In this document: positions 1 to 64,000 of the stretch, one piece after another | How the letters are laid out: the number at the start of each line of letters is the position of its first letter | Position numbering within the stretch: the first letter of the stretch is position 1 | Assembly (NCBI GenBank): GCA_947647735.1 | Contig: CANSLJ010000011.1 | Coordinates: 1 to 64,000, forward strand | Length of the DNA: 64,000 nucleotides | Source of the DNA: an uncultured bacterium | GTDB lineage: Bacteria; Bacillota; Clostridia; Lachnospirales; Lachnospiraceae | Direction of reading: 5' to 3' | The notes under the pieces: generated by a model | What the model was told of the DNA's origin: nothing | The model's database searches: none | The model's input: the letters and a program-made list of their open reading frames with translations, nothing else | Made by a program: the position numbers and the translations under genes

Positions 1-52
1 GCGCGCCAGATTGTGGCTCTGGAGGCCGAGGGTTCGAGTCCCTTTACCCACC
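1..52 (+). tRNA. tRNA-His (GTG), 3' part only
   Basis: The window opens inside this tRNA. The anticodon arm is a 5-bp stem (CCAGA/TCTGG) around the loop TTGTGGC, giving anticodon GTG. The T arm (28-44) has the loop TTCGAGT, and the acceptor strand TACCCAC is followed by C52. A C discriminator is the usual base for tRNA-His. The 5' acceptor strand and part of the D arm lie outside the window. Confidence 0.85.
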
Positions 53-102
53 CTGAAAGTTCTCAGCGGGCAAAAGAGATTTGTAGAGGCAAAGAGCCGT
101 GA

Positions 103-174
103 TGGGCTATCGCCAAGCGGTAAGGCACAGGACTTTGACTCCTGCATTCGCTGGTTCGAATCCAGCTAGCCCAG
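103..174 (+). tRNA. tRNA-Gln (TTG)
   Basis: Full cloverleaf: acceptor TGGGCTA pairs with TAGCCCA, the anticodon stem is CAGGA/TCCTG around loop CTTTGAC (anticodon TTG), and the T arm carries GTTCGAA. No CCA is encoded. It lies between tRNA-His and tRNA-Lys and is probably co-transcribed with them. Confidence 0.95.
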
Positions 175-187
175 TTTTGTAATATAT

Positions 188-260
188 GGGCCACTAGCTC
201 AGGTGGTAGAGCACTTGACTTTTAATCAAGTTGTCCGGGGTTCGAGTCCCCGGTGGCTCA
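188..260 (+). tRNA. tRNA-Lys (TTT)
   Basis: Full cloverleaf: acceptor GGGCCAC/GTGGCTC with one G-T pair, anticodon stem CTTGA/TCAAG around loop CTTTTAA (anticodon TTT), T loop GTTCGAG, discriminator A260. It is the last tRNA of the cluster, and terminator-like hairpins follow it. Confidence 0.95.
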
Positions 261-267
261 TTGTGAG

Positions 268-353
268 GTAAGTTTTTTAGCGCCAGGTCGTTAAAAAACT
301 TATTTTTTGTGAATAAGGAGAACCGTCCCGAAAATTTCGGGCGTTTTTCTTTT
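268..353 (+). terminator. Terminator region behind the tRNA cluster
   Basis: An A+T-rich inverted repeat (AAGTTTTTTAGCG ... CGTTAAAAAACTT, about 268-301) is followed by a compact G+C hairpin, CCCG-AAAATTT-CGGG at 327-341, and a T-rich run (TTTTTCTTTT, 344-353). The second hairpin fits a Rho-independent terminator closing the tRNA operon. Confidence 0.7.
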
Positions 354-388
354 GTGTGTTCAGGATTTATACAGAAGGAGGAAAATGG

Positions 389-1753
389 ATGGAAGAAACG
401 ATGGTAAAAGAAAACAAAATGGGCGTGATGCCCGTCAATAAGCTGCTTGTTACGATGTCGCTGCCGATGATGATCTCCATGCTGGTGCAGGCGCTTTACA
501 ATATCGTGGACAGTATTTTTGTGGCAAGGATCGAGGAGAAGGCGCTGACAGCAGTGTCGCTTGCGTTCCCGATCCAGACACTGATGATCGCGGTCGGTGT
601 GGGAACTGCTGTCGGTATCAATGCCCTGCTGTCAAGGTTTCTGGGAGAAAAGGAATTTGAGAAGGCGAATACCGTGGCGAAAAACGGTATTTTTCTGGCG
701 CTTGTCAGCTATCTGATGTTTCTGTGCATCGGATTGTTTGGTGTAAAGATCTTTTACACGAGCCAGACGACGGATGCCGTGATCATCAAATATGGTGTGG
801 ATTATCTGACGATCGTCTGTGTGGCTTCCTTTGGCATCTTTACGCAGGCTACCTTTGAAAAGCTGCTGCAGTCAACGGGAAAGACGGTCTGCACGATGAT
901 CACCCAGGGAACCGGCGCGATCATCAATATCGTTCTCGATCCGATCCTGATATTCGGCTATTTCGGCATGCCGAAAATGGGTGTGGCCGGGGCGGCTGCG
1001 GCAACCGTGATCGGGCAGTGCGTGGCGGCGATCCTGGCGGTGGTCATCAATGCAAAGGTGAATACGGAGATCCATGTGGGTATGAAGGGCTTTAAGCCGA
1101 GTGGAAAGGTTATCAAACAGATCTATATGATAGGCGTTCCTTCTATTATAATGCAGGCGATCGGCTCTCTGATGACTTACGGCATGAACCGTATCCTGAT
1201 CACTTTTACGGATACGGCGACAGCGGTGTTCGGGGTGTACTTTAAGCTGCAGAGCTTTGTGTTTATGCCGGTGTTTGGTTTAAACAACGGAATGGTGCCG
1301 ATCATCGCCTACAACTATGGGGCGGGGAGTAAGGAGAGAGTGGTGAAGACCTTTAAACTGTCCGTCTGTTATGCGGTGGCGATCATGGCGTTTGGCGTGG
1401 TCATCATGCAGTGTATTCCGGACAGGCTTCTTCTGCTTTTCGATGCCTCGGAGACGATGCTCGGCATCGGCGTACCGGCGCTGCGGATCATCAGCACCTG
1501 TTTTATCGTGGCGGCATTCTGTATTGTGACAGGTTCCGTTTTTCAGGCGCTGGGCTATGCCTGGTACAGCATGATCAACTCCATCTGCAGACAGCTTGTG
1601 GTGCTGCTTCCGGCGGCATACCTGCTCTCCCTTACAGGGGTGCTGCAGAATGTATGGTGGTCGTTTCCGGTCGCGGAGGCGATGTCCGCGATGGTGACGG
1701 TGTATTTTCTGGTGAGGATCTGGCGGAAGGTGATTTCCCATATCGGGGAGTGA
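389..1753 (+). CDS. MATE-family multidrug/Na+ antiporter
   Basis: Predicted 454-residue inner-membrane exporter, a normal length for the MATE (multi antimicrobial extrusion) family. The N-terminus reads NKLLVTMSLPMMISMLVQAL followed by YNIVDSIFVA, the hallmark opening of MatE domains. About twelve hydrophobic segments are spread over two repeats, the second starting near residue 240 (GVPSIIMQAIGSLMTYG). The in-frame GTG at 356 has no ribosome binding site, whereas ATG389 lies 7 nt behind AGGAGG, so I start there. MATE proteins use Na+ or H+ gradients to export cationic drugs or metabolites; the substrate here is unknown. It lies alone between tRNA genes, so its neighbours give no clue to its role. 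Confidence 0.9.
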   Translation: MEETMVKENKMGVMPVNKLLVTMSLPMMISMLVQALYNIVDSIFVARIEEKALTAVSLAFPIQTLMIAVGVGTAVGINALLSRFLGEKEFEKANTVAKNGIFLALVSYLMFLCIGLFGVKIFYTSQTTDAVIIKYGVDYLTIVCVASFGIFTQATFEKLLQSTGKTVCTMITQGTGAIINIVLDPILIFGYFGMPKMGVAGAAAATVIGQCVAAILAVVINAKVNTEIHVGMKGFKPSGKVIKQIYMIGVPSIIMQAIGSLMTYGMNRILITFTDTATAVFGVYFKLQSFVFMPVFGLNNGMVPIIAYNYGAGSKERVVKTFKLSVCYAVAIMAFGVVIMQCIPDRLLLLFDASETMLGIGVPALRIISTCFIVAAFCIVTGSVFQALGYAWYSMINSICRQLVVLLPAAYLLSLTGVLQNVWWSFPVAEAMSAMVTVYFLVRIWRKVISHIGE

Positions 1754-1759
1754 TTTTGC

Positions 1760-1788
1760 TTTACACTTTGGCGGAAATTGGCTATAAT
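1760..1788 (+). promoter_or_regulatory. Consensus vegetative promoter for tRNA-Leu
   Basis: TTTACA (1760-1765) and TATAAT (1783-1788) are separated by exactly 17 bases. The predicted start, near 1796, is about 80 bases before the mature tRNA-Leu. Confidence 0.75.
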
Positions 1789-1877
1789 ATTTTTATATGG
1801 AAAACAGGACTGAAAGGGTATGAAGTTGCCGGGCGGGAGAAGGCTTTGTACCTTTTCAGCGATAATAACGATAATAT

Positions 1878-1959
1878 GCAGTTATGGCGGAATTGGCAGA
1901 CGCGCAGGATTTAGGTTCCTGTATCGCAAGATGTGTGGGTTCAAGTCCCACTAACTGCA
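1878..1959 (+). tRNA. tRNA-Leu (TAG)
   Basis: Class II tRNA of 82 nt with a long variable arm. Acceptor GCAGTTA pairs with TAACTGC; the anticodon stem CAGGA/TCCTG encloses TTTAGGT (anticodon TAG); the T loop is GTTCAAG and the discriminator is A1959. Confidence 0.93.
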
Positions 1960-2076
1960 TTATGGTGTTCTCTGGCAGAAAACGCAATAGATTTTGTGCG
2001 TTGATTATGGTAGAATATCATTAAATATGTACTGTTTACAGCAGGTAACCGTTTCTATGATCAGGGAGGTGGGCGT

Positions 2077-2259
2077 ATGACTGAAAAGGAAATGATTCAA
2101 AAAAATATTGAAGAATTTTCCAGACTGCAAACATATATGTTAGCGACTGATAAAGATTCAGATGGGTATAAGCTCATGAAAGACCGTTATACTGAATTGA
2201 AAGTTATTTTAAATTCTTTCGGAATCAATCTTACTGAGATTGATAAAATCAAGGAATGA
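2077..2259 (+). CDS. 60-residue hypothetical protein
   Basis: I do not recognise the family. The start has a strong ribosome binding site (GGGAGGTGG about 6 nt before ATG2077), and a hairpin with a T-run follows the stop, so this looks like a genuine single-gene unit. The product is charged and predicted mostly helical (TEKEMIQKNIEEFSRLQ ... DRYTELKVILNSFGI), with no membrane segment and no cysteines. It lies directly upstream of the flagellin promoter region, but nothing in its sequence ties it to motility. Confidence 0.65.
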   Translation: MTEKEMIQKNIEEFSRLQTYMLATDKDSDGYKLMKDRYTELKVILNSFGINLTEIDKIKE

Positions 2260-2286
2260 TAATGTTTTTGACAGGCGGATATGCAT

Positions 2287-2324
2287 AGCTCCCGGGGCAG
2301 CGCGGGGGCTTTCATATTTTTTTT
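2287..2324 (+). terminator. Rho-independent terminator after the 60-residue orphan
   Basis: AGCTCCCG (2287-2294) pairs with CGGGGGCT (2303-2310) with one G-T pair, followed by the T-rich run TTCATATTTTTTTT. It insulates the flagellin unit from upstream transcription. Confidence 0.75.
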
Positions 2325-2345
2325 GAATTTTTTTCAAATAACCTC

Positions 2346-2372
2346 TAAAGTTTTCCTCAAACAATCCGAAAT
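2346..2372 (+). promoter_or_regulatory. SigD/sigma-28-type flagellin promoter
   Basis: TAAA (2346-2349), a 15-base spacer and TCCGAAAT (2365-2372) closely match the motility sigma factor consensus TAAA-N15-GCCGATAT. It is the only good promoter between the upstream terminator and flagellin. It predicts a leader of roughly 225 nt. Confidence 0.8.
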
Positions 2373-2379
2373 ATGTAAT

Positions 2380-2605
2380 AGCAGCGGAGAGAGACTCCGT
2401 TGAAAGCCGAAAAGCACGGAGGCGGTTAGCCTAGGGGCCAAATCAATGCTCAGCGGCGAAATTTATTAAAGAGAATTACCGCAAGAAGCGGAACAAAGTT
2501 ACAGGAGACAGGGTTTCATGTGACTTACAAACATTCACGGGGCGAAAAGTCCTTCACCGGTACAAAAGGAGTTGTGCCGAGTAAAAAAGTATATGGAGGT
2601 ACACT
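2380..2605 (+). promoter_or_regulatory. Structured flagellin leader with two CsrA-like sites
   Basis: The long untranslated leader holds several hairpins: CGGAG-AGAGA-CTCCG, CCGC-AAGAA-GCGG, and two whose loops present GGA. Site 1 (2558-2579) is an 8-bp stem CGGTACAA/TTGTGCCG with loop AAGGAG. Site 2 (2588-2605) is a weaker stem AGTATA/TACACT with loop TGGAGG, which is the flagellin ribosome binding site itself. This resembles the hag leader of Bacillus subtilis, where CsrA binds two GGA hairpins and the downstream one overlaps the Shine-Dalgarno sequence. CsrA control here is inferred; no csrA gene is in the window. Confidence 0.6.
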
Positions 2606-4084
2606 ATGGTAGTACAACACAATCTTACAGCTATGAACTCCAACAGAATGTTGGGCGTAACCACAAGCCAGCAGGCTAAAGCAACAGAGAAGCTTTCTTC
2701 CGGTTACAAGATCAACCGTGCAGCAGATGATGCAGCAGGCCTTGCTATTTCCGAAAAAATGAGAAAGCAGATCAGAGGTCTTACACAGGCTTCCGCAAAC
2801 GCACAGGATGGTATCAGCGTAGTACAGACAGCAGAGGGTGCTCTGGCAGAAGTACACGATATGCTGCAGAGAATGAACGAGCTGGCAGTTAAGGCAGCTA
2901 ACGGCACACAGTCTGAATCCGACCGTGAGTCCATCAACGCAGAGATCAAACAGCTGATCACAGAAATCGACCGTGTATCCGAGACAACAAAGTTCAATGA
3001 GACTTATCTGTTGAAGGGTGACAAGAATTCTGTTAAAGGTTATTCCTATGGTTATCAGACTATCGCAAGCAGCACAGCTGGCGGCGTAGTTATGACAACA
3101 GCAGCAAACGGTCTGACAGCGAAGATTACCTTCAATAAGAACGCAAGCGGTGCAGCGCAGAACGAGATCATCAACGCTCTGAAGAACTCCGGTATCAACA
3201 TCAGAGTAACCATCTCCAGAACGACAGATGCTGGTAAGGCAGGCGCAGCAGGCACAACAACAATTACGCAGTATTCCGTGGCACTGGTTGGTGCGGTTGC
3301 AGATAAGTACACAATTACTACAACTGGTGATACAGGAAGAAGCTTTGCAATCAAAGATGTTACGGGTAAGACAATTGCGACGATCACAGCAACTGCTTTG
3401 AAGAGCGGTATGACAGCAGCTGGCGTATATTCAGCTAACGTTGTTGCGAATAAGGTGACAGCAGCATATCGCGCAGGTGAGAGCTATGGTTTCTATGACA
3501 AAGACGGCAACAGGCTTGCGGAGAATGCGCTGACGAAATACTTCACTTCCAACGTTACAAGTGATTCGAAGGTAACAAGTGCGGCAAGATCCGACGCTCC
3601 TACAGTATACGACGCAGTTGGTAACAGAATTAAACTGACAGAGATGGCTCCGAGAGTACAGGGTACTCAGGACATCATGGGCAAACTGCAGGTGGGTCTG
3701 CATGTAGGTGCTGACGCGACAACCAACAACCAGATCACAATGAACATCGAGACCATGAGCGCGAAAGGCCTTGGTATCTCCGGTGTGAGAGTTGATACGG
3801 CAGACGATGCGCTCAGAGCAATCGAGACAGTAGCAGCAGCACTTGCCAAAGTATCCGCTCAGAGATCTGACCTTGGTGCTGTACAGAACAGATTAGAGCA
3901 CACGATCAACAACCTGGATAACGTTGTAGAGAACACCACATCCGCTGAATCTGCTATCCGTGATACAGATATGGCTTCCATGATGGTTCAGTACTCTAAC
4001 AACAACATCCTGGCTCAGGCTGGTACATCCATGCTGGCTCAGGCTAACCAGAGCAACCAGAGTGTTCTGTCCCTGTTACAGTAA
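2606..4084 (+). CDS. hag: Flagellin (filament protein)
   Basis: Main subunit of the flagellar filament, 492 residues. The conserved N-terminal D0/D1 helices (residues 1 to about 140) open with VVQHNLTAMNSNRMLG and contain KLSSGYKINRAADDAAGLAI. The C-terminal D1/D0 helices (about 400-492) include DTDMASMMVQYSNNNILAQA and end ANQSNQSVLSLLQ. Between them is a variable, surface-exposed region of about 250 residues rich in Thr, Ala, Ser and Lys, the kind of segment that is O-glycosylated in many clostridia. It has its own SigD promoter, a leader and a strong terminator, so it is expressed as a single gene. Codon choice is strongly biased, as expected for an abundant protein. A glycosyltransferase follows directly. 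Confidence 0.97.
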   Translation: MVVQHNLTAMNSNRMLGVTTSQQAKATEKLSSGYKINRAADDAAGLAISEKMRKQIRGLTQASANAQDGISVVQTAEGALAEVHDMLQRMNELAVKAANGTQSESDRESINAEIKQLITEIDRVSETTKFNETYLLKGDKNSVKGYSYGYQTIASSTAGGVVMTTAANGLTAKITFNKNASGAAQNEIINALKNSGINIRVTISRTTDAGKAGAAGTTTITQYSVALVGAVADKYTITTTGDTGRSFAIKDVTGKTIATITATALKSGMTAAGVYSANVVANKVTAAYRAGESYGFYDKDGNRLAENALTKYFTSNVTSDSKVTSAARSDAPTVYDAVGNRIKLTEMAPRVQGTQDIMGKLQVGLHVGADATTNNQITMNIETMSAKGLGISGVRVDTADDALRAIETVAAALAKVSAQRSDLGAVQNRLEHTINNLDNVVENTTSAESAIRDTDMASMMVQYSNNNILAQAGTSMLAQANQSNQSVLSLLQ

Positions 4085-4212
4085 TGAACATTTAAAAATA
4101 GCTTAGAAATCTGTCGGTTATAGTGACCTGAACCCTGGGATGTAATACGAAGGAAACTATACTGAAAGATTACATATAAAGCTGTAAGGAAGCTGCAACA
4201 GCAGCGAATCAG

Positions 4213-4245
4213 ATAAGGGCGGCGTCAAAACCGCCCTTATTTTTC
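4213..4245 (+). terminator. Flagellin terminator
   Basis: A perfect 10-bp stem, ATAAGGGCGG (4213-4222) with CCGCCCTTAT (4231-4240), is followed by TTTTC. It lies only about 20 bases before the next start codon, so some read-through into the glycosyltransferase gene is possible. The 128 bases between the flagellin stop and this hairpin contain nothing else I recognise. Confidence 0.85.
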
Positions 4246-4265
4246 GGAAAGGACAGGTTTATCAT

Positions 4266-6464
4266 ATGAGTACAAAACCGGTATTATCTATTTCATTATT
4301 ATGTTCCGGAAGGGCAAAAACGACAAAGAAATGCCTGGACTCTTTAGCGAGTCTCAGGGAGAAGGTTCCCAGCGAACTGATCATAGTGGATACCGGGTGC
4401 GATGAGGAGATGCAGGCGCTTCTTCGGACCTATACGGATATTGTCATCCCTTTTACATGGTGTAACGACTTTTCCAAGGCGAGGAATGTGGGGATGGACG
4501 CCGCACAGGGTGAATGGTTTATGTATCTCGACGACGATGAGTGGTTCATCGATACGAAGGAGATCGAGGATTTCTTCCTGTCCGGAAATTATAAAAAATA
4601 TTATTATGCGTTATATATTCAGCGAAATTATATGAGCCTGGACAAGGAACTGGTCACAGATGCCTGGGTGTCCCGTATGGTCAGCATGAAGAACAGGCCG
4701 AGATTTATCAGCAGTATCCATGAATACTTTTATCCGCTGTATGATCCGCATATTTTATTACATTCGGCGGTGGAGCACTTTGGCTATTTCTTCCAGAATA
4801 AAGAGGAAGAGCGCGCCCACGCCAAGAGGAATACAACGCTGCTTCTCGATATGATCAAGAAAAGAAGAAAGGAAGTTCGCTGGTGGACTCATCTTCTGCA
4901 GGAGTACCGTGCGCTCAACGAGTATGCAAAGCTGGAGGAATGGAGTCTGGACGGTATCAGGGAATTCAGAAATGAAAGCATTCCGAATACCAACAGGGAG
5001 AGAGGTGCTTTCTATTGTGCCGCAATAGAGGCGGAGATTCAGAGCTGTTATTATGAGGAAGCGGAGAAGAATTTCAAAAAGGCGCTGGGGGATAACCGGA
5101 ATACCGATTTTTGCCGGTTGCGGCTGTACAATCTGGGACAGGAAATTTATTATAAGACCGGTAATTATAAAGAATCGCTGAAATGCAGTGAGAAGTATGC
5201 GGAATACTATGAATTGCTGAAGGACGATGAAGAAAAAAAGCAGGAAGAGACAGCATTTTTTGTGCAGTATGCGTTGGAGCAGTCGGGTATCAGCACCGGT
5301 TTCGGTATTTACATTTTAGCTGCTTTGAGACTGGGGGATACTTCCATCCTGAAAAAATATTTTAATGTGTTCGACTGGAACGGGCCGATCATGCTGTATG
5401 AGCATTTTACGGATGACCTGATCGATATACTGGCGGATCTTCCTTATGATGAGGAAGTGACTCCTCTTCTGGAGGTTATGGCGAAGCGCCCCGGATATGA
5501 TTTACTGTGGAATGCCATACAGAAACTGGAGACAGAGGAGAAAGAATCTGAAAAAGCGCAAAACAGATTTCACAGGATCGCCGAGTATTTCATGGGCATT
5601 GAAGCGCCGTATTATTATGTGTGGTATCTGAAGGCTCTTTATGCAGACAATATAGGGGAGACAGAGAGGCTTTCCTATTATATTGACAGGCTTTTCGGCT
5701 GCGTCGCGGATGTTTTTCAGTTGAATTTTAAGATATTTGAGATTCTTGAGAAATATCATATCGATGTGTGGAAGGCTTTCGAGGTCGTTAAATTTGACAA
5801 CTGGAAGATAGGCGTGGATGCCTTCTTTGAAAACAGCATGCCTGAAGTGAGGCGCAAGATAGAAGAATATGCAGAACGGAATAAATCTGCTGAGATGTCG
5901 GAAAAATCGAAAGTGCGGTACGAATATTTTGCTTTAAAAGTTGCGGAAGCGAAAGTTGTTCAGAGGTATGCAAATGATGATTATTACTCCCTGCAGGCGC
6001 GGTTTCAGGATTTTACATCAAAGAGCCTTGCCTTTTACAGGAAATATTTTAAGGAAAGCGCTTTTACCGGGGAGATGGAGCTTCTGCCGAAATCCTGTCG
6101 TGTAGCAGTAAAATGGGAACAGGTGATACAGGGACAAATCGAGGGAGACAGGCAGAAGGTCGGGAAGAATATAAAAGAGGCACTTGGGCTGTTTCCGGAC
6201 TTTGACGATATGATCCAACTCTACGCAAGGTGCTATGCGGCTTCCGAGGAAATGAAACTGGCAGAAGAGGAAGAGAAGGCAAAGGAGGCCAAATCGCAGA
6301 TGCGGACGATGGCAATTCAGGTGAAGGCAAAGATTCCTGCTCTTCTGGCGCAGGGGATGGCCGCTGAGGCTTATCAGGTCCTGCAGCAGCTGAAGGTGCT
6401 GGTTCCGGATGATGAGGAACTGCCGGAGATGGAGAAGAGAATTTTGGCGCGGATGCAGGGATGA
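4266..6464 (+). CDS. Family 2 glycosyltransferase with long helical-repeat tail
   Basis: Residues 1 to about 230 form a GT-A fold of the SunS/WaaE-like GT2 group: LSISLLCSGRAKTTKKCLDS, IIVDTGCDEEM, then WCNDFSKARNVGMDAAQGEW and the metal-binding YLDDDEWF. The remaining 500 residues are acidic, Tyr/Leu-rich helices that look like degenerate tetratricopeptide repeats (for example EEAEKNFKKALGD and KLEEWSLDGIREF), probably for binding the protein acceptor. The gene directly follows flagellin, a position often held by flagellin glycosyltransferases in clostridia, so flagellin is the likely acceptor; that is inference from position. A paralogous catalytic domain is at 51007-51963. It ends in its own terminator and is separate from the glycan locus. 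Confidence 0.85.
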   Translation: MSTKPVLSISLLCSGRAKTTKKCLDSLASLREKVPSELIIVDTGCDEEMQALLRTYTDIVIPFTWCNDFSKARNVGMDAAQGEWFMYLDDDEWFIDTKEIEDFFLSGNYKKYYYALYIQRNYMSLDKELVTDAWVSRMVSMKNRPRFISSIHEYFYPLYDPHILLHSAVEHFGYFFQNKEEERAHAKRNTTLLLDMIKKRRKEVRWWTHLLQEYRALNEYAKLEEWSLDGIREFRNESIPNTNRERGAFYCAAIEAEIQSCYYEEAEKNFKKALGDNRNTDFCRLRLYNLGQEIYYKTGNYKESLKCSEKYAEYYELLKDDEEKKQEETAFFVQYALEQSGISTGFGIYILAALRLGDTSILKKYFNVFDWNGPIMLYEHFTDDLIDILADLPYDEEVTPLLEVMAKRPGYDLLWNAIQKLETEEKESEKAQNRFHRIAEYFMGIEAPYYYVWYLKALYADNIGETERLSYYIDRLFGCVADVFQLNFKIFEILEKYHIDVWKAFEVVKFDNWKIGVDAFFENSMPEVRRKIEEYAERNKSAEMSEKSKVRYEYFALKVAEAKVVQRYANDDYYSLQARFQDFTSKSLAFYRKYFKESAFTGEMELLPKSCRVAVKWEQVIQGQIEGDRQKVGKNIKEALGLFPDFDDMIQLYARCYAASEEMKLAEEEEKAKEAKSQMRTMAIQVKAKIPALLAQGMAAEAYQVLQQLKVLVPDDEELPEMEKRILARMQG

Positions 6465-6494
6465 TGATGCCGGAATATAAATTATGATGTTGGA

Positions 6495-6536
6495 ATACGG
6501 AAGGAAATTATTTCCTTCCGTATAAATTGTTTTTGT
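6495..6536 (+). terminator. Strong terminator between flagellin region and glycan locus
   Basis: A 13-bp perfect stem, ATACGGAAGGAAA (6495-6507) with TTTCCTTCCGTAT (6511-6523), has a 3-base loop and is followed by AAATTGTTTTTG. Confidence 0.8.
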
Positions 6537-6563
6537 TCTAATTGGAAAATTTGCGATATGAAC

Positions 6564-6592
6564 TTGTTAGTATATGTATCTTATTATATAAT
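6564..6592 (+). promoter_or_regulatory. Vegetative promoter of the surface-glycan locus
   Basis: TTGTTA (6564-6569), a 17-base spacer and a perfect TATAAT (6587-6592) lie just after a terminator and about 30 bases before the first gene of the locus. Most following genes overlap or are closely spaced, so this may drive a very long transcript. Confidence 0.8.
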
Positions 6593-6621
6593 AGCAGATG
6601 AGATAGAGAGAGCAGAAGAAT

Positions 6622-7977
6622 ATGGATGGAAAAATGGATAAAAAGATAACGAAAGTAATCACATATGGAACATTCGATTTATTTCATCAGGGGCACTATC
6701 GGCTATTACAGAGAGCAAAGCAACTGGGAGATTATCTGATCGTGGGAATCACTACAGAGAGTTATGATAAAACAAGGGGCAAGCTTGGTGTGGTGGATTC
6801 CATTATGACGCGGATTGAAAATGTGAAAAAGACGGGGTTTGCGGACGAGATCATTATCGAAGATTCACCGGGGCAGAAATTCAGCGATGTAAAAAAATAT
6901 AATATAGATATTTTCACGGTGGGTTCAGACTGGACAGGGCAGTTTGATTATCTGAAGGATTATTGTAAGGTAGTCTATCTTGAGCGGACAAAGGATATTT
7001 CCAGTACTATGCTCAGAGAGCAGAAACAGCAGATTCAGAGAATCGGAATCATCGGAAGCGGCAGGATAGCGAGCAGATTTATTCCGGAAGCGAAACTGGT
7101 GAGCGGCGTCAGCACTCAGGGGGTTTATAATCCACATAAAGAAAGCGCTGTGGAATTTGCAGAAAAGTGGGACATCAATGCATATACGGAAAAGGAAGAG
7201 TTTTTTGAGGATATAGATGTCGCATATATCGCAACACCGCACGATATGCATTATGCATATATTAAGGAGGCGCTGGCGCATGGAAAACATGTAATCTGTG
7301 AGAAGCCGCTCGTATTAAAAAAGGAACAGGCAAAAGAGGTTTTTGCAGAGGCAAAGGAAAAGGGGCTGATACTTTTCGAGGGAATCAAGACTGCCTATTG
7401 TCCGGGGTTTCAAAAACTTTTAGGAATAGCCTGCAGCGGCATGATCGGAAATATCCGAAATGTGGAGGCGTGCTTTACAAAACTGGAATCTCCCGGCAAC
7501 AGGGAAATGAAAGATAAGCAGTATGGCGGGAGTTTTCTTGAATTAGGAAGTTATGTGATGCTTCCTATCCTGAAACTGTTTGGGACAGAATATGAAAAAA
7601 TAGATTTTGAAACGATCAATGATGAAAACGGACTGGACATGTTTACAAAGGTTTCCCTGCGCTATTCGACCGGAGTTGCAACGGCAACCTGCGGGCTCGG
7701 CGTGAAATCTGAGGGAAGGCTTCTTATTTCAGGCACGCTGGGCTATATTGTGGTGGAGGCACCCTGGTGGAAAACGTCCTATTTTGAAGTACATTATGAA
7801 GACGCCGGAAGAGTGGATAAATATTCGGAAATCTTTTTAGGGGACGGACTGCGCTATGAGATCAGTGATTTTCTGGCATTGCTGAATCGAAAGGAAAAGA
7901 ACGCTTTTAAGCTGACCAGAAGCGAGTCAATCGCTCTGGCAGGTATTATGGAAACATTTATGAAAGAAAATCGGTAA
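6622..7977 (+). CDS. Cytidylyltransferase / Gfo-Idh-MocA oxidoreductase fusion
   Basis: Two enzymes are fused in 451 residues. Residues 5 to about 135 are a TagD-type glycerol-3-phosphate cytidylyltransferase-like domain with the nucleotide-binding HxGH motif (YGTFDLFHQGHYRLLQRA) and a late ISSTMLRE, as in TagD. Residues 140-451 are a Gfo/Idh/MocA dehydrogenase: dinucleotide-binding IGIIGSGRIASRF, then VAYIATPHDMHYAYIKEAL and the family signature HVICEKPLV. A polyol or sugar-acid phosphate could be reduced by one half and activated with CTP by the other, as in CDP-ribitol-making fusions, which use unrelated domains. The substrate is unknown. It is the first gene of the locus. The start is ATG6622, though an in-frame ATG at 6637 is possible. 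Confidence 0.85.
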   Translation: MDGKMDKKITKVITYGTFDLFHQGHYRLLQRAKQLGDYLIVGITTESYDKTRGKLGVVDSIMTRIENVKKTGFADEIIIEDSPGQKFSDVKKYNIDIFTVGSDWTGQFDYLKDYCKVVYLERTKDISSTMLREQKQQIQRIGIIGSGRIASRFIPEAKLVSGVSTQGVYNPHKESAVEFAEKWDINAYTEKEEFFEDIDVAYIATPHDMHYAYIKEALAHGKHVICEKPLVLKKEQAKEVFAEAKEKGLILFEGIKTAYCPGFQKLLGIACSGMIGNIRNVEACFTKLESPGNREMKDKQYGGSFLELGSYVMLPILKLFGTEYEKIDFETINDENGLDMFTKVSLRYSTGVATATCGLGVKSEGRLLISGTLGYIVVEAPWWKTSYFEVHYEDAGRVDKYSEIFLGDGLRYEISDFLALLNRKEKNAFKLTRSESIALAGIMETFMKENR

Positions 7978-7988
7978 GGGATACGCAA

Positions 7989-8810
7989 GTGTTTACAATG
8001 GATCAGAAAACCCTGCGAAAACTTCAAATGGCTGAACTGGAGATGCTGGAGGAACTGGACCGCATCTGCAGGAAAAACGATATTCCGTATATTCTGGATG
8101 GAGGAACGATGCTCGGTGCAGTACGCCACGGAGGATTTATTCCCTGGGATGATGACATCGATGTGCGCATGCTGCGAAAGAATTATGACAGGTTCTGTGA
8201 GATATGCAGAAAAGAACTGGATCAGAAATATTTTCTGCAGACATATCGGACAGATCCGGGATATCGATGGGAATATGCAAGGATTTTAAAAAACGGCACA
8301 GTCTTTAAGCGGAAGGGGCAGCAGAAAATGACCGCCCGCAACGGTATTTTTATTGATATTTTTCCTGATGACAATCTGCCGGAAGGATATGCGGGAAAGA
8401 AATTATGCACCTGTGTCTCCTGGCTCTGCAGGAAACTCCTGTATTCGGAGGTCGGGGCGCTCAATAAGGAGAGACTTGCTTCCTGGCTCGGATTTCGCTT
8501 TCTGAATATGTTTCCAAAAGAATGGGGACATAGGGGGATGGAATATTTAATAAGAAGATATCAGGATAAGGATACTTCTTATGTGAGATGTCTGAGCTGG
8601 GGAGCTGCCTTTGAGGCCAGAGGATTTTTAAAAAAGTGGCATACAGAAACAGAGGAGTATATTTTTGAGGGATTGAAAGTTTGGGGACCAAAAGATGTGC
8701 AGGGTTATCTCTCCCATATTTTCGGTGAGAATTATATGGAGCTGCCTCCCGAGGAAAAGCGCCATCCGGGCCATGTGGCAGATTATATCGGTTTTGGGGA
8801 AGAAGAATGA
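7989..8810 (+). CDS. LicD-family phospho-head-group transferase
   Basis: LicD proteins move phosphocholine, or related phosphonate and phospho-polyol groups, from a CDP- or CMP-activated donor to a surface sugar. The 273-residue product carries the family core near residues 30-60: YILDGGTMLGAVRHGGFIP followed by WDDDIDVRM, with the acidic residues that bind metal. Further in are WEYARILKNG and FIDIFPDDNLPEG, both typical. GTG7989 fits the upstream AAGGGA better than ATG7998, so I keep GTG. It overlaps the next gene by ATGA. In this locus it could use an aminoethylphosphonate donor made by the enzymes at 13-19 kb or the donor made by the fusion just upstream; sequence alone does not decide. 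Confidence 0.88.
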   Translation: MFTMDQKTLRKLQMAELEMLEELDRICRKNDIPYILDGGTMLGAVRHGGFIPWDDDIDVRMLRKNYDRFCEICRKELDQKYFLQTYRTDPGYRWEYARILKNGTVFKRKGQQKMTARNGIFIDIFPDDNLPEGYAGKKLCTCVSWLCRKLLYSEVGALNKERLASWLGFRFLNMFPKEWGHRGMEYLIRRYQDKDTSYVRCLSWGAAFEARGFLKKWHTETEEYIFEGLKVWGPKDVQGYLSHIFGENYMELPPEEKRHPGHVADYIGFGEEE

Positions 8811-9610
8811 AGTTTGAGGATTTCAAAGGAAAAGAACTTGTCATATATGGAGCAGGGCATGTAGGGAAAAAGTTCTATCGGACACTGCAGAGGCATGGGT
8901 TAGAAAAACAAGTGTTATGCTTTGCTGTGACGGGACAGGTGGAGAAGGAAGCATTGATAGAAGGACTGCCTGTGAAGTGTGTTTACGATGTTTCAATCAG
9001 GAGCGATACGCTGGTCTGTCTGGCGGTTCATGAGTCTTTACTGGAAGAAGTAGAGAAAGTCGTCAGATCGATAACGGAACAATATATCTGGATCTATCCG
9101 TATTTATATGAGCTGATGTTTGGGGAGCCGGAGCAGAAAGAAAAGGAAATCGAAATTTCGAAGATACTGAAAACCTGCCGGGATGATGCCAGACTGGCAA
9201 TCAGGCTGGCAGCTGTTGAACAATATTATGGTAAAAATTCATTTGGAAATGATTATTATAAAAGAGCGCAGATGATGCATTGTGCGGAGCATACCGCCGG
9301 GCAGAGGCTGCAGCAGTTTGAGCGCCTTATGGAGGACTGGGAGAAATATGGATACCGGAAAGAATACCCGCTCTCGTTAAACAGAGGATACGAAGTGATC
9401 GACGGAAACCATCGACTGGCGCTGGCGGTATATCACGATAAGAAGAGGATTTTTTGCAATATCTATCCTACAGAGATACCTCTGACAGGGATTCATGGAC
9501 AGGAGCCGGTGATGCCGGCGGAGGTGCTGATGCGGCATGGGTTTACGCGGGATGAGATAGAAAAACTGGATGAGGTGCAGAGAAGGTATATGGATGCATA
9601 TGGAGAATAA
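8807..9610 (+). CDS. Rossmann-like module plus ParB-like domain protein
   Basis: The 267-residue protein starts with a small nucleotide-binding-like domain, ELVIYGAGHVGKKFYRTL (residues 9-26), a module that recurs in several proteins of this locus. The C-terminal half contains YEVIDGNHRLALAVYHDK (about 195-212), which matches the DGxHR core of ParB/sulfiredoxin-like folds; that group includes kinases and hydrolases outside chromosome partitioning. The function is not known. It overlaps the LicD gene by 4 bases and the following glycosyltransferase by about 17, so the three are translationally coupled. Confidence 0.7.
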   Translation: MKFEDFKGKELVIYGAGHVGKKFYRTLQRHGLEKQVLCFAVTGQVEKEALIEGLPVKCVYDVSIRSDTLVCLAVHESLLEEVEKVVRSITEQYIWIYPYLYELMFGEPEQKEKEIEISKILKTCRDDARLAIRLAAVEQYYGKNSFGNDYYKRAQMMHCAEHTAGQRLQQFERLMEDWEKYGYRKEYPLSLNRGYEVIDGNHRLALAVYHDKKRIFCNIYPTEIPLTGIHGQEPVMPAEVLMRHGFTRDEIEKLDEVQRRYMDAYGE

Positions 9611-11213
9611 AGAAGGGCAAAGACAGGGCGCGGTAAGTGTGATCGTTCCGGTTTACAATGTGGCGGGGTGGCTGAACGAGTGCATGGAATCGGTGGTAAA
9701 TCAGACATTTGGTGATTTTGAGGTATTACTCGTGGATGATGGTTCCACAGATGAGTCGGGAGATCTTTGTGATATCTGGGCGGGGAGAGATGCCCGGATC
9801 AGGGTGATTCATAAAGAAAATGCGGGGCCTTCGGCAGCCAGAAATTGTGGGATTTCAGAGGCAAAGGGAGCATATTTTTCTTTTTTAGATTCGGATGATG
9901 TGATCGGTCCGTCTTTTCTGGAAAAAATGTATGAAGCGATCACATGTGAAGATGCAGATATGGCGGAATGCGATGTATGGCGTGTAAACAGTATAACCGG
10001 AAACAGGACGCTGCGCAGGGTGTCCGGTGTAATGGGAAAAGAATACTCTCCGGAGGAACAGATGGAGTACGGGTATACAGCAATCTGGAAATGTATGTTC
10101 CGAAGAGAATTGTTTACGGAGAACGGGATATGGTTTCCTGACTGCCATAGCGAGGCGAGGGCGTTGTACCCGCTGCTGCTGAGTTTGAGCAAAAAGCGGG
10201 TTTATGTGCCGGAGGCACTTTACTATTACAGATTGTTTAGGGAAGGTTCTTTATCGGCGGCACCGAGGAAGACAAAAGAAAGCGGAACAGAGGGAATAAG
10301 AGCCTATGAGATTTTAATACAGAGCTTCAAGGAGCATAGGATTTATGATGAAAAGCGGGAAGTCTTAAAGAAGCTGATCATCACGAAACTATCGGATCTG
10401 CTGGCTGCATTTTATACACAGAGACAGACACAGGCATTCGGACTGTTGTCAGAAGGGTACCGCCGGTTTGTAAAGCAAAATTTTCCGGAATATCAGGACA
10501 GAGTATATTTGAATATCGGGGGATATAACCTAAATAAAATTTTGAGCAATATGAATCTGCTGCACGATCCCGCCGGAAGAATTAATTTTTCCAGCCTGAT
10601 CAGTCTGATGCATCCGATTGAAGACAGTCCTGCCATCCGGCATAAAAACAGATATCGCCTGATCATGCTGGAGCGGGAGAGAGATAATTGTTTCTGGAGT
10701 CTGATGGAGGGGCGAAGGCCGGACTTTGTAGTGCTGGACTTTATAGAGGAGCGATTTGATATGATCGCTTATGCGGGAGGGTATCTGACAAAGAGCGATG
10801 CCTTTGACGATTGTGAGACAGAGGCGGAGCCGGAGAAGGTCGTTCTGCGGAGAAGTGAGGAATGTACGAAGTTATGGCAGGAAAGTGCGCTTGCATTTAT
10901 ACGGCGTATGGAAGAGCGCTATTCAGGTACGGATATCATACTGGTGAAGAATTATCTGGCAGAGAAAAAGGGGGATGTAAACAGTCAGGCGTATTTTGAC
11001 GGACTGGATGAAATACAGAAGATAAACAAGGTGCTGGAAGGGTATTATTCCTTTTTTGAGGAGCACTGCAAAAAAGTGATAATAATAGAGGCATCCGAAT
11101 GTCAATATTATTTTACGGATAAAGAATATGAATATGGTGCAATACCTTCCCACTTAAATGAATTGGTGAACAGGGAAATAGCGAAAAAAATAGAGAGCTG
11201 CATTGGAATATGA
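9594..11213 (+). CDS. Family 2 glycosyltransferase with extra C-terminal domain
   Basis: Residues about 10-230 are a GT2 domain: VSVIVPVYNVAGWLNECMES, VLLVDDGSTDESG, ENAGPSAARNCGISEAKG, and the metal-binding DSDD. The remaining 300 residues are unlike usual GT2 tails. They contain YRLIMLERERDNCFWSLMEG and DFVVLDFIEERFDMIAYAGG, resembling the DUF6270-like esterase-type domain seen behind some glycosyltransferases, but I am not certain of that. I chose ATG9594, which has AGAAGG 8 nt upstream. The stop overlaps the next gene by ATGA. Confidence 0.85.
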   Translation: MHMENKEGQRQGAVSVIVPVYNVAGWLNECMESVVNQTFGDFEVLLVDDGSTDESGDLCDIWAGRDARIRVIHKENAGPSAARNCGISEAKGAYFSFLDSDDVIGPSFLEKMYEAITCEDADMAECDVWRVNSITGNRTLRRVSGVMGKEYSPEEQMEYGYTAIWKCMFRRELFTENGIWFPDCHSEARALYPLLLSLSKKRVYVPEALYYYRLFREGSLSAAPRKTKESGTEGIRAYEILIQSFKEHRIYDEKREVLKKLIITKLSDLLAAFYTQRQTQAFGLLSEGYRRFVKQNFPEYQDRVYLNIGGYNLNKILSNMNLLHDPAGRINFSSLISLMHPIEDSPAIRHKNRYRLIMLERERDNCFWSLMEGRRPDFVVLDFIEERFDMIAYAGGYLTKSDAFDDCETEAEPEKVVLRRSEECTKLWQESALAFIRRMEERYSGTDIILVKNYLAEKKGDVNSQAYFDGLDEIQKINKVLEGYYSFFEEHCKKVIIIEASECQYYFTDKEYEYGAIPSHLNELVNREIAKKIESCIGI

Positions 11214-13024
11214 ATGACATGAAGGGAAAACTGGAAGAAAAATATAGTGCATTATTTCAGAAGTATGACCTGGGGTATCCACTGGAGGCAAGGAGGATCA
11301 ACGGCATCATCAGGAAATCTTTGCAGGGTTTTCTGAAAGGTGCGGTGACGCCTGCGATTTATTGTAATGGGGGCCATACGCAGATGCTGATGGCAGACTT
11401 TATATATGACCTGAAGAAGGTGAAGTATATTGTGGATAATTATGCTTCCTCGGATGAAAACACCGGTTTTTCTTTGATCAAAGATGCGGAAATGGAAGCT
11501 GTGGGGGTCGACGCCATTATATTATCAACTTTTAAGTTTCGGGAGGATCTAAAGCAGAGCCTGAAAGAGAAACATCCAGATATTCCGGTTTTGGATATAT
11601 ACGATGAGTTTGAAAAAAACGGTCTCAAGATGCAGGCGGATTATTATTACTCCAATCATCCCTATCATAATTATCACAGTATTAATTATCTGCAGAGGGA
11701 AATAGCGGGGACCGTTGATGTCAAAAAGCAGAAAACACTCTATAAAGAATTAATTACAAAATATATTCAGATAAAAGATTTTAGGACAGCGCTTCTAAAA
11801 GTGCGGGAGAGAATGAAAATAGACCGCAGTGGATGGATACTGGAACTGAAACAGGATCTGGAGGAACTTTACGAACTGGAAAAAAGGGCAGCGGCCTCTG
11901 TTTCCGAGGATGCGGTTCTAATGCTCTGTCTGGACGCGTTGAGGTACCAGGATCTCTCCGATGAGGATATGCCGAAGCTGAAAAGGCTGCTGGATGAGAC
12001 GGCATACAGTTTTCGGAACGTGTATTCTTTTTCAACTTCCACATTTGAGAGCCTGGTACCGGTTTACAGCGAAAATGGCGATCTGCGCACGGCATATTAT
12101 GAGAAAAATGTGGTGGATATTGAGGACTGCAGATTTGCGAAGTCAGCGGAGCGGCAACACAGGAAGATTTATATTTATGGAGATGTGGAACATTATATAG
12201 AGGGGAAGAATATTTACCATAGCGACAGTGCACAGACTGTCACGGAGAAATTCTGGGATTTTCTGATAGACAGCAGCAGAGATGAAAAGGGATTGTTTTA
12301 TTTACATGAGCAGTATGAAAGCCATTTTACATTTTCTAATCCGTATACGACAGAGACACTGAAATCGGAAGGTACGGCAATGCTGTTTGATTTTCTGCCG
12401 GTGAAAGGCGGGCATTTACGTGCTGATTACAGGCGGCAGCATCAGGATGCTATTCATTATCTGGATGATGTGCTGGCGCCGTTCCTCGAAAAACTGCCCT
12501 GTAGAATGGTAGTTTATGCTGATCATGGAACTCTTGTTTTAGAGAAAGAGACAAAACTGTCAGAAGTGGAAAATATGGAATACACCTGTTCCGAGAGCTG
12601 GACCCGGATTCCTTTCATCATTCGTTCTCCGGAAACTGGTGTCGGAGCCTGTGATAAACTGATCAGTTTAATGGAGATAAGCTCTGTGATTACCAGTCTT
12701 TTGAATAAAGAAGATTATGTTACGACGGCTTTTAGGGGAAGGAAATATATCAAGATTGCCAGATCGGAACTGTATAATCCGGACTTTCGCTTTCTCTACG
12801 GAATGATTGGGAAGGAGCAATATCTGCAGGCGTTTGAGTGTTTTGTGTTTGAGGATGGTTATAAACTGGTTGTGTTTGAAAACGGTTATACAGAATTGTA
12901 TCTGTTGCAGGATGGCCGGGATGTATTGATACTGGATGATCTGGAAAAAGAAAAACGTTTTGAGGAAATCCGAGATGAACTCACGGTGCTGGGCGGCAAA
13001 GAAGAGGTGAAAAGTGGATATTAG
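11210..13024 (+). CDS. Soluble alkaline-phosphatase-superfamily protein next to the phosphonate genes
   Basis: 604 residues with no signal peptide or membrane segment, so probably cytoplasmic. The N-terminal ~150 residues look Rossmann-like (YCNGGHTQMLMADF ... KYIVDNYAS ... AIILSTFKFREDLKQSL). A helical linker follows, then from about residue 238 a sulfatase/alkaline-phosphatase fold: LCLDALR (metal-binding Asp near 241), SFSTSTFESLVPVYS (candidate nucleophile Thr/Ser) and MVVYADHGT (Asp-His near 437). Superfamily members hydrolyse or transfer phospho, phosphono and sulfo groups. The gene lies directly before phosphonopyruvate decarboxylase, overlapping by 11 bases. It has the same architecture as 27822-29576, which lies directly before the phosphoramidate genes, so a role in handling the activated head group is plausible but unproven. 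Confidence 0.72.
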   Translation: MNDMKGKLEEKYSALFQKYDLGYPLEARRINGIIRKSLQGFLKGAVTPAIYCNGGHTQMLMADFIYDLKKVKYIVDNYASSDENTGFSLIKDAEMEAVGVDAIILSTFKFREDLKQSLKEKHPDIPVLDIYDEFEKNGLKMQADYYYSNHPYHNYHSINYLQREIAGTVDVKKQKTLYKELITKYIQIKDFRTALLKVRERMKIDRSGWILELKQDLEELYELEKRAAASVSEDAVLMLCLDALRYQDLSDEDMPKLKRLLDETAYSFRNVYSFSTSTFESLVPVYSENGDLRTAYYEKNVVDIEDCRFAKSAERQHRKIYIYGDVEHYIEGKNIYHSDSAQTVTEKFWDFLIDSSRDEKGLFYLHEQYESHFTFSNPYTTETLKSEGTAMLFDFLPVKGGHLRADYRRQHQDAIHYLDDVLAPFLEKLPCRMVVYADHGTLVLEKETKLSEVENMEYTCSESWTRIPFIIRSPETGVGACDKLISLMEISSVITSLLNKEDYVTTAFRGRKYIKIARSELYNPDFRFLYGMIGKEQYLQAFECFVFEDGYKLVVFENGYTELYLLQDGRDVLILDDLEKEKRFEEIRDELTVLGGKEEVKSGY

Positions 13025-14150
13025 AGTATATGTAAAAAAAATAAAGGAACTGGGAATCGAAACGGTAACGGGTGTTCCGGATTCTACACTGAAAGTATTC
13101 TGTGACTATATAGGGAGCGAGGGGAAAAATATTTTTCCTTATCATATAACGGCTGCCAACGAGGGAGCGGCGATTGGGATCGCTATCGGAGAATATCTTG
13201 CAACAGGAAAACCTGCCTGTGTTTATATGCAGAACAGCGGGCTGGGAAATACGGTAAATCCTTTGACATCCCTTACCCATACGGATGTATACGGTATTCC
13301 GATGCTGCTTATGGTGGGCTGGAGGGGAGAGCCCGGGACAAAGGATGAGCCGCAGCATAAGTATATGGGAAAGATTACGCCTGATCTGCTGGAGGTACTG
13401 GATATCAGGTATACCGTTATCAGAAAAGATACAACGGAAGAGGAGCTGGAACAGGCTTTAAACGCAGCGAAGGAAGCGTTTGAAAGGAACAGGCAGTATG
13501 CCCTGCTCATTCAAAAAGGCGCTTTTCATAAAGAGGAAGAGGGTGTTTATGAAAATGGTTCTGTGCTGAGAAGGGAAGAAGCTGTGGGCATGATAGCCGG
13601 CTGGCTGGAAAAAGAAGATCTTGTGGTATCGACAACAGGGAAAATATCCCGGGAGATGTATGAGCAGAGTGATAGACAGATCGGAAACCACAGGCAGACA
13701 TTCCTTACGGTGGGCGGCATGGGGCATGCCAATATGATAGCATGCCAACTGGCAAAAAGACTCCCGGGGAGGCGGATCATCTGTCTGGACGGCGATGGGG
13801 CGCTTCTGATGCATTTGGGGAACATGGCGGTTATCGGAGAACAGGCGGCGGATAACCTGATACATATCTGTCTGAATAACGGGGCACATGAATCGGTGGG
13901 CGGGATGCCCACCGGTGCGCCGGGATTGAAGTTTTATGAGATGGCCCAGAAAGCGGGATATCGAAGAGTACTGCAGGTCCAAAACGGGCAAGAATTGCAG
14001 GAAGTCCTTCCTGTGATCCGAAGGGAAAGAACTTTGACATTTCTGGAGATAGCTGTTTCCTTAGGGGCGAGGGAAGACCTTGGCAGACCGAAGGAGACGG
14101 CGAAAGAGAACCGGAAGAGTTTTATGGATAGGGTAAAGGAATATCAATGA
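13014..14150 (+). CDS. aepY: Phosphonopyruvate decarboxylase
   Basis: Thiamine-diphosphate enzyme that decarboxylates phosphonopyruvate to phosphonoacetaldehyde. This irreversible step pulls phosphonate synthesis forward. The 378-residue length is normal. The start, GVPDSTLKVFCDYI with AANEGAAIGIAIGEYLATGK (Glu that activates the cofactor), and the region VYMQNSGLGNTVNPLTSL are diagnostic. The cofactor-binding GDGALLMHLGNMAVIGE leads to LNNGAHESVGGMPT. The start is GTG13014 with GAGG 7 nt before. It lies immediately upstream of PEP phosphomutase, the enzyme that supplies its substrate. Confidence 0.95.
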   Translation: MDIRVYVKKIKELGIETVTGVPDSTLKVFCDYIGSEGKNIFPYHITAANEGAAIGIAIGEYLATGKPACVYMQNSGLGNTVNPLTSLTHTDVYGIPMLLMVGWRGEPGTKDEPQHKYMGKITPDLLEVLDIRYTVIRKDTTEEELEQALNAAKEAFERNRQYALLIQKGAFHKEEEGVYENGSVLRREEAVGMIAGWLEKEDLVVSTTGKISREMYEQSDRQIGNHRQTFLTVGGMGHANMIACQLAKRLPGRRIICLDGDGALLMHLGNMAVIGEQAADNLIHICLNNGAHESVGGMPTGAPGLKFYEMAQKAGYRRVLQVQNGQELQEVLPVIRRERTLTFLEIAVSLGAREDLGRPKETAKENRKSFMDRVKEYQ

Positions 14151-14187
14151 TCACAGATAGAGCATGGAGGCTGAAAGGAAGACGGAA

Positions 14188-15480
14188 ATGAAGACAGTAT
14201 ACACATGTTTTTGCACAGATGAAATTCATGAGGGGCATATCAATATCATTAATCAGGCGAAGAAGTACGGGGAAGTGATCGTGGGAGTACTCTGCGATTA
14301 TCAGATGATCCGTTATAATCGTTTTCCGGCGGTTTCCATAGAGGAACGGATGGAAATGGTAAGGCGGATAGAAGGTGTTTCCCGGGTTATTGTGCAGGAA
14401 CAGATCATGTATGATGAGGTTCTTAAGGAACTGAAACCGGATTATATGATTCACGGGGACAACTGGTGTGAAGGGCCGATGACCATCCTGCGTGAAAACG
14501 CTATAAAAAACCTGAAAAAGTATGGCGGAGAGCTGATAGAAGTGCCCTTTACATGGAACGACAAGGTGAAAAAGATTGATGAGATTGCAAGGGAAAGACT
14601 GGCGATGCCGGAATTTCGCAGGAGCAGGTTGAGAAAACTGCTGGACATATGCGATATTGTCAAGACGATAGAAGTACACAGCGGGCTGACAGGATTGATC
14701 GCCGAGAAAACGGTGGTAGGCGATAAGAGCGGGCTTGACCAGTTTGATGCCATGTGGATTTCTTCACTCTGTGATTCGACGGCGAAGGGAAAGCCGGACA
14801 TAGAACTGGTGGATATGACGTCCCGCATACGGACAATAGACGATGTGATGGATGTGACGACGAAGCCGATTATTTTAGATGGCGACACAGGCGGATTTGT
14901 GGAGCATTTTGTGTATAATGTGCGCACGTTGGAGCGTATGGGGGTCTCCGCTATTATCATAGAGGATAAAGTCGGACTCAAGAAAAATTCCCTGTTCGGA
15001 ACAGAAGTGGAGCAGACACAGGATACGATCGAGAATTTCTGTGAAAAGATAAAAGCAGGGAAAAGTGCACAGAGGACAGAGGAATTTATGATCATTGCCC
15101 GCATTGAAAGCCTGATTCTGGAAAAGGGGATGGAAGATGCCCTGTGCAGGGCGCGGGCTTATGTAGAAGCGGGGGCGGACGGCATCATGATACATTCCCG
15201 GAAAAGGACGGCGGATGAGATATTTGCGTTCTGTGATGCTTTTCGAGTGGAAGATAAAAAGACACCGATTGTGGTGGTGCCGACGACATACAGCGATACA
15301 TATGAATCAGAGTTGAAGGAACATGGGGTGAATATTGTTATTTATGCGAATCAGCTTACCAGAAGCGCATTTCCTGCCATGGAGCATACGGCGAAGACGA
15401 TATTGGCAAATCACAGGGCGAAGGAAGTGGAGGAGATGCTGATTCCGTTTAAGGAGATTATTACGTTGATCGATATGTGA
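14188..15480 (+). CDS. pepM: Phosphoenolpyruvate phosphomutase fused to cytidylyltransferase
   Basis: Committing enzyme of phosphonate synthesis: it rearranges PEP to phosphonopyruvate, making the C-P bond. Residues 1 to about 130 are a TagD-like nucleotidyltransferase domain with the HxGH motif (CTDEIHEGHINIINQAKKYG) and DYMIHGDNW. Residues 145-430 are the mutase TIM barrel: MWISSLCDSTAKGKPD, ILDGDTGG, and the signature EDKVGLKKNS (about 259-268), matching EDK-X5-NS that separates mutases from isocitrate lyases. ATG14188 has AAGGA 8 nt upstream; ATG14164 has no clear site. The fusion suggests that a phosphonate product is activated with CTP. The next gene is about 90 bases away. Confidence 0.95.
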   Translation: MKTVYTCFCTDEIHEGHINIINQAKKYGEVIVGVLCDYQMIRYNRFPAVSIEERMEMVRRIEGVSRVIVQEQIMYDEVLKELKPDYMIHGDNWCEGPMTILRENAIKNLKKYGGELIEVPFTWNDKVKKIDEIARERLAMPEFRRSRLRKLLDICDIVKTIEVHSGLTGLIAEKTVVGDKSGLDQFDAMWISSLCDSTAKGKPDIELVDMTSRIRTIDDVMDVTTKPIILDGDTGGFVEHFVYNVRTLERMGVSAIIIEDKVGLKKNSLFGTEVEQTQDTIENFCEKIKAGKSAQRTEEFMIIARIESLILEKGMEDALCRARAYVEAGADGIMIHSRKRTADEIFAFCDAFRVEDKKTPIVVVPTTYSDTYESELKEHGVNIVIYANQLTRSAFPAMEHTAKTILANHRAKEVEEMLIPFKEIITLIDM

Positions 15481-15567
15481 TGTTGCTTGTCGGGATGGCC
15501 TGCAGGAAATGCAGAGCCTATGGCGCAGGGCTGAAACAAAAGTGATCAATCGGGGAGGAAGGACATA

Positions 15568-16299
15568 ATGGCAGAATATGCGGTTCTTTCGGATATTCAT
15601 GGAAATCTGTATGCGTTAGAAGCAGTGGTGACGGATATGGCTTCTTTTGAGATTGAGGGAGCTATATTGTTAGGGGACCTGATTGATTACGGGATGCAGT
15701 CCAATGAGGTGGTGGAATATCTTCGGGACAGATTTCCATATAAAATATTGTGTAATATATGGGGAAATCATGAGAGAGCGGTTATGTGCTCGGATTTTCA
15801 GCGGTTTTCCTCACAGAGGGGTGTGGAGTCGGCAAAACATACCGCGGAAATTCTTACTGACAGGACAAAGTATTACCTGGACAGTGAAATGCTTTCTGAC
15901 AGCAGTTTCGAATTTTTGCTGGATGGATTGAAGTGTCTGGCGGTACACGGCTCGATGGATGATCCCTGTTGGAAAGCAGTATTTCCGGATAAGGTAAATG
16001 GAGATTACAGGAAGTATGATATCGTGTTTTCCGGGCATTCTCATTATCCACATGTCTTTACAAAATTTTATGATGCGGAGGATAAGGAGCGGAGAAATAA
16101 GCATGCGGTAATGTTTATCAATCCGGGGTCTGTAGGACAGCCGAGGAACCATAATCCTCATGCACAGTATATGATCTTTGATGCGGTACAGAGAAATATC
16201 GCAGTGAGGTCTGTACCTTATGATGTGGAGTCGGCTATGGAACTTTTTAATGGTTCGATTGATATGTTTTACAGGGACAGATTGGAGAAAGGGATATAG
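15568..16299 (+). CDS. Calcineurin-like metallophosphoesterase
   Basis: 243 residues of the YfcE/MJ0936-type phosphodiesterase family. The metal-binding blocks are in order: VLSDIHGNLYAL (residues 6-17), LLGDLIDYG, IWGNHERAV, VHGS near 120 and VFSGHSHYPH. FINPGSVGQPR near the end is the usual closing motif. The substrate cannot be read from the sequence; phosphodiesters, phosphonate esters and nucleotide intermediates are all possible given the location. The ribosome binding site GGGAGGAAGG precedes ATG15568. It is 9 bases from the next gene, so the two are probably in one operon. Confidence 0.88.
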   Translation: MAEYAVLSDIHGNLYALEAVVTDMASFEIEGAILLGDLIDYGMQSNEVVEYLRDRFPYKILCNIWGNHERAVMCSDFQRFSSQRGVESAKHTAEILTDRTKYYLDSEMLSDSSFEFLLDGLKCLAVHGSMDDPCWKAVFPDKVNGDYRKYDIVFSGHSHYPHVFTKFYDAEDKERRNKHAVMFINPGSVGQPRNHNPHAQYMIFDAVQRNIAVRSVPYDVESAMELFNGSIDMFYRDRLEKGI

Positions 16300-16308
16300 A
16301 GACAGGAC

Positions 16309-17313
16309 ATGAACAAATTATATGTGATCAGCGGCGTGACAGGAATGACGGGAAATGAACTGGTACATCAGATTCTGGAAAAAAAAGCAGATGAAAGCCA
16401 TATCATCGGTTTTGATAACTTTTATGCATCGTCCTTGGAGACGATAGAGAACTGCCTTTCGGACAAAAGACTGGAGTTTTATGAATATGACATCAACAAT
16501 GCGGAGCAGATGAGCCGGATTGAGGACAGGGTGAACGAGATAAAGGAAGGGTTTGAGGAGACAGTTTACATTAACTGTGCGGCGGTAGTACATACAGAGC
16601 ATTTTTATCATGTGCATGAAACTTTTGAAACGAATGTTCTGGGAATGAAAAGTTTTCTGGAACAGGCGATCAGAGCAGGAGCAAAAAAATATATCAACTG
16701 TTCCACATCGGAAGTTTATTCCATGAATTCCTGGAATGAGAACGGCGGGGTGAAGGAGAGCGATTATATTACGTTGGCGGATGCGGAACACAGTCAGCGC
16801 ACCAGCTATGCTGTCGGCAAACTGCTCACAGAATTTTTTATGAAGGATGCGGTGGAGAGCGGGCAGATACTTGGATGTTCCATCAGGTTTGCCAATGTGT
16901 ACAGTAAGAATGAACGTTATCCGAAACATATCATTCCGTTTATCATTAACAGTTTCAGGGAAGACGGCAGGGTAGTCCTTCTAGAGAACAGTAGGAAAAA
17001 TAAACGGACATTTCTGCATAATTATGACAGCTGCAGTGCTGTATTAGCGCTGGCCGGGACGGAGAGTGCGCTGGATGGCAGCATCTATAATGTGGCGACA
17101 GATGAGGAGATATCGATCATTGATCTGGCAAAACTGTGTGCGGAGAAAATGGGGATCAGAGAGCCGGTGATCACATTCAGCGGATATCGGGAATCCGATC
17201 CGGAGAGAAGGCTTTTGTCGACGGAAAAGATTCGTGAGAGAACGAACTGGAAACCGGTGATGGATCTGGACAGGGGATTGGATGAATGTATTGAGAGTTA
17301 TCTTGCTGATTGA
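16309..17313 (+). CDS. NAD-dependent sugar epimerase/dehydratase
   Basis: Extended short-chain dehydrogenase of 334 residues acting on nucleotide sugars. The cofactor motif is SGVTGMTGNELVHQIL (residues 8-23). The catalytic Tyr-Lys pair is in TSYAVGKLLTEFF, preceded by NCSTSEVYSMNSW for the Ser/Thr of the triad. Substrate-binding features include RFANVYSKNERYPKHIIPF and DSCSAVLALAG. The usual GxxGxxG is kept. Which sugar it acts on is unknown. It lies between the phosphomutase/decarboxylase pair and the aminotransferase. Confidence 0.9.
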   Translation: MNKLYVISGVTGMTGNELVHQILEKKADESHIIGFDNFYASSLETIENCLSDKRLEFYEYDINNAEQMSRIEDRVNEIKEGFEETVYINCAAVVHTEHFYHVHETFETNVLGMKSFLEQAIRAGAKKYINCSTSEVYSMNSWNENGGVKESDYITLADAEHSQRTSYAVGKLLTEFFMKDAVESGQILGCSIRFANVYSKNERYPKHIIPFIINSFREDGRVVLLENSRKNKRTFLHNYDSCSAVLALAGTESALDGSIYNVATDEEISIIDLAKLCAEKMGIREPVITFSGYRESDPERRLLSTEKIRERTNWKPVMDLDRGLDECIESYLAD

Positions 17314-17360
17314 AAATGTTACTATAAAAAAAATATATATAGATAAGTAGGAGTGTAAAA

Positions 17361-18503
17361 ATGCAGCTGGAAAGAAATATTCTTTTGAACCCTGGTCCAT
17401 CGACAACAACAGATACCGTTAAAATGGCGCAGATAGTACCTGATATATGCCCACGTGAAAAAGAATTTGCCGATATTATGCGACCAATGCGAGATGAGTT
17501 TGTAAAAATTGTGCATGGTGATATTGAGGAATATACATCTGTTTTATTCTGCGGTTCAGGTACGATCTGTATGGATATAGCATTGAATTCTCTTCTTGAG
17601 GAAGGAAAAAGAGCGTTGGTTATCAATAATGGCTCATATAGCCAACGTGCTGTAGATATTTTAAAGTATTATAATATGCCATTTTTAGAAGCGAAGCAAT
17701 CTGTAATTGAGCCACCGAACTTGATTGAGATTGAAAATATATTGAGAAGTAATAAGGACATTGGATATGTATATATTACTTATCATGAAACAGGTACAGG
17801 ACTTTTAAATCCGGTAAAAGAAGTTGGGAAGATTGCGCATAAATACGGGGCATTTCTGATTGCGGATACAACTTCTGCCTATGCGATGATTCCTATTAAT
17901 GTCTATGAAGAGAACATTGATTTTTGTATGGCCTCTGCACAAAAGGGGATTATGGGGATGACTGGTTTATCTTATATAATCGGGCGCAGAGATATTATAG
18001 AGAGATCAAGGAATTTTCCAAAGCGTTCTTACTATTGTAATTTGTACATGCAATATGAATTTTTTGAAGCGACAGGGGAGATGCATTTTACTCCGCCGGT
18101 ACAGACGATTTATGCAGCAAAGCAGGCGCTGAAAGAATACTGGGATGAAGGAGAATTACAAAAATGGAACAGGCATAGGAGGATTATGTCTGCTATCAGA
18201 GAAGGGATTGACAGATTTGGGTTTCGTGAAGCATTGGAACGTAGTGTGCAGGCAGGGCTTGTGACAGCAATTCTGTATCCAGATGATGAGAATTGGGATT
18301 TTGAAAAAATTCATGATTACTGTTATAGGCATGGTTTTACAATTTATCCAGGGAAAATGCAAAATCATAAAACGTTTCGGTTATGTGCCTTTGGTGCGAT
18401 AGATGAACAGGATATAAAAAGATTTTGGCATGTTTTTGAGGATGCTATGCGCGAGAATAGGGTTTCGATTCCGGTTGTATATAATGAGGTTGATGATGAA
18501 TGA
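17361..18503 (+). CDS. phnW: 2-Aminoethylphosphonate aminotransferase (PhnW-type)
   Basis: Class V, PLP-dependent aminotransferase of 380 residues. PhnW-type enzymes interconvert phosphonoacetaldehyde and 2-aminoethylphosphonate; in a locus with mutase and decarboxylase the biosynthetic direction is expected. Family features include the opening NILLNPGPSTTTDTVKMAQ, CPREKEF, the glycine-rich CGSGTICMDIALNSLL, YHETGTGLLNP, the cofactor Asp in IADTTSAYA and the Schiff-base Lys in SAQKGIMGMTG (about residue 195). Its codon use is more A+T-rich than that of the phosphomutase upstream. It overlaps the following cytidylyltransferase by 8 bases, which supports an aminoethylphosphonate-activation role for that enzyme. 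Confidence 0.92.
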   Translation: MQLERNILLNPGPSTTTDTVKMAQIVPDICPREKEFADIMRPMRDEFVKIVHGDIEEYTSVLFCGSGTICMDIALNSLLEEGKRALVINNGSYSQRAVDILKYYNMPFLEAKQSVIEPPNLIEIENILRSNKDIGYVYITYHETGTGLLNPVKEVGKIAHKYGAFLIADTTSAYAMIPINVYEENIDFCMASAQKGIMGMTGLSYIIGRRDIIERSRNFPKRSYYCNLYMQYEFFEATGEMHFTPPVQTIYAAKQALKEYWDEGELQKWNRHRRIMSAIREGIDRFGFREALERSVQAGLVTAILYPDDENWDFEKIHDYCYRHGFTIYPGKMQNHKTFRLCAFGAIDEQDIKRFWHVFEDAMRENRVSIPVVYNEVDDE

Positions 18504-19206
18504 AATAGCGATTTTAATGGCAGCGGGATTAGGAAGCAGGATGAGTCCTCTAACAGATAAAATAGCGAAACCGTTAATAAAAGTACACGGGATTCCTATG
18601 ATTGAGACAATAATAGATGGTTTGAAAGAGAGGGGGATTTCCCGTATTTATATTGTTGTCGGGTATAAAAAAGAACAGTTTCAGTATTTGACAAGGAAAT
18701 ATCAGAATTTATTTTTAGTGGAAAACAGAGATTATTCTAAAAAAAATAATATGGCATCTATCTTTGCGGTGGCAGACCTTATGGGACAGGAAAATTGTTT
18801 TATTTGTGAGGCCGACTTGTATGTAGCAGATAACTCTATCTTTCAGGAAAAACTGGAGGATTCCTGCTATTTCGGGAAATTGGTCAAAGGATATTCAGAT
18901 GATTGGCTGTTTCTTACTGATAGGCAGGGAAGAATCACATGTATAAAAAAAGGGGGATACAATGCCTATAATATGGCAGGAATTTCTTATTTTAGAAAGG
19001 AAGATGCCAATATAATTGCAAAAGTAATAAAAGAGGCATATGGAGTACCAGAGAAAGGAGAACTTTTTTGGGATGAAATTGTGGATCAAAATTTGGACAG
19101 TTTACATCTTAAAATACATCCAATTGAAAAAGAAAAGGTATTGGAAATTGATACAATAGAAGAACTTGCTAGAATAGATAAGATATATTCAAATTTTCTG
19201 AAATAA
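18496..19206 (+). CDS. LicC/PntC-like CTP:aminoethylphosphonate cytidylyltransferase
   Basis: 236-residue nucleotidyltransferase with the sugar-nucleotidyltransferase opening EIAILMAAGLGSRMSPLTD and PLIKVHGIPMIETII. It then has NNMASIFAVADLMG and the acidic ICEADLYVADNSIF, blocks typical of LicC (CTP:phosphocholine) and PntC (CTP:aminoethylphosphonate) enzymes. Because it overlaps the phnW-type gene, CMP-aminoethylphosphonate is the most likely product, the donor a LicD protein could use. The substrate is inferred from context. ATG18496 has GAGG 6 nt upstream; upstream in-frame codons lie inside phnW. Confidence 0.85.
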   Translation: MNEIAILMAAGLGSRMSPLTDKIAKPLIKVHGIPMIETIIDGLKERGISRIYIVVGYKKEQFQYLTRKYQNLFLVENRDYSKKNNMASIFAVADLMGQENCFICEADLYVADNSIFQEKLEDSCYFGKLVKGYSDDWLFLTDRQGRITCIKKGGYNAYNMAGISYFRKEDANIIAKVIKEAYGVPEKGELFWDEIVDQNLDSLHLKIHPIEKEKVLEIDTIEELARIDKIYSNFLK

Positions 19207-19225
19207 ATTATTTGGTGAATAGAAG

Positions 19226-19996
19226 ATGAAAGTGGCAGTTATTACGGTGGCCGGGATATCCAGTCGGTTTAATGAGGGAATAGATGAGAAGGAAAGAAGT
19301 CTGAAAGCTATATATTCAGAAGGAAAAGCTTCAGATACTCTTTTGGCTCATCTGGTTAAAAAATGCAGTTATGCGGATAGGATTATTATCGTTGGCGGTT
19401 ATAAATATGAAGATTTGAAGCAATACGTTACCAGGCAGTTTTCAGAGAGATATAAAGAGAAGATTATAGTGATTTATAACGAACATTATAAGGATCTGGC
19501 ATCTGGGTACAGCTTGTATCTTGGGTTGGAGGAGGCGTTTCGCCTGCCGAATATAGAAGAACTGCTTTTTGTGGAGGGGGATCTGGATATAGATTGTAAA
19601 TCCTTTTCAGACGTGGTGAATGCAGGCAAAGATGTTGTTACCTGTCATTGTGATCCTATTCAGTCGAACAGGGATGTGCTTTTATATCGGAATAGAAATG
19701 AAGAATATAAATATCTTTTTAACAACACACATGGATTATTGCAGATAGATGAGCCATTTTCCTGTATCTATAATTCGGGACAAGTTTGGAAGTTTAGGAA
19801 TATTAAGAAGCTGAAAGAAGCAAACAAGGCTTTTTATGAGGAAAGTAAAGAGGGGACGAATCTATTTATCATACAAGAATATATTGAACGCATTTCAACG
19901 AAGGAAATAAAAGTAGTTTGTTTGGAGCAGTGGACGAACTGTAATACTCGTGAGGACTATAAAAAAATTAAGAAACGCTGGGAGGCGGAAGAATGA
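19226..19996 (+). CDS. Nucleotidyltransferase-fold protein of unknown substrate
   Basis: 256 residues resembling the NTP-transferase/GT-A fold. The start, VAVITVAGISSRFNEG, is a variant of the AAGxSSRF loop, followed by DRIIIVGGYKYEDLKQYV and an acidic VEGDLDIDCKSF in the position of the metal-binding Asp pair. The usual Lys-Pro after the loop is altered (KERSLKAIY). It differs clearly from the LicC-like neighbour, so it could be a second activating enzyme or a diverged relative that only binds the nucleotide. Its last bases overlap the next gene (ATGA), so the two products probably act together. Confidence 0.7.
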   Translation: MKVAVITVAGISSRFNEGIDEKERSLKAIYSEGKASDTLLAHLVKKCSYADRIIIVGGYKYEDLKQYVTRQFSERYKEKIIVIYNEHYKDLASGYSLYLGLEEAFRLPNIEELLFVEGDLDIDCKSFSDVVNAGKDVVTCHCDPIQSNRDVLLYRNRNEEYKYLFNNTHGLLQIDEPFSCIYNSGQVWKFRNIKKLKEANKAFYEESKEGTNLFIIQEYIERISTKEIKVVCLEQWTNCNTREDYKKIKKRWEAEE

Positions 19997-21180
19997 AAGC
20001 ATTACAGGAAAGACTGCAGGTGATAGAGAGTCATGTCAGGGAAAATAGAATCACAGTTATGATCATGGGACTTGGCAGCGTCGGGACATATCTGCTGGAT
20101 TATCTGGTGAGCAGAAATGATCCGGCACTTCATATTGTCGTTGCCGGGAGAGACTATGGGAAGATGGAGAAGAATGTCAATATCGTTAGGGTTGCGGCGC
20201 TGATCCGCGGATTGAATAAATCCCGGATTGATATAGAAGCGGGGGTTGACCTGACGGATACCAAGTCTGTGCAGAATGCGGTAGAAAAATATGCGCCTGA
20301 CTTCATTGTGAATTCCAGTCGGGCTTATCCGGGATTAAAGTACGGCAGTATCAGTTGGGCGAATGTGCGTGCCTATGGTATCTGGAGCCCGCTGGCCATC
20401 CGGTTTACGAAGAATATCATGGAAGCCTGTGATGCTGTGGATACGGATGCCGTTGTGATCAATACTTCTTATTCGGATGCGGTGATTCCGTGGCTGAAAA
20501 GCGCCGGGAAAGCGTATCCGGACTTTGGATCAGGTAACCTGAACCATCTGGTTCCGCGTATCAGGTTTGCTGTGGCAAAAATGCTGAAGGCAGAGGATTT
20601 CTGGAATGTGGATGTAATGTTTGCGGCAGGACATTTTCATGATGTCTGTATCAGTAAGGAAGGGCAAACCGAAGGCGTGGAACTGCCGCTAAAGGTATTT
20701 TACAGAGGAGAGGAGCAGGATCTGCCTCAAAATGAGATATTTGCGGCGTGTAAGATCGCGATGCCGGTGGATGCACAGAGAAATATGATGAATGCTTCCA
20801 GTAATTATCAGATTATTACAGCGGTGATAGATGCTGTCAGAACAAAGGAGGATCAAAGGATATTTTCACCGGGGGTATTTGGAAATATAGGGGGATATCC
20901 GGTGCTTGTCGGCTATCGTGATGGAAGAATTGATGCATGGATCGATGAATCGGTGTTTGGCTTTCATGAAATGGAGCAAGTGAACAGGACATCTATGGCA
21001 TTGGATGGGATAGAGGATGTCAGGGATGGAAAGCTTTATTATACGGATGAGCTGATCCGGAAAGGAGTAGATGCTTTTGGTGTGGAACTGCCGAAGTCTG
21101 TGGAGTATGGGGATATTGAGGAAGTGGCAGAGTTTATTATCAGAGAGATCATTTTGCCGCAGGTCGGGAAGAAAGAGTAA
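19993..21180 (+). CDS. NAD(P)-binding oxidoreductase, unknown substrate
   Basis: 395 residues with a Rossmann fold near residues 20-45 (VMIMGLGSVGTYLLDYLVS, then HIVVAGRD). PDFIVNSSRAYPGLKYGS and VVINTSYSDAVIPWL follow. The layout resembles saccharopine- or homoserine-dehydrogenase-like enzymes, but I recognise no specific family signature. Coupling to the upstream nucleotidyltransferase suggests that the pair makes or modifies one activated precursor. G+C content here is higher than in the genes on either side. Confidence 0.65.
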   Translation: MKALQERLQVIESHVRENRITVMIMGLGSVGTYLLDYLVSRNDPALHIVVAGRDYGKMEKNVNIVRVAALIRGLNKSRIDIEAGVDLTDTKSVQNAVEKYAPDFIVNSSRAYPGLKYGSISWANVRAYGIWSPLAIRFTKNIMEACDAVDTDAVVINTSYSDAVIPWLKSAGKAYPDFGSGNLNHLVPRIRFAVAKMLKAEDFWNVDVMFAAGHFHDVCISKEGQTEGVELPLKVFYRGEEQDLPQNEIFAACKIAMPVDAQRNMMNASSNYQIITAVIDAVRTKEDQRIFSPGVFGNIGGYPVLVGYRDGRIDAWIDESVFGFHEMEQVNRTSMALDGIEDVRDGKLYYTDELIRKGVDAFGVELPKSVEYGDIEEVAEFIIREIILPQVGKKE

Positions 21181-21197
21181 AGCAGGTATAAGGAAAT

Positions 21198-22298
21198 ATG
21201 CGGAAAATATTTTTTATTATTAACAGTTATTCCTGGGGTGGCGGTGCGGAAGCCCTGTTGACATTGATTGTCAATCATTTAGATCCGAAAAAGTATGAGA
21301 TTGGGATCATGGAGATCATTCACGCGGATGTCAAGCAGGAATCCGTAAATGACAATATCAAGCTTTATCCTTATTATACATTGGCAGATGCACCTGACAG
21401 AAAAACCCGTATGTATTATGTGTATCATGAGTGGGATAAGGTGATTGGGGAGTATATACCGCAGGACTATGATCTGTATGTTTCTTTTAATTATTTAAAG
21501 CCTTCTTTTTTACTGCCGCCCGGAAAGAAGTGCATTGCATGGATTCATGGCGATGTTTATGATCTGGCGGCGGAGGACAAAGCGGAAGAGAGGCAGCTGC
21601 AGAATGATGCCTTTTATAAAGCAGACAAAATAGTAACGATCAGTGACATCACAACCCGGTCTGTTGAAGAGCTGTTTCCGGAGCATAAAGATAAAATTCA
21701 GGTTATATACAATGGTTTAGATATTGAAGCGGTACGAAAGAAAGCGCTGGAAAAGACGGATATCAGACTGAAACATCCGGCGATCATGGCGATAGGAAGA
21801 CTGGATGAAAATAAAAATCCGCTCAGGATGCTTGCTGTATTTGAGAAGCTTTACAGGAAAATGCCGGAGGCACATCTGTATTATCTGGGCTATGGAAATC
21901 TTGAGAAAGATGTTTTGGAGCAGAGCGTCCAATATGGGATTCAGGATAATGTACATTTATTGGGGTATTATGACAATCCGTTTCCGATTGTGAGCCAGTG
22001 CGATGCGGTGGGGATGTTTTCTAAGGCGGAGGGATTTCCGATGGCATTACTGGAGGCTGTGGCGTTGGATAAGCCGTTTGTGTCTTCGATCATAGGTGGA
22101 GCCAGAATTCTGGCGAATAATGAGCAGTGCGGACGGGCCGTAGAGTCGGACGCGGAAGCTGTACAGGCATTTATGGGTATGCTGCAGGAAGATAAGGAAG
22201 GGCAGATAAGGAAGTGCAGAGAGTCGATAAAAAGGTTTAGGTTGGATGAGTATATCGGGCGGATTGAGAGATTATTTGATGCGGTAATGGAGGAATAA
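21198..22298 (+). CDS. Family 4 glycosyltransferase
   Basis: 366-residue GT-B retaining glycosyltransferase. The N-terminal domain has SYSWGGGAEALLTLIVNHLD. The C-terminal domain begins IMAIGRLDENKNPLRMLAVF and holds the EX7E-type motif in SKAEGFPMALLEAVALDKPF. CIAWIHGDVYDLA is the typical acceptor-side His region. It likely adds a sugar to the lipid-linked repeat unit at the inner membrane face. It starts 18 bases after the oxidoreductase and is 7 bases from the next gene. Confidence 0.92.
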   Translation: MRKIFFIINSYSWGGGAEALLTLIVNHLDPKKYEIGIMEIIHADVKQESVNDNIKLYPYYTLADAPDRKTRMYYVYHEWDKVIGEYIPQDYDLYVSFNYLKPSFLLPPGKKCIAWIHGDVYDLAAEDKAEERQLQNDAFYKADKIVTISDITTRSVEELFPEHKDKIQVIYNGLDIEAVRKKALEKTDIRLKHPAIMAIGRLDENKNPLRMLAVFEKLYRKMPEAHLYYLGYGNLEKDVLEQSVQYGIQDNVHLLGYYDNPFPIVSQCDAVGMFSKAEGFPMALLEAVALDKPFVSSIIGGARILANNEQCGRAVESDAEAVQAFMGMLQEDKEGQIRKCRESIKRFRLDEYIGRIERLFDAVMEE

Positions 22299-22304
22299 GT
22301 CAGG

Positions 22305-23393
22305 ATGTATACTCCAAAAGAATTTGAGTGGGCAGTCAGGAACAGTAACGGGTTGGTATGTTACGGAACAGGTAAGCGGTTCCGTAGATTTATAGAGCAA
22401 TATTCAGATTCAGATATTTTGCAATATCTTCGGTATTGTATAGATATAGACGAGGAGCTGCATGGTAGAAGTATTGAAATAGCAGATAGAAGCATTCCTA
22501 TTCGTTCATTGCAGGCTCTTCAGGATATTAAGGAACAAAATATTATTTTATTGATTACCAATCTTTACTATGATCAGGTGCTGGATGATTTGGGGAGACG
22601 AGGTTATTTAGACGGAATACAATATTATTGTTTTACACATATATATGGAATGTTGTTGGAAGAAAAGGCTATGAAAAAAAGTATTCCGGCAGATATCAGA
22701 ATTATTTCAAAGCCAGTTATCCCTAAAAAAATTCACTATTGCTGGTTTGGAGAAGCACCTGTACCTGATAAATACAGAAAATGGATGGAGAGTTGGAAGG
22801 AGTTTTGCCCGGATTATGAAATAATCCGATGGGATGAAAGTAATTACGATATTAAAAAAAATACATATATGTATGAAGCCTACCAGTGCAAGAAATGGGG
22901 ATTTGTACCGGATTATGCAAGACTGGATATCATTTATGAGCACGGTGGTATTTACTTGGATACAGATGTGGAGTTGGTAGCAAATCTGGATGATATGCTG
23001 TATCAGAAGGCATATATCGGATTTGAAAGAGAAGAATCTGTGGCATTAGGACTGGGATTTGGTGCGGAAAAGAGAATGCCGCTCATAGGCGAGATGAGAG
23101 ATTTTTATGAGGACAGACATTTTATAGATAAGAATGGAAATCCTGATCTAACGGCGAGTCCGATATATCAAACAGAATTTCTTTGCAAGAAGGGCCTGGT
23201 ACTGAATGGAGAATATCAACGAATTGGTGACTTAGTGGTATATCCGGAAAAAATGCTGAGCGGGAAATGTCCGTATACAAGAAGAGTCCGTCTGACATCT
23301 TATACGAAATCTGTTCATCACTATGAGGCAACATGGGCAGATGATATGTGGAAGAGACGTAATGAGATGTTTGAGCAGGAGATGAACAGTTAA
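22305..23393 (+). CDS. Rossmann-like module fused to GT32-type glycosyltransferase
   Basis: 362 residues in two parts. Residues 1 to about 115 are a diverged copy of the small locus-wide module (GLVCYGTGKRFRRFIEQY ... CIDIDEE). Residues 130-362 are a capsule-type GT32 (sugar-binding DXD) transferase: IPKKIHYCWFGEAPVPDKYR, WGFVPDYARLDIIYEHGG and the metal-binding YLDTDVELV, ending SVHHYEATW. Such enzymes add hexose or hexosamine from a UDP donor. From about here to 36.3 kb the DNA is distinctly A+T-richer than the flanks. Confidence 0.87.
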   Translation: MYTPKEFEWAVRNSNGLVCYGTGKRFRRFIEQYSDSDILQYLRYCIDIDEELHGRSIEIADRSIPIRSLQALQDIKEQNIILLITNLYYDQVLDDLGRRGYLDGIQYYCFTHIYGMLLEEKAMKKSIPADIRIISKPVIPKKIHYCWFGEAPVPDKYRKWMESWKEFCPDYEIIRWDESNYDIKKNTYMYEAYQCKKWGFVPDYARLDIIYEHGGIYLDTDVELVANLDDMLYQKAYIGFEREESVALGLGFGAEKRMPLIGEMRDFYEDRHFIDKNGNPDLTASPIYQTEFLCKKGLVLNGEYQRIGDLVVYPEKMLSGKCPYTRRVRLTSYTKSVHHYEATWADDMWKRRNEMFEQEMNS

Positions 23394-23424
23394 ATATTAT
23401 ATAAGTCGGGGGAAGAAAAGCTGG

Positions 23425-25917
23425 ATGAAAAGATATAAGAAGAAAGAGATACTGGAAACGGCGGATTTGTTAATAGAAGGAAACAATTATATTACAAACA
23501 ATTACTCAATGGGCGATAGTATTATTGAAATCTTGTCGCAGAGTCAGGAAATGGCAATATTACTGGGAAATTGTCTGGAAACTTTTGGAGATTCGGCAAA
23601 AGAGCTTGTTTCGGTATTAGAAGATTATTGTGAAAAAATATATCAATTCAGTCAGAGCTTATCAGATGAGTTTACCTGCAGAAAAATAGCAAAGACAACA
23701 ACTAGGCAGCTGGCAAACTTAAAGATAAATATTATAGATCAAATACCGGATGACAGAATAGAGATAGTTTTTTTACCCTATAAAGCATCTATGTGGGATT
23801 CTTTGGAAAGTGTATGGAGGGCGGCAAAAGAGGATCCGGAATGCGATGCTTATGTAGTTCCTATTCCCTATTATGAGAGGAACAATCAGGGAGAACTTGC
23901 GGTTATGCATTATGAGGGGAATCAGTTTCCGAAAGATGTGCCCGTAGTTCATTATATGGATTACAATCTGGCGGAAAGAAGACCAGATGCAGCGTTTATT
24001 CATAATCCATATGATCAGTATAATTATGTGACTAGTGTCCATCCGGCATATTATGTGCCTGAACTCAAAAAATATGTGGGGAAGGTTGCTTATATTCCGT
24101 ATTTTGTGTCAGCAGAGCCTAACCCAGACAGTATAGATGCGCAGGAACAGAAAAAAGGATTTGTAGTAAAACCCGGAGTAATGAATTCGGATCTGGTTTT
24201 TGTGCAATCGGAAGATATGAAACGATTGTATGTGAACATTTTGGAGAGGGAGGTTCCGAATGTAAGCAGGGAGTATTGGGGGAATAAAATTTTCGGATTG
24301 GGATCTCCGAAATTGGATCGTGTTCATGGTACAAAACGTAATGATGATCTTCTTCCGTCTTCCTGGCATTCTCTGATTTATGGCAATGAAGGGAAACGTA
24401 AAAGGGTTATTTTTTATAATACAAGTCTGCATGATCTGCTGAATCAGGATAAGATGATGGATAAGATAGCAGATACATTGGCATTTTTTAAGGAGAGGGA
24501 TGATTGTACATTGTGGTGGAGGCCACATCCATTGTATGAATCAACTCTGGCATCTATGATTCCGGACTTGCTACCAATTTACAGAAAAATCGTGGAGGAT
24601 TATAAGAAAGAAGGATGGGGGATTTTTGACGAGGGTAAAGACCTTAATTGGGCAATCGCGGAAACAGATGCTTACTATGGAGACGGGAGTTCGGTAGTGC
24701 AATTATTTCAGGAAGCGGAAAAGCCAATAATGTATCAAAATACGGAGGTGAAAAATTCGGCTGATGAAAAAGCAGATGTTCCTATTTGGCCGTGTGCTTT
24801 TTGTGTAGATGGAGATGATATCTGGTTTGTGCATGGCAAGATAAACGTATTGATGCGTTACAATATGAAAGAAAAATATACTTATGTTATAGGGAAAATA
24901 CCGAATGAAAAAATGTTTCGAGAGATGTTGTATTCAGCAGTTTGTAAATGGGGTGAAAAGATTTATTTGATTCCATGTTTTGCCCAAAAACTGACAGTTT
25001 ATAATATTAGAGAAAACAGTTTTACCGAGATACCGGTTAAAAATATTAATCAATATGAAGAAAAGGGATTGTTTGAGAGAGCTTATAGGAAGGGGAAATA
25101 CTTATATTGTATTCCTTTCTTATATGAAGCGATTTTAAAGATTAATATGGAAAGTGAGGAAATAGAGTACACAATAATTGGAAAAAAAGGGGACATATAT
25201 ATATCTGATGTGACGAAGGGTGGGAATGAAATAATAGCTATAAACGGGCACGATAATCAATTGCTTTTTTATGATATAGATCATTCGACTTTAAAGTTTA
25301 AAACCTTGGAAGATGTAGAAAAAAAGATAGTTGGGATTGCAGGTATAAAAGATAATTTGTATTTATTTGATATAAATTCACGGTCACTTATTAAAGTAGA
25401 TAAAAAAAGTTTGCAGGAGAAAGATGTTTATAGAATTCCTTATAGGGCAATAAAATTAACAACAATTTCTTCAGAATTTATAATGATTGATTCAACATAT
25501 GATAATGAAAAGAAAATTATAGATAATAAAAAAAGAGTTATTTTTGAGTCATATGAGAAAAATGAAGGTAAAAAGAGTGGTATGTATGCGATATATCATA
25601 GCGGTATAGAGGGGATGAATAATGCAGAGGAGAAAGTGTCTTTTTATTTTACCAGAGATAAGTATGTTATGTATCGATTTAATGAAGGAGAGATAGAATG
25701 GGAGGCTGATATGAGTTTATCTGTGGGTGAGATGAATAAATTGAAAGATTTGTTTTCGGGTATGATGCAGTTAAAAATTGATGAAAATAATTTGTTCAAA
25801 TTAAGGGATTGGATAAAGACGATAGAAAATAAACAAAATATTTATTTAGAAGAGAGAGTTAGTTGTGGAGAAAGAATATTATCGCAAGTAAAAAGGATGG
25901 AAAGAGGAAATGATTAA
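23425..25917 (+). CDS. CDP-glycerol glycerophosphotransferase-like protein with C-terminal beta-propeller-like domain
   Basis: 830 residues. Residues about 105-440 look like the GT-B glycerophosphotransferase group (TagF/TagB): VFLPYKASMWDSLESVWRAA, GKVAYIPYFV, VIFYNTSLHDLL, the donor-binding WWRPHPLYES (about 365) and YYGDGSSVVQLFQEAEKPIM. Residues about 450-760 are short repeated strands (WPCAFCVDGDDIWFVHGKIN, KIYLIPCFAQKLTVYN, GIAGIKDNLYLFD), as in Kelch/WD-type propellers, a rare partner for this enzyme. It may transfer a phospho-polyol from a CDP donor. The stop overlaps the next gene by 8 bases. Strongly A+T-rich. Confidence 0.78.
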   Translation: MKRYKKKEILETADLLIEGNNYITNNYSMGDSIIEILSQSQEMAILLGNCLETFGDSAKELVSVLEDYCEKIYQFSQSLSDEFTCRKIAKTTTRQLANLKINIIDQIPDDRIEIVFLPYKASMWDSLESVWRAAKEDPECDAYVVPIPYYERNNQGELAVMHYEGNQFPKDVPVVHYMDYNLAERRPDAAFIHNPYDQYNYVTSVHPAYYVPELKKYVGKVAYIPYFVSAEPNPDSIDAQEQKKGFVVKPGVMNSDLVFVQSEDMKRLYVNILEREVPNVSREYWGNKIFGLGSPKLDRVHGTKRNDDLLPSSWHSLIYGNEGKRKRVIFYNTSLHDLLNQDKMMDKIADTLAFFKERDDCTLWWRPHPLYESTLASMIPDLLPIYRKIVEDYKKEGWGIFDEGKDLNWAIAETDAYYGDGSSVVQLFQEAEKPIMYQNTEVKNSADEKADVPIWPCAFCVDGDDIWFVHGKINVLMRYNMKEKYTYVIGKIPNEKMFREMLYSAVCKWGEKIYLIPCFAQKLTVYNIRENSFTEIPVKNINQYEEKGLFERAYRKGKYLYCIPFLYEAILKINMESEEIEYTIIGKKGDIYISDVTKGGNEIIAINGHDNQLLFYDIDHSTLKFKTLEDVEKKIVGIAGIKDNLYLFDINSRSLIKVDKKSLQEKDVYRIPYRAIKLTTISSEFIMIDSTYDNEKKIIDNKKRVIFESYEKNEGKKSGMYAIYHSGIEGMNNAEEKVSFYFTRDKYVMYRFNEGEIEWEADMSLSVGEMNKLKDLFSGMMQLKIDENNLFKLRDWIKTIENKQNIYLEERVSCGERILSQVKRMERGND

Positions 25918-27781
25918 ATGTGAGAAAAAATATGATAATGTATATTGGTTTCTGCTGGATGGTTTACGTCCTGATTTTTTACATATAGGTGATAAGAAAA
26001 GTACTGAGCAAAACTTTTTTGATAAGTTATTAGAGCGAGGAACAGTATTTAATAATGTGGTAACAACTGGTGCAGGAACGTTTACTTCTATGCATTCTAT
26101 TTTTACATCATTGCTGCCTTCCTATAATGGAGCGACCGGATGGACAAAGACAGCTTTAAGAAAATTTAACCAGAACATCTTTACGATAGCTGATTATTTT
26201 CAGTTGGGGGGGTATGAAACGTATGTATATGCAGATACAGATGGAGATAAACCGGTACCTTTGTCTGGGTTCAAGATATGGGAGTCTTGCGGTTATAGGA
26301 ATATAATTAAGACAACTAATATGGGAAGGACAGAAAGATATAGGAAATTTATTGAAGAGATAAATAGGAGACAGAGAGGTAAATTTATATATTATCATAC
26401 AGATTTATTGCATGATTTAAATTGTGGATTAGGAGAAGTTTGGAATAGTGAGAAATATGCTGAAAATATTTCTAGAACAGCAGAGGAGTTTGAAACATTA
26501 TTTGCTGATCATCGAATTACAGGGAATGATCTTGTAATTATTTCAGCCGACCATGGTGTTATATTAGATAAAGATTTTTTACAGGATGGAATAAGAAATG
26601 GTGACAGGCAGTATGAAGAGACGGTGATAAGCTTTTTTGCGATAATTGGAAAAGGGATTAAGGCACAAGTTTTATCACAGCCGATTTCTGCATTAGATGA
26701 AGCGCCTACGCTTTTACATATAGCATTAAATCAATCTATGCCGGGACAGGGGGTGGATCGGTATGATTATATGCAAAATGGAGTTTATAGAGAAAGCATA
26801 TTTTTTAGAGAAAAAAACACATATTGTGCGGATAGCAAAGATCAAAGCCCTTTAGAGTCAGATATATTTTATGTTAGAGATGGAAAATGGAAATATGTTT
26901 ATGGAGTAAATGATCCGAGGTGTGAATGGTTGATTGATCTTGAAAATGATGGAGATTATCAGATTAATTTAGTAGATAAATATCCGGAGTTAGTGAAAAA
27001 ATATAAGACGATATTAAAGGAGAGGTTTTCAAAATGTATAGGTTTTCAATATATTTCTAATCTGGGATTTGATAAGAGAGTGTTAGAGAAAAAGTTTTCT
27101 CTTGTGTTGAATGTAGATCAGATATGTAAAGAAACAATGGAATCGCTGTTAGATTTAGGAGGGGCATACCATGAAATAATACTTTATGGAAAAGAGGATG
27201 AGTATCCTGAATATAGGGATAATTATAAAGTGAAGATTGTAGAAAAATCTAATAAGAATAAAATTGACGAATTATGCAGTGGTGAATGGATAGTACTAAT
27301 AAGCGAAAATGGCGAATGGTCTGGATATTTTCTATCAGATTTATATAGGTATATTCAAGGATATGAAGAAGAAACTGTGCGAATTACCAATAAAAATTTC
27401 CTGGCAGTTAAAAAGAAAGATTTAAATAATGCAGAGTGCAAAAAACTGGAAGTAAAAGGAGAAATTAGAACTATTACATACGCATGTAAAGATGATAAAG
27501 GGAAAAGATATATTTTATTTGGGTGCGGTAAAATAGGGAAAAGGGCTCTGGAGTATTTGGGAAAAGAGAATGTTTATTACTTTGTAGATAATAATTTAAC
27601 GACAATAGGGGAAGAAAGATATGGAAAAAAAGTCATAGGTTTTGACGAACTGAAAAGGATATACAATGATTATACTATTGTCATTTCGGTAAGCCCTAAT
27701 ACGAATGCAGCATATGAAATAAAAAAGCAGTTAGAAGAGAGTGAAATTTATGATTATGTAATGTTTGATATAAATAGTTAA
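25910..27781 (+). CDS. Sulfatase-like protein with C-terminal Rossmann-like module
   Basis: 623 residues without signal peptide or membrane segments. The N-terminal alkaline-phosphatase/sulfatase fold begins at once: YWFLLDGLRPDFLHIG (metal Asp near 17), GAGTFTSMHSIFTSLLPSYN (candidate nucleophile Thr/Ser) and IISADHGVILD (Asp-His near 213). The Cys/Ser-x-Pro-x-Arg formylglycine signature of true sulfatases is missing, so phosphate or phosphonate chemistry is more likely. Residues about 532-623 are the locus-wide module, YILFGCGKIGKRALEYLG ... YYFVDNNL. Overlap with the glycerophosphotransferase-like gene suggests joint action. Confidence 0.78.
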   Translation: MIKCEKKYDNVYWFLLDGLRPDFLHIGDKKSTEQNFFDKLLERGTVFNNVVTTGAGTFTSMHSIFTSLLPSYNGATGWTKTALRKFNQNIFTIADYFQLGGYETYVYADTDGDKPVPLSGFKIWESCGYRNIIKTTNMGRTERYRKFIEEINRRQRGKFIYYHTDLLHDLNCGLGEVWNSEKYAENISRTAEEFETLFADHRITGNDLVIISADHGVILDKDFLQDGIRNGDRQYEETVISFFAIIGKGIKAQVLSQPISALDEAPTLLHIALNQSMPGQGVDRYDYMQNGVYRESIFFREKNTYCADSKDQSPLESDIFYVRDGKWKYVYGVNDPRCEWLIDLENDGDYQINLVDKYPELVKKYKTILKERFSKCIGFQYISNLGFDKRVLEKKFSLVLNVDQICKETMESLLDLGGAYHEIILYGKEDEYPEYRDNYKVKIVEKSNKNKIDELCSGEWIVLISENGEWSGYFLSDLYRYIQGYEEETVRITNKNFLAVKKKDLNNAECKKLEVKGEIRTITYACKDDKGKRYILFGCGKIGKRALEYLGKENVYYFVDNNLTTIGEERYGKKVIGFDELKRIYNDYTIVISVSPNTNAAYEIKKQLEESEIYDYVMFDINS

Positions 27782-27821
27782 TAATATTGAAACTGTATTT
27801 TGGGAAATGAGGAGTGTCATT

Positions 27822-29576
27822 GTGGATATAGAAAAAAAATTGGATGCAATAATCGAAAGATATCATATGGCTGAGAAGACATATTTTAAAGACAGCCTTT
27901 CTAAGATAATAAATATGGAGATTAAGAAGGCGACTGAGAAATATGGGAATAAGATTGTTGTTAGAGGGGTGAAATATCACGATGATGGAAAATATCCTTT
28001 ATGCACTTTGATTGAAACAGCAGGAAATATTACTGCTGTCACGGATTTAAATCCCTTTTCTGATATGTTGCGGATTTCATCAGCTAAAGAGGTGGATTTT
28101 TTCTCTGCATCATGGCTTCCTTCTAAGGAGGAATGCGATATCTATCTGATCAATGCGGTGTCAAAAGGAAGAAATATATACTATGAAGTAAAAGAAAAAT
28201 TAGAACAGAAAGGGATACATGTAATAGACTTATATAGAAGCATACGAATAAAATACAGTATTATTGTGGATAGGCCATATGATGACTACAGAAATGAATA
28301 TGACTATACAAATAATTTACTTGGAGATGTAAGAAAGATATATCTTTCAGACAAATCTTTGGAAAATTTGAAGAAGTTATTGGGAACATGTCTTGTAGTG
28401 AGAGATTTTGTATCTTTTTTCAAGTATGCAGGGGAAGAACAGGGGCGGATAGAAAATGAAACAGAGCTGCGGGAATTGAAAAGAGACGTAGAAGATTTTT
28501 TAGAAGAAATAAAAGACGAACTGGATATAAGAAGGGAAAGAATAGGCAGTAAAGATATTGTAGTCCACTGGGTAGATCAAATTAGTTATGCTGAAGGAAA
28601 TTTGCTTCCCAAATTGAGAGAAAGAATGCAAAAAGGATTGGATTTTGCAAGTGCATATACACATACACCGTATACACAGCCTACAGTCAGAATGATTTTC
28701 TGGAAAGAATTTCGAAAGGGGGGGAATGCGGCCAGAAGATATGAAGAAAAAAATATAGAGGACAGTGAATTATACAAAAAAATAACGTCTGCGGGCTATT
28801 CTTTTAAAGTGTGTGGGTATCTCGAGCAAATTTTATATAAAGATTATAGTCAGGATTTTAACAAAGAAAATGTTGCATCGGGAGTGCATTATTTCAGAAT
28901 GCTTAATTCTATTTTGAATTCAGAAAAGCCGGTGGTTGGGATGATACACATTTTAAATGAGACACATGAGCCATATATGTCTCCGGAAGCAGACTGGGAA
29001 AACCGGACATTTGAATTTTATGATTCTTATAGTTCGGCACAAAAGAAGATTGAGATGTCGGCACGGTATATAGATGAAGTAATGGATTTTTATGATAAGC
29101 TCCTAGGGGATGGCATGATCCATATTTATATGAGCGATCATGGAAAATGGGAGGATATTGACAGGCGCAGGTTTAAGGATGAAGCTATGCACACATTGTT
29201 TGGTATAACAAACGCGGGGGTATGTGGAGAGGTTAAGAGACTTTTTTCTTATCAAAATTTTGACAAATTGATGGATTGGATTTTAGAAACAGCGAAACCA
29301 GAAGAAATGTTTTTTAATGATATTCCCATTTATTCTGAAGGATTTAAAACGGTGATACGTGAAAGAGCGGTGGAGCATGAAGAAATCTGTGCGGGATATT
29401 GTGGTTTAAATTTTGCGGAAGAGAAGTATGTTTGTTTGGAAAGTGGTATGGAATATTATTATAAAAAAGCGGATGGGGAATCTCACAATTATATAACTGA
29501 TGATAAATGCAGGGATCGGGTAGAATATTTACGTGCCAGATGTAGTGAATTGAAGAAAACTATCTTGGAAGAGTAA
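27822..29576 (+). CDS. Soluble alkaline-phosphatase-superfamily protein next to the phosphoramidate genes
   Basis: 584 residues with the same layout as the protein at 11210-13024: an N-terminal domain of about 150 residues, a helical linker, then a phosphatase-type fold with HWVDQISYAEG (metal Asp near 251), THTPYTQPTVRMIFW (candidate nucleophile) and IYMSDHGKWED (Asp-His near 438). Apart from these blocks the two are well diverged. No membrane segment is seen. I start at GTG27822, which has GAGGAG 7 nt upstream; ATG27807 lacks a ribosome binding site. Its position directly before the glutamine-kinase-like gene parallels its relative's position before the phosphonate genes. Confidence 0.7.
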   Translation: MDIEKKLDAIIERYHMAEKTYFKDSLSKIINMEIKKATEKYGNKIVVRGVKYHDDGKYPLCTLIETAGNITAVTDLNPFSDMLRISSAKEVDFFSASWLPSKEECDIYLINAVSKGRNIYYEVKEKLEQKGIHVIDLYRSIRIKYSIIVDRPYDDYRNEYDYTNNLLGDVRKIYLSDKSLENLKKLLGTCLVVRDFVSFFKYAGEEQGRIENETELRELKRDVEDFLEEIKDELDIRRERIGSKDIVVHWVDQISYAEGNLLPKLRERMQKGLDFASAYTHTPYTQPTVRMIFWKEFRKGGNAARRYEEKNIEDSELYKKITSAGYSFKVCGYLEQILYKDYSQDFNKENVASGVHYFRMLNSILNSEKPVVGMIHILNETHEPYMSPEADWENRTFEFYDSYSSAQKKIEMSARYIDEVMDFYDKLLGDGMIHIYMSDHGKWEDIDRRRFKDEAMHTLFGITNAGVCGEVKRLFSYQNFDKLMDWILETAKPEEMFFNDIPIYSEGFKTVIRERAVEHEEICAGYCGLNFAEEKYVCLESGMEYYYKKADGESHNYITDDKCRDRVEYLRARCSELKKTILEE

Positions 29577-29636
29577 GTTTAAGAATTTTGGAGTTTGAAT
29601 GAAAAATGTATATATAATTTATGGAAGGCAGGAGCT

Positions 29637-31976
29637 ATGAATTATACAAAGGCAGAAATGCTGCAATATTTAAAAAAGAATATACCGTCATTGCATATTT
29701 TACCTGTTTTTATAGTCAGAAGTGAAAATTTTTTGAAAAATCGTGAAGAAGAAGTAAAACATGTTATGGAATTTTCCAAGGGAGAATTATTGATTGTTCG
29801 GTCTTCCTCTGTTCTGGAAGATACAGAAGGGTACTCAAATGCAGGAAAATTTAAGTCAGTTATTAATGTTCTTCCGGATCAGAAGCATATTGAAGAAGCA
29901 ATTAATGACGTCTATGCATCTTATGGTACAGAGGATGATGAGCAGATTCTGATTCAGCCGATGCTGAAAAATCTAAAGGGATCTGGGGTTGTTTTCACAT
30001 CTGATATTGAGACATTTGCGGGGTACTACACAGTTAATTACAATGTGGGGAGTGATTCATCTGCTGTAACAGGCGGAAGTTCAAACGATCTTAGCACCTT
30101 TATCAGGTATAAAGAAAGTCGGATACCAATAGAAGATAAAGATATGCGGAATTTGTTGGATACCTGTAAGAAGATAGAGATTTTTTTGAATAATGATGCC
30201 CTTGATATAGAGTTTGCAGTTACTAATGATGGAACAGTTTATATTTTACAGGTAAGACCGATTGCCAGAAAAAATAAGAATTTTGAAACGAAAAAAACAG
30301 ATCTGGCATCTACGTTAAAACGTATTTATAAAAAGGCAAAAAAGTTATCACAAAGACATCCATTTTTGCTGGGGAATACTACTTGTTTTGGTGTAATGAC
30401 AGATTGGAACCCGGCAGAGATTTTGGGCGTCAGGCCTAAAAAATTAGCAATATCATTATATAAAGAATTGATAACAGACAGTATCTGGGCACATCAGAGA
30501 TATGATTATGGATATCGGAATCTGACAATGCATCCGTTGATGATTTCATTTTGTGGAGTACCATACATAGATACCAGAATTACTTTTAATTCTTTTGTAC
30601 CTCAAAATTTGAATGAAAGAATAGCAGAGAAATTAGTAGACTATTATCAGAATAAGCTGGCAGAATATCCTAAATATCATGATAAGGTTGAGTTTGAAAT
30701 AGTGTATTCCTGCTATTATCTGGGGCTGCCTCAAAAACTGAAGGAATTGCTTTGTTATGGATTTAACGAAAATGAAATTTCAAGGATAGAGTACTCGCTG
30801 CTGGATTTAACAAATCGTATTATCAATCCTCAAGAAGGTTTGTATAAAAAGGATATAAATAAAATTAAGATACTTGAATCAAATTATGAGACAATACTCC
30901 GCTCTGATATATCTTTAGTAGATAAAATATACTGGCTCATAGAAGAATGCAAAATGTATGGAACATTGCCTTTTGCCGGAGTAGCAAGAGCCGGATTTAT
31001 CGCAGTTCAGTTTTTGCGGTCTTTTGTTGAGACTGGAATTTTAACAAAAAGTGATTATGATTTATATATGAATTCATTGGACACTATAAATAAGAGGATG
31101 AATTCTGATTTAAAAAGATATTTTATGGGAGAAATTACATTTGAAGAATTTATAGATAAGTATGGGCATATTCGTCCCGGGACATACGATATTACTTCCA
31201 AACGTTATGATGAAGCATTTGATGAGTATTTTGATAAAGATTCTTATTTGACAATTGATAATGAACAGTCAGAATATGTCTTTACGGAGAATCAGATGGT
31301 CAGGATTCAGTTTGAACTAGAACAAAATGGTCTCCTTGTAACAGCTGATGAACTGATGTTGTTTATTAAGGAGGCTATAGAGGGGAGAGAATATCTAAAA
31401 TTTATTTTTACAAAAGCGGTGAGCAAAATACTCCAGCTTATCGAGGAACTTGGAAAAAGAGCAGATATTGAGAAAGAAGATATGGCTTATCTGGATATTT
31501 CTGTGGTGAGACATTTATATTCAGATTTATATACAGGAGATATCCGAACTATTTTCGAACAAAACATTCGCAATAATAAAAAACAATATCAAAACGCAGT
31601 ACAGATTAAGCTGCCCAGTATTCTGGTAAAGCCGGAAAATGTGTACTCATTTTATTTGTTGAATGAGGAACCTAATTTTATCACACAGGATAGAGTCATG
31701 TCAGAAGTGATAGTACTGGATGAGGCGAAGGAAAATTCTCCGGAAGGTAAGATTGTGTTTATACAGGCGGCGGATCCAGGATATGATTTTCTGTTTTCAA
31801 AAAACATAGCCGGATTGATCACACAATTTGGCGGGGCAAATTCGCATATGGCTATCAGATGCGCTGAACTTGGGATTCCTGCGGTTATCGGCGCAGGGGA
31901 AAAGAATTATACAGAATGGAAAAAATGGAATAAAATTATGATCGACTGCTTGAATAAAAGCGTGAAAAGGATATAA
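29637..31976 (+). CDS. PEP-synthase-like dikinase, probable L-glutamine kinase (Cj1418 type)
   Basis: 779 residues in the order ATP-grasp, central domain, swivelling phosphohistidine domain. The ATP-binding half has ELLIVRSSSVLEDTEGYSNA, EQILIQPMLKNLKGSGVVF and IEFAVTNDGTVYILQVRPIA. The catalytic His (about residue 737) lies in GGANSHMAIRCAELGIPAVI, close to the C-terminus, with no PEP/pyruvate barrel behind it. PEP synthase is thus excluded; rifampin phosphotransferase and Campylobacter Cj1418 share this order. Cj1418 phosphorylates the side-chain amide of L-glutamine, the first step to capsule phosphoramidate. The next genes match the other three enzymes of that route, which makes glutamine kinase the best call. 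ATG29637 has GGAG close by; the upstream in-frame TTG is less likely. Confidence 0.82.
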   Translation: MNYTKAEMLQYLKKNIPSLHILPVFIVRSENFLKNREEEVKHVMEFSKGELLIVRSSSVLEDTEGYSNAGKFKSVINVLPDQKHIEEAINDVYASYGTEDDEQILIQPMLKNLKGSGVVFTSDIETFAGYYTVNYNVGSDSSAVTGGSSNDLSTFIRYKESRIPIEDKDMRNLLDTCKKIEIFLNNDALDIEFAVTNDGTVYILQVRPIARKNKNFETKKTDLASTLKRIYKKAKKLSQRHPFLLGNTTCFGVMTDWNPAEILGVRPKKLAISLYKELITDSIWAHQRYDYGYRNLTMHPLMISFCGVPYIDTRITFNSFVPQNLNERIAEKLVDYYQNKLAEYPKYHDKVEFEIVYSCYYLGLPQKLKELLCYGFNENEISRIEYSLLDLTNRIINPQEGLYKKDINKIKILESNYETILRSDISLVDKIYWLIEECKMYGTLPFAGVARAGFIAVQFLRSFVETGILTKSDYDLYMNSLDTINKRMNSDLKRYFMGEITFEEFIDKYGHIRPGTYDITSKRYDEAFDEYFDKDSYLTIDNEQSEYVFTENQMVRIQFELEQNGLLVTADELMLFIKEAIEGREYLKFIFTKAVSKILQLIEELGKRADIEKEDMAYLDISVVRHLYSDLYTGDIRTIFEQNIRNNKKQYQNAVQIKLPSILVKPENVYSFYLLNEEPNFITQDRVMSEVIVLDEAKENSPEGKIVFIQAADPGYDFLFSKNIAGLITQFGGANSHMAIRCAELGIPAVIGAGEKNYTEWKKWNKIMIDCLNKSVKRI

Positions 31977-31978
31977 AA

Positions 31979-32512
31979 ATGAAAAAAAATTTTATGATGT
32001 ATCTTATAGGAATAAGTGGAAGTGGAAAAACAACGATCGCTAATGCATTATATGAAAGACTGAAGTCCTTAGAAACGGAAAAAATTCAGGTGATTGACGG
32101 AGACGTTATAAGAAAACAGTTTGGCGATATTTTTGGAAATACATATGAAGAACGGATGAAATGTAACCGCGTAGTACGGGTGGTGGTAAACTATTTGATT
32201 GACAATCAAATATCTGTGATTTTGGCACAAGTAGCGCCATATAAGGAAATGCGCCAGAAGGTTCGAGAGCAGTTTGGTGAACGTTATATTGAAGTGTATG
32301 TGAAATGTTCCTTGGAAGAATGCGCCAGAAGGGATGTAAAAGGATATTATAAGAAGTTTAGAGACGGAGAGATCAGTAATCTCAACGGGGCGAATGATGT
32401 TTACGAGATACCGGATAATTATGATATTTTGGTTGATACAGAGCAGGAAACAGTAGAAGGCTGTGTAGAGAAAATAGTGGATTATTTGAAGGAGAATGGG
32501 TATGTCATATAA
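31979..32512 (+). CDS. APS-kinase-like kinase, probable cytidine diphosphoramidate kinase (Cj1415 type)
   Basis: 177-residue P-loop kinase of the adenylylsulfate kinase family: MMYLIGISGSGKTTIANALY, VIDGDVIRKQFGDIFG, and a partner-binding loop ending NGANDVYEIPDNYDILVDT. There is no ATP sulfurylase or other sulfate gene nearby, which argues against sulfate activation. In C. jejuni the homologue Cj1415 phosphorylates the 3'-OH of cytidine 5'-diphosphoramidate, the analogue of making PAPS from APS. It lies 2 bases behind the glutamine-kinase-like gene. The sugar/polyol kinase alternative remains open. Confidence 0.82.
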   Translation: MKKNFMMYLIGISGSGKTTIANALYERLKSLETEKIQVIDGDVIRKQFGDIFGNTYEERMKCNRVVRVVVNYLIDNQISVILAQVAPYKEMRQKVREQFGERYIEVYVKCSLEECARRDVKGYYKKFRDGEISNLNGANDVYEIPDNYDILVDTEQETVEGCVEKIVDYLKENGYVI

Positions 32513-33050
32513 ATATATTACGGATAATAATTTGTATCATAAACAGAATTATATGTATGCAAAATATGAAGGAGAAGAGTTTCTGGAAGCCTATTTAAAA
32601 TCCAGAGAAGTCAGCAGGGAAGTAATAAAAGATGAAAAAACAAAAGAAAGCGTAGAAGAAAAGAGTGTGGTTCTGCTGGAACTCCAGAAGCTCTATACTG
32701 ATATAAAAAACGGAAATACGAATGTTATCGATTTGATAAATGCTTATGTGAAGTCATTTGAAGTGAGAAAAAGGCTTTATACGGAATATTTGGAATGGAA
32801 ACCGACAGAGGGGGCTTCCTTTGAGGAGTATAAATCATATTTAACATTTTCAGATTGTTTGTTGGAGAGTTATAGGAAGACAAAGTGTTTGAAGTATTAT
32901 AGTTGTCTATTGAAGGTGGATGATATGTTGCTTTCTGTTCAGTCTCTATTGACAGATAGAGAAAGAGAACATTTGTCAGAAATTATCACTGAGGAAGTGA
33001 AAATTTTCGGGGCATTATCAGAGGAATATGGAGTGATGTTGGAGGGATAA
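32502..33050 (+). CDS. Orphan helical protein inside the phosphoramidate cassette
   Basis: 182 residues; family not recognised. The sequence is mostly predicted helix, charged and Tyr-rich (SYKYITDNNLYHKQNYMYAK at the start; YKSYLTFSDCLLESYRKTKC near 115), without membrane segments or a clear catalytic motif. ATG32502 has AAGGAG 7 nt upstream and lies within the end of the kinase gene, so translation is coupled. The position between the kinase and the formyltransferase argues for a role in the same pathway, perhaps as a transfer or binding partner; I cannot say more. Confidence 0.7.
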   Translation: MSYKYITDNNLYHKQNYMYAKYEGEEFLEAYLKSREVSREVIKDEKTKESVEEKSVVLLELQKLYTDIKNGNTNVIDLINAYVKSFEVRKRLYTEYLEWKPTEGASFEEYKSYLTFSDCLLESYRKTKCLKYYSCLLKVDDMLLSVQSLLTDREREHLSEIITEEVKIFGALSEEYGVMLEG

Positions 33051-33051
33051 A

Positions 33052-33783
33052 ATGATACTTAGTGATTTTGCAATGGTTGCCGCGGATACGGCAAGATCAA
33101 AAGCATATATACAGGCGATGATTCGGGAGGAAAAATATCCGGCATTATGTATTATATATTCAGAAGACTGTGAGGGAATGGGGGAACAGGCGAAAATATA
33201 TAAACACAAAGAAGTCCAGACGGATTATTTTGATGTAGATTGTCCGATTATTTTTTCGTTGGAAAAAGCGGGGATACCGTATGTATTAGTGAATAGTAGA
33301 AATATTAATTCAGAACAGATGACGGAAGTAATACGTACTTCTGAAGAAAAGTATCTGATATATTCGGGATATGGTGGAGAGATATTAAAGAAACCATTAT
33401 TTCAGTTAGGGAAAAAATATATACATATTCATGCGGGAATACTTCCGAAATATCGAGGCAGTACCACTTTTTATTATAGTTATCTTCAGGAGGGAAAGGT
33501 AGGAGCAACAGCTATATTTCTGAACGAAAAGATTGACTGTGGAGAAATTATTACACAAAGCGTGTTTGAGGTGCCGCAGAAAATGGTTAATGCGGATTAT
33601 ATATATGAACCATATATTCGATCGCAGGTATTGGTTAATGTATTGAATAAATATATTGAGTGTGGTGGATTTGCGCCAAGGAGCCAGGAGAATGAAAAAG
33701 CAGAAGATTATTTTATTATTCATCCAGTGCTAAAACATTTGGCATTATTGAAAATGGGATATCAGGAAAATTCAGGAGAATAA
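33052..33783 (+). CDS. Formyltransferase-family protein
   Basis: 243 residues of the methionyl-tRNA formyltransferase/sugar N-formyltransferase fold. The key block is YIHIHAGILPKYRGSTTFYY (about 122-141), containing the catalytic His of the HxSLLPxxRG motif in variant form, and the loop EKIDCGEIITQ carries the essential Asp. The protein is short and lacks the tRNA-binding C-terminal domain, so a small amine such as an aminosugar or another precursor amine is the likely substrate, with N10-formyltetrahydrofolate as donor. It starts 1 base after the orphan stops and ends 1 base before the next gene. Confidence 0.8.
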   Translation: MILSDFAMVAADTARSKAYIQAMIREEKYPALCIIYSEDCEGMGEQAKIYKHKEVQTDYFDVDCPIIFSLEKAGIPYVLVNSRNINSEQMTEVIRTSEEKYLIYSGYGGEILKKPLFQLGKKYIHIHAGILPKYRGSTTFYYSYLQEGKVGATAIFLNEKIDCGEIITQSVFEVPQKMVNADYIYEPYIRSQVLVNVLNKYIECGGFAPRSQENEKAEDYFIIHPVLKHLALLKMGYQENSGE

Positions 33784-33784
33784 A

Positions 33785-34399
33785 ATGCAGAAAGTTATAT
33801 ATACGCAGAGAGTGGAAATTGTTGAGAGTTATCAGGAACGCAGAGATTGTGCTGATCAGAGAATAGCAGATTTTATATATGCATGTGGTTTTCTGCCGGT
33901 GCCGGTGCCAAATAAAAATGACATTTTGGAAGAATTTGTTTTACAGTTACAACCGGCCGGGATTATCTTGACAGGTGGAAATAGTTTGGAAAAATATGGA
34001 GGAAATGCGCCGGAAAGGGATAGGACAGACCGAAGGCTGATTGGGATTGCGATAGAAAAGGGCATCCCGCTATATGGGTTTTGCAGGGGGATGCAGTCCA
34101 TACTGGATTACTTTGGAGATGCACTGGTTAGTATAGGTGGACATGTTGCAGTCAGACATAAAGTTTATTGTGAAAATGCGTCAAAAGAAGTAAACAGCTA
34201 TCATACACAGGCATGTGTAGAATTAGGAAAGCAATCAGAATTGAAAGTGATTTCGAGGACGGAGGATGATGTTATAGAAGAAATTTGTCATTCCAAGTTC
34301 TTGATTCATGGTACTATGTGGCATCCGGAGAGAGAGAATCCTTTTCGGGAAACGGATATTGAGTGTGTGAAAGCATTGTTTGGGAGGAAAATTTCATGA
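33785..34399 (+). CDS. Class I amidotransferase-type hydrolase, probable gamma-glutamyl-CDP-amidate hydrolase (Cj1417 type)
   Basis: 204-residue peptidase C26/PuuD-like hydrolase. The nucleophile Cys is in YGFCRGMQSILDYFGD (about residue 100), and the His-Glu pair is in GTMWHPERENPF (about 180). Family members cleave gamma-glutamyl amides. In C. jejuni Cj1417 removes glutamate from CDP-activated phosphoglutamine to release cytidine diphosphoramidate. The flanking kinase and cytidylyltransferase genes fit this role. It overlaps the next gene by ATGA. On its own it could also be a gamma-glutamyl-GABA hydrolase; the context makes that less likely. Confidence 0.83.
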   Translation: MQKVIYTQRVEIVESYQERRDCADQRIADFIYACGFLPVPVPNKNDILEEFVLQLQPAGIILTGGNSLEKYGGNAPERDRTDRRLIGIAIEKGIPLYGFCRGMQSILDYFGDALVSIGGHVAVRHKVYCENASKEVNSYHTQACVELGKQSELKVISRTEDDVIEEICHSKFLIHGTMWHPERENPFRETDIECVKALFGRKIS

Positions 34400-35181
34400 A
34401 AGCAATTATTTTAGCGGCAGGACAGGGAACAAGATTGAAAAAGTATACGGAAAATCTGCCTAAAGGCATGCTGACTTTTATGGGAAAAACTATTATAGAA
34501 AGGCAAATAGAAATATATCGTAAATGTGGCATAGACAATATTGTCATTATCAGAGGTTTTGAAGCAGAAAAAATATGTTATACAGGGGTTACCTATTATA
34601 CAAATAAAGATTATGAGAATACGAATATGGTTGTATCTCTTATGACGGCGAAAGCGGAATTTGATGAGGACGTGATTGTAAGTTATTCGGATATTTTATT
34701 TGAAGAACAGATGTTGAAAAGGATGATGGCGTCTGAGGAAGATTTTGTGGTGGCAGTAGATGATAGCTGGAAAGTATACTGGGAAAAGCGATACGGCAGA
34801 GTGGATTTTGATACGGAAAGCCTTTCTCTGGACAGTGAAAACAATATTAAGGAGTTGGGGCTTGAGAATCCTGAATTGAGTGATATTGATGCGAGATATG
34901 TAGGGCTGTTAAAATTTTCGAGGCGGGGTTTGGAATATATTACACAAATATATGATGATGCATGTAGAAATTATAAAGACAGACCGTGGCAGCAGTCGGG
35001 GAAAACAGTACAAAAGGCATATATGACAGATTTACTTAATGCGGTTATACAGTCGGGACAGAGGATTAGAGCTGAGAGGTTTAGGAACGGCTGGATTGAA
35101 TTTGATACTAATGAAGACTATGAAAAGGCATGTGATTGGGTAGAGAACAATAGTATTTATGAAATTTTGAAATTAGAGTGA
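34396..35181 (+). CDS. Nucleotidyltransferase, probable CTP:phosphoglutamine cytidylyltransferase (Cj1416 type)
   Basis: 261 residues. Opening loop AIILAAGQGTRLKKYTENLP with Lys in PKGMLTFMGKTIIERQIEIY, then NTNMVVSLMTAKAEFDEDVI and the metal-binding SYSDILF. RWGRVDF-like and NGWIEFDTNEDYEKACD elements resemble LicC-type cytidylyltransferases. The Campylobacter relative Cj1416 joins CMP to L-glutamine phosphate. Start ATG34396 overlaps the hydrolase stop; an in-frame ATG at 34363 lies inside that gene and has no site. It is the last of the four phosphoramidate enzymes. Confidence 0.83.
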   Translation: MKAIILAAGQGTRLKKYTENLPKGMLTFMGKTIIERQIEIYRKCGIDNIVIIRGFEAEKICYTGVTYYTNKDYENTNMVVSLMTAKAEFDEDVIVSYSDILFEEQMLKRMMASEEDFVVAVDDSWKVYWEKRYGRVDFDTESLSLDSENNIKELGLENPELSDIDARYVGLLKFSRRGLEYITQIYDDACRNYKDRPWQQSGKTVQKAYMTDLLNAVIQSGQRIRAERFRNGWIEFDTNEDYEKACDWVENNSIYEILKLE

Positions 35182-35259
35182 TGATAAAGATGGTTGAGAG
35201 AATATGGTTAATGAAATTTATTATTCATTAGAGGGTTTTGAGGAAGAGAGGATTTAAGA

Positions 35260-36285
35260 ATGAGGCCTGTTATTATTTTTGGGGCAGGAAAAAAAGGACT
35301 GAAATTATTAGAAAAATTAAATAGGAATGCGGTAGCTTTTTTTGCTGATAATGACCAAAGTAAACATGGGGGGGTAATTGAAGGAATAGAAATTATTTCT
35401 TTTGAAAGATTGGCAGAAATATATGATGAATATGATGTGATTTTGTCTTTTTATTCGAATGAAGTAGCCGCACAATTTGAAAATAATGAAATTCCGTATT
35501 GGAATAATGAGAATAGTGAAAATTGTTACTTTAACAGAGAGGATATTAAAAATGAGATAGATAAGAACTTATTATGGCGATATAAAAATGATATGGAGTT
35601 AAAAGATAGGGCATACATAACAGAGTGTGGGAATTGGTATCGAAAAGAATATTGTTCAATAGAAAATGAGCAGCTTGTAAAGATGATGGAAGAATGCCGA
35701 ACAGAGGAAATTTCATTATTTTTAAAAAAGATATATTCTTCAGATGAAATATATGAAGATGAATATTATAGAAATCGTCCTGGAATGAGATTGATAAGGA
35801 ATATTCTTTGTTCAAATAAAGGGGATTACGGAAAAAGGGTGATGGATCTTGGATGTGGGCATGGAGAATTATTATTGGAACTAAAGAAAGAGGGATTTAT
35901 GACTTGCGGTGTTGACCAGAGCATAAATCGGATACAATATTTGCAAAGGTTAGGGATAGATTGTATACATGCGAATGTAGAAGCAGATTTTACCTGTGAT
36001 AACCAATTTGATGTAGTAGTATGTCAGGAGTGTCTGGAGCATGTGGCTGATCCTTTAAAAGTGTTGGAAAAAGTAAAAACACTATTAAGATATGGTGGGA
36101 GCATATTTATAACCGTTCCATATGGTAAAAGCTGTGAGAGTGTCACTCATGTAAGGCAGTTCGATGAAAATAGATTGTATTCATTGTTAATAGAAATAGG
36201 ATTTGAGGTTATCAACATTATAAAATTACCATATTTGAATTATAGTGGTAATGTAAATTTATTTGTGGAAGCGAAAAAGGTATAG
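35260..36285 (+). CDS. Rossmann-like module fused to SAM methyltransferase
   Basis: 341 residues. The N-terminal module reads RPVIIFGAGKKGLKLLEKLN ... AFFADNDQSKHGG. A class I methyltransferase starts near residue 190: VMDLGCGHGELLLELK (motif I), FDVVVCQECLEHVADPLKVL and YGGSIFITVPYG. It is the first gene after the phosphoramidate enzymes. In C. jejuni two methyltransferases, Cj1419 and Cj1420, accompany that pathway and are thought to methylate the phosphoramidate. This gene and the next are candidates for the same job, but C- or O-methylation of a sugar is equally open. Confidence 0.85.
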   Translation: MRPVIIFGAGKKGLKLLEKLNRNAVAFFADNDQSKHGGVIEGIEIISFERLAEIYDEYDVILSFYSNEVAAQFENNEIPYWNNENSENCYFNREDIKNEIDKNLLWRYKNDMELKDRAYITECGNWYRKEYCSIENEQLVKMMEECRTEEISLFLKKIYSSDEIYEDEYYRNRPGMRLIRNILCSNKGDYGKRVMDLGCGHGELLLELKKEGFMTCGVDQSINRIQYLQRLGIDCIHANVEADFTCDNQFDVVVCQECLEHVADPLKVLEKVKTLLRYGGSIFITVPYGKSCESVTHVRQFDENRLYSLLIEIGFEVINIIKLPYLNYSGNVNLFVEAKKV

Positions 36286-36372
36286 GATATGTGAAAGATT
36301 TATATGAGGATAGTTTAGTTATTTATATTGGTAGAGAGAATACTTATGTTTATTATATAGGGGGTAAATATA

Positions 36373-38181
36373 ATGAAAAAATATCTATTGTTTGGTGCCG
36401 GGACATACGCTCGGACAGCAATAAACCTTTTGGGAAAAGATCAGATAGCCTGTATTTATGATAATAGTTCAGATAAATGGGAAACAGAAGTGGAAGGGAT
36501 TCCTGTAAAGGCACTGCCCAAAGATGCGGATGAATTGTCGGACAGGCAGATGATCATTTCCGTTTCTCAAAAATATCAGAAAGAAATAATATCCCAATTG
36601 GAAAAACTGGGAGTGTCTGATTACAGAACCCTTCAGGATATACAGACGGAAATCATCAGAGAAAAGTTAGAAAAACGAATAGATTATATAGAAATTTATC
36701 GAAAAGCGATTGGCTGGATTGGAAATAACAGCATTAATGGAGAATCGATAATTTGTAATACAGATAAAAGGAAAGGATATCCGGAAGTGACGGGATACTA
36801 TATTCCTACCCTGTTGAAGTGGGGGTATCGTGAACTGGCGATTTCGTATGCAAAGTGGCTCTGCAAAATACAGAAGCCGGATGGTTCCTGGTATGATACG
36901 GATAACAGAGAACCGTATGTTTTTGACAGCGCTCAAATATTAAAAGGGCTGATCGCGGTCAGGGAGATATATCCGGAGGCGGATGTACATATCAAAAAGG
37001 GCTGTGACTGGATATTGACAAATATGCAGGAGAATGGCAGGCTGACAACTCCTTCTAAAACGGCCTGGGGAAATCCGGGAGTGTGTTCTGAACTGATTCA
37101 TTTATATTGTCTTTCTCCATTGGTTGAAGCAGCAGAAAAATTAGCGGTGCCTCAATATAAGGAAGCGGCTTATAAGGTACTTCATTATTATAAAGAAAAC
37201 CATTATGAAGAGATCATGAATTTTGGTTTTCTGTCTCATTTTTATGCCTATGTGATGGAAGCGTTACTGGATATGGGTGAGATGGAGATGGCCAGGGAGG
37301 CTATGGGAAAGGTTGCACGCCTGCAGAAGGAAAACGGGGCAGTACCTGCGTATCATAATGTAGATTGGGTGTGTTCTACGGGACTGTTTCAGCTTGCTGT
37401 GGTATGGTTTCGGCTGGGGGAGATAGACAGAGGAAACAGAGCCTTCGGCTATGCCTGTAAATTACAAAATGAATCAGGCGGCTGGTTCGGGAGTTATTTG
37501 TCGGAGGACAGTAAAGAGGAAGATAATGATTATTTTCCGACATCTGAGATCAGTTGGGCGGTGAAATATTTTCTGGATGCTTTATATTATAAAAACCTTG
37601 CGGAGTTTGACCTCTGGGCGGATTCGTTTCTGCCAGTCATTGACAAAGAGGACGGAAGGTATGGGATTATAAAAGATGAAGTGGTAAAGCTTGGAGGGCA
37701 GAAATCCAAACTGGCTGTTTGTGATGTCGGCTGTGGGAAAGGTCGTTATTTAGATAATCTTTTGCTGGATATTCCTGAAAACAGATATTGTGGGGTGGAT
37801 CTATCGGAGAGAGTATTGAAATATATTGTCAGAGATCGTATTGAGAAAAAGCAGGGGGGCCTTACGCAGATTCCGTATCCGGATGATATGTTTGATGTGA
37901 CTTATACCTGCGAGGCTTTGGAACATGCGGTGGATATTTACAGTGCTGTCAGAGAAATGGCACGAGTGACGAAGCCGGGCGGGAAGATCATAGTAATCGA
38001 TAAAAATAAGGAAGCACTCGGAAGGCTTGAGATTTCAGAATGGGAAGTCTGGTTTGATCTGAATGAACTTAAAGGTATTATGGAAGAATTATGTACAGAG
38101 GTAGATGTGGTACGGGATATTCCATATGAAGGAAGGACAGGGGATAATCTTTTTGCGGCATGGATCGGAATAGTGAAGTGA
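36373..38181 (+). CDS. Three-domain protein: Rossmann-like module, alpha/alpha toroid, methyltransferase
   Basis: 602 residues. Residues 1-95 are the locus-wide module (YLLFGAGTYARTAINLLG ... CIYDNSSDKW). Residues about 120-420 form helical hairpins with aromatic-rich repeats (QKPDGSWYDTDNREPYVFDS, NESGGWFGSYLSED), as in terpene-cyclase-like or glycan-processing alpha/alpha toroids. Residues about 450-602 are a methyltransferase (VCDVGCGKGRYLDNLL, FDVTYTCEALEHAVDIYSAV, KPGGKIIVIDKNKEA). The combination is unusual. The gene starts behind GGGGGTAAA and is the last of the A+T-rich block; G+C rises again within it. Confidence 0.8.
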   Translation: MKKYLLFGAGTYARTAINLLGKDQIACIYDNSSDKWETEVEGIPVKALPKDADELSDRQMIISVSQKYQKEIISQLEKLGVSDYRTLQDIQTEIIREKLEKRIDYIEIYRKAIGWIGNNSINGESIICNTDKRKGYPEVTGYYIPTLLKWGYRELAISYAKWLCKIQKPDGSWYDTDNREPYVFDSAQILKGLIAVREIYPEADVHIKKGCDWILTNMQENGRLTTPSKTAWGNPGVCSELIHLYCLSPLVEAAEKLAVPQYKEAAYKVLHYYKENHYEEIMNFGFLSHFYAYVMEALLDMGEMEMAREAMGKVARLQKENGAVPAYHNVDWVCSTGLFQLAVVWFRLGEIDRGNRAFGYACKLQNESGGWFGSYLSEDSKEEDNDYFPTSEISWAVKYFLDALYYKNLAEFDLWADSFLPVIDKEDGRYGIIKDEVVKLGGQKSKLAVCDVGCGKGRYLDNLLLDIPENRYCGVDLSERVLKYIVRDRIEKKQGGLTQIPYPDDMFDVTYTCEALEHAVDIYSAVREMARVTKPGGKIIVIDKNKEALGRLEISEWEVWFDLNELKGIMEELCTEVDVVRDIPYEGRTGDNLFAAWIGIVK

Positions 38182-38365
38182 GAGGCATTGAGTGATATTC
38201 AGGTACTTTGATAATTATATATTTTATGTTGGAAAGAATGCTTTTAGTACAGAAATTAAACAGAATCTCTTGCAAAAGATTACTTATTGTAGTAGTATAT
38301 AGCTACATATCTGGGAACTTCTGAGACTTTCTTGTATATCATATCACATTCGTGAGATCAAAAGA

Positions 38366-38395
38366 CTCCCTTATATGAAAAATAGCATAAGGGAG
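38366..38395 (+). promoter_or_regulatory. Hairpin that hides the ribosome binding site of the next gene
   Basis: CTCCCTTAT (38366-38374) pairs perfectly with ATAAGGGAG (38387-38395), leaving a 12-base loop. The 3' arm is the start of the AGGGAGG ribosome binding site of the gene at 38403, so the folded RNA should limit its translation. It is not followed by a T-run, so it is not a terminator. The rest of the gap from 38182 shows nothing else recognisable. Confidence 0.5.
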
Positions 38396-38402
38396 GAAAG
38401 AC

Positions 38403-39347
38403 ATGGGTAAAGCAGATATCTATGAAAGTGATTATCTGGAAAATGAAGAAATTTTCGCGGATTTGGTAAATGGTGTTCTTTATCAGGGAAAGCAGATTGT
38501 GAAGCCGCAGGAGCTAAGTGAGCAGGATGGAGAACTGAGAAGTATCTCCATGAATCAGACGAAAAAGATAATTCGGGATAAAGCAAAAATGTGGAGAGGT
38601 ACTGCATTTGTTGTATTTTCGTTGGAAAATCAAACGAAAGTGGATTATCGAATGGTATTTCGGGCAATGTTGTCTGAGAGCATGGCTTATGATAAACAAC
38701 TTAAGAAGCGGAAAGAAGAATGGAAGAAAAAAGAAAATCAATCATCAGAAGAATTTATATCCGGTATGGGAAAAGAAGATAAATTCATTCCGATTATAAC
38801 AATTGTCATTTACTATGGAAAAGAAAAGCAATGGGATGGGGCCAGGACGCTTTATGAACTTTTGGATACGAAAGGTAACGGTGAAATAATTTTGCCATAT
38901 ATTTCAAATTATCGACTGAATGTATTTGATTATCATGAGTATGATGATTTTGGGCAGTTTCATTCAGAATTACAGTCAGTTTTTGAATTTCTCAGATACG
39001 CAGGAGATAAAAGGCTGTTAGGTGAAAAATTGAAGAAAAATGAGGAGAAATACAGAAAATTAAGCAGTCAGGCAAAAGCATTATTAGCACACCTTACAAA
39101 TATTAAAAAGCTGCCGGATGTAAAATCGGAGGATATTGAGAAGGGAGAATTTGATATGTGTAAAGCATTTGAAGATATGAAAGAAGAGGGCAGAATTGAA
39201 GGAAAAGCTGAAGCAATTATAGAAATGGGGTATGAATTTAAACTTTCTGAAGGCAGTATTTTAGAAAAGCTGCGGCGTAAATTAGATATATCCGCAGAAG
39301 AAGCACAGAGACTTTTTGCTATATTTAATAAAAAGGCAGTGTTATAA
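38403..39347 (+). CDS. Rpn/YhgA-like PD-(D/E)XK nuclease family protein
   Basis: 314-residue member of the recombination-promoting nuclease (Rpn)/putative-transposase family that is often present in many copies in Lachnospiraceae. The N-terminal nuclease-like core includes DYLENEEIFADLVNGVLYQG and DKAKMWRGTAFVVFSLENQT. The middle has FIPIITIVIYYGKEKQWDG, typical of the family. The charged C-terminal region (EEGRIEGKAEAIIEMGYEFK) is the usual degenerate repeat ending. Such genes can move between sites. It interrupts the glycan locus and shares no function with its neighbours. Confidence 0.8.
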   Translation: MGKADIYESDYLENEEIFADLVNGVLYQGKQIVKPQELSEQDGELRSISMNQTKKIIRDKAKMWRGTAFVVFSLENQTKVDYRMVFRAMLSESMAYDKQLKKRKEEWKKKENQSSEEFISGMGKEDKFIPIITIVIYYGKEKQWDGARTLYELLDTKGNGEIILPYISNYRLNVFDYHEYDDFGQFHSELQSVFEFLRYAGDKRLLGEKLKKNEEKYRKLSSQAKALLAHLTNIKKLPDVKSEDIEKGEFDMCKAFEDMKEEGRIEGKAEAIIEMGYEFKLSEGSILEKLRRKLDISAEEAQRLFAIFNKKAVL

Positions 39348-39400
39348 CTGGATCGAAGACGGAAACAGAAAGATATTTTGTCACAATATGATTATAAAAG

Positions 39401-39450
39401 AAAAAACTTCCAATGTAAGAAATACAATTAGCTTATATTGGAAGTTTTTT
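39401..39450 (+). terminator. Strong terminator after the Rpn-like gene
   Basis: A 19-bp stem with one G-T pair joins 39401-39419 (AAAAAACTTCCAATGTAAG) and 39432-39450, and the downstream arm ends in TTTTTT. The A-run on the other side means it can work in both directions. It is just upstream of the next ribosome binding site. Confidence 0.8.
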
Positions 39451-39468
39451 AATGGGAGGAATTGTAAA

Positions 39469-40593
39469 ATGCATCCAAAGGTATCAATTGTATTACCAAC
39501 TTATAATGGTAAAAAATATATCAGGGAATCAATAAACAGTATTTTAGAGCAGAGTTTTACTGACTGGGAACTGATTCTGGTAGATGATTGTTCAACTGAT
39601 GGAACAGCAGAGATTTTGGAAGAATATGCATCTAAAGAAGAAAGGATTTCCGTAATACATAATGAAGTAAATCAAAAACTTCCGCGATCTTTAAATATAG
39701 GTTTTTTAAAGGCGAGGGGAGAATATTTGACATGGACATCGGATGATAACCGATATCTGCCGGATGCTTTGAAGACAATGGTTGGATATTTGGAAGGACA
39801 CAGTGAAGCGGTGGCTGTCCGGAGCGACTATTTTTTTATAGATGCCGAGGGGGAACTGACAGGTAGGTCTGTCGGTTATTCGGATCATGCCATGTATGCA
39901 TATAATTGTTTCGGAGCCTGTTTTCTCTATAAAAAAGAAGTTATGGAGAGCGTTGGAGAGTATAATGCAGATGCGTTCGGGGTGGAAGATTATGATTATT
40001 GGCTCCGCATTTTGGACAAGGTTGGAAGAATTGATACGATTCATGAATGTTTGTATGAATATCGGAGGCATGGTGAGAGCTTATCGGAAAAGAAACGGCA
40101 GATGGTATTAAGTGAACTGGCAAAACTTCGAGAGCGGCATAAAGAAAAAATACTGGATGAATTGAAAAATGATAAGGCAGAGCTGTGCAGGATTTACTAT
40201 GAAATGATGCCCATAGAAGCTTTTGGCGCGGAAATCAGAATTGATTTTCAGAGAGCCTGCCCTGTACTGAAAGGTGATCTGGGATTCACAGGCAGAAAAC
40301 CATTCATCATCTTTGGAGCGGGAATCTACGGGGAGCGGGCAGCTAAAATACTGGGAGAGAAAGCGGTATATTTTACTGATAATGATTTATCAAAAGCGGG
40401 GAAAATGAAATGCGGAAAGGAAATCATACCTTTTGACAGAGCTAAGACCTTATCGGATCAGTACGACTTTTTCATAGCGGTCAATAATACTTATATCTAT
40501 GAACTGATTCAACAATTAGAGGAGGCCGGAATATCGGAATATTCAGTGATGCAAAGCTATGTGGCAGGTATGGAAAACATAAAAATAAAGTAA
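39469..40593 (+). CDS. Family 2 glycosyltransferase with C-terminal Rossmann-like module
   Basis: 374 residues. The GT2 domain (1 to about 240) has KVSIVLPTYNGKKYIRESIN, LILVDDCSTDGTAEIL, and a DXD variant in TWTSDDNRYLPDAL; VEDYDYWLRIL is the typical acceptor-site ED motif. Residues about 280-374 are the locus-wide module, PFIIFGAGIYGERAAKILG ... AVYFTDNDLSKAG. ATG39469 has GGGAGG 8 nt upstream and lies just behind a terminator, which rules out starts further upstream. Confidence 0.9.
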   Translation: MHPKVSIVLPTYNGKKYIRESINSILEQSFTDWELILVDDCSTDGTAEILEEYASKEERISVIHNEVNQKLPRSLNIGFLKARGEYLTWTSDDNRYLPDALKTMVGYLEGHSEAVAVRSDYFFIDAEGELTGRSVGYSDHAMYAYNCFGACFLYKKEVMESVGEYNADAFGVEDYDYWLRILDKVGRIDTIHECLYEYRRHGESLSEKKRQMVLSELAKLRERHKEKILDELKNDKAELCRIYYEMMPIEAFGAEIRIDFQRACPVLKGDLGFTGRKPFIIFGAGIYGERAAKILGEKAVYFTDNDLSKAGKMKCGKEIIPFDRAKTLSDQYDFFIAVNNTYIYELIQQLEEAGISEYSVMQSYVAGMENIKIK

Positions 40594-40617
40594 AGTAAAG
40601 GATATCAGACAGTCAGG

Positions 40618-41766
40618 ATGATAAAGGAAAATATACAATTGACAGCGATGAGAAAAAAAATTATCACAATATTCGGGACAAGGCCGGAGGCCATTAAAAT
40701 GTGTCCGCTGGTTTTGCAGTTAAAGCAAAATCCGCAGATACAGTGCCTGGTAGTGCTCACAGGTCAGCACGGAGAAATGTTGGATCAGGTTATGGAGGCT
40801 TTTGGTATTAAAGAGGATTATAATCTTGCCATCATGAAACCGAATCAGACGCTGGCTGGAATTACAACAGGAGTATTACAGGGATTGGATGATATTTTGG
40901 AAAAGGAATGCCCGGATATCGTGCTCGTGCATGGTGATACCAGCACTTCTTTTGCTGCTGCGCTTGCCTGTTTTTACAAGAGGATTCCGGTAGGACATGT
41001 GGAGGCAGGGCTTCGTACTTATGATATGGCGTCTCCATATCCGGAAGAGTTTAATCGCCAGGCGGTGGATCTGATCGCGGATTTATATTTTGCACCCACA
41101 AAGCTTGCGGAAGAGAATCTTCTGAAAGAGGGAAAAAGGAAAGGACAGATCATTGTTACAGGCAATACGGTGATCGATGCGCTTCAAACTACTGTTCAGA
41201 GTGATTACAACAGTGCCGATTTAGAGTGGGTATCGGATTCCAGAATGATCTTATTAACTGCGCACAGGCGGGAGAACCTTGGCACGCCTATGCGTGAGAT
41301 GTTTTCGGGAATAAGGCGTATTCTGGAAGAATTTGCGGATGTAAAAGTGATATATCCTGTGCACAGGAACCCGAAGGTCAGGGAGGCCGCACAGGATATT
41401 CTGGGCGGTATGGAACGGGTGAGACTGGTGGAACCTTTAGATGTTCTTGATTTTCATAATTATATGAAAAAAAGTTTTCTGATCCTCACTGACAGCGGTG
41501 GCATTCAGGAGGAAGCACCGGCGCTGGGAAAGCCGGTTCTTGTAATGCGGGATACCACAGAGAGGCCGGAGGGAGTGGAAGCCGGAACCCTAAAGCTGGT
41601 TGGAACTAAGGCAGATAAAATATATGAGGAAACCAGGAGGCTGTTAGTGGATCAGGAGGAGTATAGCAACATGAGCAGAGCAGTGAATCCCTATGGAGAC
41701 GGGCATGCTTCGGAGAGGATAGAGGAGGCGCTGCTCGCATGGCTTGGTGTGAAGAGCATAATATAG
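40618..41766 (+). CDS. wecB: UDP-N-acetylglucosamine 2-epimerase (non-hydrolysing)
   Basis: 382 residues. It converts UDP-GlcNAc to UDP-ManNAc for surface polysaccharides. Signature blocks are FGTRPEAIKMCPLVLQLK, HGDTSTSFAAALACFYKRIP, VGHVEAGLRTYDMASPYPEE, LLTAHRRENLG and DSGGIQEEAPALGKPVLVMR, followed by TTERPEGVEAGT. Neither ATG40618 nor ATG40648 has a clear ribosome binding site; homologues usually begin close to the KKIITIFGTRPE block, so the later start is possible. No ManNAc dehydrogenase (WecC) is visible in the window. Confidence 0.95.
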   Translation: MIKENIQLTAMRKKIITIFGTRPEAIKMCPLVLQLKQNPQIQCLVVLTGQHGEMLDQVMEAFGIKEDYNLAIMKPNQTLAGITTGVLQGLDDILEKECPDIVLVHGDTSTSFAAALACFYKRIPVGHVEAGLRTYDMASPYPEEFNRQAVDLIADLYFAPTKLAEENLLKEGKRKGQIIVTGNTVIDALQTTVQSDYNSADLEWVSDSRMILLTAHRRENLGTPMREMFSGIRRILEEFADVKVIYPVHRNPKVREAAQDILGGMERVRLVEPLDVLDFHNYMKKSFLILTDSGGIQEEAPALGKPVLVMRDTTERPEGVEAGTLKLVGTKADKIYEETRRLLVDQEEYSNMSRAVNPYGDGHASERIEEALLAWLGVKSII

Positions 41767-41777
41767 GGAATGGTAAA

Positions 41778-43275
41778 ATGGAAACAGAAAAAGAACTGAT
41801 CAGGGGGATCAAAAGAGGATTGCTGCAATGGTATGATTTTAAAGAAGACAGTAAAATTCTCTATATAAAAAATATACAGGATGCCATATCGGAACTGTTG
41901 GAGGAGCTGCCGGTTGAACTGGTATGCGCATCTTACAGTCAGTCCTGCAAAGAGAGTTGGCAGCGGGAGCACAGGAACGGCTTTGATTATATTGTCTGCA
42001 TTGAGGATCTGGAATACTGTCAGGATCCGAAAGAAATCCTTGAAAGTTGGCATGGTATTTTAAAGGAAGATGGAAAGCTGCTGCTCGGGGTGAACAACCG
42101 GTTTGGTATCCGGTATTTCTGTGGGGACAGGGATCCTTACACGGAACGGAATTTTGACGGGATAGAGGGGTATCGCCGGGCATACTTCAGAAAAGAGGAT
42201 GTATTTAAAGGGAGATGTTACAGTCAGAATGAATGGAAGCGAATGCTTGAAAGTACAGGTTGGCTGTCTTCGCAGTTTTTTTCTGTGTTGCCGGATCTGC
42301 AGAATCCAGACATGATCTATGCGGAAGACTACCTTCCAAGTGAAGATCCGGCGACCCGGGTATTCCCGGTATATAACTATCCTGACACCGTGTTTTTGGA
42401 GGAGGCTTCCCTTTACAGAGAGCTGATCGAAAATGACATGTTTCATAAGATGGCGAATGCCTATCTGATAGAGTGCATGGCATCTGAAAATATAGAAATC
42501 GACAAAAGGAGCGATGTGTTGTGTGTGACCTGTTCTATGAAGAGGGGAAGGGAAAAGACGCTTTACACGACCATACATAGATCGGGCATTGTGGAAAAAA
42601 GGGCATCCTGTACGGAGGGGGAAGCACACCTTAAGAAGCTGGTAGAGCATGGGCAGGATTTATCGGCGCACAGGATACCCGTAGTAGATGTCAGGATAGA
42701 GGGCGATGCCTGCATTATGCCGTATATCAATGCGGAAGCGGGACAGGTATACCTGAAAAGACTTCTGCAGACTGATGTGGAAAATTTCCTGCAGAAAATG
42801 GATCATTTCCGTGACCTGATCCTGCAGTCATCGGATATTGTGGAATCGGATAAAGGGGACGGCGAGGGGGCTGTGTTGAGAAGAGGCTATCCGGATATGG
42901 TTCCCATGAACAGCTTTTATTATAGAGGGAACATTTGTTTTTTATGATCAGGAGTTTTGTGAGGAACATTATCCGGCGAATGTCATTATCACTCGGATGG
43001 TCACCACCTTTTACTCCAACAATATGGAACTGGAGAAGATACTTTCGGTGAATGCTCTGTTTGAGCGGTACGGTCTGACGAAACATCTGGATCGGTGGAG
43101 AAAGATGGAGCAGGACTTCCTGAGAAATATCAGGAATGAGAAGGAACTTCGGAAGTATCATGAACGATATAGCTGTAAAAGCGAGATACTGCATGCAAAC
43201 CGGCAGAGGATTAACTGCTCTGCGGAGGAATATAAGCGGTTGTCTGTCGATATTTTCCATAATGCGGACTTGTAA
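41778..43275 (+). pseudogene. Frameshifted methyltransferase-like glycan gene
   Basis: The frame from ATG41778 runs to a stop at 42945-42947 (389 residues). It contains a SAM-methyltransferase-like part (YIVCIEDLEYCQDPKEILES, GILKEDGKLLLGVNNRFGIR) and a long C-terminal domain. The frame breaks just after FYYRG. From 42937 the next frame continues the expected text, VFYDQEFCEEHYPANVIITR, and runs to 43275. One surplus base around 42927-42931 explains this; removing it gives FYYRGTFVFYDQEF and an intact protein of about 498 residues. It is either a recent inactivation, a sequencing error, or an on/off switch. The start is supported by GGGAATGG upstream. Confidence 0.8.
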
Positions 43276-43295
43276 AATAGAAATGGAGGGCAGTT

Positions 43296-44240
43296 ATGCT
43301 TCAACTAGGCATACAGACAGAAAATGTAGTGGAGGATCTTTACCCGGAAGAGGGATTTGCGATGATGGCACAGGCGGGATTTTCCTGTGCCGATTTTTCT
43401 TTGGACGAGTATTTAAATAGTAATGAGATTTATAAAGGGGAGCAGAATCATTTTTTTGACCGGTCCATCGACGAGCTGGAACGATTCTTTATACCTCATA
43501 AAAAAGGTGCGCAGGCGGCGGGCGTAAAAATACAGCAGATGCATATGCCTTATCCGATCTACGTTCCGACGGGCAGCAGGGAACTGAATGATTACCTGTG
43601 GAAGGAAGCGGCACCTAAAAGCATGGCGTTGTGTGCCTTTCTGGAATGTCCGTATATCGTGATACATGGATTTAAGCTTGCCAGATTTCTGGGTTCCGAA
43701 GAAAAAGAGTGGGAGCAGACGGAAAAATTCATCGACTCCATCGCGCCCTATGCGAAGGAGACGGGGGCAGTAATCTGCATAGAAAACCTCTATGACAGTG
43801 TGGGAGGCCATCTTGTGGAGGGGCCATGCTGTGATGCGGTGAAAGTTGCAGAGCGCATCGACAGGATCAATGAGAAATATCATGCGGAGGTACTTGGATT
43901 CTGTTTTGACACAGGGCATGCGAATCTGGCAGGACTGGATATGGAAAAGTTTATGACCAGACTGGGACACAGGTTAAAGGTATTGCATATTCATGACAAT
44001 GACGGCATTATGGATCTGCATCAAATCCCGTTTACCTTTGCGAAGACCCGTGAGAATACGGCTTCGACAGACTGGGACGGATTTATCAGGGGACTAAAGA
44101 ATATACACTATGACAAGGTGCTGAATTTTGAGACAGCTTCGACGCTTTCAGCATTTCCGAATGTGATGAAGCGGGATGTGCTGGCGTTTATCGCTCGGGT
44201 GGGGGCATATTTTGCGGGAGAGGCTGCCAGTTGCTTCTGA
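43296..44240 (+). CDS. Sugar phosphate isomerase/epimerase (xylose-isomerase-like TIM barrel)
   Basis: 314 residues of the AP-endonuclease-2/xylose isomerase-like superfamily. Metal-binding blocks visible along the barrel are AVICIENLYDS (Glu), GFCFDTGHANLAG (Asp and His), VLHIHDNDGIMDLHQIPF (His-Asp) and VLNFETAS (Glu). Members isomerise or epimerise free or phosphorylated sugars and inositols. It follows the frameshifted gene by 20 bases with GGAGGG as ribosome binding site, and is the last gene of the glycan locus. The substrate is unknown. Confidence 0.85.
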   Translation: MLQLGIQTENVVEDLYPEEGFAMMAQAGFSCADFSLDEYLNSNEIYKGEQNHFFDRSIDELERFFIPHKKGAQAAGVKIQQMHMPYPIYVPTGSRELNDYLWKEAAPKSMALCAFLECPYIVIHGFKLARFLGSEEKEWEQTEKFIDSIAPYAKETGAVICIENLYDSVGGHLVEGPCCDAVKVAERIDRINEKYHAEVLGFCFDTGHANLAGLDMEKFMTRLGHRLKVLHIHDNDGIMDLHQIPFTFAKTRENTASTDWDGFIRGLKNIHYDKVLNFETASTLSAFPNVMKRDVLAFIARVGAYFAGEAASCF

Positions 44241-44261
44241 AAGAAATTTTGCCGATGCTGA

Positions 44262-44290
44262 TTGTACTAAACTGCGGGGAATGTTATACT
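44262..44290 (+). promoter_or_regulatory. Promoter of the ATPase/nuclease-like gene
   Basis: TTGTAC (44262-44267) and TATACT (44285-44290) with a 17-base spacer lie about 60 bases before ATG44354. Confidence 0.55.
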
Positions 44291-44353
44291 ACAGATATGA
44301 CAGGAAATGGGCGTTCTGCTTTGAGAAAAATATCATTGAAAGAAGAGGAAGGT

Positions 44354-45952
44354 ATGAGGCGATATTTTAATACAGAAGGCATCTGCAGGCCGCAGATACA
44401 TTATATGGTGCGGCTGGATGAAAGACTGGAAAAGATCCGGCGGCGCTATATAGAAAGAGGCAGTTATTTTGTGATCAATCGGGGCAGGCAGTACGGAAAG
44501 ACGACAACGCTGCGGGCGCTGGCGGAGTATCTGAAGCCGGAGTATATTGTGATATCTCTGGATTTTCAGGAGATCGGGTCGGCGGAATTTAAGGATGAGG
44601 CTGTTTTTTCTAAGGCTTTTGCGGAAATACTGATGAAAGCCTGCAGAAATGGAGAAAAAACAGAAAATACGGAGGAACTGTTACAGCCGTTGAACTGTTT
44701 TCTGAAAGGGACGGAAAATATCATGATGCGGGAGATGTTTGAGCAGCTCAGCGGGATCTGTGCGCGTGCGACGAAGCCGATCGTTTTGATGATCGATGAG
44801 GTGGACAGCGCAAGTAATCATCAGGTGTTTCTGGACTTTCTGGCATTGCTTCGCGGATATTATCTGAACAGGGAGAATACGCCGACCTTTCATTCTGTCA
44901 TTCTTGCCGGGGTGTATGATATTAAAAATCTGAAGCTGAAACTCAGGCCGGATAGTGAGCATAAGTATAACAGTCCGTGGAATATTGCGGCCGATTTTGA
45001 TATTAATATGGATCTGGGGGTGGATAAAATTGCATCCATGTTACGAGAATATGAGACGGATAACTGTACAGGAATGAATATTCAGGAAATATCAGAAAGT
45101 ATATTTGAGTATACGAACGGCTACCCCTATTTGGTATCATTGATCTGCAAAATATTGGATGAGAGAATTCCTGAGATAAAAGGATTTGAGAAAGCAGAGG
45201 ATGTATGGACAAAGAAAGGGGTTGCGGAAGCGGTAAAAATAGTATTGAATAAAACCTCAGTCCCTTTATTCGACAGCATGATAAAACAGCTTGACACATT
45301 CAGTGATCTAAGGGACATGATCGAAGAAATCCTGTATCAGGGAAAAAGAATTCCCTTCAGTCCTTATGTAAAATCTGTTAACCTGGGTGTCATGTTCGGA
45401 TTCTTAAAGGAGGAGGACGGACGGGTGGCGGTAGCAAACCGCATATTTGAGATGGGACTGCTGAATATGTTTATGACAGAAGAGGCGGCTCACAGCGAGG
45501 CCTTTCGGTATGGACAGCGGGACAGCAGCCAGTTTATAGATGACGGGCATCTGAATATGAGGCGGGTTTTGGAGAAGTTTGTGCTGCACTTTGCGGATAT
45601 ATACGGTGAGAATGATGAAAAGTTTATTGAGGCGTATGGACGTAAGTTCTTTCTTTTGTATTTAAAACCGATCATCAACGGTACCGGAAATTATTATCTG
45701 GAGGCTCAGACAAGGGACGCAAGGCGCACGGATGTGATCGTGGACTACAGAGGGGAGCAGTTTATCGTGGAGCTTAAGATCTGGCACGGTAGTGAGTACA
45801 ATGAACGCGGTGAGGCGCAGTTGGTGGATTATCTGGATTATTATCATGTTGAAAAGGGGTATATGCTCAGTTTTAATTTTAATAAGAAGAAAGAAACAGG
45901 CGTGAAGGAGATCAGGGTCGGCGGCAGGACGATAGTTGAGGCTGTAGTGTGA
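44354..45952 (+). CDS. AAA-ATPase-like protein with C-terminal PD-(D/E)XK nuclease-like domain
   Basis: 532 residues. The P-loop is in VINRGRQYGKTTTLRALAEY (about 40-59) and Walker B in KPIVLMIDEVDSASNHQVF. The helical-lid region contains YTNGYPYLVSLICKIL. The C-terminal part, YYLEAQTRDARRTDVIVDYR then FIVELKIWHG, has the Asp and ExK of a PD-(D/E)XK fold. This AAA-ATPase-like family is common and repeated in Lachnospiraceae and Bacteroidetes; its role is unsettled (mobile or defence-like). ATG44354 has GAGGAAGG directly upstream. It has its own promoter and is independent of the glycan locus. Confidence 0.82.
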   Translation: MRRYFNTEGICRPQIHYMVRLDERLEKIRRRYIERGSYFVINRGRQYGKTTTLRALAEYLKPEYIVISLDFQEIGSAEFKDEAVFSKAFAEILMKACRNGEKTENTEELLQPLNCFLKGTENIMMREMFEQLSGICARATKPIVLMIDEVDSASNHQVFLDFLALLRGYYLNRENTPTFHSVILAGVYDIKNLKLKLRPDSEHKYNSPWNIAADFDINMDLGVDKIASMLREYETDNCTGMNIQEISESIFEYTNGYPYLVSLICKILDERIPEIKGFEKAEDVWTKKGVAEAVKIVLNKTSVPLFDSMIKQLDTFSDLRDMIEEILYQGKRIPFSPYVKSVNLGVMFGFLKEEDGRVAVANRIFEMGLLNMFMTEEAAHSEAFRYGQRDSSQFIDDGHLNMRRVLEKFVLHFADIYGENDEKFIEAYGRKFFLLYLKPIINGTGNYYLEAQTRDARRTDVIVDYRGEQFIVELKIWHGSEYNERGEAQLVDYLDYYHVEKGYMLSFNFNKKKETGVKEIRVGGRTIVEAVV

Positions 45953-46030
45953 TCGACCATCATTATCTTAAACAATTTTTAATAATTTACCCGGTTTATT
46001 ATTCATAAAAGTTTCGCTACAATGTGTTTA

Positions 46031-46044
46031 TACAATTAATTGTA
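46031..46044. promoter_or_regulatory. Perfect 14-bp palindrome upstream of the two-component genes
   Basis: TACAATTAATTGTA is a perfect palindrome in the 187-base gap before the response regulator, close to a TACAAT that could be a -10 element (46017-46022). It may be an operator, possibly for the regulator itself. OmpR-type regulators more often use direct repeats, so this is tentative. Confidence 0.35.
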
Positions 46045-46139
46045 CTGATAATTGACAGACACAGGCAGCGGGACTTTTTTGTGTGTAGTGATTTGCGGCC
46101 TGCTTCGGGGAAAAGACAGGAAAGATGAGGGGATCGGAT

Positions 46140-46841
46140 ATGGCGAACATATTGGTGTGTGATGACGAAAAGGATATCGTTTCTGCGTTGCAGATCTATT
46201 TGGGAGGCGAAGGGTATCATGTCCTGACGGCAATGAACGGAAAAGAGGCGGTTGCCGCGGTGGAGAAAGAGGAAGTGCATCTTGTTCTTCTGGATATCAT
46301 GATGCCGGAGATGGACGGGATCACGGCGATGGCGAAGATACGTGAGGTCTCCAATGTGCCGATCATCATGCTGACAGCAAAGGGAGAGGATGCGGATAAG
46401 GTGTTGGGGCTCACGGTGGGCGCTGACGATTATGTGACGAAGCCTTTCCAACCGGTGGAGCTGCTCGCCAGAGTGAAGTCTCAGCTTCGACGGTATATGA
46501 TGCTGGGTGGCAGCGTGCCGAAGCCGGAGAATCTTTCCATAGGGGGTATTGAACTGGATGACAAGGCAAAGGAGGTTACGCTGGACGGAGAGAAAGTGCC
46601 CCTGACACCGACGGAGTTTGACATTCTGAAACTGTTTATGCAGCATCCCGGGGAGGTCTTTTCACCGGCTAAGATATACAGTGAAGTGTGGAAGGATAAT
46701 CCCTACGGCACGGAGAATACGGTGGCGGTACATATCCGGCACCTGCGGGAGAAGCTGGAGATCGATCCGGCGGAGCCGCGCTATCTGAAGGTCGTCTGGG
46801 GGCATGGGTATAAGTTGGAGGTGCCGAGGGAGCGGCATTGA
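46140..46841 (+). CDS. OmpR/PhoB-family response regulator
   Basis: 233 residues. The receiver domain has ANILVCDDEKDIVSALQIYL (acidic pair), phosphorylated Asp near residue 51 in LVLLDIMMPEMDG, Thr in IIMLTAKGE and Lys in DYVTKPFQP. The C-terminal winged helix includes LTPTEFDILKLFMQHPGEVF and TVAVHIRHLREKLE. It resembles VanR-type regulators. ATG46140 has GAGGGG 7 nt upstream. The gene for its sensor kinase follows after 48 bases, separated by a small hairpin (TACGCCG-GAT-CGGCGTA, 46859-46875). Confidence 0.95.
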   Translation: MANILVCDDEKDIVSALQIYLGGEGYHVLTAMNGKEAVAAVEKEEVHLVLLDIMMPEMDGITAMAKIREVSNVPIIMLTAKGEDADKVLGLTVGADDYVTKPFQPVELLARVKSQLRRYMMLGGSVPKPENLSIGGIELDDKAKEVTLDGEKVPLTPTEFDILKLFMQHPGEVFSPAKIYSEVWKDNPYGTENTVAVHIRHLREKLEIDPAEPRYLKVVWGHGYKLEVPRERH

Positions 46842-46889
46842 GGGATGGAATAAAAATTTACGCCGGATCGGCGTAGAATGGAGTGTGGC

Positions 46890-49463
46890 ATGAATAAATG
46901 GAAAAGTAATAAAGGGCTAAAGGTAATCTGGGTGATCATTTCCTTTTTGGCAGCGGTGCTGGCGGCGTTCAGTGTGGCGGCGGTGGCGGTGATCCAGGGT
47001 CTGGGAGCTTATTATGAGCCGAAAGAAGAGCTGCTGGAGAGATTGTATTACAGATACGAAGAGATCTATACGGTGATGGCGATGGCAAACCGGGAATCAC
47101 CGGGGATGCTGGAGGAGATCGATAAGACGAACTTTAGATATGGTATCATCAAAGATGACGATACAGGGGCAGAGGGCACTTCGAGCCTGGCGGATATGAG
47201 GCTTTCAGATCCCGGAATCTATGAGTATTGTAACTTTGAAGAGATGCCGGATAAAAGTGCGCTGGAAAACGGAGAGTTCACCGTGAGGGAGTTTGAGATC
47301 GGGGAAGGTACGCGGTACTCCTGGGACTGCAGTCTGTTCGGGTATGCCAATATATACCAGCAGATGGAGGACGATGATTACTGGGCAGAGTCGATGGAGC
47401 AGGTGGATATCCTCGGATATTACTACAATGTGGCTGACGGTATTTTCTATTACGAGACGGAGGATGAATTTTACCGGGTGGATGAAGTGGCGCTGTCGGT
47501 GGGCGTAAACGGCGAGGGGCTGCGGTTTGTCTATGATCCGGGGCAGGAGGCTTATTATAACACGAATCCGGAGGCATGCTGGATCAAGGATTATTATCTG
47601 ACATTTGACGCTTTTGACGACAGAGAGTGTTCCTGGGAGACATGGCAGCAGATCGAGCTGGACGGCAGGGGTTTTGGACATACAGATATCCGGTTTATCT
47701 CCGATGAAGACAGCGACAGCGGTGAGCTGCAGGGAAAACCGATCTCGCAGCACTACTATTTTATGGGAGACGGCAACGGGGTACTGTGTTTCCGGACGGA
47801 AGATAAGAACGCCGGAGAGGCACAAAAAAATACAATGCAGAAATACTGGGTGATCTCCCAGGTGCGGGAGCCGCTTTTGAAAACAGGGATCCGGGACGGC
47901 GTTCTGGAGGGCGATCTGTTCGAACAGGGTGCCTTTATGGCGGAACTGGCTTATACATGGCGCATACCGGCGGTTGTGATCCTGATCATTTCGCTGATCT
48001 TGTGGGTTGGCTCAACGGTGTTCGTGCTGATCATGGCGGGACATAAAGGCAGTATGGAGATCGTGGAAATACTGGCGGGCGCAGAAGAAGATACTGATGC
48101 GGAACTGCCTGAGGATAGGGAGAGCTCTGTTAGGACGGAAAGCCGCTGGGTGGATGCGGTCAGGACGGGATTTTATCAGAAGATCCCCTGGGATGTGGAG
48201 AGCTGTATCATACTACTGTTGTGCGGCGTTCTTTCTATGGTCGCTGTGGAGAGCGCGTACTACTGGTCGCCGGTAAAGATCATTGTCTGGGTGTCATTGT
48301 GGGGGATTATTATTTATGCGCTGTGTTTTATCTGGCTGGTGGATTTCGCGATCCGCATCAAGGCGGGGAAATGGTGGCGCGGTACGCTGACTTATAAGCT
48401 GCTCAGATGGATCTGGCGGAAGCTGAGAAAGGCAGGGCATAAGCTGGGAGGCGTGTTCCGGTTTTTACAGGAGAATATCTCCCTTTTATGGAAAGCAATA
48501 CTTATTTTGGGCGGCATCAGTCTGTTGGAGTGCTTTGGTATCGCGCTGACCGGATTTAATCCTGAATTTGAACTTGCCATCTGGTTTTTATACCGGGCTT
48601 CGACATTGATCCTGATCTTCATCGGCATTGTGCAGGCGGATAAGCTGAGGGCAGGCGCAAAGAAGCTGGCGGACGGCAGTTTGCAGGAGAAGATCAACAC
48701 GGAAAAAATGTTCTGGGAGTTCAAAAAGCATGGGGATAACTTAAATTCCATTCATGACGGCATATCTCTCGCGGTGGAGAAGCGGATGCAGAGCGAGCAT
48801 TTCAGGACGGAGCTGATCACCAATGTCTCCCATGACATCAAAACACCATTGACGTCCATTATCAATTATGTGGATCTGATGCAGAAGGAGGAGATCGATA
48901 ATGAGAAGGCGAAGGAGTATCTGGAGGTGTTGAGCCGTCAGAGCGCAAGGCTAAAAAAGCTGACGGAGGATCTGATCGAGGCGTCCAAGGCGTCCACGGG
49001 CAGTATGCCGGTGAAGATGGAGGCATTGGAACTGGGGGTGTTTCTGACGCAGACGGTGGGCGAGTTTGAGGAGAAGCTTGCGGCAGCAGGGCTCCGCGTG
49101 GTGATGCATAAGCCGGAGACGGAAGTTTTTGTGAATGCCGACGGCAGGCATCTGTGGCGGGTAGTGGAAAATCTGGTGCAGAATATCTGTAAGTACGCAC
49201 AGCCGGATACGAGGGTGTATATCGATCTGGACGACAGGGAGAAGGAAGCGGTCATTTCCTTCAAAAATATATCACGCTATGAGCTGAATATCACAGGGGA
49301 TGAGCTGATGGAGCGGTTTGTGCGGGGCGATGCTTCCCGTCATACGGAAGGAAGCGGGCTCGGGCTCTCCATAGCGGGCAGTCTGATGGAGCTGATGCGC
49401 GGAAAACTGGAAATTGTGGTGGACGGCGATCTGTTTAAGGTGGTGCTGCATTTTCCAAAATGA
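46890..49463 (+). CDS. Membrane sensor histidine kinase
   Basis: 857 residues. A first transmembrane helix near 13-35 is followed by an extracytoplasmic region of about 310 residues rich in Asp, Glu and Tyr (YCNFEEMPDKSAL, YYFMGDGNGVLCFRTED). At least four more hydrophobic helices lie between 345 and 590. The kinase core has the phospho-acceptor His near 647 in ELITNVSHDIKTPLTSIINY, an N box in VVENLVQNICKYAQP and a G box in EGSGLGLSIAGSLMEL. The large acidic sensor region could bind cations or peptides. ATG46890 has GGAG 6 nt upstream; the kinase acts on the regulator encoded just before it. A terminator follows. Confidence 0.93.
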   Translation: MNKWKSNKGLKVIWVIISFLAAVLAAFSVAAVAVIQGLGAYYEPKEELLERLYYRYEEIYTVMAMANRESPGMLEEIDKTNFRYGIIKDDDTGAEGTSSLADMRLSDPGIYEYCNFEEMPDKSALENGEFTVREFEIGEGTRYSWDCSLFGYANIYQQMEDDDYWAESMEQVDILGYYYNVADGIFYYETEDEFYRVDEVALSVGVNGEGLRFVYDPGQEAYYNTNPEACWIKDYYLTFDAFDDRECSWETWQQIELDGRGFGHTDIRFISDEDSDSGELQGKPISQHYYFMGDGNGVLCFRTEDKNAGEAQKNTMQKYWVISQVREPLLKTGIRDGVLEGDLFEQGAFMAELAYTWRIPAVVILIISLILWVGSTVFVLIMAGHKGSMEIVEILAGAEEDTDAELPEDRESSVRTESRWVDAVRTGFYQKIPWDVESCIILLLCGVLSMVAVESAYYWSPVKIIVWVSLWGIIIYALCFIWLVDFAIRIKAGKWWRGTLTYKLLRWIWRKLRKAGHKLGGVFRFLQENISLLWKAILILGGISLLECFGIALTGFNPEFELAIWFLYRASTLILIFIGIVQADKLRAGAKKLADGSLQEKINTEKMFWEFKKHGDNLNSIHDGISLAVEKRMQSEHFRTELITNVSHDIKTPLTSIINYVDLMQKEEIDNEKAKEYLEVLSRQSARLKKLTEDLIEASKASTGSMPVKMEALELGVFLTQTVGEFEEKLAAAGLRVVMHKPETEVFVNADGRHLWRVVENLVQNICKYAQPDTRVYIDLDDREKEAVISFKNISRYELNITGDELMERFVRGDASRHTEGSGLGLSIAGSLMELMRGKLEIVVDGDLFKVVLHFPK

Positions 49464-49499
49464 GAAATGTTTGTATAGAGACAGGAATATAGTGAATGG

Positions 49500-49540
49500 G
49501 CGGAGAAACTGGCGGTATAGGTTTCTCCGCTTATTTTTCT
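49500..49540 (+). terminator. Terminator of the two-component operon
   Basis: GCGGAGAAAC (49500-49509) pairs with GTTTCTCCGC (49521-49530), and TTATTTTTCT follows. Confidence 0.85.
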
Positions 49541-49541
49541 C

Positions 49542-49570
49542 TTGTTTCAGACAATACTGTTTGATATAAT
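49542..49570 (+). promoter_or_regulatory. Promoter for the CgeB-like glycosyltransferase operon
   Basis: TTGTTT (49542-49547), a 17-base spacer and a perfect TATAAT (49565-49570) lie directly after a terminator and about 55 bases before ATG49626. Confidence 0.75.
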
Positions 49571-49625
49571 GGGGAAGGTAAACAGGAAAATGTTTACAGA
49601 CAGCAAAGCAGCGTGAGGCGTTTTC

Positions 49626-50825
49626 ATGAAGAAGATAGTCATGTTTGAGGGTGATATTGAAACCCAGGAGTATTTCACCTATCGGATGCGGGAAGAATTT
49701 GAAAGGCTAGGGCATGAGGTATATACCTTTAATCTGTCGAAGACCGGGGAGAGCCTTACCGGGCTGATGCGGTTTGTGGAGAAAGGGAATACGGCGCTTG
49801 TCTGTTTTAATTTTCACGGGATCACGCTGGGCGATATTTTCCGGGATGAGAAGAACGGAACCTGGTTCTGGGATGCGATTGACTGTACCTGTTATAATAT
49901 TGTGGTGGATCATCCGTTCTATTATCACCGCTTTATAGAGGCGGCACCGAAACGGTATGTGCATATCAGCATTGACAGGAAGCATGATGCCTATATGCAG
50001 AAGTATTTCCCGGATAAGCTGAGGATTCCTTTTCTGCCGCTGGCGGGAACGGAGTATCATCCGGAAGGATATCTGCCGGTGCGGGAGAGGAAGACGGATA
50101 TTGTTTTCACTGGAAATTATTCCCCGCTCTATAAGTTTGATAAGTATATCAACCGGCTGGGGGATGAGTACGAGGCTTTTTATCGGGGAATTCTGGCAGA
50201 GTTGCTGGCGCATCCGGAGCGGACGCTGGAGGATGTGGCGGAGAAGCATATCCGCCGGGAGATTCCGGAGGTGACGAAGGAAGAGCTGAAGGAGACCATG
50301 GGGAACCTGATCTTTCTGGATCTGTATGCCCGTTCCTATATCCGCGGAAAGGCGGTGCAGGTGCTGGTGGATGCGGGGCTGAAGGTGGAGGTTTACGGTG
50401 GCGACTGGGAGGAACTGCCCTGTAAGCATCCGGAGAATATCATAAACGGGCAGGGTGTGAAGTCCGAGACATGCCTGCAGAAGATTTCCGGGGCGAAGAT
50501 TTCTCTGAATGTGATGCCCTGGTTTAAGGACGGGGCCCATGACAGGGTTTTTAATACATTGCTGAACGGCGCGCTGCTGGTGAGCGATGACAGCATTTAC
50601 CTGCGGGAGATCCTGAAGGACGGGGAAAACTGCATTTTGTATAATCTGGAGAATATAGAGCAGATGCCGGAGCGGGTGAAGGCGATTCTGGCAGATGAGG
50701 GCCGGATGCAGGAGATGATCGACCGGGGATATGAGATGGCAAAGAGCGCACATACCTGGGCACACCGGGCGGATTTTTTGTCGGAGCTGATAGAGGACGG
50801 CGTGATGGATGGGATGTTTGTGTAA
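49626..50825 (+). CDS. CgeB-like glycosyltransferase
   Basis: 399 residues of the CgeB/DUF3880 GT-B group. The N-terminus KIVMFEGDIETQEYFTYRMR is followed by NFHGITLGDIFRDE and VVDHPFYYHRFIEAAPKRYV. The C-terminal donor-binding half has GAKISLNVMPWFKDGAHDRV, NTLLNGALLVSDDSIYLREI and a closing helix AHTWAHRADFLSELI. In other clostridia such proteins glycosylate flagellin or spore-surface components. It shares an operon with a small membrane peptide and a SunS-like glycosyltransferase, which points to a protein- or surface-directed glycosylation set. Confidence 0.88.
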   Translation: MKKIVMFEGDIETQEYFTYRMREEFERLGHEVYTFNLSKTGESLTGLMRFVEKGNTALVCFNFHGITLGDIFRDEKNGTWFWDAIDCTCYNIVVDHPFYYHRFIEAAPKRYVHISIDRKHDAYMQKYFPDKLRIPFLPLAGTEYHPEGYLPVRERKTDIVFTGNYSPLYKFDKYINRLGDEYEAFYRGILAELLAHPERTLEDVAEKHIRREIPEVTKEELKETMGNLIFLDLYARSYIRGKAVQVLVDAGLKVEVYGGDWEELPCKHPENIINGQGVKSETCLQKISGAKISLNVMPWFKDGAHDRVFNTLLNGALLVSDDSIYLREILKDGENCILYNLENIEQMPERVKAILADEGRMQEMIDRGYEMAKSAHTWAHRADFLSELIEDGVMDGMFV

Positions 50826-50880
50826 ATTGTGAACAGCGTAGAACTGGGATAAGATATATAGAAAAGGAAGGGTGAACAAG

Positions 50881-51006
50881 ATGAGCGGAGGATTTTTATT
50901 ACTGGCAGGCGGATTACTGGTTGTGATCATTGCGGTGGTGATTTCCGTGGTGGCATCCGTGACAGGAACGGCAGCGGCGGTTGTGGACGATGATGAGGAA
51001 GATTAA
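50881..51006 (+). CDS. 41-residue single-pass membrane peptide
   Basis: ATG50881 is preceded by AAGGAAGGG at 9-10 nt. The product is one hydrophobic helix, GGFLLLAGGLLVVIIAVVIS, and ends in an acidic tail VDDDEED. The stop TAA at 51004-51006 directly touches the ATG of the glycosyltransferase at 51007, so coupling is tight. I recognise no family. It may anchor or regulate the neighbouring enzymes at the membrane. Confidence 0.7.
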   Translation: MSGGFLLLAGGLLVVIIAVVISVVASVTGTAAAVVDDDEED

Positions 51007-51963
51007 ATGATAACGGTCAGTCTCTGCATGATCGTGAAAAACGAGGAGCGGATCTTAAAAAGATGTCTTGATACGGTGGCGGATCTGGTGGACGAGATTG
51101 TGATAGTGGACACCGGATCTGCTGACAGGACGAAGGAGATCGCTGCGGAGTACACAAAAAATATATATGATTTTACATGGACGGGGGACTTTTCGGCTGC
51201 CCGTAATTTTGCGTTCTCAAAATGTACGAAGGAGTACATTTATACGGCGGATGCGGATGAGGTGATCGATGAGGAAAACCGTCAGCGGTTTCTTGATCTG
51301 AAGGAGGTGCTTTTGCCGGAGATAGAGATCGTGCAGATGAAGTATGGCAACCAGCTTCAGTTTTCCACCATCTACAATTTTGATGAGGAGTATCGTCCCA
51401 AGCTTTACAAAAGGCTGCGGGAGTTTGTGTGGGAGTATCCGATCCATGAGGCGGTGCGGTTGGAGCCTGTGGTTTATGACAGTGATGTCGTAATTACGCA
51501 TCTGCCGGAGGCGCTGCATACGGGGCGGGATATTGCCGCTTTTGAGAAGATGGTGAAAGACGGGGAGTATCTGGATAAAAAGCTTTGCGGGCTTTATGCC
51601 AGAGAACTTTTCGTTTCCGGTTCCGAGGAGGAAGTCTGCAGGGCACGGGAATATTTTAAGCTTGTGATCGAGGAAGAGGGAAGGACGCCGGGGGAGCAGA
51701 TGGAGGCGTTCTGTGTTGTGGTGCGCGCCAGCAGGCTGGCGGGCGATGCGGCGGAGTTTTATAAGTATGCGATGCGGGCAGCGGCTTCCGATGAGGAGAT
51801 CCCGGCGGAGATCTGTTACGAGCTGGGGTGCTTTTATCAGGGGCAGGGGGATCTGCCGGAGGCGGCTATGTGGTTTTATAATGCGCTGCATGAGACGGAG
51901 AGTATTCTGGATAAGAGGTGCGGCGGGGAGCTGGCGGAGGAAGGATTGCGGAGCTGTCAGTAG
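51007..51963 (+). CDS. SunS-like family 2 glycosyltransferase
   Basis: 318 residues. The catalytic part has VSLCMIVKNEERILKRCLDT, EIVIVDTGSADRTKEIA, FSAARNFAFSKCTKEYI and YTADADEVIDEEN as the metal site, followed by WEYPIHEAVRLEP. The C-terminal ~110 residues are helical and repeat-like (CYELGCFYQGQGDLPEAAMW), as in TPR hairpins. The domain order matches the larger protein encoded behind flagellin at 4266-6464, so both probably modify proteins. It is the last gene of its operon. Confidence 0.9.
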   Translation: MITVSLCMIVKNEERILKRCLDTVADLVDEIVIVDTGSADRTKEIAAEYTKNIYDFTWTGDFSAARNFAFSKCTKEYIYTADADEVIDEENRQRFLDLKEVLLPEIEIVQMKYGNQLQFSTIYNFDEEYRPKLYKRLREFVWEYPIHEAVRLEPVVYDSDVVITHLPEALHTGRDIAAFEKMVKDGEYLDKKLCGLYARELFVSGSEEEVCRAREYFKLVIEEEGRTPGEQMEAFCVVVRASRLAGDAAEFYKYAMRAAASDEEIPAEICYELGCFYQGQGDLPEAAMWFYNALHETESILDKRCGGELAEEGLRSCQ

Positions 51964-51972
51964 TGGTGGTGC

Positions 51973-52107
51973 GGAGTCAGCGGATATATATCCTGTTCAG
52001 ACACGCTCGCGCTTGGAGAAAAACGCAGCGGTACTAGGCTCGTGAGGGACCTCGCCAAGTGCTGGCGTTTTTCTACAGTCTTCACAGGATATATATCCGC
52101 TGACTCC
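51973..52107. repeat. Long nested inverted repeat element
   Basis: Two 23-base arms (51973-51995 and 52085-52107) are perfect reverse complements; each contains GGATATATATCC. Inside, a second pair (AGAAAAACGC at 52017-52026; GCGTTTTTCT at 52065-52074) is also perfect. The 135-base unit could fold into one long stem as RNA or as a cruciform. It may be a MITE-like repeat, a bidirectional transcription barrier or a structured RNA. No target-site duplication is obvious. Confidence 0.8.
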
Positions 52108-52194
52108 ACAGGAAGGTACTGGACGGCTGTGAGGTTATTCTCCGCCAGTTTTCCGCTTGATTAAAAAATTGAATGATAAGGAGTGAGTGGATAG

Positions 52195-53259
52195 ATGAGT
52201 TGGGAAGATGGTGTCAGGAGGGTTGTGCCTTATGTGCCGGGGGAGCAACCGAAGAGGGCGGATATTATTAAGCTGAATACGAATGAGTGTCCTTATCCGC
52301 CGGCGCCGGGGGTGAGAAGGGTGCTGGATGAGATGGATTATGGGGAGTTTCGGCTGTATCCCGATCCGGATTCGGGGGTGCTGGTGAAGGCGCTTGCGGG
52401 ATATTACGGGGTTTCGGAGAAACAGGTCTTTGTGGGCGTGGGTTCGGATGATGTGCTGGCGATGGCGTTTCTGACGTTTTTTAATACGGGAAAGCCCATC
52501 CTGTTTCCGGATATCACTTACTCTTTTTATGATGTGTGGGCGGATTTGTTTCGGATCCCTTTTGAGCAGATTCCGCTGGATGAGGATTTTAAGATCAGGA
52601 CGGAGGATTATCTTGGCAGGGATTGCGGGGGGATTGTGATAGCAAACCCCAATGCGCCTACGGGGGTTGCATTGCCTTTATCGGAGATTGAAAGGATCGT
52701 TTCCGCCAACAGGGATGTGGTGGTCATCGTGGATGAGGCTTATGTGGATTTCGGCGGGGAGAGTGCGCTGCCGCTTCTTAAGAAGTATGATAATCTGCTT
52801 GTGGTGCAGACATTTTCCAAGTCCCGGGCGATGGCTGGGATGCGGATCGGTTATGCTTTCGGTAGGGAAAAGCTGATCGGTTATCTGTTGGATTGCAGGT
52901 TTTCCTTTAATTCTTACCCGATGAACCGTCCGGCACTGGCGGCGGGCGTGGCGGCGCTGGAGGATAAGGCATATTTTCAGGAGATCTGTGGTAAGATCAT
53001 AAAGACAAGGGACAGAGTGGAGGAGGCGCTCAGGGAGCTGGGATTTTTCTTTGCGGACAGCAGTACGAACTTTGTGTTTGCCTCTCATAGAGAAGTGCCT
53101 GCGAAGGAGATCTTTGAGATGCTGAAGGATAAGGGGATTTATGCACGCTATTTCGCGAAGCCCCGGATCGATAACTATCTGAGGATCACGATAGGGACGG
53201 ATGTGGAGATGGCCAGACTGCTTGAGGTGCTTCGGGAGTATCTGGGCGGCAGGTGCTGA
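52195..53259 (+). CDS. hisC: Histidinol-phosphate aminotransferase-like enzyme
   Basis: 354-residue class I/II PLP aminotransferase. Features are IKLNTNECPYPPAPGVRRVL, RLYPDPDSGVLVKALAGYYG, the cofactor-contacting VFVGVGSDDVLAMAF, ANPNAPTGVALPL, VDEAYVDFGG and the Schiff-base Lys in VVQTFSKSRAMAGMRIGYAF. In histidine synthesis it makes histidinol phosphate from imidazole-acetol phosphate and glutamate. No other his genes are here, so a related aromatic amino-acid transamination is possible. The ribosome binding site is GGAGTGAGTGG. Confidence 0.88.
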   Translation: MSWEDGVRRVVPYVPGEQPKRADIIKLNTNECPYPPAPGVRRVLDEMDYGEFRLYPDPDSGVLVKALAGYYGVSEKQVFVGVGSDDVLAMAFLTFFNTGKPILFPDITYSFYDVWADLFRIPFEQIPLDEDFKIRTEDYLGRDCGGIVIANPNAPTGVALPLSEIERIVSANRDVVVIVDEAYVDFGGESALPLLKKYDNLLVVQTFSKSRAMAGMRIGYAFGREKLIGYLLDCRFSFNSYPMNRPALAAGVAALEDKAYFQEICGKIIKTRDRVEEALRELGFFFADSSTNFVFASHREVPAKEIFEMLKDKGIYARYFAKPRIDNYLRITIGTDVEMARLLEVLREYLGGRC

Positions 53260-53423
53260 AAGGGACAGTGTGGATACGGCCTGGCAGATATGATATATAA
53301 AGGATATTCTGCATAGATATAGTATCTGGAGAATTATTTTGGCACAGTGATTGATCCGTCTTTGGGAAAATGAAAACAGAGAAATATAAGAAACAGGAAA
53401 GTTTCGGGAAAGGATAAGGTTAT

Positions 53424-53900
53424 ATGTTAAAAAAGTATGCGTGGGTGTTTATTATTTCTATGGTGCCTCTGATCGAACTGAGAGGGGCTATTCCGGTGTC
53501 TCAGGGACTGGGATTACCGATCCTGCCGTCCTATATCGTGGCGGTGATCGGGAACATGGTGCCGGTGCCGTTTATTTATCTGTTTGCAAGGAAGGTGCTG
53601 GAGTGGGGAGCGGATAAGCCGTTGATCGGAGGGTTCTTCAGCTGGTGTCTGGAAAAGGGGCAAAAGGGCGGGAAGAAACTGCAGGAAAAAGCGGGAAAAG
53701 GGTTGTTTATCGCGCTTCTTTTATTCGTGGGGATTCCACTTCCGGGGACAGGCGCATGGACGGGTACACTGGCGGCAAGTATTCTGGATATGGATTTTAA
53801 ATCCAGCGTTACGGCGGTGATGCTGGGCGTACTGCTTGCGGGCATCATTATGGGCGTTGCCAGTATGGGCGTGTTCGGTGCGTTGGGAGCGATCTTCTGA
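53424..53900 (+). CDS. Small multidrug-export-type membrane protein (COG2426)
   Basis: 158 residues with about four hydrophobic helices. The pattern MVPLIELRGAIPVSQGLGLP near the N-terminus, then ALLLFVGIPLPGTGAWTGTL and VMLGVLLAGIIMGVASMGVF, marks the COG2426 family annotated as putative small multidrug exporters. Transport has not been clearly shown for the family. It stands alone between hisC and a lipoprotein gene. Confidence 0.85.
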   Translation: MLKKYAWVFIISMVPLIELRGAIPVSQGLGLPILPSYIVAVIGNMVPVPFIYLFARKVLEWGADKPLIGGFFSWCLEKGQKGGKKLQEKAGKGLFIALLLFVGIPLPGTGAWTGTLAASILDMDFKSSVTAVMLGVLLAGIIMGVASMGVFGALGAIF

Positions 53901-54024
53901 CTCTTTTTTGAAACGATGCCTTATCATGGGTGGGATGTGAGTGCAGTATAAAAAATAAACTAAAAACTGTATTGGAGAGCCGGTGTTTGTCGTATTTTCT
54001 TTACAAGATTTTAAGGGAGCAGAA

Positions 54025-54339
54025 ATGAAAAAGTTTTTGTGCACACTCATAATGCTTACTGTATTATTTTCCCTCACAGCTTGTGATGGCAAAACAGATG
54101 ATACAGTGACATTTCAGGCGGTTATATTGGAGATAAATGATGGTTATTACCTTGTCGAGCCGGTTGAAGGAAGCGTTGAACTGAACAGTGCGGATCAGAT
54201 AACTGTCCCTGTGACAGGTATGAATGATTCATCAGAACCCGAAGTGGGCGACGTTTTGGAGATTGTATATGACGGTGCGATCGCGGAGTCATATCCTGCA
54301 CAGATCACCAATGTTTACAGCATGAGTGTTGTCGAATAG
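54025..54339 (+). CDS. Small lipoprotein
   Basis: 104 residues. A lipoprotein signal peptide KKFLCTLIMLTVLFSLTAC (lipobox SLTAC, Cys near 19) is followed by a short beta-rich domain (VTFQAVILEINDGYYLVEPV ... VGDVLEIVYDGAIAESYPAQ). It resembles DUF3221-type OB-fold lipoproteins. It is anchored on the outer face of the membrane. ATG54025 has AGGGAG 7 nt upstream. Confidence 0.82.
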   Translation: MKKFLCTLIMLTVLFSLTACDGKTDDTVTFQAVILEINDGYYLVEPVEGSVELNSADQITVPVTGMNDSSEPEVGDVLEIVYDGAIAESYPAQITNVYSMSVVE

Positions 54340-54361
54340 AGATAAAACGGGAGAAGCAAAA

Positions 54362-55267
54362 GTGAGTGACAGTTATGGCGGCTTTGCGGGAGTTTATGAT
54401 GAACTGATGGATAACGTGCCCTATGTGGAATGGGCGGAGTTTCTGGTGTCTGTGCTGAGGGAGTATGGCGTGGGAGGCATGCCTGCGGCCGGGACTGGAG
54501 AATGCGAAAAAACCCGGATGTGTGCCGGGGGAGAGAGCGCAGAGGCAGATGCAGTGCAGAAGAATGCGGCGCAGGAGGACGAGGATATATTACAGGAGAA
54601 TCTTGCTGTGGAGCGGAATACGGTGCTGGATCTCGGATGCGGCACAGGGACTTTGACGGAGCTTTTGCATGATGCAGGTTTTGATATGATCGGGATCGAC
54701 AACTCGGAGGAGATGTTGGAGATCGCGCTGGAGAAGCGGGAAGAGAGAGGCAGTGATATATTATATTTACTGCAGGATATGCGGGAGTTTGAACTGTACG
54801 GGACGGTGGGGGCTGTCGTGAGCGTCTGTGATTCCCTGAACTATGTTCTGGATGAGGGAGAGATGATAAAAGTCTTTTCTCTTGTCAATAATTATTTATA
54901 TCCGGGCGGGATTTTTGTTTTTGATTTTAATACGGTTTATAAGTATGAGCAGGTGATCGGGGATGCGACGATCGCGGAGAACCGGGACGACTGCAGTTTT
55001 ATCTGGGAAAACTATTATGATGCGGAAAGTCAGGTCAACGAGTATGATCTGACAGTTTTTGTCAGGGAGCCCGGGGAAGATCGTTTCCGGAGATTTACGG
55101 AGACGCATTACCAGAGGGGATATACATTGGAGCAGATGAAGGGTTTTCTGGAGGAGGCAGGCCTTTTGTTTGAGAGGGCGCTGGATGCGGATACCCATGA
55201 AGAGGTCGGGGCGGGGAGCGAGCGGATCTATGTGGTCGCAAGGGAGTGCGGGAAACGTAGAGCATAG
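54362..55267 (+). CDS. Class I SAM-dependent methyltransferase with acidic insert
   Basis: 301 residues. The N-terminal GGFAGVYDELMDNVPYVEWA is the usual start of this family. Motif I is VLDLGCGTGTLTELLHDAGF, followed by IGIDNSEEMLEIALEKR and VVSVCDSLNYVLDEGEM. Between the N-terminal helix and motif I about 50 extra residues rich in Ala, Glu and Gly (for example GGESAEADAVQKNAAQEDED) interrupt the family's normal spacing. The start is GTG54362 with GGGAG upstream. The substrate is unknown. Confidence 0.87.
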   Translation: MSDSYGGFAGVYDELMDNVPYVEWAEFLVSVLREYGVGGMPAAGTGECEKTRMCAGGESAEADAVQKNAAQEDEDILQENLAVERNTVLDLGCGTGTLTELLHDAGFDMIGIDNSEEMLEIALEKREERGSDILYLLQDMREFELYGTVGAVVSVCDSLNYVLDEGEMIKVFSLVNNYLYPGGIFVFDFNTVYKYEQVIGDATIAENRDDCSFIWENYYDAESQVNEYDLTVFVREPGEDRFRRFTETHYQRGYTLEQMKGFLEEAGLLFERALDADTHEEVGAGSERIYVVARECGKRRA

Positions 55268-55281
55268 GAGATTATTATTTT

Positions 55282-55554
55282 ATGAGCAATGAGGCTATTT
55301 TAACAAATGACAAACAATACACTGTTTTTAGATATAAACAATACACTATCAGATTTAAATCACCATATTCGTTGGAAAAATATATACAGGTAAAAGAGTG
55401 GGACAGGGGATATCTGGTGGTCATGGCAAAATATCGTCATAATGAGAAACCGGAGGAAGAGTATATTGATCTGATTCCTATATTAGAAAATTTGTATTTT
55501 GATGCAAATGATTTTTTGAAACCAATCGAAAAAGTGAGGATTTCTTATGATTGA
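55282..55554 (+). CDS. 90-residue hypothetical protein of a small-gene operon
   Basis: Small beta-rich protein (FRYKQYTIRFKSPYSLEKYI, KEWDRGYLVVMAKYRHNEKP), family not recognised with confidence. It overlaps the next small gene by 8 bases and belongs to a run of three or four tiny genes inserted between a methyltransferase and hslO. Base composition is A+T-richer than in both flanking genes. Confidence 0.7.
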   Translation: MSNEAILTNDKQYTVFRYKQYTIRFKSPYSLEKYIQVKEWDRGYLVVMAKYRHNEKPEEEYIDLIPILENLYFDANDFLKPIEKVRISYD

Positions 55555-55768
55555 TGTAATGAAAGTAGCGGATAATGCAGATATGATAGTGAATGGTTAC
55601 GCGTATACAAAAGAAAATGATTATATTAAAGTTTTAAACTTGAACAATATGGAAAAGGCAGTTGTGATAAACAGTCTGGGAGATGTATTGGAAACCAGTA
55701 TGGATGACATAGAGATTCAGATCGTAAAAACATACTGGAATAAAAACAGGGAATTGCTGGAGGGATGA
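55547..55768 (+). CDS. 73-residue hypothetical protein, DUF2442-like
   Basis: Small protein ADMIVNGYAYTKENDYIKVL ... VVINSLGDVLETSMDDIEIQ. Size and position before a DUF4160-type gene recall the DUF2442/DUF4160 pairs found in bacterial islands, but the assignment is tentative. It is translationally coupled to both neighbours (8-base overlap upstream, 1-base gap downstream). Confidence 0.65.
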   Translation: MIDVMKVADNADMIVNGYAYTKENDYIKVLNLNNMEKAVVINSLGDVLETSMDDIEIQIVKTYWNKNRELLEG

Positions 55769-55769
55769 T

Positions 55770-56048
55770 ATGCCTAAATATTATGAGTATAAAATTGAAG
55801 GGTATTATCTCTATTTTACATCTTTTTGCACTGTTGAATGTATGCATGTTCATGCAAGTGACAGAAAATTATCTGAATCCGGTTCAGCAAAGTTTTTTGT
55901 GAAAGAAAACGGGGATAGTATACTTCAAAAGCGAGGAATATTGAACGATAGAGAGATAAGAACGATTCAGATTTTTATAAAAAATAACTATCAGGAAATG
56001 TATTTGAAATGGTCTGAGTACAGTAGGCAGGGATTTTATGAAAAGTGA
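55770..56048 (+). CDS. DUF4160-like small protein
   Basis: 92 residues. The central TVECMHVHASDRKLSESGSA followed by KFFVKENG fits the DUF4160 pattern with its conserved His-x-His. The C-terminal half is helical (EIRTIQIFIKNNYQEMYLKW). DUF4160 proteins often sit in small two-gene cassettes with toxin-antitoxin-like features; activity is not established. The stop overlaps a possible 43-residue gene. Confidence 0.7.
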   Translation: MPKYYEYKIEGYYLYFTSFCTVECMHVHASDRKLSESGSAKFFVKENGDSILQKRGILNDREIRTIQIFIKNNYQEMYLKWSEYSRQGFYEK

Positions 56049-56176
56049 AAAACATAACAAAAAAGAATGAGTTTGCATATTTGAGTGATAAGATAAGTAA
56101 ATTCTCAAGGAAGAGTAGAATGACCGTGAATGATAAGGTGAAATATACAGATTGGTCTATCAGAGAGGATAAGTAA
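56045..56176 (+). CDS. Possible 43-residue basic peptide
   Basis: GTG56045 overlaps the preceding stop (GTGA). The frame runs to TAA at 56174-56176, which in turn overlaps the hslO start (TAATG). The peptide is Lys-rich (KNITKKNEFAYLSDKISKFS and VNDKVKYTDWSIREDK). Exact fitting between two genes supports it, while the weak ribosome binding site argues against it. Confidence 0.4.
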   Translation: MKNITKKNEFAYLSDKISKFSRKSRMTVNDKVKYTDWSIREDK

Positions 56177-57138
56177 TGAAGGATTACATGGCAAGAGGAA
56201 CAGCGGCAAATGCTCAGCTTCGGGTATTTGCGGCAACAACAAAAGAGACGGTGGAGGCGGCGAGAGCCGCGCATAATACAAGCCCGGTGATGACTGCTGC
56301 GCTGGGGAGGCTTCTGACGGCAGGGGCTATGATGGGTAGTATGATGAAAGGGGAGGATGATATTCTCACACTTCAGATCCGGGGAGAGGGGCCGGGACGG
56401 GGACTGACCGTGACGGCGGATTCCAAAGGAAATGTGAAGGGGTATGCGCTGGTGCCTCAGGTGATCCTGCCCGCCAACGAGAAGGGGAAGCTGGATGTAG
56501 GCGGTGCGCTGATGGGCAGGGAATATTACAGGGCTGTCGGTGAAGGGGCTGACGGGACGGATGCCAGACGGGAAGGTGCTGAATCTGCGGCGAATGTCGG
56601 CGGTGTGCTCAGTGTGATAAAGGATCTGGGTATGAAAGAGCCTTATGCGGGGCAGACTGCATTACAGACAGGAGAGATCGCGGAGGATCTGACTTATTAT
56701 TTTGCGGTTTCGGAGCAGACGCCGTCCTCTGTGGGGCTTGGCGTGTTGATGGAGAAAAACAATACGGTAAAACAGGCTGGCGGTTTCATCATTCAGTTGA
56801 TGCCTTTTGCGGAGGATGTGGTGATCGAAAAGCTGGAGCACAATCTGCAGCATATCAAGTCGGTGACGACCATGCTGGAGGAGGGATTGACGCCGGAAGG
56901 GATTCTGGAAACCGTGCTGGAGGGCATGGATATCGAGTGGACAGATACGCTGCCGGTACAGTTTTATTGTAACTGCAGTAAAGAGCGGGTGGAAAAGGCT
57001 CTTGTCAGCATCGGGAAAAAGGAACTGACGGATATCATTGCGGACGGCAAGCCGATCGAGGTGAAATGTCATTTCTGTAATCATGCCTATGAGTTTACGG
57101 TGAAGGATCTGGAGGAGTTATTGGAACAGGCGAGATAG
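56176..57138 (+). CDS. hslO: Redox-regulated chaperone Hsp33
   Basis: 320 residues. The N-terminal core domain includes RGTAANAQLRVFAATTKETV and LTLQIRGEGPGRGLTVTADS. The C-terminal zinc centre has FYCNCSKERVEKAL and KCHFCNHAYEF, the CxC and CxxC pairs that bind zinc when reduced and form disulfides under oxidative stress, switching the holdase on. Residues about 118-137 (GEGADGTDARREGAESAANV) look like an extra loop. The ribosome binding site AGAGAGGA lies in the end of the small-gene operon. Confidence 0.95.
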   Translation: MKDYMARGTAANAQLRVFAATTKETVEAARAAHNTSPVMTAALGRLLTAGAMMGSMMKGEDDILTLQIRGEGPGRGLTVTADSKGNVKGYALVPQVILPANEKGKLDVGGALMGREYYRAVGEGADGTDARREGAESAANVGGVLSVIKDLGMKEPYAGQTALQTGEIAEDLTYYFAVSEQTPSSVGLGVLMEKNNTVKQAGGFIIQLMPFAEDVVIEKLEHNLQHIKSVTTMLEEGLTPEGILETVLEGMDIEWTDTLPVQFYCNCSKERVEKALVSIGKKELTDIIADGKPIEVKCHFCNHAYEFTVKDLEELLEQAR

Positions 57139-57198
57139 CAGGACATATCGGCAATAAAATGTGACAATGAAAACAGAGTAAAGACAGGGGGCTAAAAC

Positions 57199-59115
57199 AT
57201 GCAGCATGGTTTTATCAAGGCAGCGGCGGTAACGCCGAAAATAAAAGTGGCGGATCCGGCTTACAATGCGGAGCAGATCTGTAAAAAGCTGAAGGAGGCT
57301 TATGAACGGAAGGCGAAGATCATTGTTTTTCCGGAGCTCTGCATCACAGGGTATACTTGTCAGGATCTGTTTTTACAGGAACTTTTATTGCATGAGGCAC
57401 TGGCTGCCTTAAAAAAGATCACGGAGTGCACAAAGGGGCATGAGGCGCTTGTCTTTGTGGGACTGCCGGTGGAGCGGCATCAGAAGCTGTACAATGTGGC
57501 GGCGGTACTCAGAGACGGCAAGGTGCTGGGCATGGTGCCGAAGACCTATATTCCGAATTATGGAGAGTTTTATGAGGCGAGGCATTTTACGCCGGGAAAC
57601 GGGGAAGCTGTGGATATTCTGATAGACGGGGAGAGGATCCCTTTCGGGACAAAGCTGCTCTTTGCCTGCGAGGGTATGCCTTCTCTGCTGGTGGGCTGTG
57701 AGATCTGTGAGGATATGTGGGCGGTGGAGACGCCGGGCACTTCCCATGCGCTGGCGGGAGCGACCGTGCTGGTCAATCTGTCTGCGTCAAACGAGACGGT
57801 GACAAAGGATGAATACCGGAAGATGCTGATCGAGTCCGGCAGCGCAAGGCTGGTCTGCGGTTATGTGTATGCCAGCGCGGGGGAGGGGGAATCCACCCAG
57901 GATCTTGTGTTTGCAGGGCATAATATGATCGCGGAGAACGGCAGTATTCTGGCGGAGGCGGAGCGTTTTTCCGGGGAGGCTGTGTACGGGGAACTGGATC
58001 TTTACAGGCTGACGGAGGAAAGGCGGAGGCTGAATACCTTTATGACAGGGGATAACGGCGGCTATACGGTGGTGCCTTTTTCCTTAAAGAAGGAAGAGAC
58101 GAAGCTGACCAGAAAATTTGACAGGGCGCCCTTTGTGCCGACGGAGGAGCTGACCAGAAACAAGCGCTGTGACGATATCCTGAAATTACAGTGTTACGGG
58201 CTGAAAAAGAGATATGAGCATACAGGTGCGAAGACCGCGGTGATCGGTGTTTCCGGCGGGCTGGATTCCACATTGGCGCTGCTTGTGACGGCGAGATGTT
58301 TTGATCTTCTGGAAAAAGACAGGAGCGATATCGTTGCGGTGACGATGCCCTGCTTCGGGACGACGGACAGGACTTATCAGAACGCCTGCAAGCTGGCGCA
58401 GACGCTGGGTGCCGTGCTGAAAGAGGTGGATATCAAGGCTTCTGTGACACAGCATTTTCAGGATATCGGTCAGGATATCGATAAGCATGATGTGACTTAT
58501 GAGAACGGACAGGCGAGAGAGCGGACACAGGTGCTGATGGATATCGCCAACCAGAACGGCGGCCTTGTGATCGGCACAGGCGATATGTCGGAGCTGGCGC
58601 TGGGCTGGGCGACCTATAACGGCGATCATATGTCGATGTACGGCGTGAACGCCGGCGTGCCCAAAACGCTGGTGCGCCATCTGGTGCGGTATTTTGCGGA
58701 TACCTGCGGCAATCAGGAACTGCAGGCAGTGCTGATGGATGTGCTGGATACCCCGGTATCGCCGGAGCTTCTGCCCCCGGTGGACGGGAAGATCGCACAA
58801 AAGACCGAAGATCTGGTAGGGCCTTACGAACTTCACGATTTCTTCCTGTACTATGCACTGCGCCTTAACTTTTCTCCGGCAAAGATATACAGAATCGCGA
58901 GAGAAACCTTTGGCGGAGCGTATGCGTATGAAGAAATATTAAAATGGCTGAAAACCTTCTACCGGAGGTTCTTCTCCCAGCAGTTTAAACGCTCCTGCCT
59001 TCCGGACGGACCGAAAGTGGGCAGCGTTGCCGTATCCCCCAGAGGGGATCTGCGGATGCCCTCGGATGCTTCGGCGGCGATCTGGATGCGGGAAGTGGAA
59101 CTGTTGAAACCTTAA
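57199..59115 (+). CDS. nadE: Glutamine-dependent NAD+ synthetase
   Basis: 638 residues, with an N-terminal nitrilase-type glutaminase (Glu in IIVFPELCITGYTCQDL, Lys in MVPKTYIPNYGEFYEAR, Cys in LVGCEICEDMW) and a C-terminal ATP-pyrophosphatase (IGVSGGLDSTLALLVTARCF). It makes NAD from deamido-NAD, ATP and glutamine in the cytoplasm. GTGDMSELALGWATYNGDHM is typical of the synthetase site. The ribosome binding site is GGGGGC. A bidirectional terminator follows. Confidence 0.96.
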   Translation: MQHGFIKAAAVTPKIKVADPAYNAEQICKKLKEAYERKAKIIVFPELCITGYTCQDLFLQELLLHEALAALKKITECTKGHEALVFVGLPVERHQKLYNVAAVLRDGKVLGMVPKTYIPNYGEFYEARHFTPGNGEAVDILIDGERIPFGTKLLFACEGMPSLLVGCEICEDMWAVETPGTSHALAGATVLVNLSASNETVTKDEYRKMLIESGSARLVCGYVYASAGEGESTQDLVFAGHNMIAENGSILAEAERFSGEAVYGELDLYRLTEERRRLNTFMTGDNGGYTVVPFSLKKEETKLTRKFDRAPFVPTEELTRNKRCDDILKLQCYGLKKRYEHTGAKTAVIGVSGGLDSTLALLVTARCFDLLEKDRSDIVAVTMPCFGTTDRTYQNACKLAQTLGAVLKEVDIKASVTQHFQDIGQDIDKHDVTYENGQARERTQVLMDIANQNGGLVIGTGDMSELALGWATYNGDHMSMYGVNAGVPKTLVRHLVRYFADTCGNQELQAVLMDVLDTPVSPELLPPVDGKIAQKTEDLVGPYELHDFFLYYALRLNFSPAKIYRIARETFGGAYAYEEILKWLKTFYRRFFSQQFKRSCLPDGPKVGSVAVSPRGDLRMPSDASAAIWMREVELLKP

Positions 59116-59126
59116 AAGGAATAATC

Positions 59127-59165
59127 CGCCCGGAGAAATATTTTTCTCCGGGCGTCCGGCTTTTT
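59127..59165. terminator. Bidirectional terminator between nadE and the convergent gene
   Basis: CGCCCGGAGAAA (59127-59138) pairs with TTTCTCCGGGCG (59143-59154). A TTTTT run follows on the + side and A+T-rich bases on the other, so it can end transcripts from both directions. Confidence 0.75.
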
Positions 59166-59168
59166 CTG

Positions 59169-59642
59169 TTATGGCACCTGCACCTTAGCCAGCGTATCCC
59201 CGATCACCTCCAGCAAAAGCTCCGAAGTATAAGCCGCCTCCTCCGCATAAGTAACATTTTCCATCGACTGGTTCTCACAGATCTGTTCTGAGATCGTATT
59301 GAAAGAAGGCTCCAGCAGTGGATACAGTGTGGAGATCTTGTCGCTGAGCGGCGTCAGAGTCAGGGAGACGATCTGAGTTTCGTCCACGGTAAGATTGATC
59401 TCCACGGTTTCATCTTCCAGATAGAGGGCGCTTCTGTAGGCGCCGGGCTGATAAATGGGTGTCTGCTGCGAGCCGTCCTGTGTTTCCGTCTCAGGCGCTT
59501 TCGGCATCTCTTCCGGGGTTTCCTTATCGGAGCGGAACATGATAAAGAGGAGTATGATAAAAAGGATACCCAGTACAACGAAGATTCCCGTATAGATTAA
59601 TTCTTTCAGGTGCAGTACAACAATTTTTGTTTTGGAACTCAT
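59169..59642 (-). CDS. Single-pass membrane protein with extracytoplasmic domain
   Basis: 157 residues, the only clear - strand gene. After SSKTKIVVLHLKELIYTG comes one transmembrane helix (IFVVLGILFIILLFIMF), a Pro/Glu/Thr-rich linker, and an outside domain YQPGAYRSALYLEDETVEIN with VDETQIVSLTLTPLSD. This resembles the FMN-binding-like small domain of some Firmicute surface proteins, but no flavin-attachment motif is present. The start has GGGAGAG a few bases upstream. Function unknown. Confidence 0.78.
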   Translation of the reverse strand: MSSKTKIVVLHLKELIYTGIFVVLGILFIILLFIMFRSDKETPEEMPKAPETETQDGSQQTPIYQPGAYRSALYLEDETVEINLTVDETQIVSLTLTPLSDKISTLYPLLEPSFNTISEQICENQSMENVTYAEEAAYTSELLLEVIGDTLAKVQVP

Positions 59643-59952
59643 ATGCTCTCCCAGTGTTAAAACCGTTACTTTGTATATCATATTAGGGGGAAGATGAAAA
59701 TATGACAGGCAGGATGTGACAAGTGGGATTTGTTTTCTTCTGTATAGAACACTTTGCTTTTGACGGCTTGATTGAGATCGCGTCCCGTCAGGATGAGGCG
59801 GGGGTTGATATGGCTTTTTGCTGGGATGCCCCGGGAGAAAACATTTAGTGGAACTGTTCACACTACAATTTATGAATAGAGTATACTGTTTTCGAGCAAG
59901 AAAATGTGTTATGATATTATGTGGCTTGCAAAGTTAATGGAATGGGGGCGGC
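59643..59952. other. 310-base gap between divergent genes
   Basis: No convincing gene is present. It must hold the promoters for the - strand membrane protein and the + strand kinase-like gene. A TATGAT (59910-59915) and a TATACT (59882-59887) before the kinase are candidate -10 elements but lack good -35 boxes. I see no repeats. Confidence 0.4.
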
Positions 59953-60894
59953 ATGAAATTAGAAGATTTTAGTGGATACAAACAGAATCAGAAAATGTAT
60001 GGGGGAACTGCCGGAAGAAAGATGGGGATTTCTTATGATGGAAAAGATTATATTTTAAAATTTCCGGGAAATCTCAGGGAACAGGAAATGAAGAATATCA
60101 GGCTTAGTTACTCTAACAGTCCAGTATGTGAATATATCGGTTCGCAGGTTTATCAAATGCTTGGCTTTAAGGTACATGAAACCATACTTGGTGAAAGAAA
60201 CGGTAAGATTGTTGTTGCCTGCAGGGATTTTCTGGAAACGGGAGAGATATTGTACGAGTTTGACAAAATCAAAGTGACTTTTGAACCGCACTTTCTTGAT
60301 TCTAATGGAAACGAAACAAACGGTGTGGGAGTTGACCTGTACGAAATACTGATGACAATACAGGAACATCCGTTTTTGGCAGATGTACCAGGGATCAAGG
60401 CACATTTCTGGAATATGTTTGTTGTGGATGCGTTGATCGGGAATCCCGATAGAAATAATAGTAACTGGGGAATCATTTTGAAAGCAGACGGCAGCAGGCG
60501 TATTGCTCCTGTTTATGATAATGGTAATTGTCTGAATTGCAAATGGGATGAAGAAAAGATGTTGGAAGTATTGTCAGACGAAAACAAACTGGAGGTAGAA
60601 AGTTATAAAGGGCGCAGATGTATTTTTGAATTGGAAGGAAAAAAAATAAATCCGTATCATATTATGGAAAGCATGAGGTATCGGGAATGCACGGAAGCGG
60701 TGGAAAGGCTTGCTCCAGTAATGGGAGACATTTTACCTGAGATCAGAAAAATGATCAGAGAGATTCCGGTTATATCAGAAATACAGAAAGACTTTTACTA
60801 TAGAATTATGGAGTGCAGATGTAATAAGGTATTTCTTCCGCTTTATCGGAAGATTGCCAGTGAAAAGAGATGTGGCGAAAACGGGGAAGGTTAG
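59953..60894 (+). CDS. HipA/CtkA-like Ser/Thr kinase
   Basis: 313 residues resembling the short HipA-like kinases of the CtkA type. GRKMGISYDGKDYILKFPGN carries the ATP-site Lys near residue 36. The catalytic loop is VVDALIGNPDRNNSNWGIIL (about 157-176), with the Asp and Asn of the HipA family, and APVYDNGNCLNC contains the metal-binding DNG. It lacks the N-terminal HipA subdomain and has no HipB antitoxin upstream. Instead a 71-residue gene follows after 21 bases. It may act in growth control or as a toxin. Confidence 0.82.
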   Translation: MKLEDFSGYKQNQKMYGGTAGRKMGISYDGKDYILKFPGNLREQEMKNIRLSYSNSPVCEYIGSQVYQMLGFKVHETILGERNGKIVVACRDFLETGEILYEFDKIKVTFEPHFLDSNGNETNGVGVDLYEILMTIQEHPFLADVPGIKAHFWNMFVVDALIGNPDRNNSNWGIILKADGSRRIAPVYDNGNCLNCKWDEEKMLEVLSDENKLEVESYKGRRCIFELEGKKINPYHIMESMRYRECTEAVERLAPVMGDILPEIRKMIREIPVISEIQKDFYYRIMECRCNKVFLPLYRKIASEKRCGENGEG

Positions 60895-60915
60895 AAAGGG
60901 AAGGGAGGGAACAGA

Positions 60916-61131
60916 ATGTATATTGATGAGAAGATCACTCTGTCTGCCGATCTTCCGAAAGGATTGCGAAGTGATTTTAAGGAATTGCAGGAATATTATG
61001 ATGCAGGAGACTGGCTCCGGTTTGATCTTTTGTTTGAGACGGTGGAAGCGAGCGTTAAAGCATATTATCTGGCAGGAAAGATCAGCAGGGAGGAACTGAA
61101 TCTTATTTTCAGGAAATATGGAATCGCGTAG
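60916..61131 (+). CDS. 71-residue partner of the HipA-like kinase
   Basis: Small acidic helical protein, DEKITLSADLPKGLRSDFKE then EASVKAYYLAGKISREELNL. Family not recognised. ATG60916 follows GGGAGGGAAC. The close spacing to the kinase gene suggests one transcript and a possible regulator or antitoxin role; no DNA-binding motif is evident. Confidence 0.72.
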   Translation: MYIDEKITLSADLPKGLRSDFKELQEYYDAGDWLRFDLLFETVEASVKAYYLAGKISREELNLIFRKYGIA

Positions 61132-61185
61132 AGAGAGTAGCAGGCAGTTTACGAAAAGTTGAAAAGCTTTGATAAAATTCCGGGA

Positions 61186-61214
61186 TTGACAAATGCGTAC
61201 AGGTCGAGTATGAT
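61186..61214 (+). promoter_or_regulatory. Consensus promoter of glnA
   Basis: A perfect TTGACA (61186-61191), a 17-base spacer and TATGAT (61209-61214). The predicted start near 61221 gives a leader of about 150 nt. Confidence 0.85.
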
Positions 61215-61229
61215 TTTTGAGAAGACAAA

Positions 61230-61266
61230 GGCGTTCTTATACTGAGGGATAAGAGCGCCCTTTTTG
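61230..61266 (+). terminator. Attenuator-like terminator in the glnA leader
   Basis: GGCGTTCTTAT (61230-61240) pairs with ATAAGAGCGCC (61249-61259) with one G-T pair, followed by CTTTTTG. It lies just after the predicted start of transcription and about 100 bases before glnA, so transcripts would stop early unless it is bypassed. A second hairpin, CGCTGC-AGATT-GCAGCG (61317-61333), lies further down. An alternative reading is that it only ends the upstream kinase transcript. Confidence 0.6.
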
Positions 61267-61368
61267 TAAAGAATAGGTTCGTCGGAAGACAGATCTGTTC
61301 GCTGCGGTGCGATCTGCGCTGCAGATTGCAGCGTTTCCCGTAAAAGGATGAGATAAGGAGACTATACA

Positions 61369-62700
61369 ATGAATAACTTGACAAAGCAGGATATCATGAA
61401 TCTCGTGGTGGAAGAGGATGTGGAATTTATCCGCCTGCAGTTTACGGATATTTTCGGGAATCTGAAAAATGTGGCGGTGACATCGAGCCAGCTTGAGAGG
61501 GCGCTTAACAATGAATGCATGTTTGACGGTTCATCCATCGAGGGGTTTACCGGCAGGGTGGAGTCGGATATGTATCTGTATCCCGATCTGAATACGATGA
61601 CGATTTTTCCCTGGCGTCCGCAGCAGGGCAGGGTGGCGAGGCTGATCTGCGATATCTACAGGCCGAACGGGACGCCCTTTGAGGGAGATCCGCGGTATAT
61701 CCTGAAAAAAGCGATCCGGGAGGCGGCGGATATGGGTTATACTTTCGATGTGGGACCGGAGTGCGAGTTTTTCCTGTTTGATATGGATGAGAACGGAGCG
61801 CCTACCACGCATACGAGGGAGCAGGCAGGTTATTTTGATATGGGAACGGTGGATTTCGGGGAGAATGCCAGAAGGGATATGATCCTGACGCTGGAGGAGA
61901 TGGGATTTACAGTGGAGTCCTCCCATCACGGCAAGGCGCCGGCACAGCATGAGATTGACTTTCAGTATGGCGAGGCGCTGCGGGTGGCGGATGATATCAT
62001 GACCTTCAAGCTGACGGTAAAGACCATCGCCAAGCGGCACGGGCTCCACGCCACGTTTATGCCGAAGCCGAAATTCGGCGTGACCGGTTCGGGGATGCAT
62101 ATCAATATGTCTTTAAATCGGGACGGAGAAAATATTTTCGGCGATGCTTCCGATAAGAATGGGCTGAGCAGGGAGGCATACTATTTTATCGGCGGTATCA
62201 TGAAACATTTAAAAGGCATGACCGCCATCACGAATCCCCTTGTGAATTCCTATAAGCGGCTGGTGCCAGGGTATGATGCGCCGGTACATATCGCCTGGAG
62301 TATCGGCAACAGGAGTCCGCTGATCCGGGTGCCGGCAACGGACAGCAGGCATGCGAGGATAGAACTGCGAAATCCGGATCCCTGTACTAATCCCTATCTG
62401 GCACTGGCGGTATGCCTGCGGGCGGGTCTGGACGGTATCAGGAATCATATCATGCCGCCGGAGAGCGTGGATAAGAATATACAGGAGATGTCCAGAGAGG
62501 ATGTGCAGAGGGAGGGGATAGAATCGATTCCGGCTACCCTGCTGGATGCATTGAATGAACTGGAGAAGGATCCTCTCGTGATGGAGACACTGGGCGACCA
62601 TGTGACGCGCAATTATGTCAGGGCAAAGAGGGAGGAGTGGAAGGAATATATTTCTGATGTCTCGGAATGGGAGATCGGGCGTTATCTGCTGAACTGCTAG
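61369..62700 (+). CDS. glnA: Glutamine synthetase, type I
   Basis: 443 residues of GSI-alpha size; makes glutamine from glutamate, ammonia and ATP, and forms dodecamers. Signature blocks are FDGSSIEGFTGRVESDMYLY, VGPECEFFLF, HHGKAPAQHEIDFQYGEALR, FMPKPKFGVTGSGMHINMSL (ATP/ammonia site), NSYKRLVPGYDAPVHIAWS and NRSPLIRVPA. The adenylylation-site segment typical of proteobacterial GSI-beta is not present, as expected in Firmicutes. Expression is probably set by the leader terminator and by the ANTAR protein encoded next. It also supplies the glutamine that the proposed glutamine kinase at 29.6 kb would need. Confidence 0.97.
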   Translation: MNNLTKQDIMNLVVEEDVEFIRLQFTDIFGNLKNVAVTSSQLERALNNECMFDGSSIEGFTGRVESDMYLYPDLNTMTIFPWRPQQGRVARLICDIYRPNGTPFEGDPRYILKKAIREAADMGYTFDVGPECEFFLFDMDENGAPTTHTREQAGYFDMGTVDFGENARRDMILTLEEMGFTVESSHHGKAPAQHEIDFQYGEALRVADDIMTFKLTVKTIAKRHGLHATFMPKPKFGVTGSGMHINMSLNRDGENIFGDASDKNGLSREAYYFIGGIMKHLKGMTAITNPLVNSYKRLVPGYDAPVHIAWSIGNRSPLIRVPATDSRHARIELRNPDPCTNPYLALAVCLRAGLDGIRNHIMPPESVDKNIQEMSREDVQREGIESIPATLLDALNELEKDPLVMETLGDHVTRNYVRAKREEWKEYISDVSEWEIGRYLLNC

Positions 62701-62791
62701 GGGAAAACCTGTTTTCGGATTTTAAAGGGACAATACGGTAAGATGAGCTGCCACGGGCAAGAGCTTTCGGCACCGGAAAGGGGGTGGGCGC

Positions 62792-63331
62792 ATGACCGGT
62801 ATTGTAGTGGTTTTTCCACGGATGGAAGATGCCAGAGGAATCAGGAATCTTCTTGTCAGGAGCGGTTTTTCGGTACATGCCGTCTGCACTACGGGGGCAC
62901 AGGCGATCAGCGCGCTGGAAGATTTAAATGACGGTATTGTCATCAGCGGTTACAAGCTGGCGGATATGATGTATCTGGAGTTGAAAGAGTGCCTGCCGGG
63001 GAGTGTCAGAATGCTGCTTCTTGCGACAAGGCAGCACCTTGCGGAATGCGATACGGGGGATCTTGCCTTTCTGCCGATGCCGTTAAAAGCGCATGAGCTG
63101 GTGGATATGGTACATACGCTGCTTCGGGAGTGTGAGAGGTCCCGCAAAAAGCGTCGGGAGGAACCGAGGCAGAAGAGCCCGGAGGAGATGGAACTGATCG
63201 CCCGGGCGAAAGCGCTTTTGATGGAAAAGAGATCCATGACGGAAATGCAGGCGCATAAGTATCTGCAAAAGTGCAGTATGGACAGCGGCAGGAGTATTGT
63301 GGAGTCGGCACAGATGATTTTAATGTTATAG
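62792..63331 (+). CDS. ANTAR-domain RNA-binding regulator
   Basis: 179 residues. The N-terminal ~115 residues look like a degenerate receiver domain (IVVVFPRMEDARGIRNLLVR, VISGYKLADMMYLELKE) without the phosphorylated Asp context of true receivers. The C-terminal ~55 residues are an ANTAR domain (EEMELIARAKALLMEKRSMT, EMQAHKYLQKCSMDSGRSIV). ANTAR proteins bind paired hairpins in nascent RNA and prevent termination. In clostridia a similar gene next to glnA controls nitrogen genes by antitermination. The 91-base gap to glnA suggests co-transcription. Confidence 0.9.
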   Translation: MTGIVVVFPRMEDARGIRNLLVRSGFSVHAVCTTGAQAISALEDLNDGIVISGYKLADMMYLELKECLPGSVRMLLLATRQHLAECDTGDLAFLPMPLKAHELVDMVHTLLRECERSRKKRREEPRQKSPEEMELIARAKALLMEKRSMTEMQAHKYLQKCSMDSGRSIVESAQMILML

Positions 63332-63341
63332 GAGAGAGCGT

Positions 63342-64000
63342 ATGAAGTTTACAAAGATGCATGGCTGTGGCAATGATTATATTTATGTAAATGGAATGGA
63401 GGAAAAGATAGAGCCGGAGAGGAAGCCGGAACTTGTGCGGCGGATGAGCGAGCGGCATTTCGGCGTCGGTTCGGACGGTGTGATCTTTATCAATGCTTCC
63501 GATGCGGCGGATTTTGAGATGGAGATGTGGAACGCCGACGGGACGAGAGGTGAGATGTGCGGAAACGGTATCCGCTGTGTGGCGAAATATGTGTATGACA
63601 AGGGGCTTACGGATAAAACCGGGATCAGTATTGTCAGCGGCGGGCAGGCCAAGTATCTGGAGCTTCAGGTGCGGGACGGGAAGATGCTGACTGCGAAGGT
63701 CAATATGGGGAAACCTGTTTTTGCGCCGGAGGAGATTCCAGTGGTGATGCCGGAGGGAGCGGAAAGTGTGGTGAATGCCCCGATCGTGGTGAATGGCGTG
63801 GAATATCATATGACATGTGTGTCAATGGGAAATCCACACGCTGTCGTATTTTTGGATGATGTGTCAGGTTTGGAAATTGAGAAGCTGGGTCCCTGTTTTG
63901 AGAATCATGAGAGGTTTCCGAGGAGGGTAAATACAGAGTTTGTGAAAGTGCTGGACAGAAATCATGTGGAGATGCGCGTCTGGGAGCGGGGAAGCGGTGA
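63342..64000 (+). CDS. dapF: Diaminopimelate epimerase, 5' part
   Basis: The window ends inside the gene after 219 codons. It converts L,L- to meso-diaminopimelate for lysine and peptidoglycan. Start MKFTKMHGCGNDYIYVNG is diagnostic. The first catalytic Cys is in NADGTRGEMCGNGIRCVAKY (about residue 74), and MTCVSMGNPHAVVFLDD follows. The second catalytic Cys lies beyond the window; the last visible residues MRVWERGSG are the conserved block just before it. The ribosome binding site GGAGAGAG precedes ATG63342. Confidence 0.95.
   Translation, partial: MKFTKMHGCGNDYIYVNGMEEKIEPERKPELVRRMSERHFGVGSDGVIFINASDAADFEMEMWNADGTRGEMCGNGIRCVAKYVYDKGLTDKTGISIVSGGQAKYLELQVRDGKMLTAKVNMGKPVFAPEEIPVVMPEGAESVVNAPIVVNGVEYHMTCVSMGNPHAVVFLDDVSGLEIEKLGPCFENHERFPRRVNTEFVKVLDRNHVEMRVWERGSG

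What the first reader, a model, noticed from the sequence alone, without database searches (positions are those of the whole stretch)
29637..35181. A Campylobacter-type capsule phosphoramidate pathway in a Gram-positive gut-type bacterium
Within 5.5 kb lie, on one strand and nearly overlapping, the four enzyme families that in C. jejuni (Cj1415-Cj1418) make 3'-phosphocytidine 5'-diphosphoramidate. They are an ATP-grasp/phosphohistidine kinase without a PEP barrel, an APS-kinase-like kinase with no sulfate genes nearby, a gamma-glutamyl-amide hydrolase, and a CTP nucleotidyltransferase. Any one alone is ambiguous; together they point strongly to P-N bond synthesis. Methyltransferase domains follow directly, as in Campylobacter. 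The set sits in a surface-glycan locus. I know of this pathway from Campylobacter capsules; its presence in a flagellated clostridium would be new to me.
Basis: partly seen in the sequence, partly recalled or inferred. Interest (0 to 1): 0.93.

Follow-up and report, generated by a model that had tools for sequence, protein, structure and literature searches.

The report
Phosphorus–nitrogen glycan pathway in gut clostridia
A bacterium, most likely a gut member of the Lachnospiraceae, carries in one tight gene block relatives of the four enzymes that Campylobacter uses to build a rare phosphorus–nitrogen group for its capsule, plus two further conserved proteins that likely modify this group before it is likely added to a surface or flagellar sugar; the same core genes occur in many other phyla, so this chemistry is probably far more widespread than thought.

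Summary
29637-35181 is a six-gene block (gaps -11 to +2 nt): KIN, APSK, X184, FMT, HYD, NTT. KIN is 46% identical over full length to the kinase of a Campylobacter-type capsule locus and shares a clade with it; HYD, NTT and APSK are 30-32% identical. The core is predicted to make 3'-phosphocytidine 5'-diphosphoramidate. Against the APSK step, NCBI's curated model calls it APS kinase, though no ATP sulfurylase was found in four carrier genomes. KIN, HYD and NTT share a stretch in 34 of 46 named-genome hits, across phyla and in one thaumarchaeal assembly. X184-FMT is a recurrent pair, not seen in six Campylobacter-type loci, and seems to hold the place of their methyltransferases (fusions); the window's own methyltransferases are of another kind. 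In six of nine flagellated carriers it lies within 35 kb of flagellin. The window also holds the 2-aminoethylphosphonate (P-C) pathway. A new variant of a known kind; no biochemistry.

The parts
29637..31976 (+). KIN: predicted L-glutamine kinase (779 aa), ATP-grasp plus phosphohistidine mobile domain; His737 in GGANSHMAIRC
   Evidence: NF004508 966 bits; 46% to Campylobacter-type kinase; His737 invariant in the 9 sequences aligned
31979..32512 (+). APSK: APS-kinase-fold protein, predicted cytidine diphosphoramidate 3'-kinase
   Evidence: PF01583; 30% to Campylobacter-type relative; no ATP sulfurylase found; against: TIGR00455 apsK 161 bits, over its cut-off of 138.7
32502..33050 (+). X184: helical protein without family, directly before FMT in each locus where both were found
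   Evidence: no Pfam/NCBIfam hit; AF2 pLDDT 88.6; pair with FMT; fused to APSK in L068
33052..33783 (+). FMT: formyltransferase-fold protein, His-x-His in place of Asn-x-His; predicted tailoring enzyme of the P-N group
33785..34399 (+). HYD: predicted gamma-glutamyl-CDP-amidate hydrolase (class-I amidotransferase fold)
   Evidence: NF045546 104 bits, best hit, under cut-off; C100, H180, E182 invariant in 63 aligned
34396..35181 (+). NTT: predicted CTP:phosphoglutamine cytidylyltransferase
   Evidence: 32% to Campylobacter-type relative; signature residues Y97, W129, R132, W233 differ in the window's other NTT
35260..36285 (+). MT1: methyltransferase, not of the Campylobacter P-N kind; substrate unknown
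36373..38181 (+). MT2: C-terminal methyltransferase domain after a weakly terpene-cyclase-like stretch; not of the Campylobacter P-N kind
23425..25917 (+). P830: candidate glycan phosphotransferase, weak TagF-like region; relatives lie upstream of the kinase in L014, L107, L108
   Evidence: hhalign E 0.0016 but probability 16%
25910..27781 (+). SULFA: alkaline-phosphatase/sulfatase superfamily protein, candidate transferase or hydrolase
   Evidence: PF00884 50.8 bits
27807..29576 (+). SULFB: same superfamily, weak; directly upstream of KIN, as is L108's homologue
   Evidence: PF00884 19.3 bits, under cut-off
2606..4084 (+). flagellin
   Evidence: PF00669 and PF00700
7989..8810 (+). LicD-family phosphotransferase
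   Evidence: PF04991 146.6 bits
13014..14150 (+). phosphonopyruvate decarboxylase (P-C pathway)
   Evidence: TIGR03297 448.5 bits, cut-off 312.5
14164..15480 (+). PEP mutase with N-terminal cytidylyltransferase-like domain (P-C pathway)
   Evidence: TIGR02320 411.7 bits, cut-off 319.55; PF01467
17361..18503 (+). 2-aminoethylphosphonate aminotransferase (P-C pathway)
   Evidence: TIGR03301 410.4 bits, cut-off 360.8
18430..19206 (+). second NTT, possibly for 2-aminoethylphosphonate; lacks the P-N signature residues

Best explanation
The block is a six-gene cluster whose kinase, hydrolase, cytidylyltransferase and APS-kinase-like proteins are homologues of the Campylobacter phosphoramidate enzymes, so it is predicted to turn glutamine, ATP and CTP into 3'-phosphocytidine 5'-diphosphoramidate; its two further proteins, FMT and X184, likely modify the P-N group, which is then likely transferred to a surface glycan, probably that of flagellin. 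Predicted steps: KIN phosphorylates the side-chain amide of glutamine through His737; NTT joins phosphoglutamine to CMP; HYD (Cys100) cuts off glutamate and leaves CDP-NH2; APSK phosphorylates the 3'-OH, which makes a PAPS-like donor; FMT with X184 acts on the same intermediate, in the place that methyltransferases hold in Campylobacter, most simply by adding a formyl group from formyl-tetrahydrofolate to the P-NH2. The final transferase is not identified (candidates: P830, SULFA, SULFB). Shown: homology, gene order, fusions, conserved residues, distribution. Inferred: every reaction, the FMT/X184 step most of all, and the glycan target.
For: Kinase family, identity and tree; the three partner homologues; active-site columns in relatives from kinase loci: HYD C100, H180, E182 in 63 of 63, NTT G9, G11, R13, K23, D99 in 63 of 63 (a few paralogous NTTs of the same loci were not removed). 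KIN, HYD and NTT in one stretch in 34 of 46 named-genome hits; some of the other 12 are cut by the 8-kb limit. Fusions: kinase-hydrolase in Lachnospiraceae, kinase with an NTT-like N-terminal domain in L030, L031, L045, L060. No ATP sulfurylase found. X184 and FMT adjacent (gap -40 to 0 nt) in 20 of 20 loci where both were found, three of them duplicates; in two more the partner lies beyond the locus end. X184 in 3 of 397 genomes of the family, all among the 14 with KIN (3.5e-5 under random placement). APSK-X184 fusion in L068, APSK-methyltransferase fusion in L125: one slot, two tailoring modules. Flagellin within 35 kb in 6 of the 9 flagellated genomes among 17 searched; without window and congener 4 of 7, p 1.1e-4 (uniform placement assumed, the 35 kb set after seeing the distances).
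Against: No biochemistry. HYD lies under NCBI's cut-off (104 of 250 bits). Three of the four are only 30-32% identical. The kinase family also occurs without NTT beside it, so the family alone does not prove a CDP-linked product. FMT is nearest by sequence to VioF-type sugar N-formyltransferases and almost equally to Met-tRNA formyltransferase and could act on an amino sugar; its catalytic Asn is His, so formyl transfer itself is unproven. Another methyltransferase family lies in 5 loci with FMT, so FMT does not simply exclude methylation. Eight of the 17 genomes show no flagellin, so flagella cannot be the general target.
Confidence: 0.7

Rival explanations
1. The four homologues make plain 3'-phospho-CDP-phosphoramidate as in Campylobacter, and FMT with X184 is a sugar N-formyltransferase pair that merely travels with it.
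For: Profile A3 is nearest in the PDB by sequence to VioF and another sugar N-formyltransferase; the locus makes a complex glycan.
Against: X184-FMT sits inside the block in the same six-gene order in Lachnospiraceae, Pelagibacterales and Prochlorococcus; X184 only in kinase-carrying genomes among 397; APSK-X184 fusion; the Asn of the formyltransferase active site is His in all 24 aligned.
Confidence: 0.2
2. The kinase family phosphorylates another amide or small molecule and the block makes a different CDP-linked phospho-group for the glycan, with no P-N bond in the product.
For: NTT, HYD and APSK are only 30-32% identical to the Campylobacter-type set; kinase-hydrolase fusions without NTT exist; APSK is over the APS-kinase cut-off.
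Against: The gamma-glutamyl-hydrolase partner suits a glutamine-derived intermediate; kinase 46% identical over full length and in one clade with the Campylobacter-type kinases.
Confidence: 0.1
3. A PEP-synthase-like enzyme, an APS kinase for sulfation and a nucleotidyltransferase for a sugar lie side by side by coincidence.
For: Generic Pfam names; APSK over the TIGR00455 cut-off.
Against: Same gene set across phyla, no ATP sulfurylase found, no PEP-barrel hit, PEP-synthase models at most 63 bits.
Confidence: 0.03

Closest known systems
O-methyl phosphoramidate (MeOPN) pathway of the Campylobacter jejuni capsule (Cj1415-Cj1418 with Cj1419/Cj1420 and transferases; gene numbers other than Cj1418 recalled)
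   Same: Homologues of all four nucleotide-phosphoramidate enzymes, kinase in the same clade as Campylobacter-type kinases
   Different: Methyltransferases of another kind; no DUF2972 or PF05159 domain in the 40 window proteins scanned; X184 and FMT added; flagellin-side locus; P-C pathway beside it
N-formyltransferases (Met-tRNA Fmt, ArnA, QdtF, VioF) for FMT
   Different: Catalytic Asn is His; conserved GST/GSTT and C-terminal HPxL motifs; linked to P-N genes
2-aminoethylphosphonate biosynthesis (PepM-Ppd-PhnW)
   Same: All three over curated cut-offs in this window
   Different: Lies in the same flagellin-side locus as a predicted P-N pathway

Membership tests
Campylobacter MeOPN pathway | glutamine kinase homologue with mobile-domain His | tested here: met
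Campylobacter MeOPN pathway | cytidylyltransferase, gamma-glutamyl hydrolase and APS-kinase-like 3'-kinase homologues together | tested here: met
   (homology and conserved residues only; activities untested)
Campylobacter MeOPN pathway | Cj1419/Cj1420-type methyltransferase | tested here: not met
   MT2 18.7 bits, MT1 no hit; another window methyltransferase (54326-55267) 34.5 bits; members 182-649
Campylobacter MeOPN pathway | DUF2972 transferase and kps capsule genes beside it | tested here: not met
   present in L118; none in the 40 window proteins scanned; the rest of the genome not searched
Campylobacter MeOPN pathway | P-N group on a glycan | not testable with these tools
   needs 31P NMR or MS
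NF045546 gamma-glutamyl-CDP-amidate hydrolase (equivalog) | score over curated cut-off of 250 bits | tested here: not met
   104 bits; relatives in kinase loci of G443, G446 and G518 are also under it
NF004508/PRK05849 | score over curated cut-off of 501 bits | tested here: met
   966 bits; Campylobacter-type kinase 1173
adenylyl-sulfate (APS) kinase | score over the TIGR00455 cut-off | tested here: met
   161 against 138.7 bits; the Campylobacter-type relative 127
adenylyl-sulfate (APS) kinase | ATP sulfurylase in the genome to supply APS | tested here: not met
   PF01747 0 of 4, TIGR02039 over cut-off 0 of 4
10-formyl-THF formyltransferase | Asn-x-His ... Asp active site | tested here: not met
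   His-x-His ... Asp in all 24 aligned; the Asn-His-Asp rule is recalled
2-aminoethylphosphonate pathway | PEP mutase, phosphonopyruvate decarboxylase, AEP aminotransferase | tested here: met
   all over NCBIfam cut-offs

The most novel reading that the evidence does not exclude
A six-enzyme pathway, shared by gut clostridia and marine bacteria, makes a formyl-capped phosphoramidate that no one has described, and in Lachnospiraceae and Alteromonas it decorates flagellar glycans that also carry phosphonate, so that one glycan holds both P-N and P-C bonds.
Probability: 0.28. Interest if true: 0.93.

Novelty: new variant of a known kind. Interest (0 to 1): 0.8.

Why it matters
A 2019 review says the group has been identified only in Campylobacter and a 2022 review calls the glutamine kinase C. 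jejuni-specific (passages of PMC6429109, and PMC9561416). The gene core is in fact spread across bacterial phyla and seen in one thaumarchaeal assembly, with a second tailoring module (X184-FMT) tied to it. That makes P-N bond formation a directly testable, common surface chemistry in gut and ocean bacteria, gives two protein families a concrete substrate hypothesis, and predicts flagellins that carry P-N, in some species together with P-C. In Campylobacter a phage recognises the group and it modulates serum resistance (titles in the reference list shown), so similar roles are thinkable in commensals.
Full report
What is there. The block 29637-35181 holds six + strand genes with gaps of +2, -11, +1, +1 and -4 nt: KIN, APSK, X184, FMT, HYD, NTT. 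KIN has the PPDK_N ATP-grasp part and the mobile phosphohistidine domain but no PEP-barrel hit; its best family is NF004508 at 966 bits, cut-off 501. The window belongs to a 4.1-Mb assembly; its congener G006 has a contig of the same length (150,662 bases) as a public record titled Lachnospiraceae bacterium A24_16.AM.DSS, so the family is Lachnospiraceae by inference.

Comparison with Campylobacter. No named C. jejuni record was at hand. Over the order around the Campylobacterales genome G443, 27 of 348 genomes carry the hydrolase at E 1e-22 or better, 18 over the curated cut-off of gamma-glutamyl-CDP-amidate hydrolase. One such locus, L118 (G784), has two methyltransferases, KIN (779 aa), HYD, NTT, APSK and two PF05159 capsule genes in a row, with a DUF2972 protein upstream; this is the order that I recall for Cj1420-Cj1413. 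Window against L118: KIN 46%, NTT 32%, HYD 32%, APSK 30%. In a 62-row kinase tree (quick search, SH-aLRT only) the window lies in a 21-row clade of support 99 with five other Bacillota rows (Fusibacter and window-type Lachnospiraceae), the six Campylobacter-type kinases, most other Campylobacterota and one Pelagibacteraceae; one Helicobacteraceae kinase (L045/L127) lies outside. Most kinases of other Lachnospiraceae, the hydrolase fusions among them, form a separate group, and G296 pairs with Azospirillum next to the clade. Transfer between phyla is likely. On this tree FMT presence needs 10 changes, at least 9 forced by well-supported branches.

Residues. In 63 aligned hydrolases from kinase loci Cys100, His180 and Glu182 are invariant; in 63 cytidylyltransferases G9, G11, R13, K23 and D99 are invariant, and Y97, W129, R132, D139, E141, Y168 and W233 are at least 90% conserved but differ in the window's second cytidylyltransferase at 18430-19206 (a few paralogues of the same loci were not removed). 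The mobile-domain His737 aligns with that of PEP synthase and is invariant in the nine kinases aligned.

The APSK step is the least certain of the core. NCBI's TIGR00455 calls the window protein an APS kinase (161 bits, cut-off 138.7), while the Campylobacter-type relative sits in NF004041 (292 bits; window 106.5, under the cut-off of 127). Yet ATP sulfurylase was found in 0 of 4 carrier genomes, and CysD over its cut-off in 0 of 4.

Distribution. A codon-restricted scan of genome contigs for the kinase motif gave 46 stretches; 45 hold a kinase, 39 kinase and hydrolase, 34 kinase, hydrolase and cytidylyltransferase, 16 also APSK (many stretches are cut at 8 kb). Titles among the 34 include Pelagibacteraceae, SAR116, Prochlorococcus, Gammaproteobacteria, Sulfuricurvum, Christiangramia, Omnitrophota, KSB1, Fibrimonadales and a marine group I thaumarchaeote. 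Of 15 plasmids with a match, the six records opened show kinase, hydrolase and cytidylyltransferase side by side by annotation in Azospirillum, Vibrio, Pseudohalocynthiibacter and Agrobacterium, by position in a Deltaproteobacterium (two of the three are named hypothetical), and the kinase alone in Cupriavidus. In the window's family 14 of 397 genomes have the kinase.

Where the group goes. Of 17 genomes with FMT (13 of the 14 named ones, L072 left out, and four of the window's family), 9 have flagellin; in 6 of the 9 FMT is within 35 kb of flagellin on the same contig: 30.4 kb (window), 30.7 kb (G006), 32.3 kb (G150), 3.4 kb (G793), 3.0 kb (G796, Alteromonas ponticola), 16.5 kb (G442). In the other three, flagellin lies on other contigs. 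The 35 kb limit was set after seeing the distances, and placement was taken as uniform. L042 in G793 also has FlgK, and the A. ponticola island has FliD and NeuB-family genes. The eight genomes without a flagellin match mean that another glycan must serve there. Sulfatase-superfamily and TagF-like neighbours are transferase candidates, none proven.

P-C beside P-N. The window encodes PEP mutase, phosphonopyruvate decarboxylase and 2-aminoethylphosphonate aminotransferase, all over curated cut-offs, and a second cytidylyltransferase. PEP mutase is in 3 of the 17 genomes with FMT (window, G006, A. ponticola), each on the contig of the P-N block, and in 1 of 4 congeners that lack the kinase. In A. 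ponticola it lies about 12 kb from FMT with phosphonopyruvate decarboxylase beside it. G006 and G001 lack the aminotransferase and second cytidylyltransferase at the matching place.

Verdict. The P-N core is well supported by homology, context and the missing sulfate activation; chemistry is untested. Because methyltransferase and transferase features of the Campylobacter pathway were tested and not met, I file this not as the MeOPN pathway but as a new variant of nucleotide-phosphoramidate biosynthesis. On checking against the calls I lowered the main odds from 0.74 to 0.70 and the novel case from 0.30 to 0.28 for the APS-kinase score.

Noticed in passing
window 13014-19206: Complete 2-aminoethylphosphonate pathway in the same locus as the P-N block, next to flagellin; PEP mutase carries an N-terminal cytidylyltransferase-like domain. 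The congener G001 has PEP mutase and decarboxylase without the kinase.
   Followed up: partly
L016, L110-L114, L038, L074: Kinase-hydrolase fusion proteins (850-1032 aa as called; some may be cut by locus ends) in Lachnospiraceae without a cytidylyltransferase found beside them; they might release free phosphoramidate.
   Followed up: no
L030, L031, L045, L060: Kinases of 993-1069 aa that also match the NTT profile (45-132 bits), with a separate NTT gene two places on: kinase fused to a second cytidylyltransferase-like domain.
   Followed up: no
L017, L055, L116: Kinases without hydrolase or cytidylyltransferase beside them; in L017 followed by bactofilin, an amino-acid-kinase-family gene, undecaprenyl diphosphate synthase and a CTP-transferase.
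   Followed up: no
L015:2834-5614: Kinase with about 150 extra N-terminal residues that read to me like a TagD-type cytidylyltransferase (motif recalled, not tested), beside a sulfotransferase-like gene.
   Followed up: no
L032: Agrobacterium vitis plasmid: kinase, hydrolase and cytidylyltransferase followed by a LysE translocator and a CDP-alcohol phosphatidyltransferase, which may mean a phosphoramidate lipid.
   Followed up: no
window 25910-27781, 35260-36285, 36373-38181, 39316-40593: A shared small domain (FGAGxxGxxALxxL...DN) at the end of SULFA and of a glycosyltransferase and at the start of MT1 and MT2 (read from the sequences; some cross-matches).
   Followed up: no
window 36373-38181: Methyltransferase behind a stretch with weak terpene-cyclase hits (TIGR01787 31 bits, cut-off 323).
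   Followed up: no
G804:C4:88733-89458: A second strong FMT copy (E 2.5e-85) in the Pelagibacterales genome of L079.
   Followed up: no
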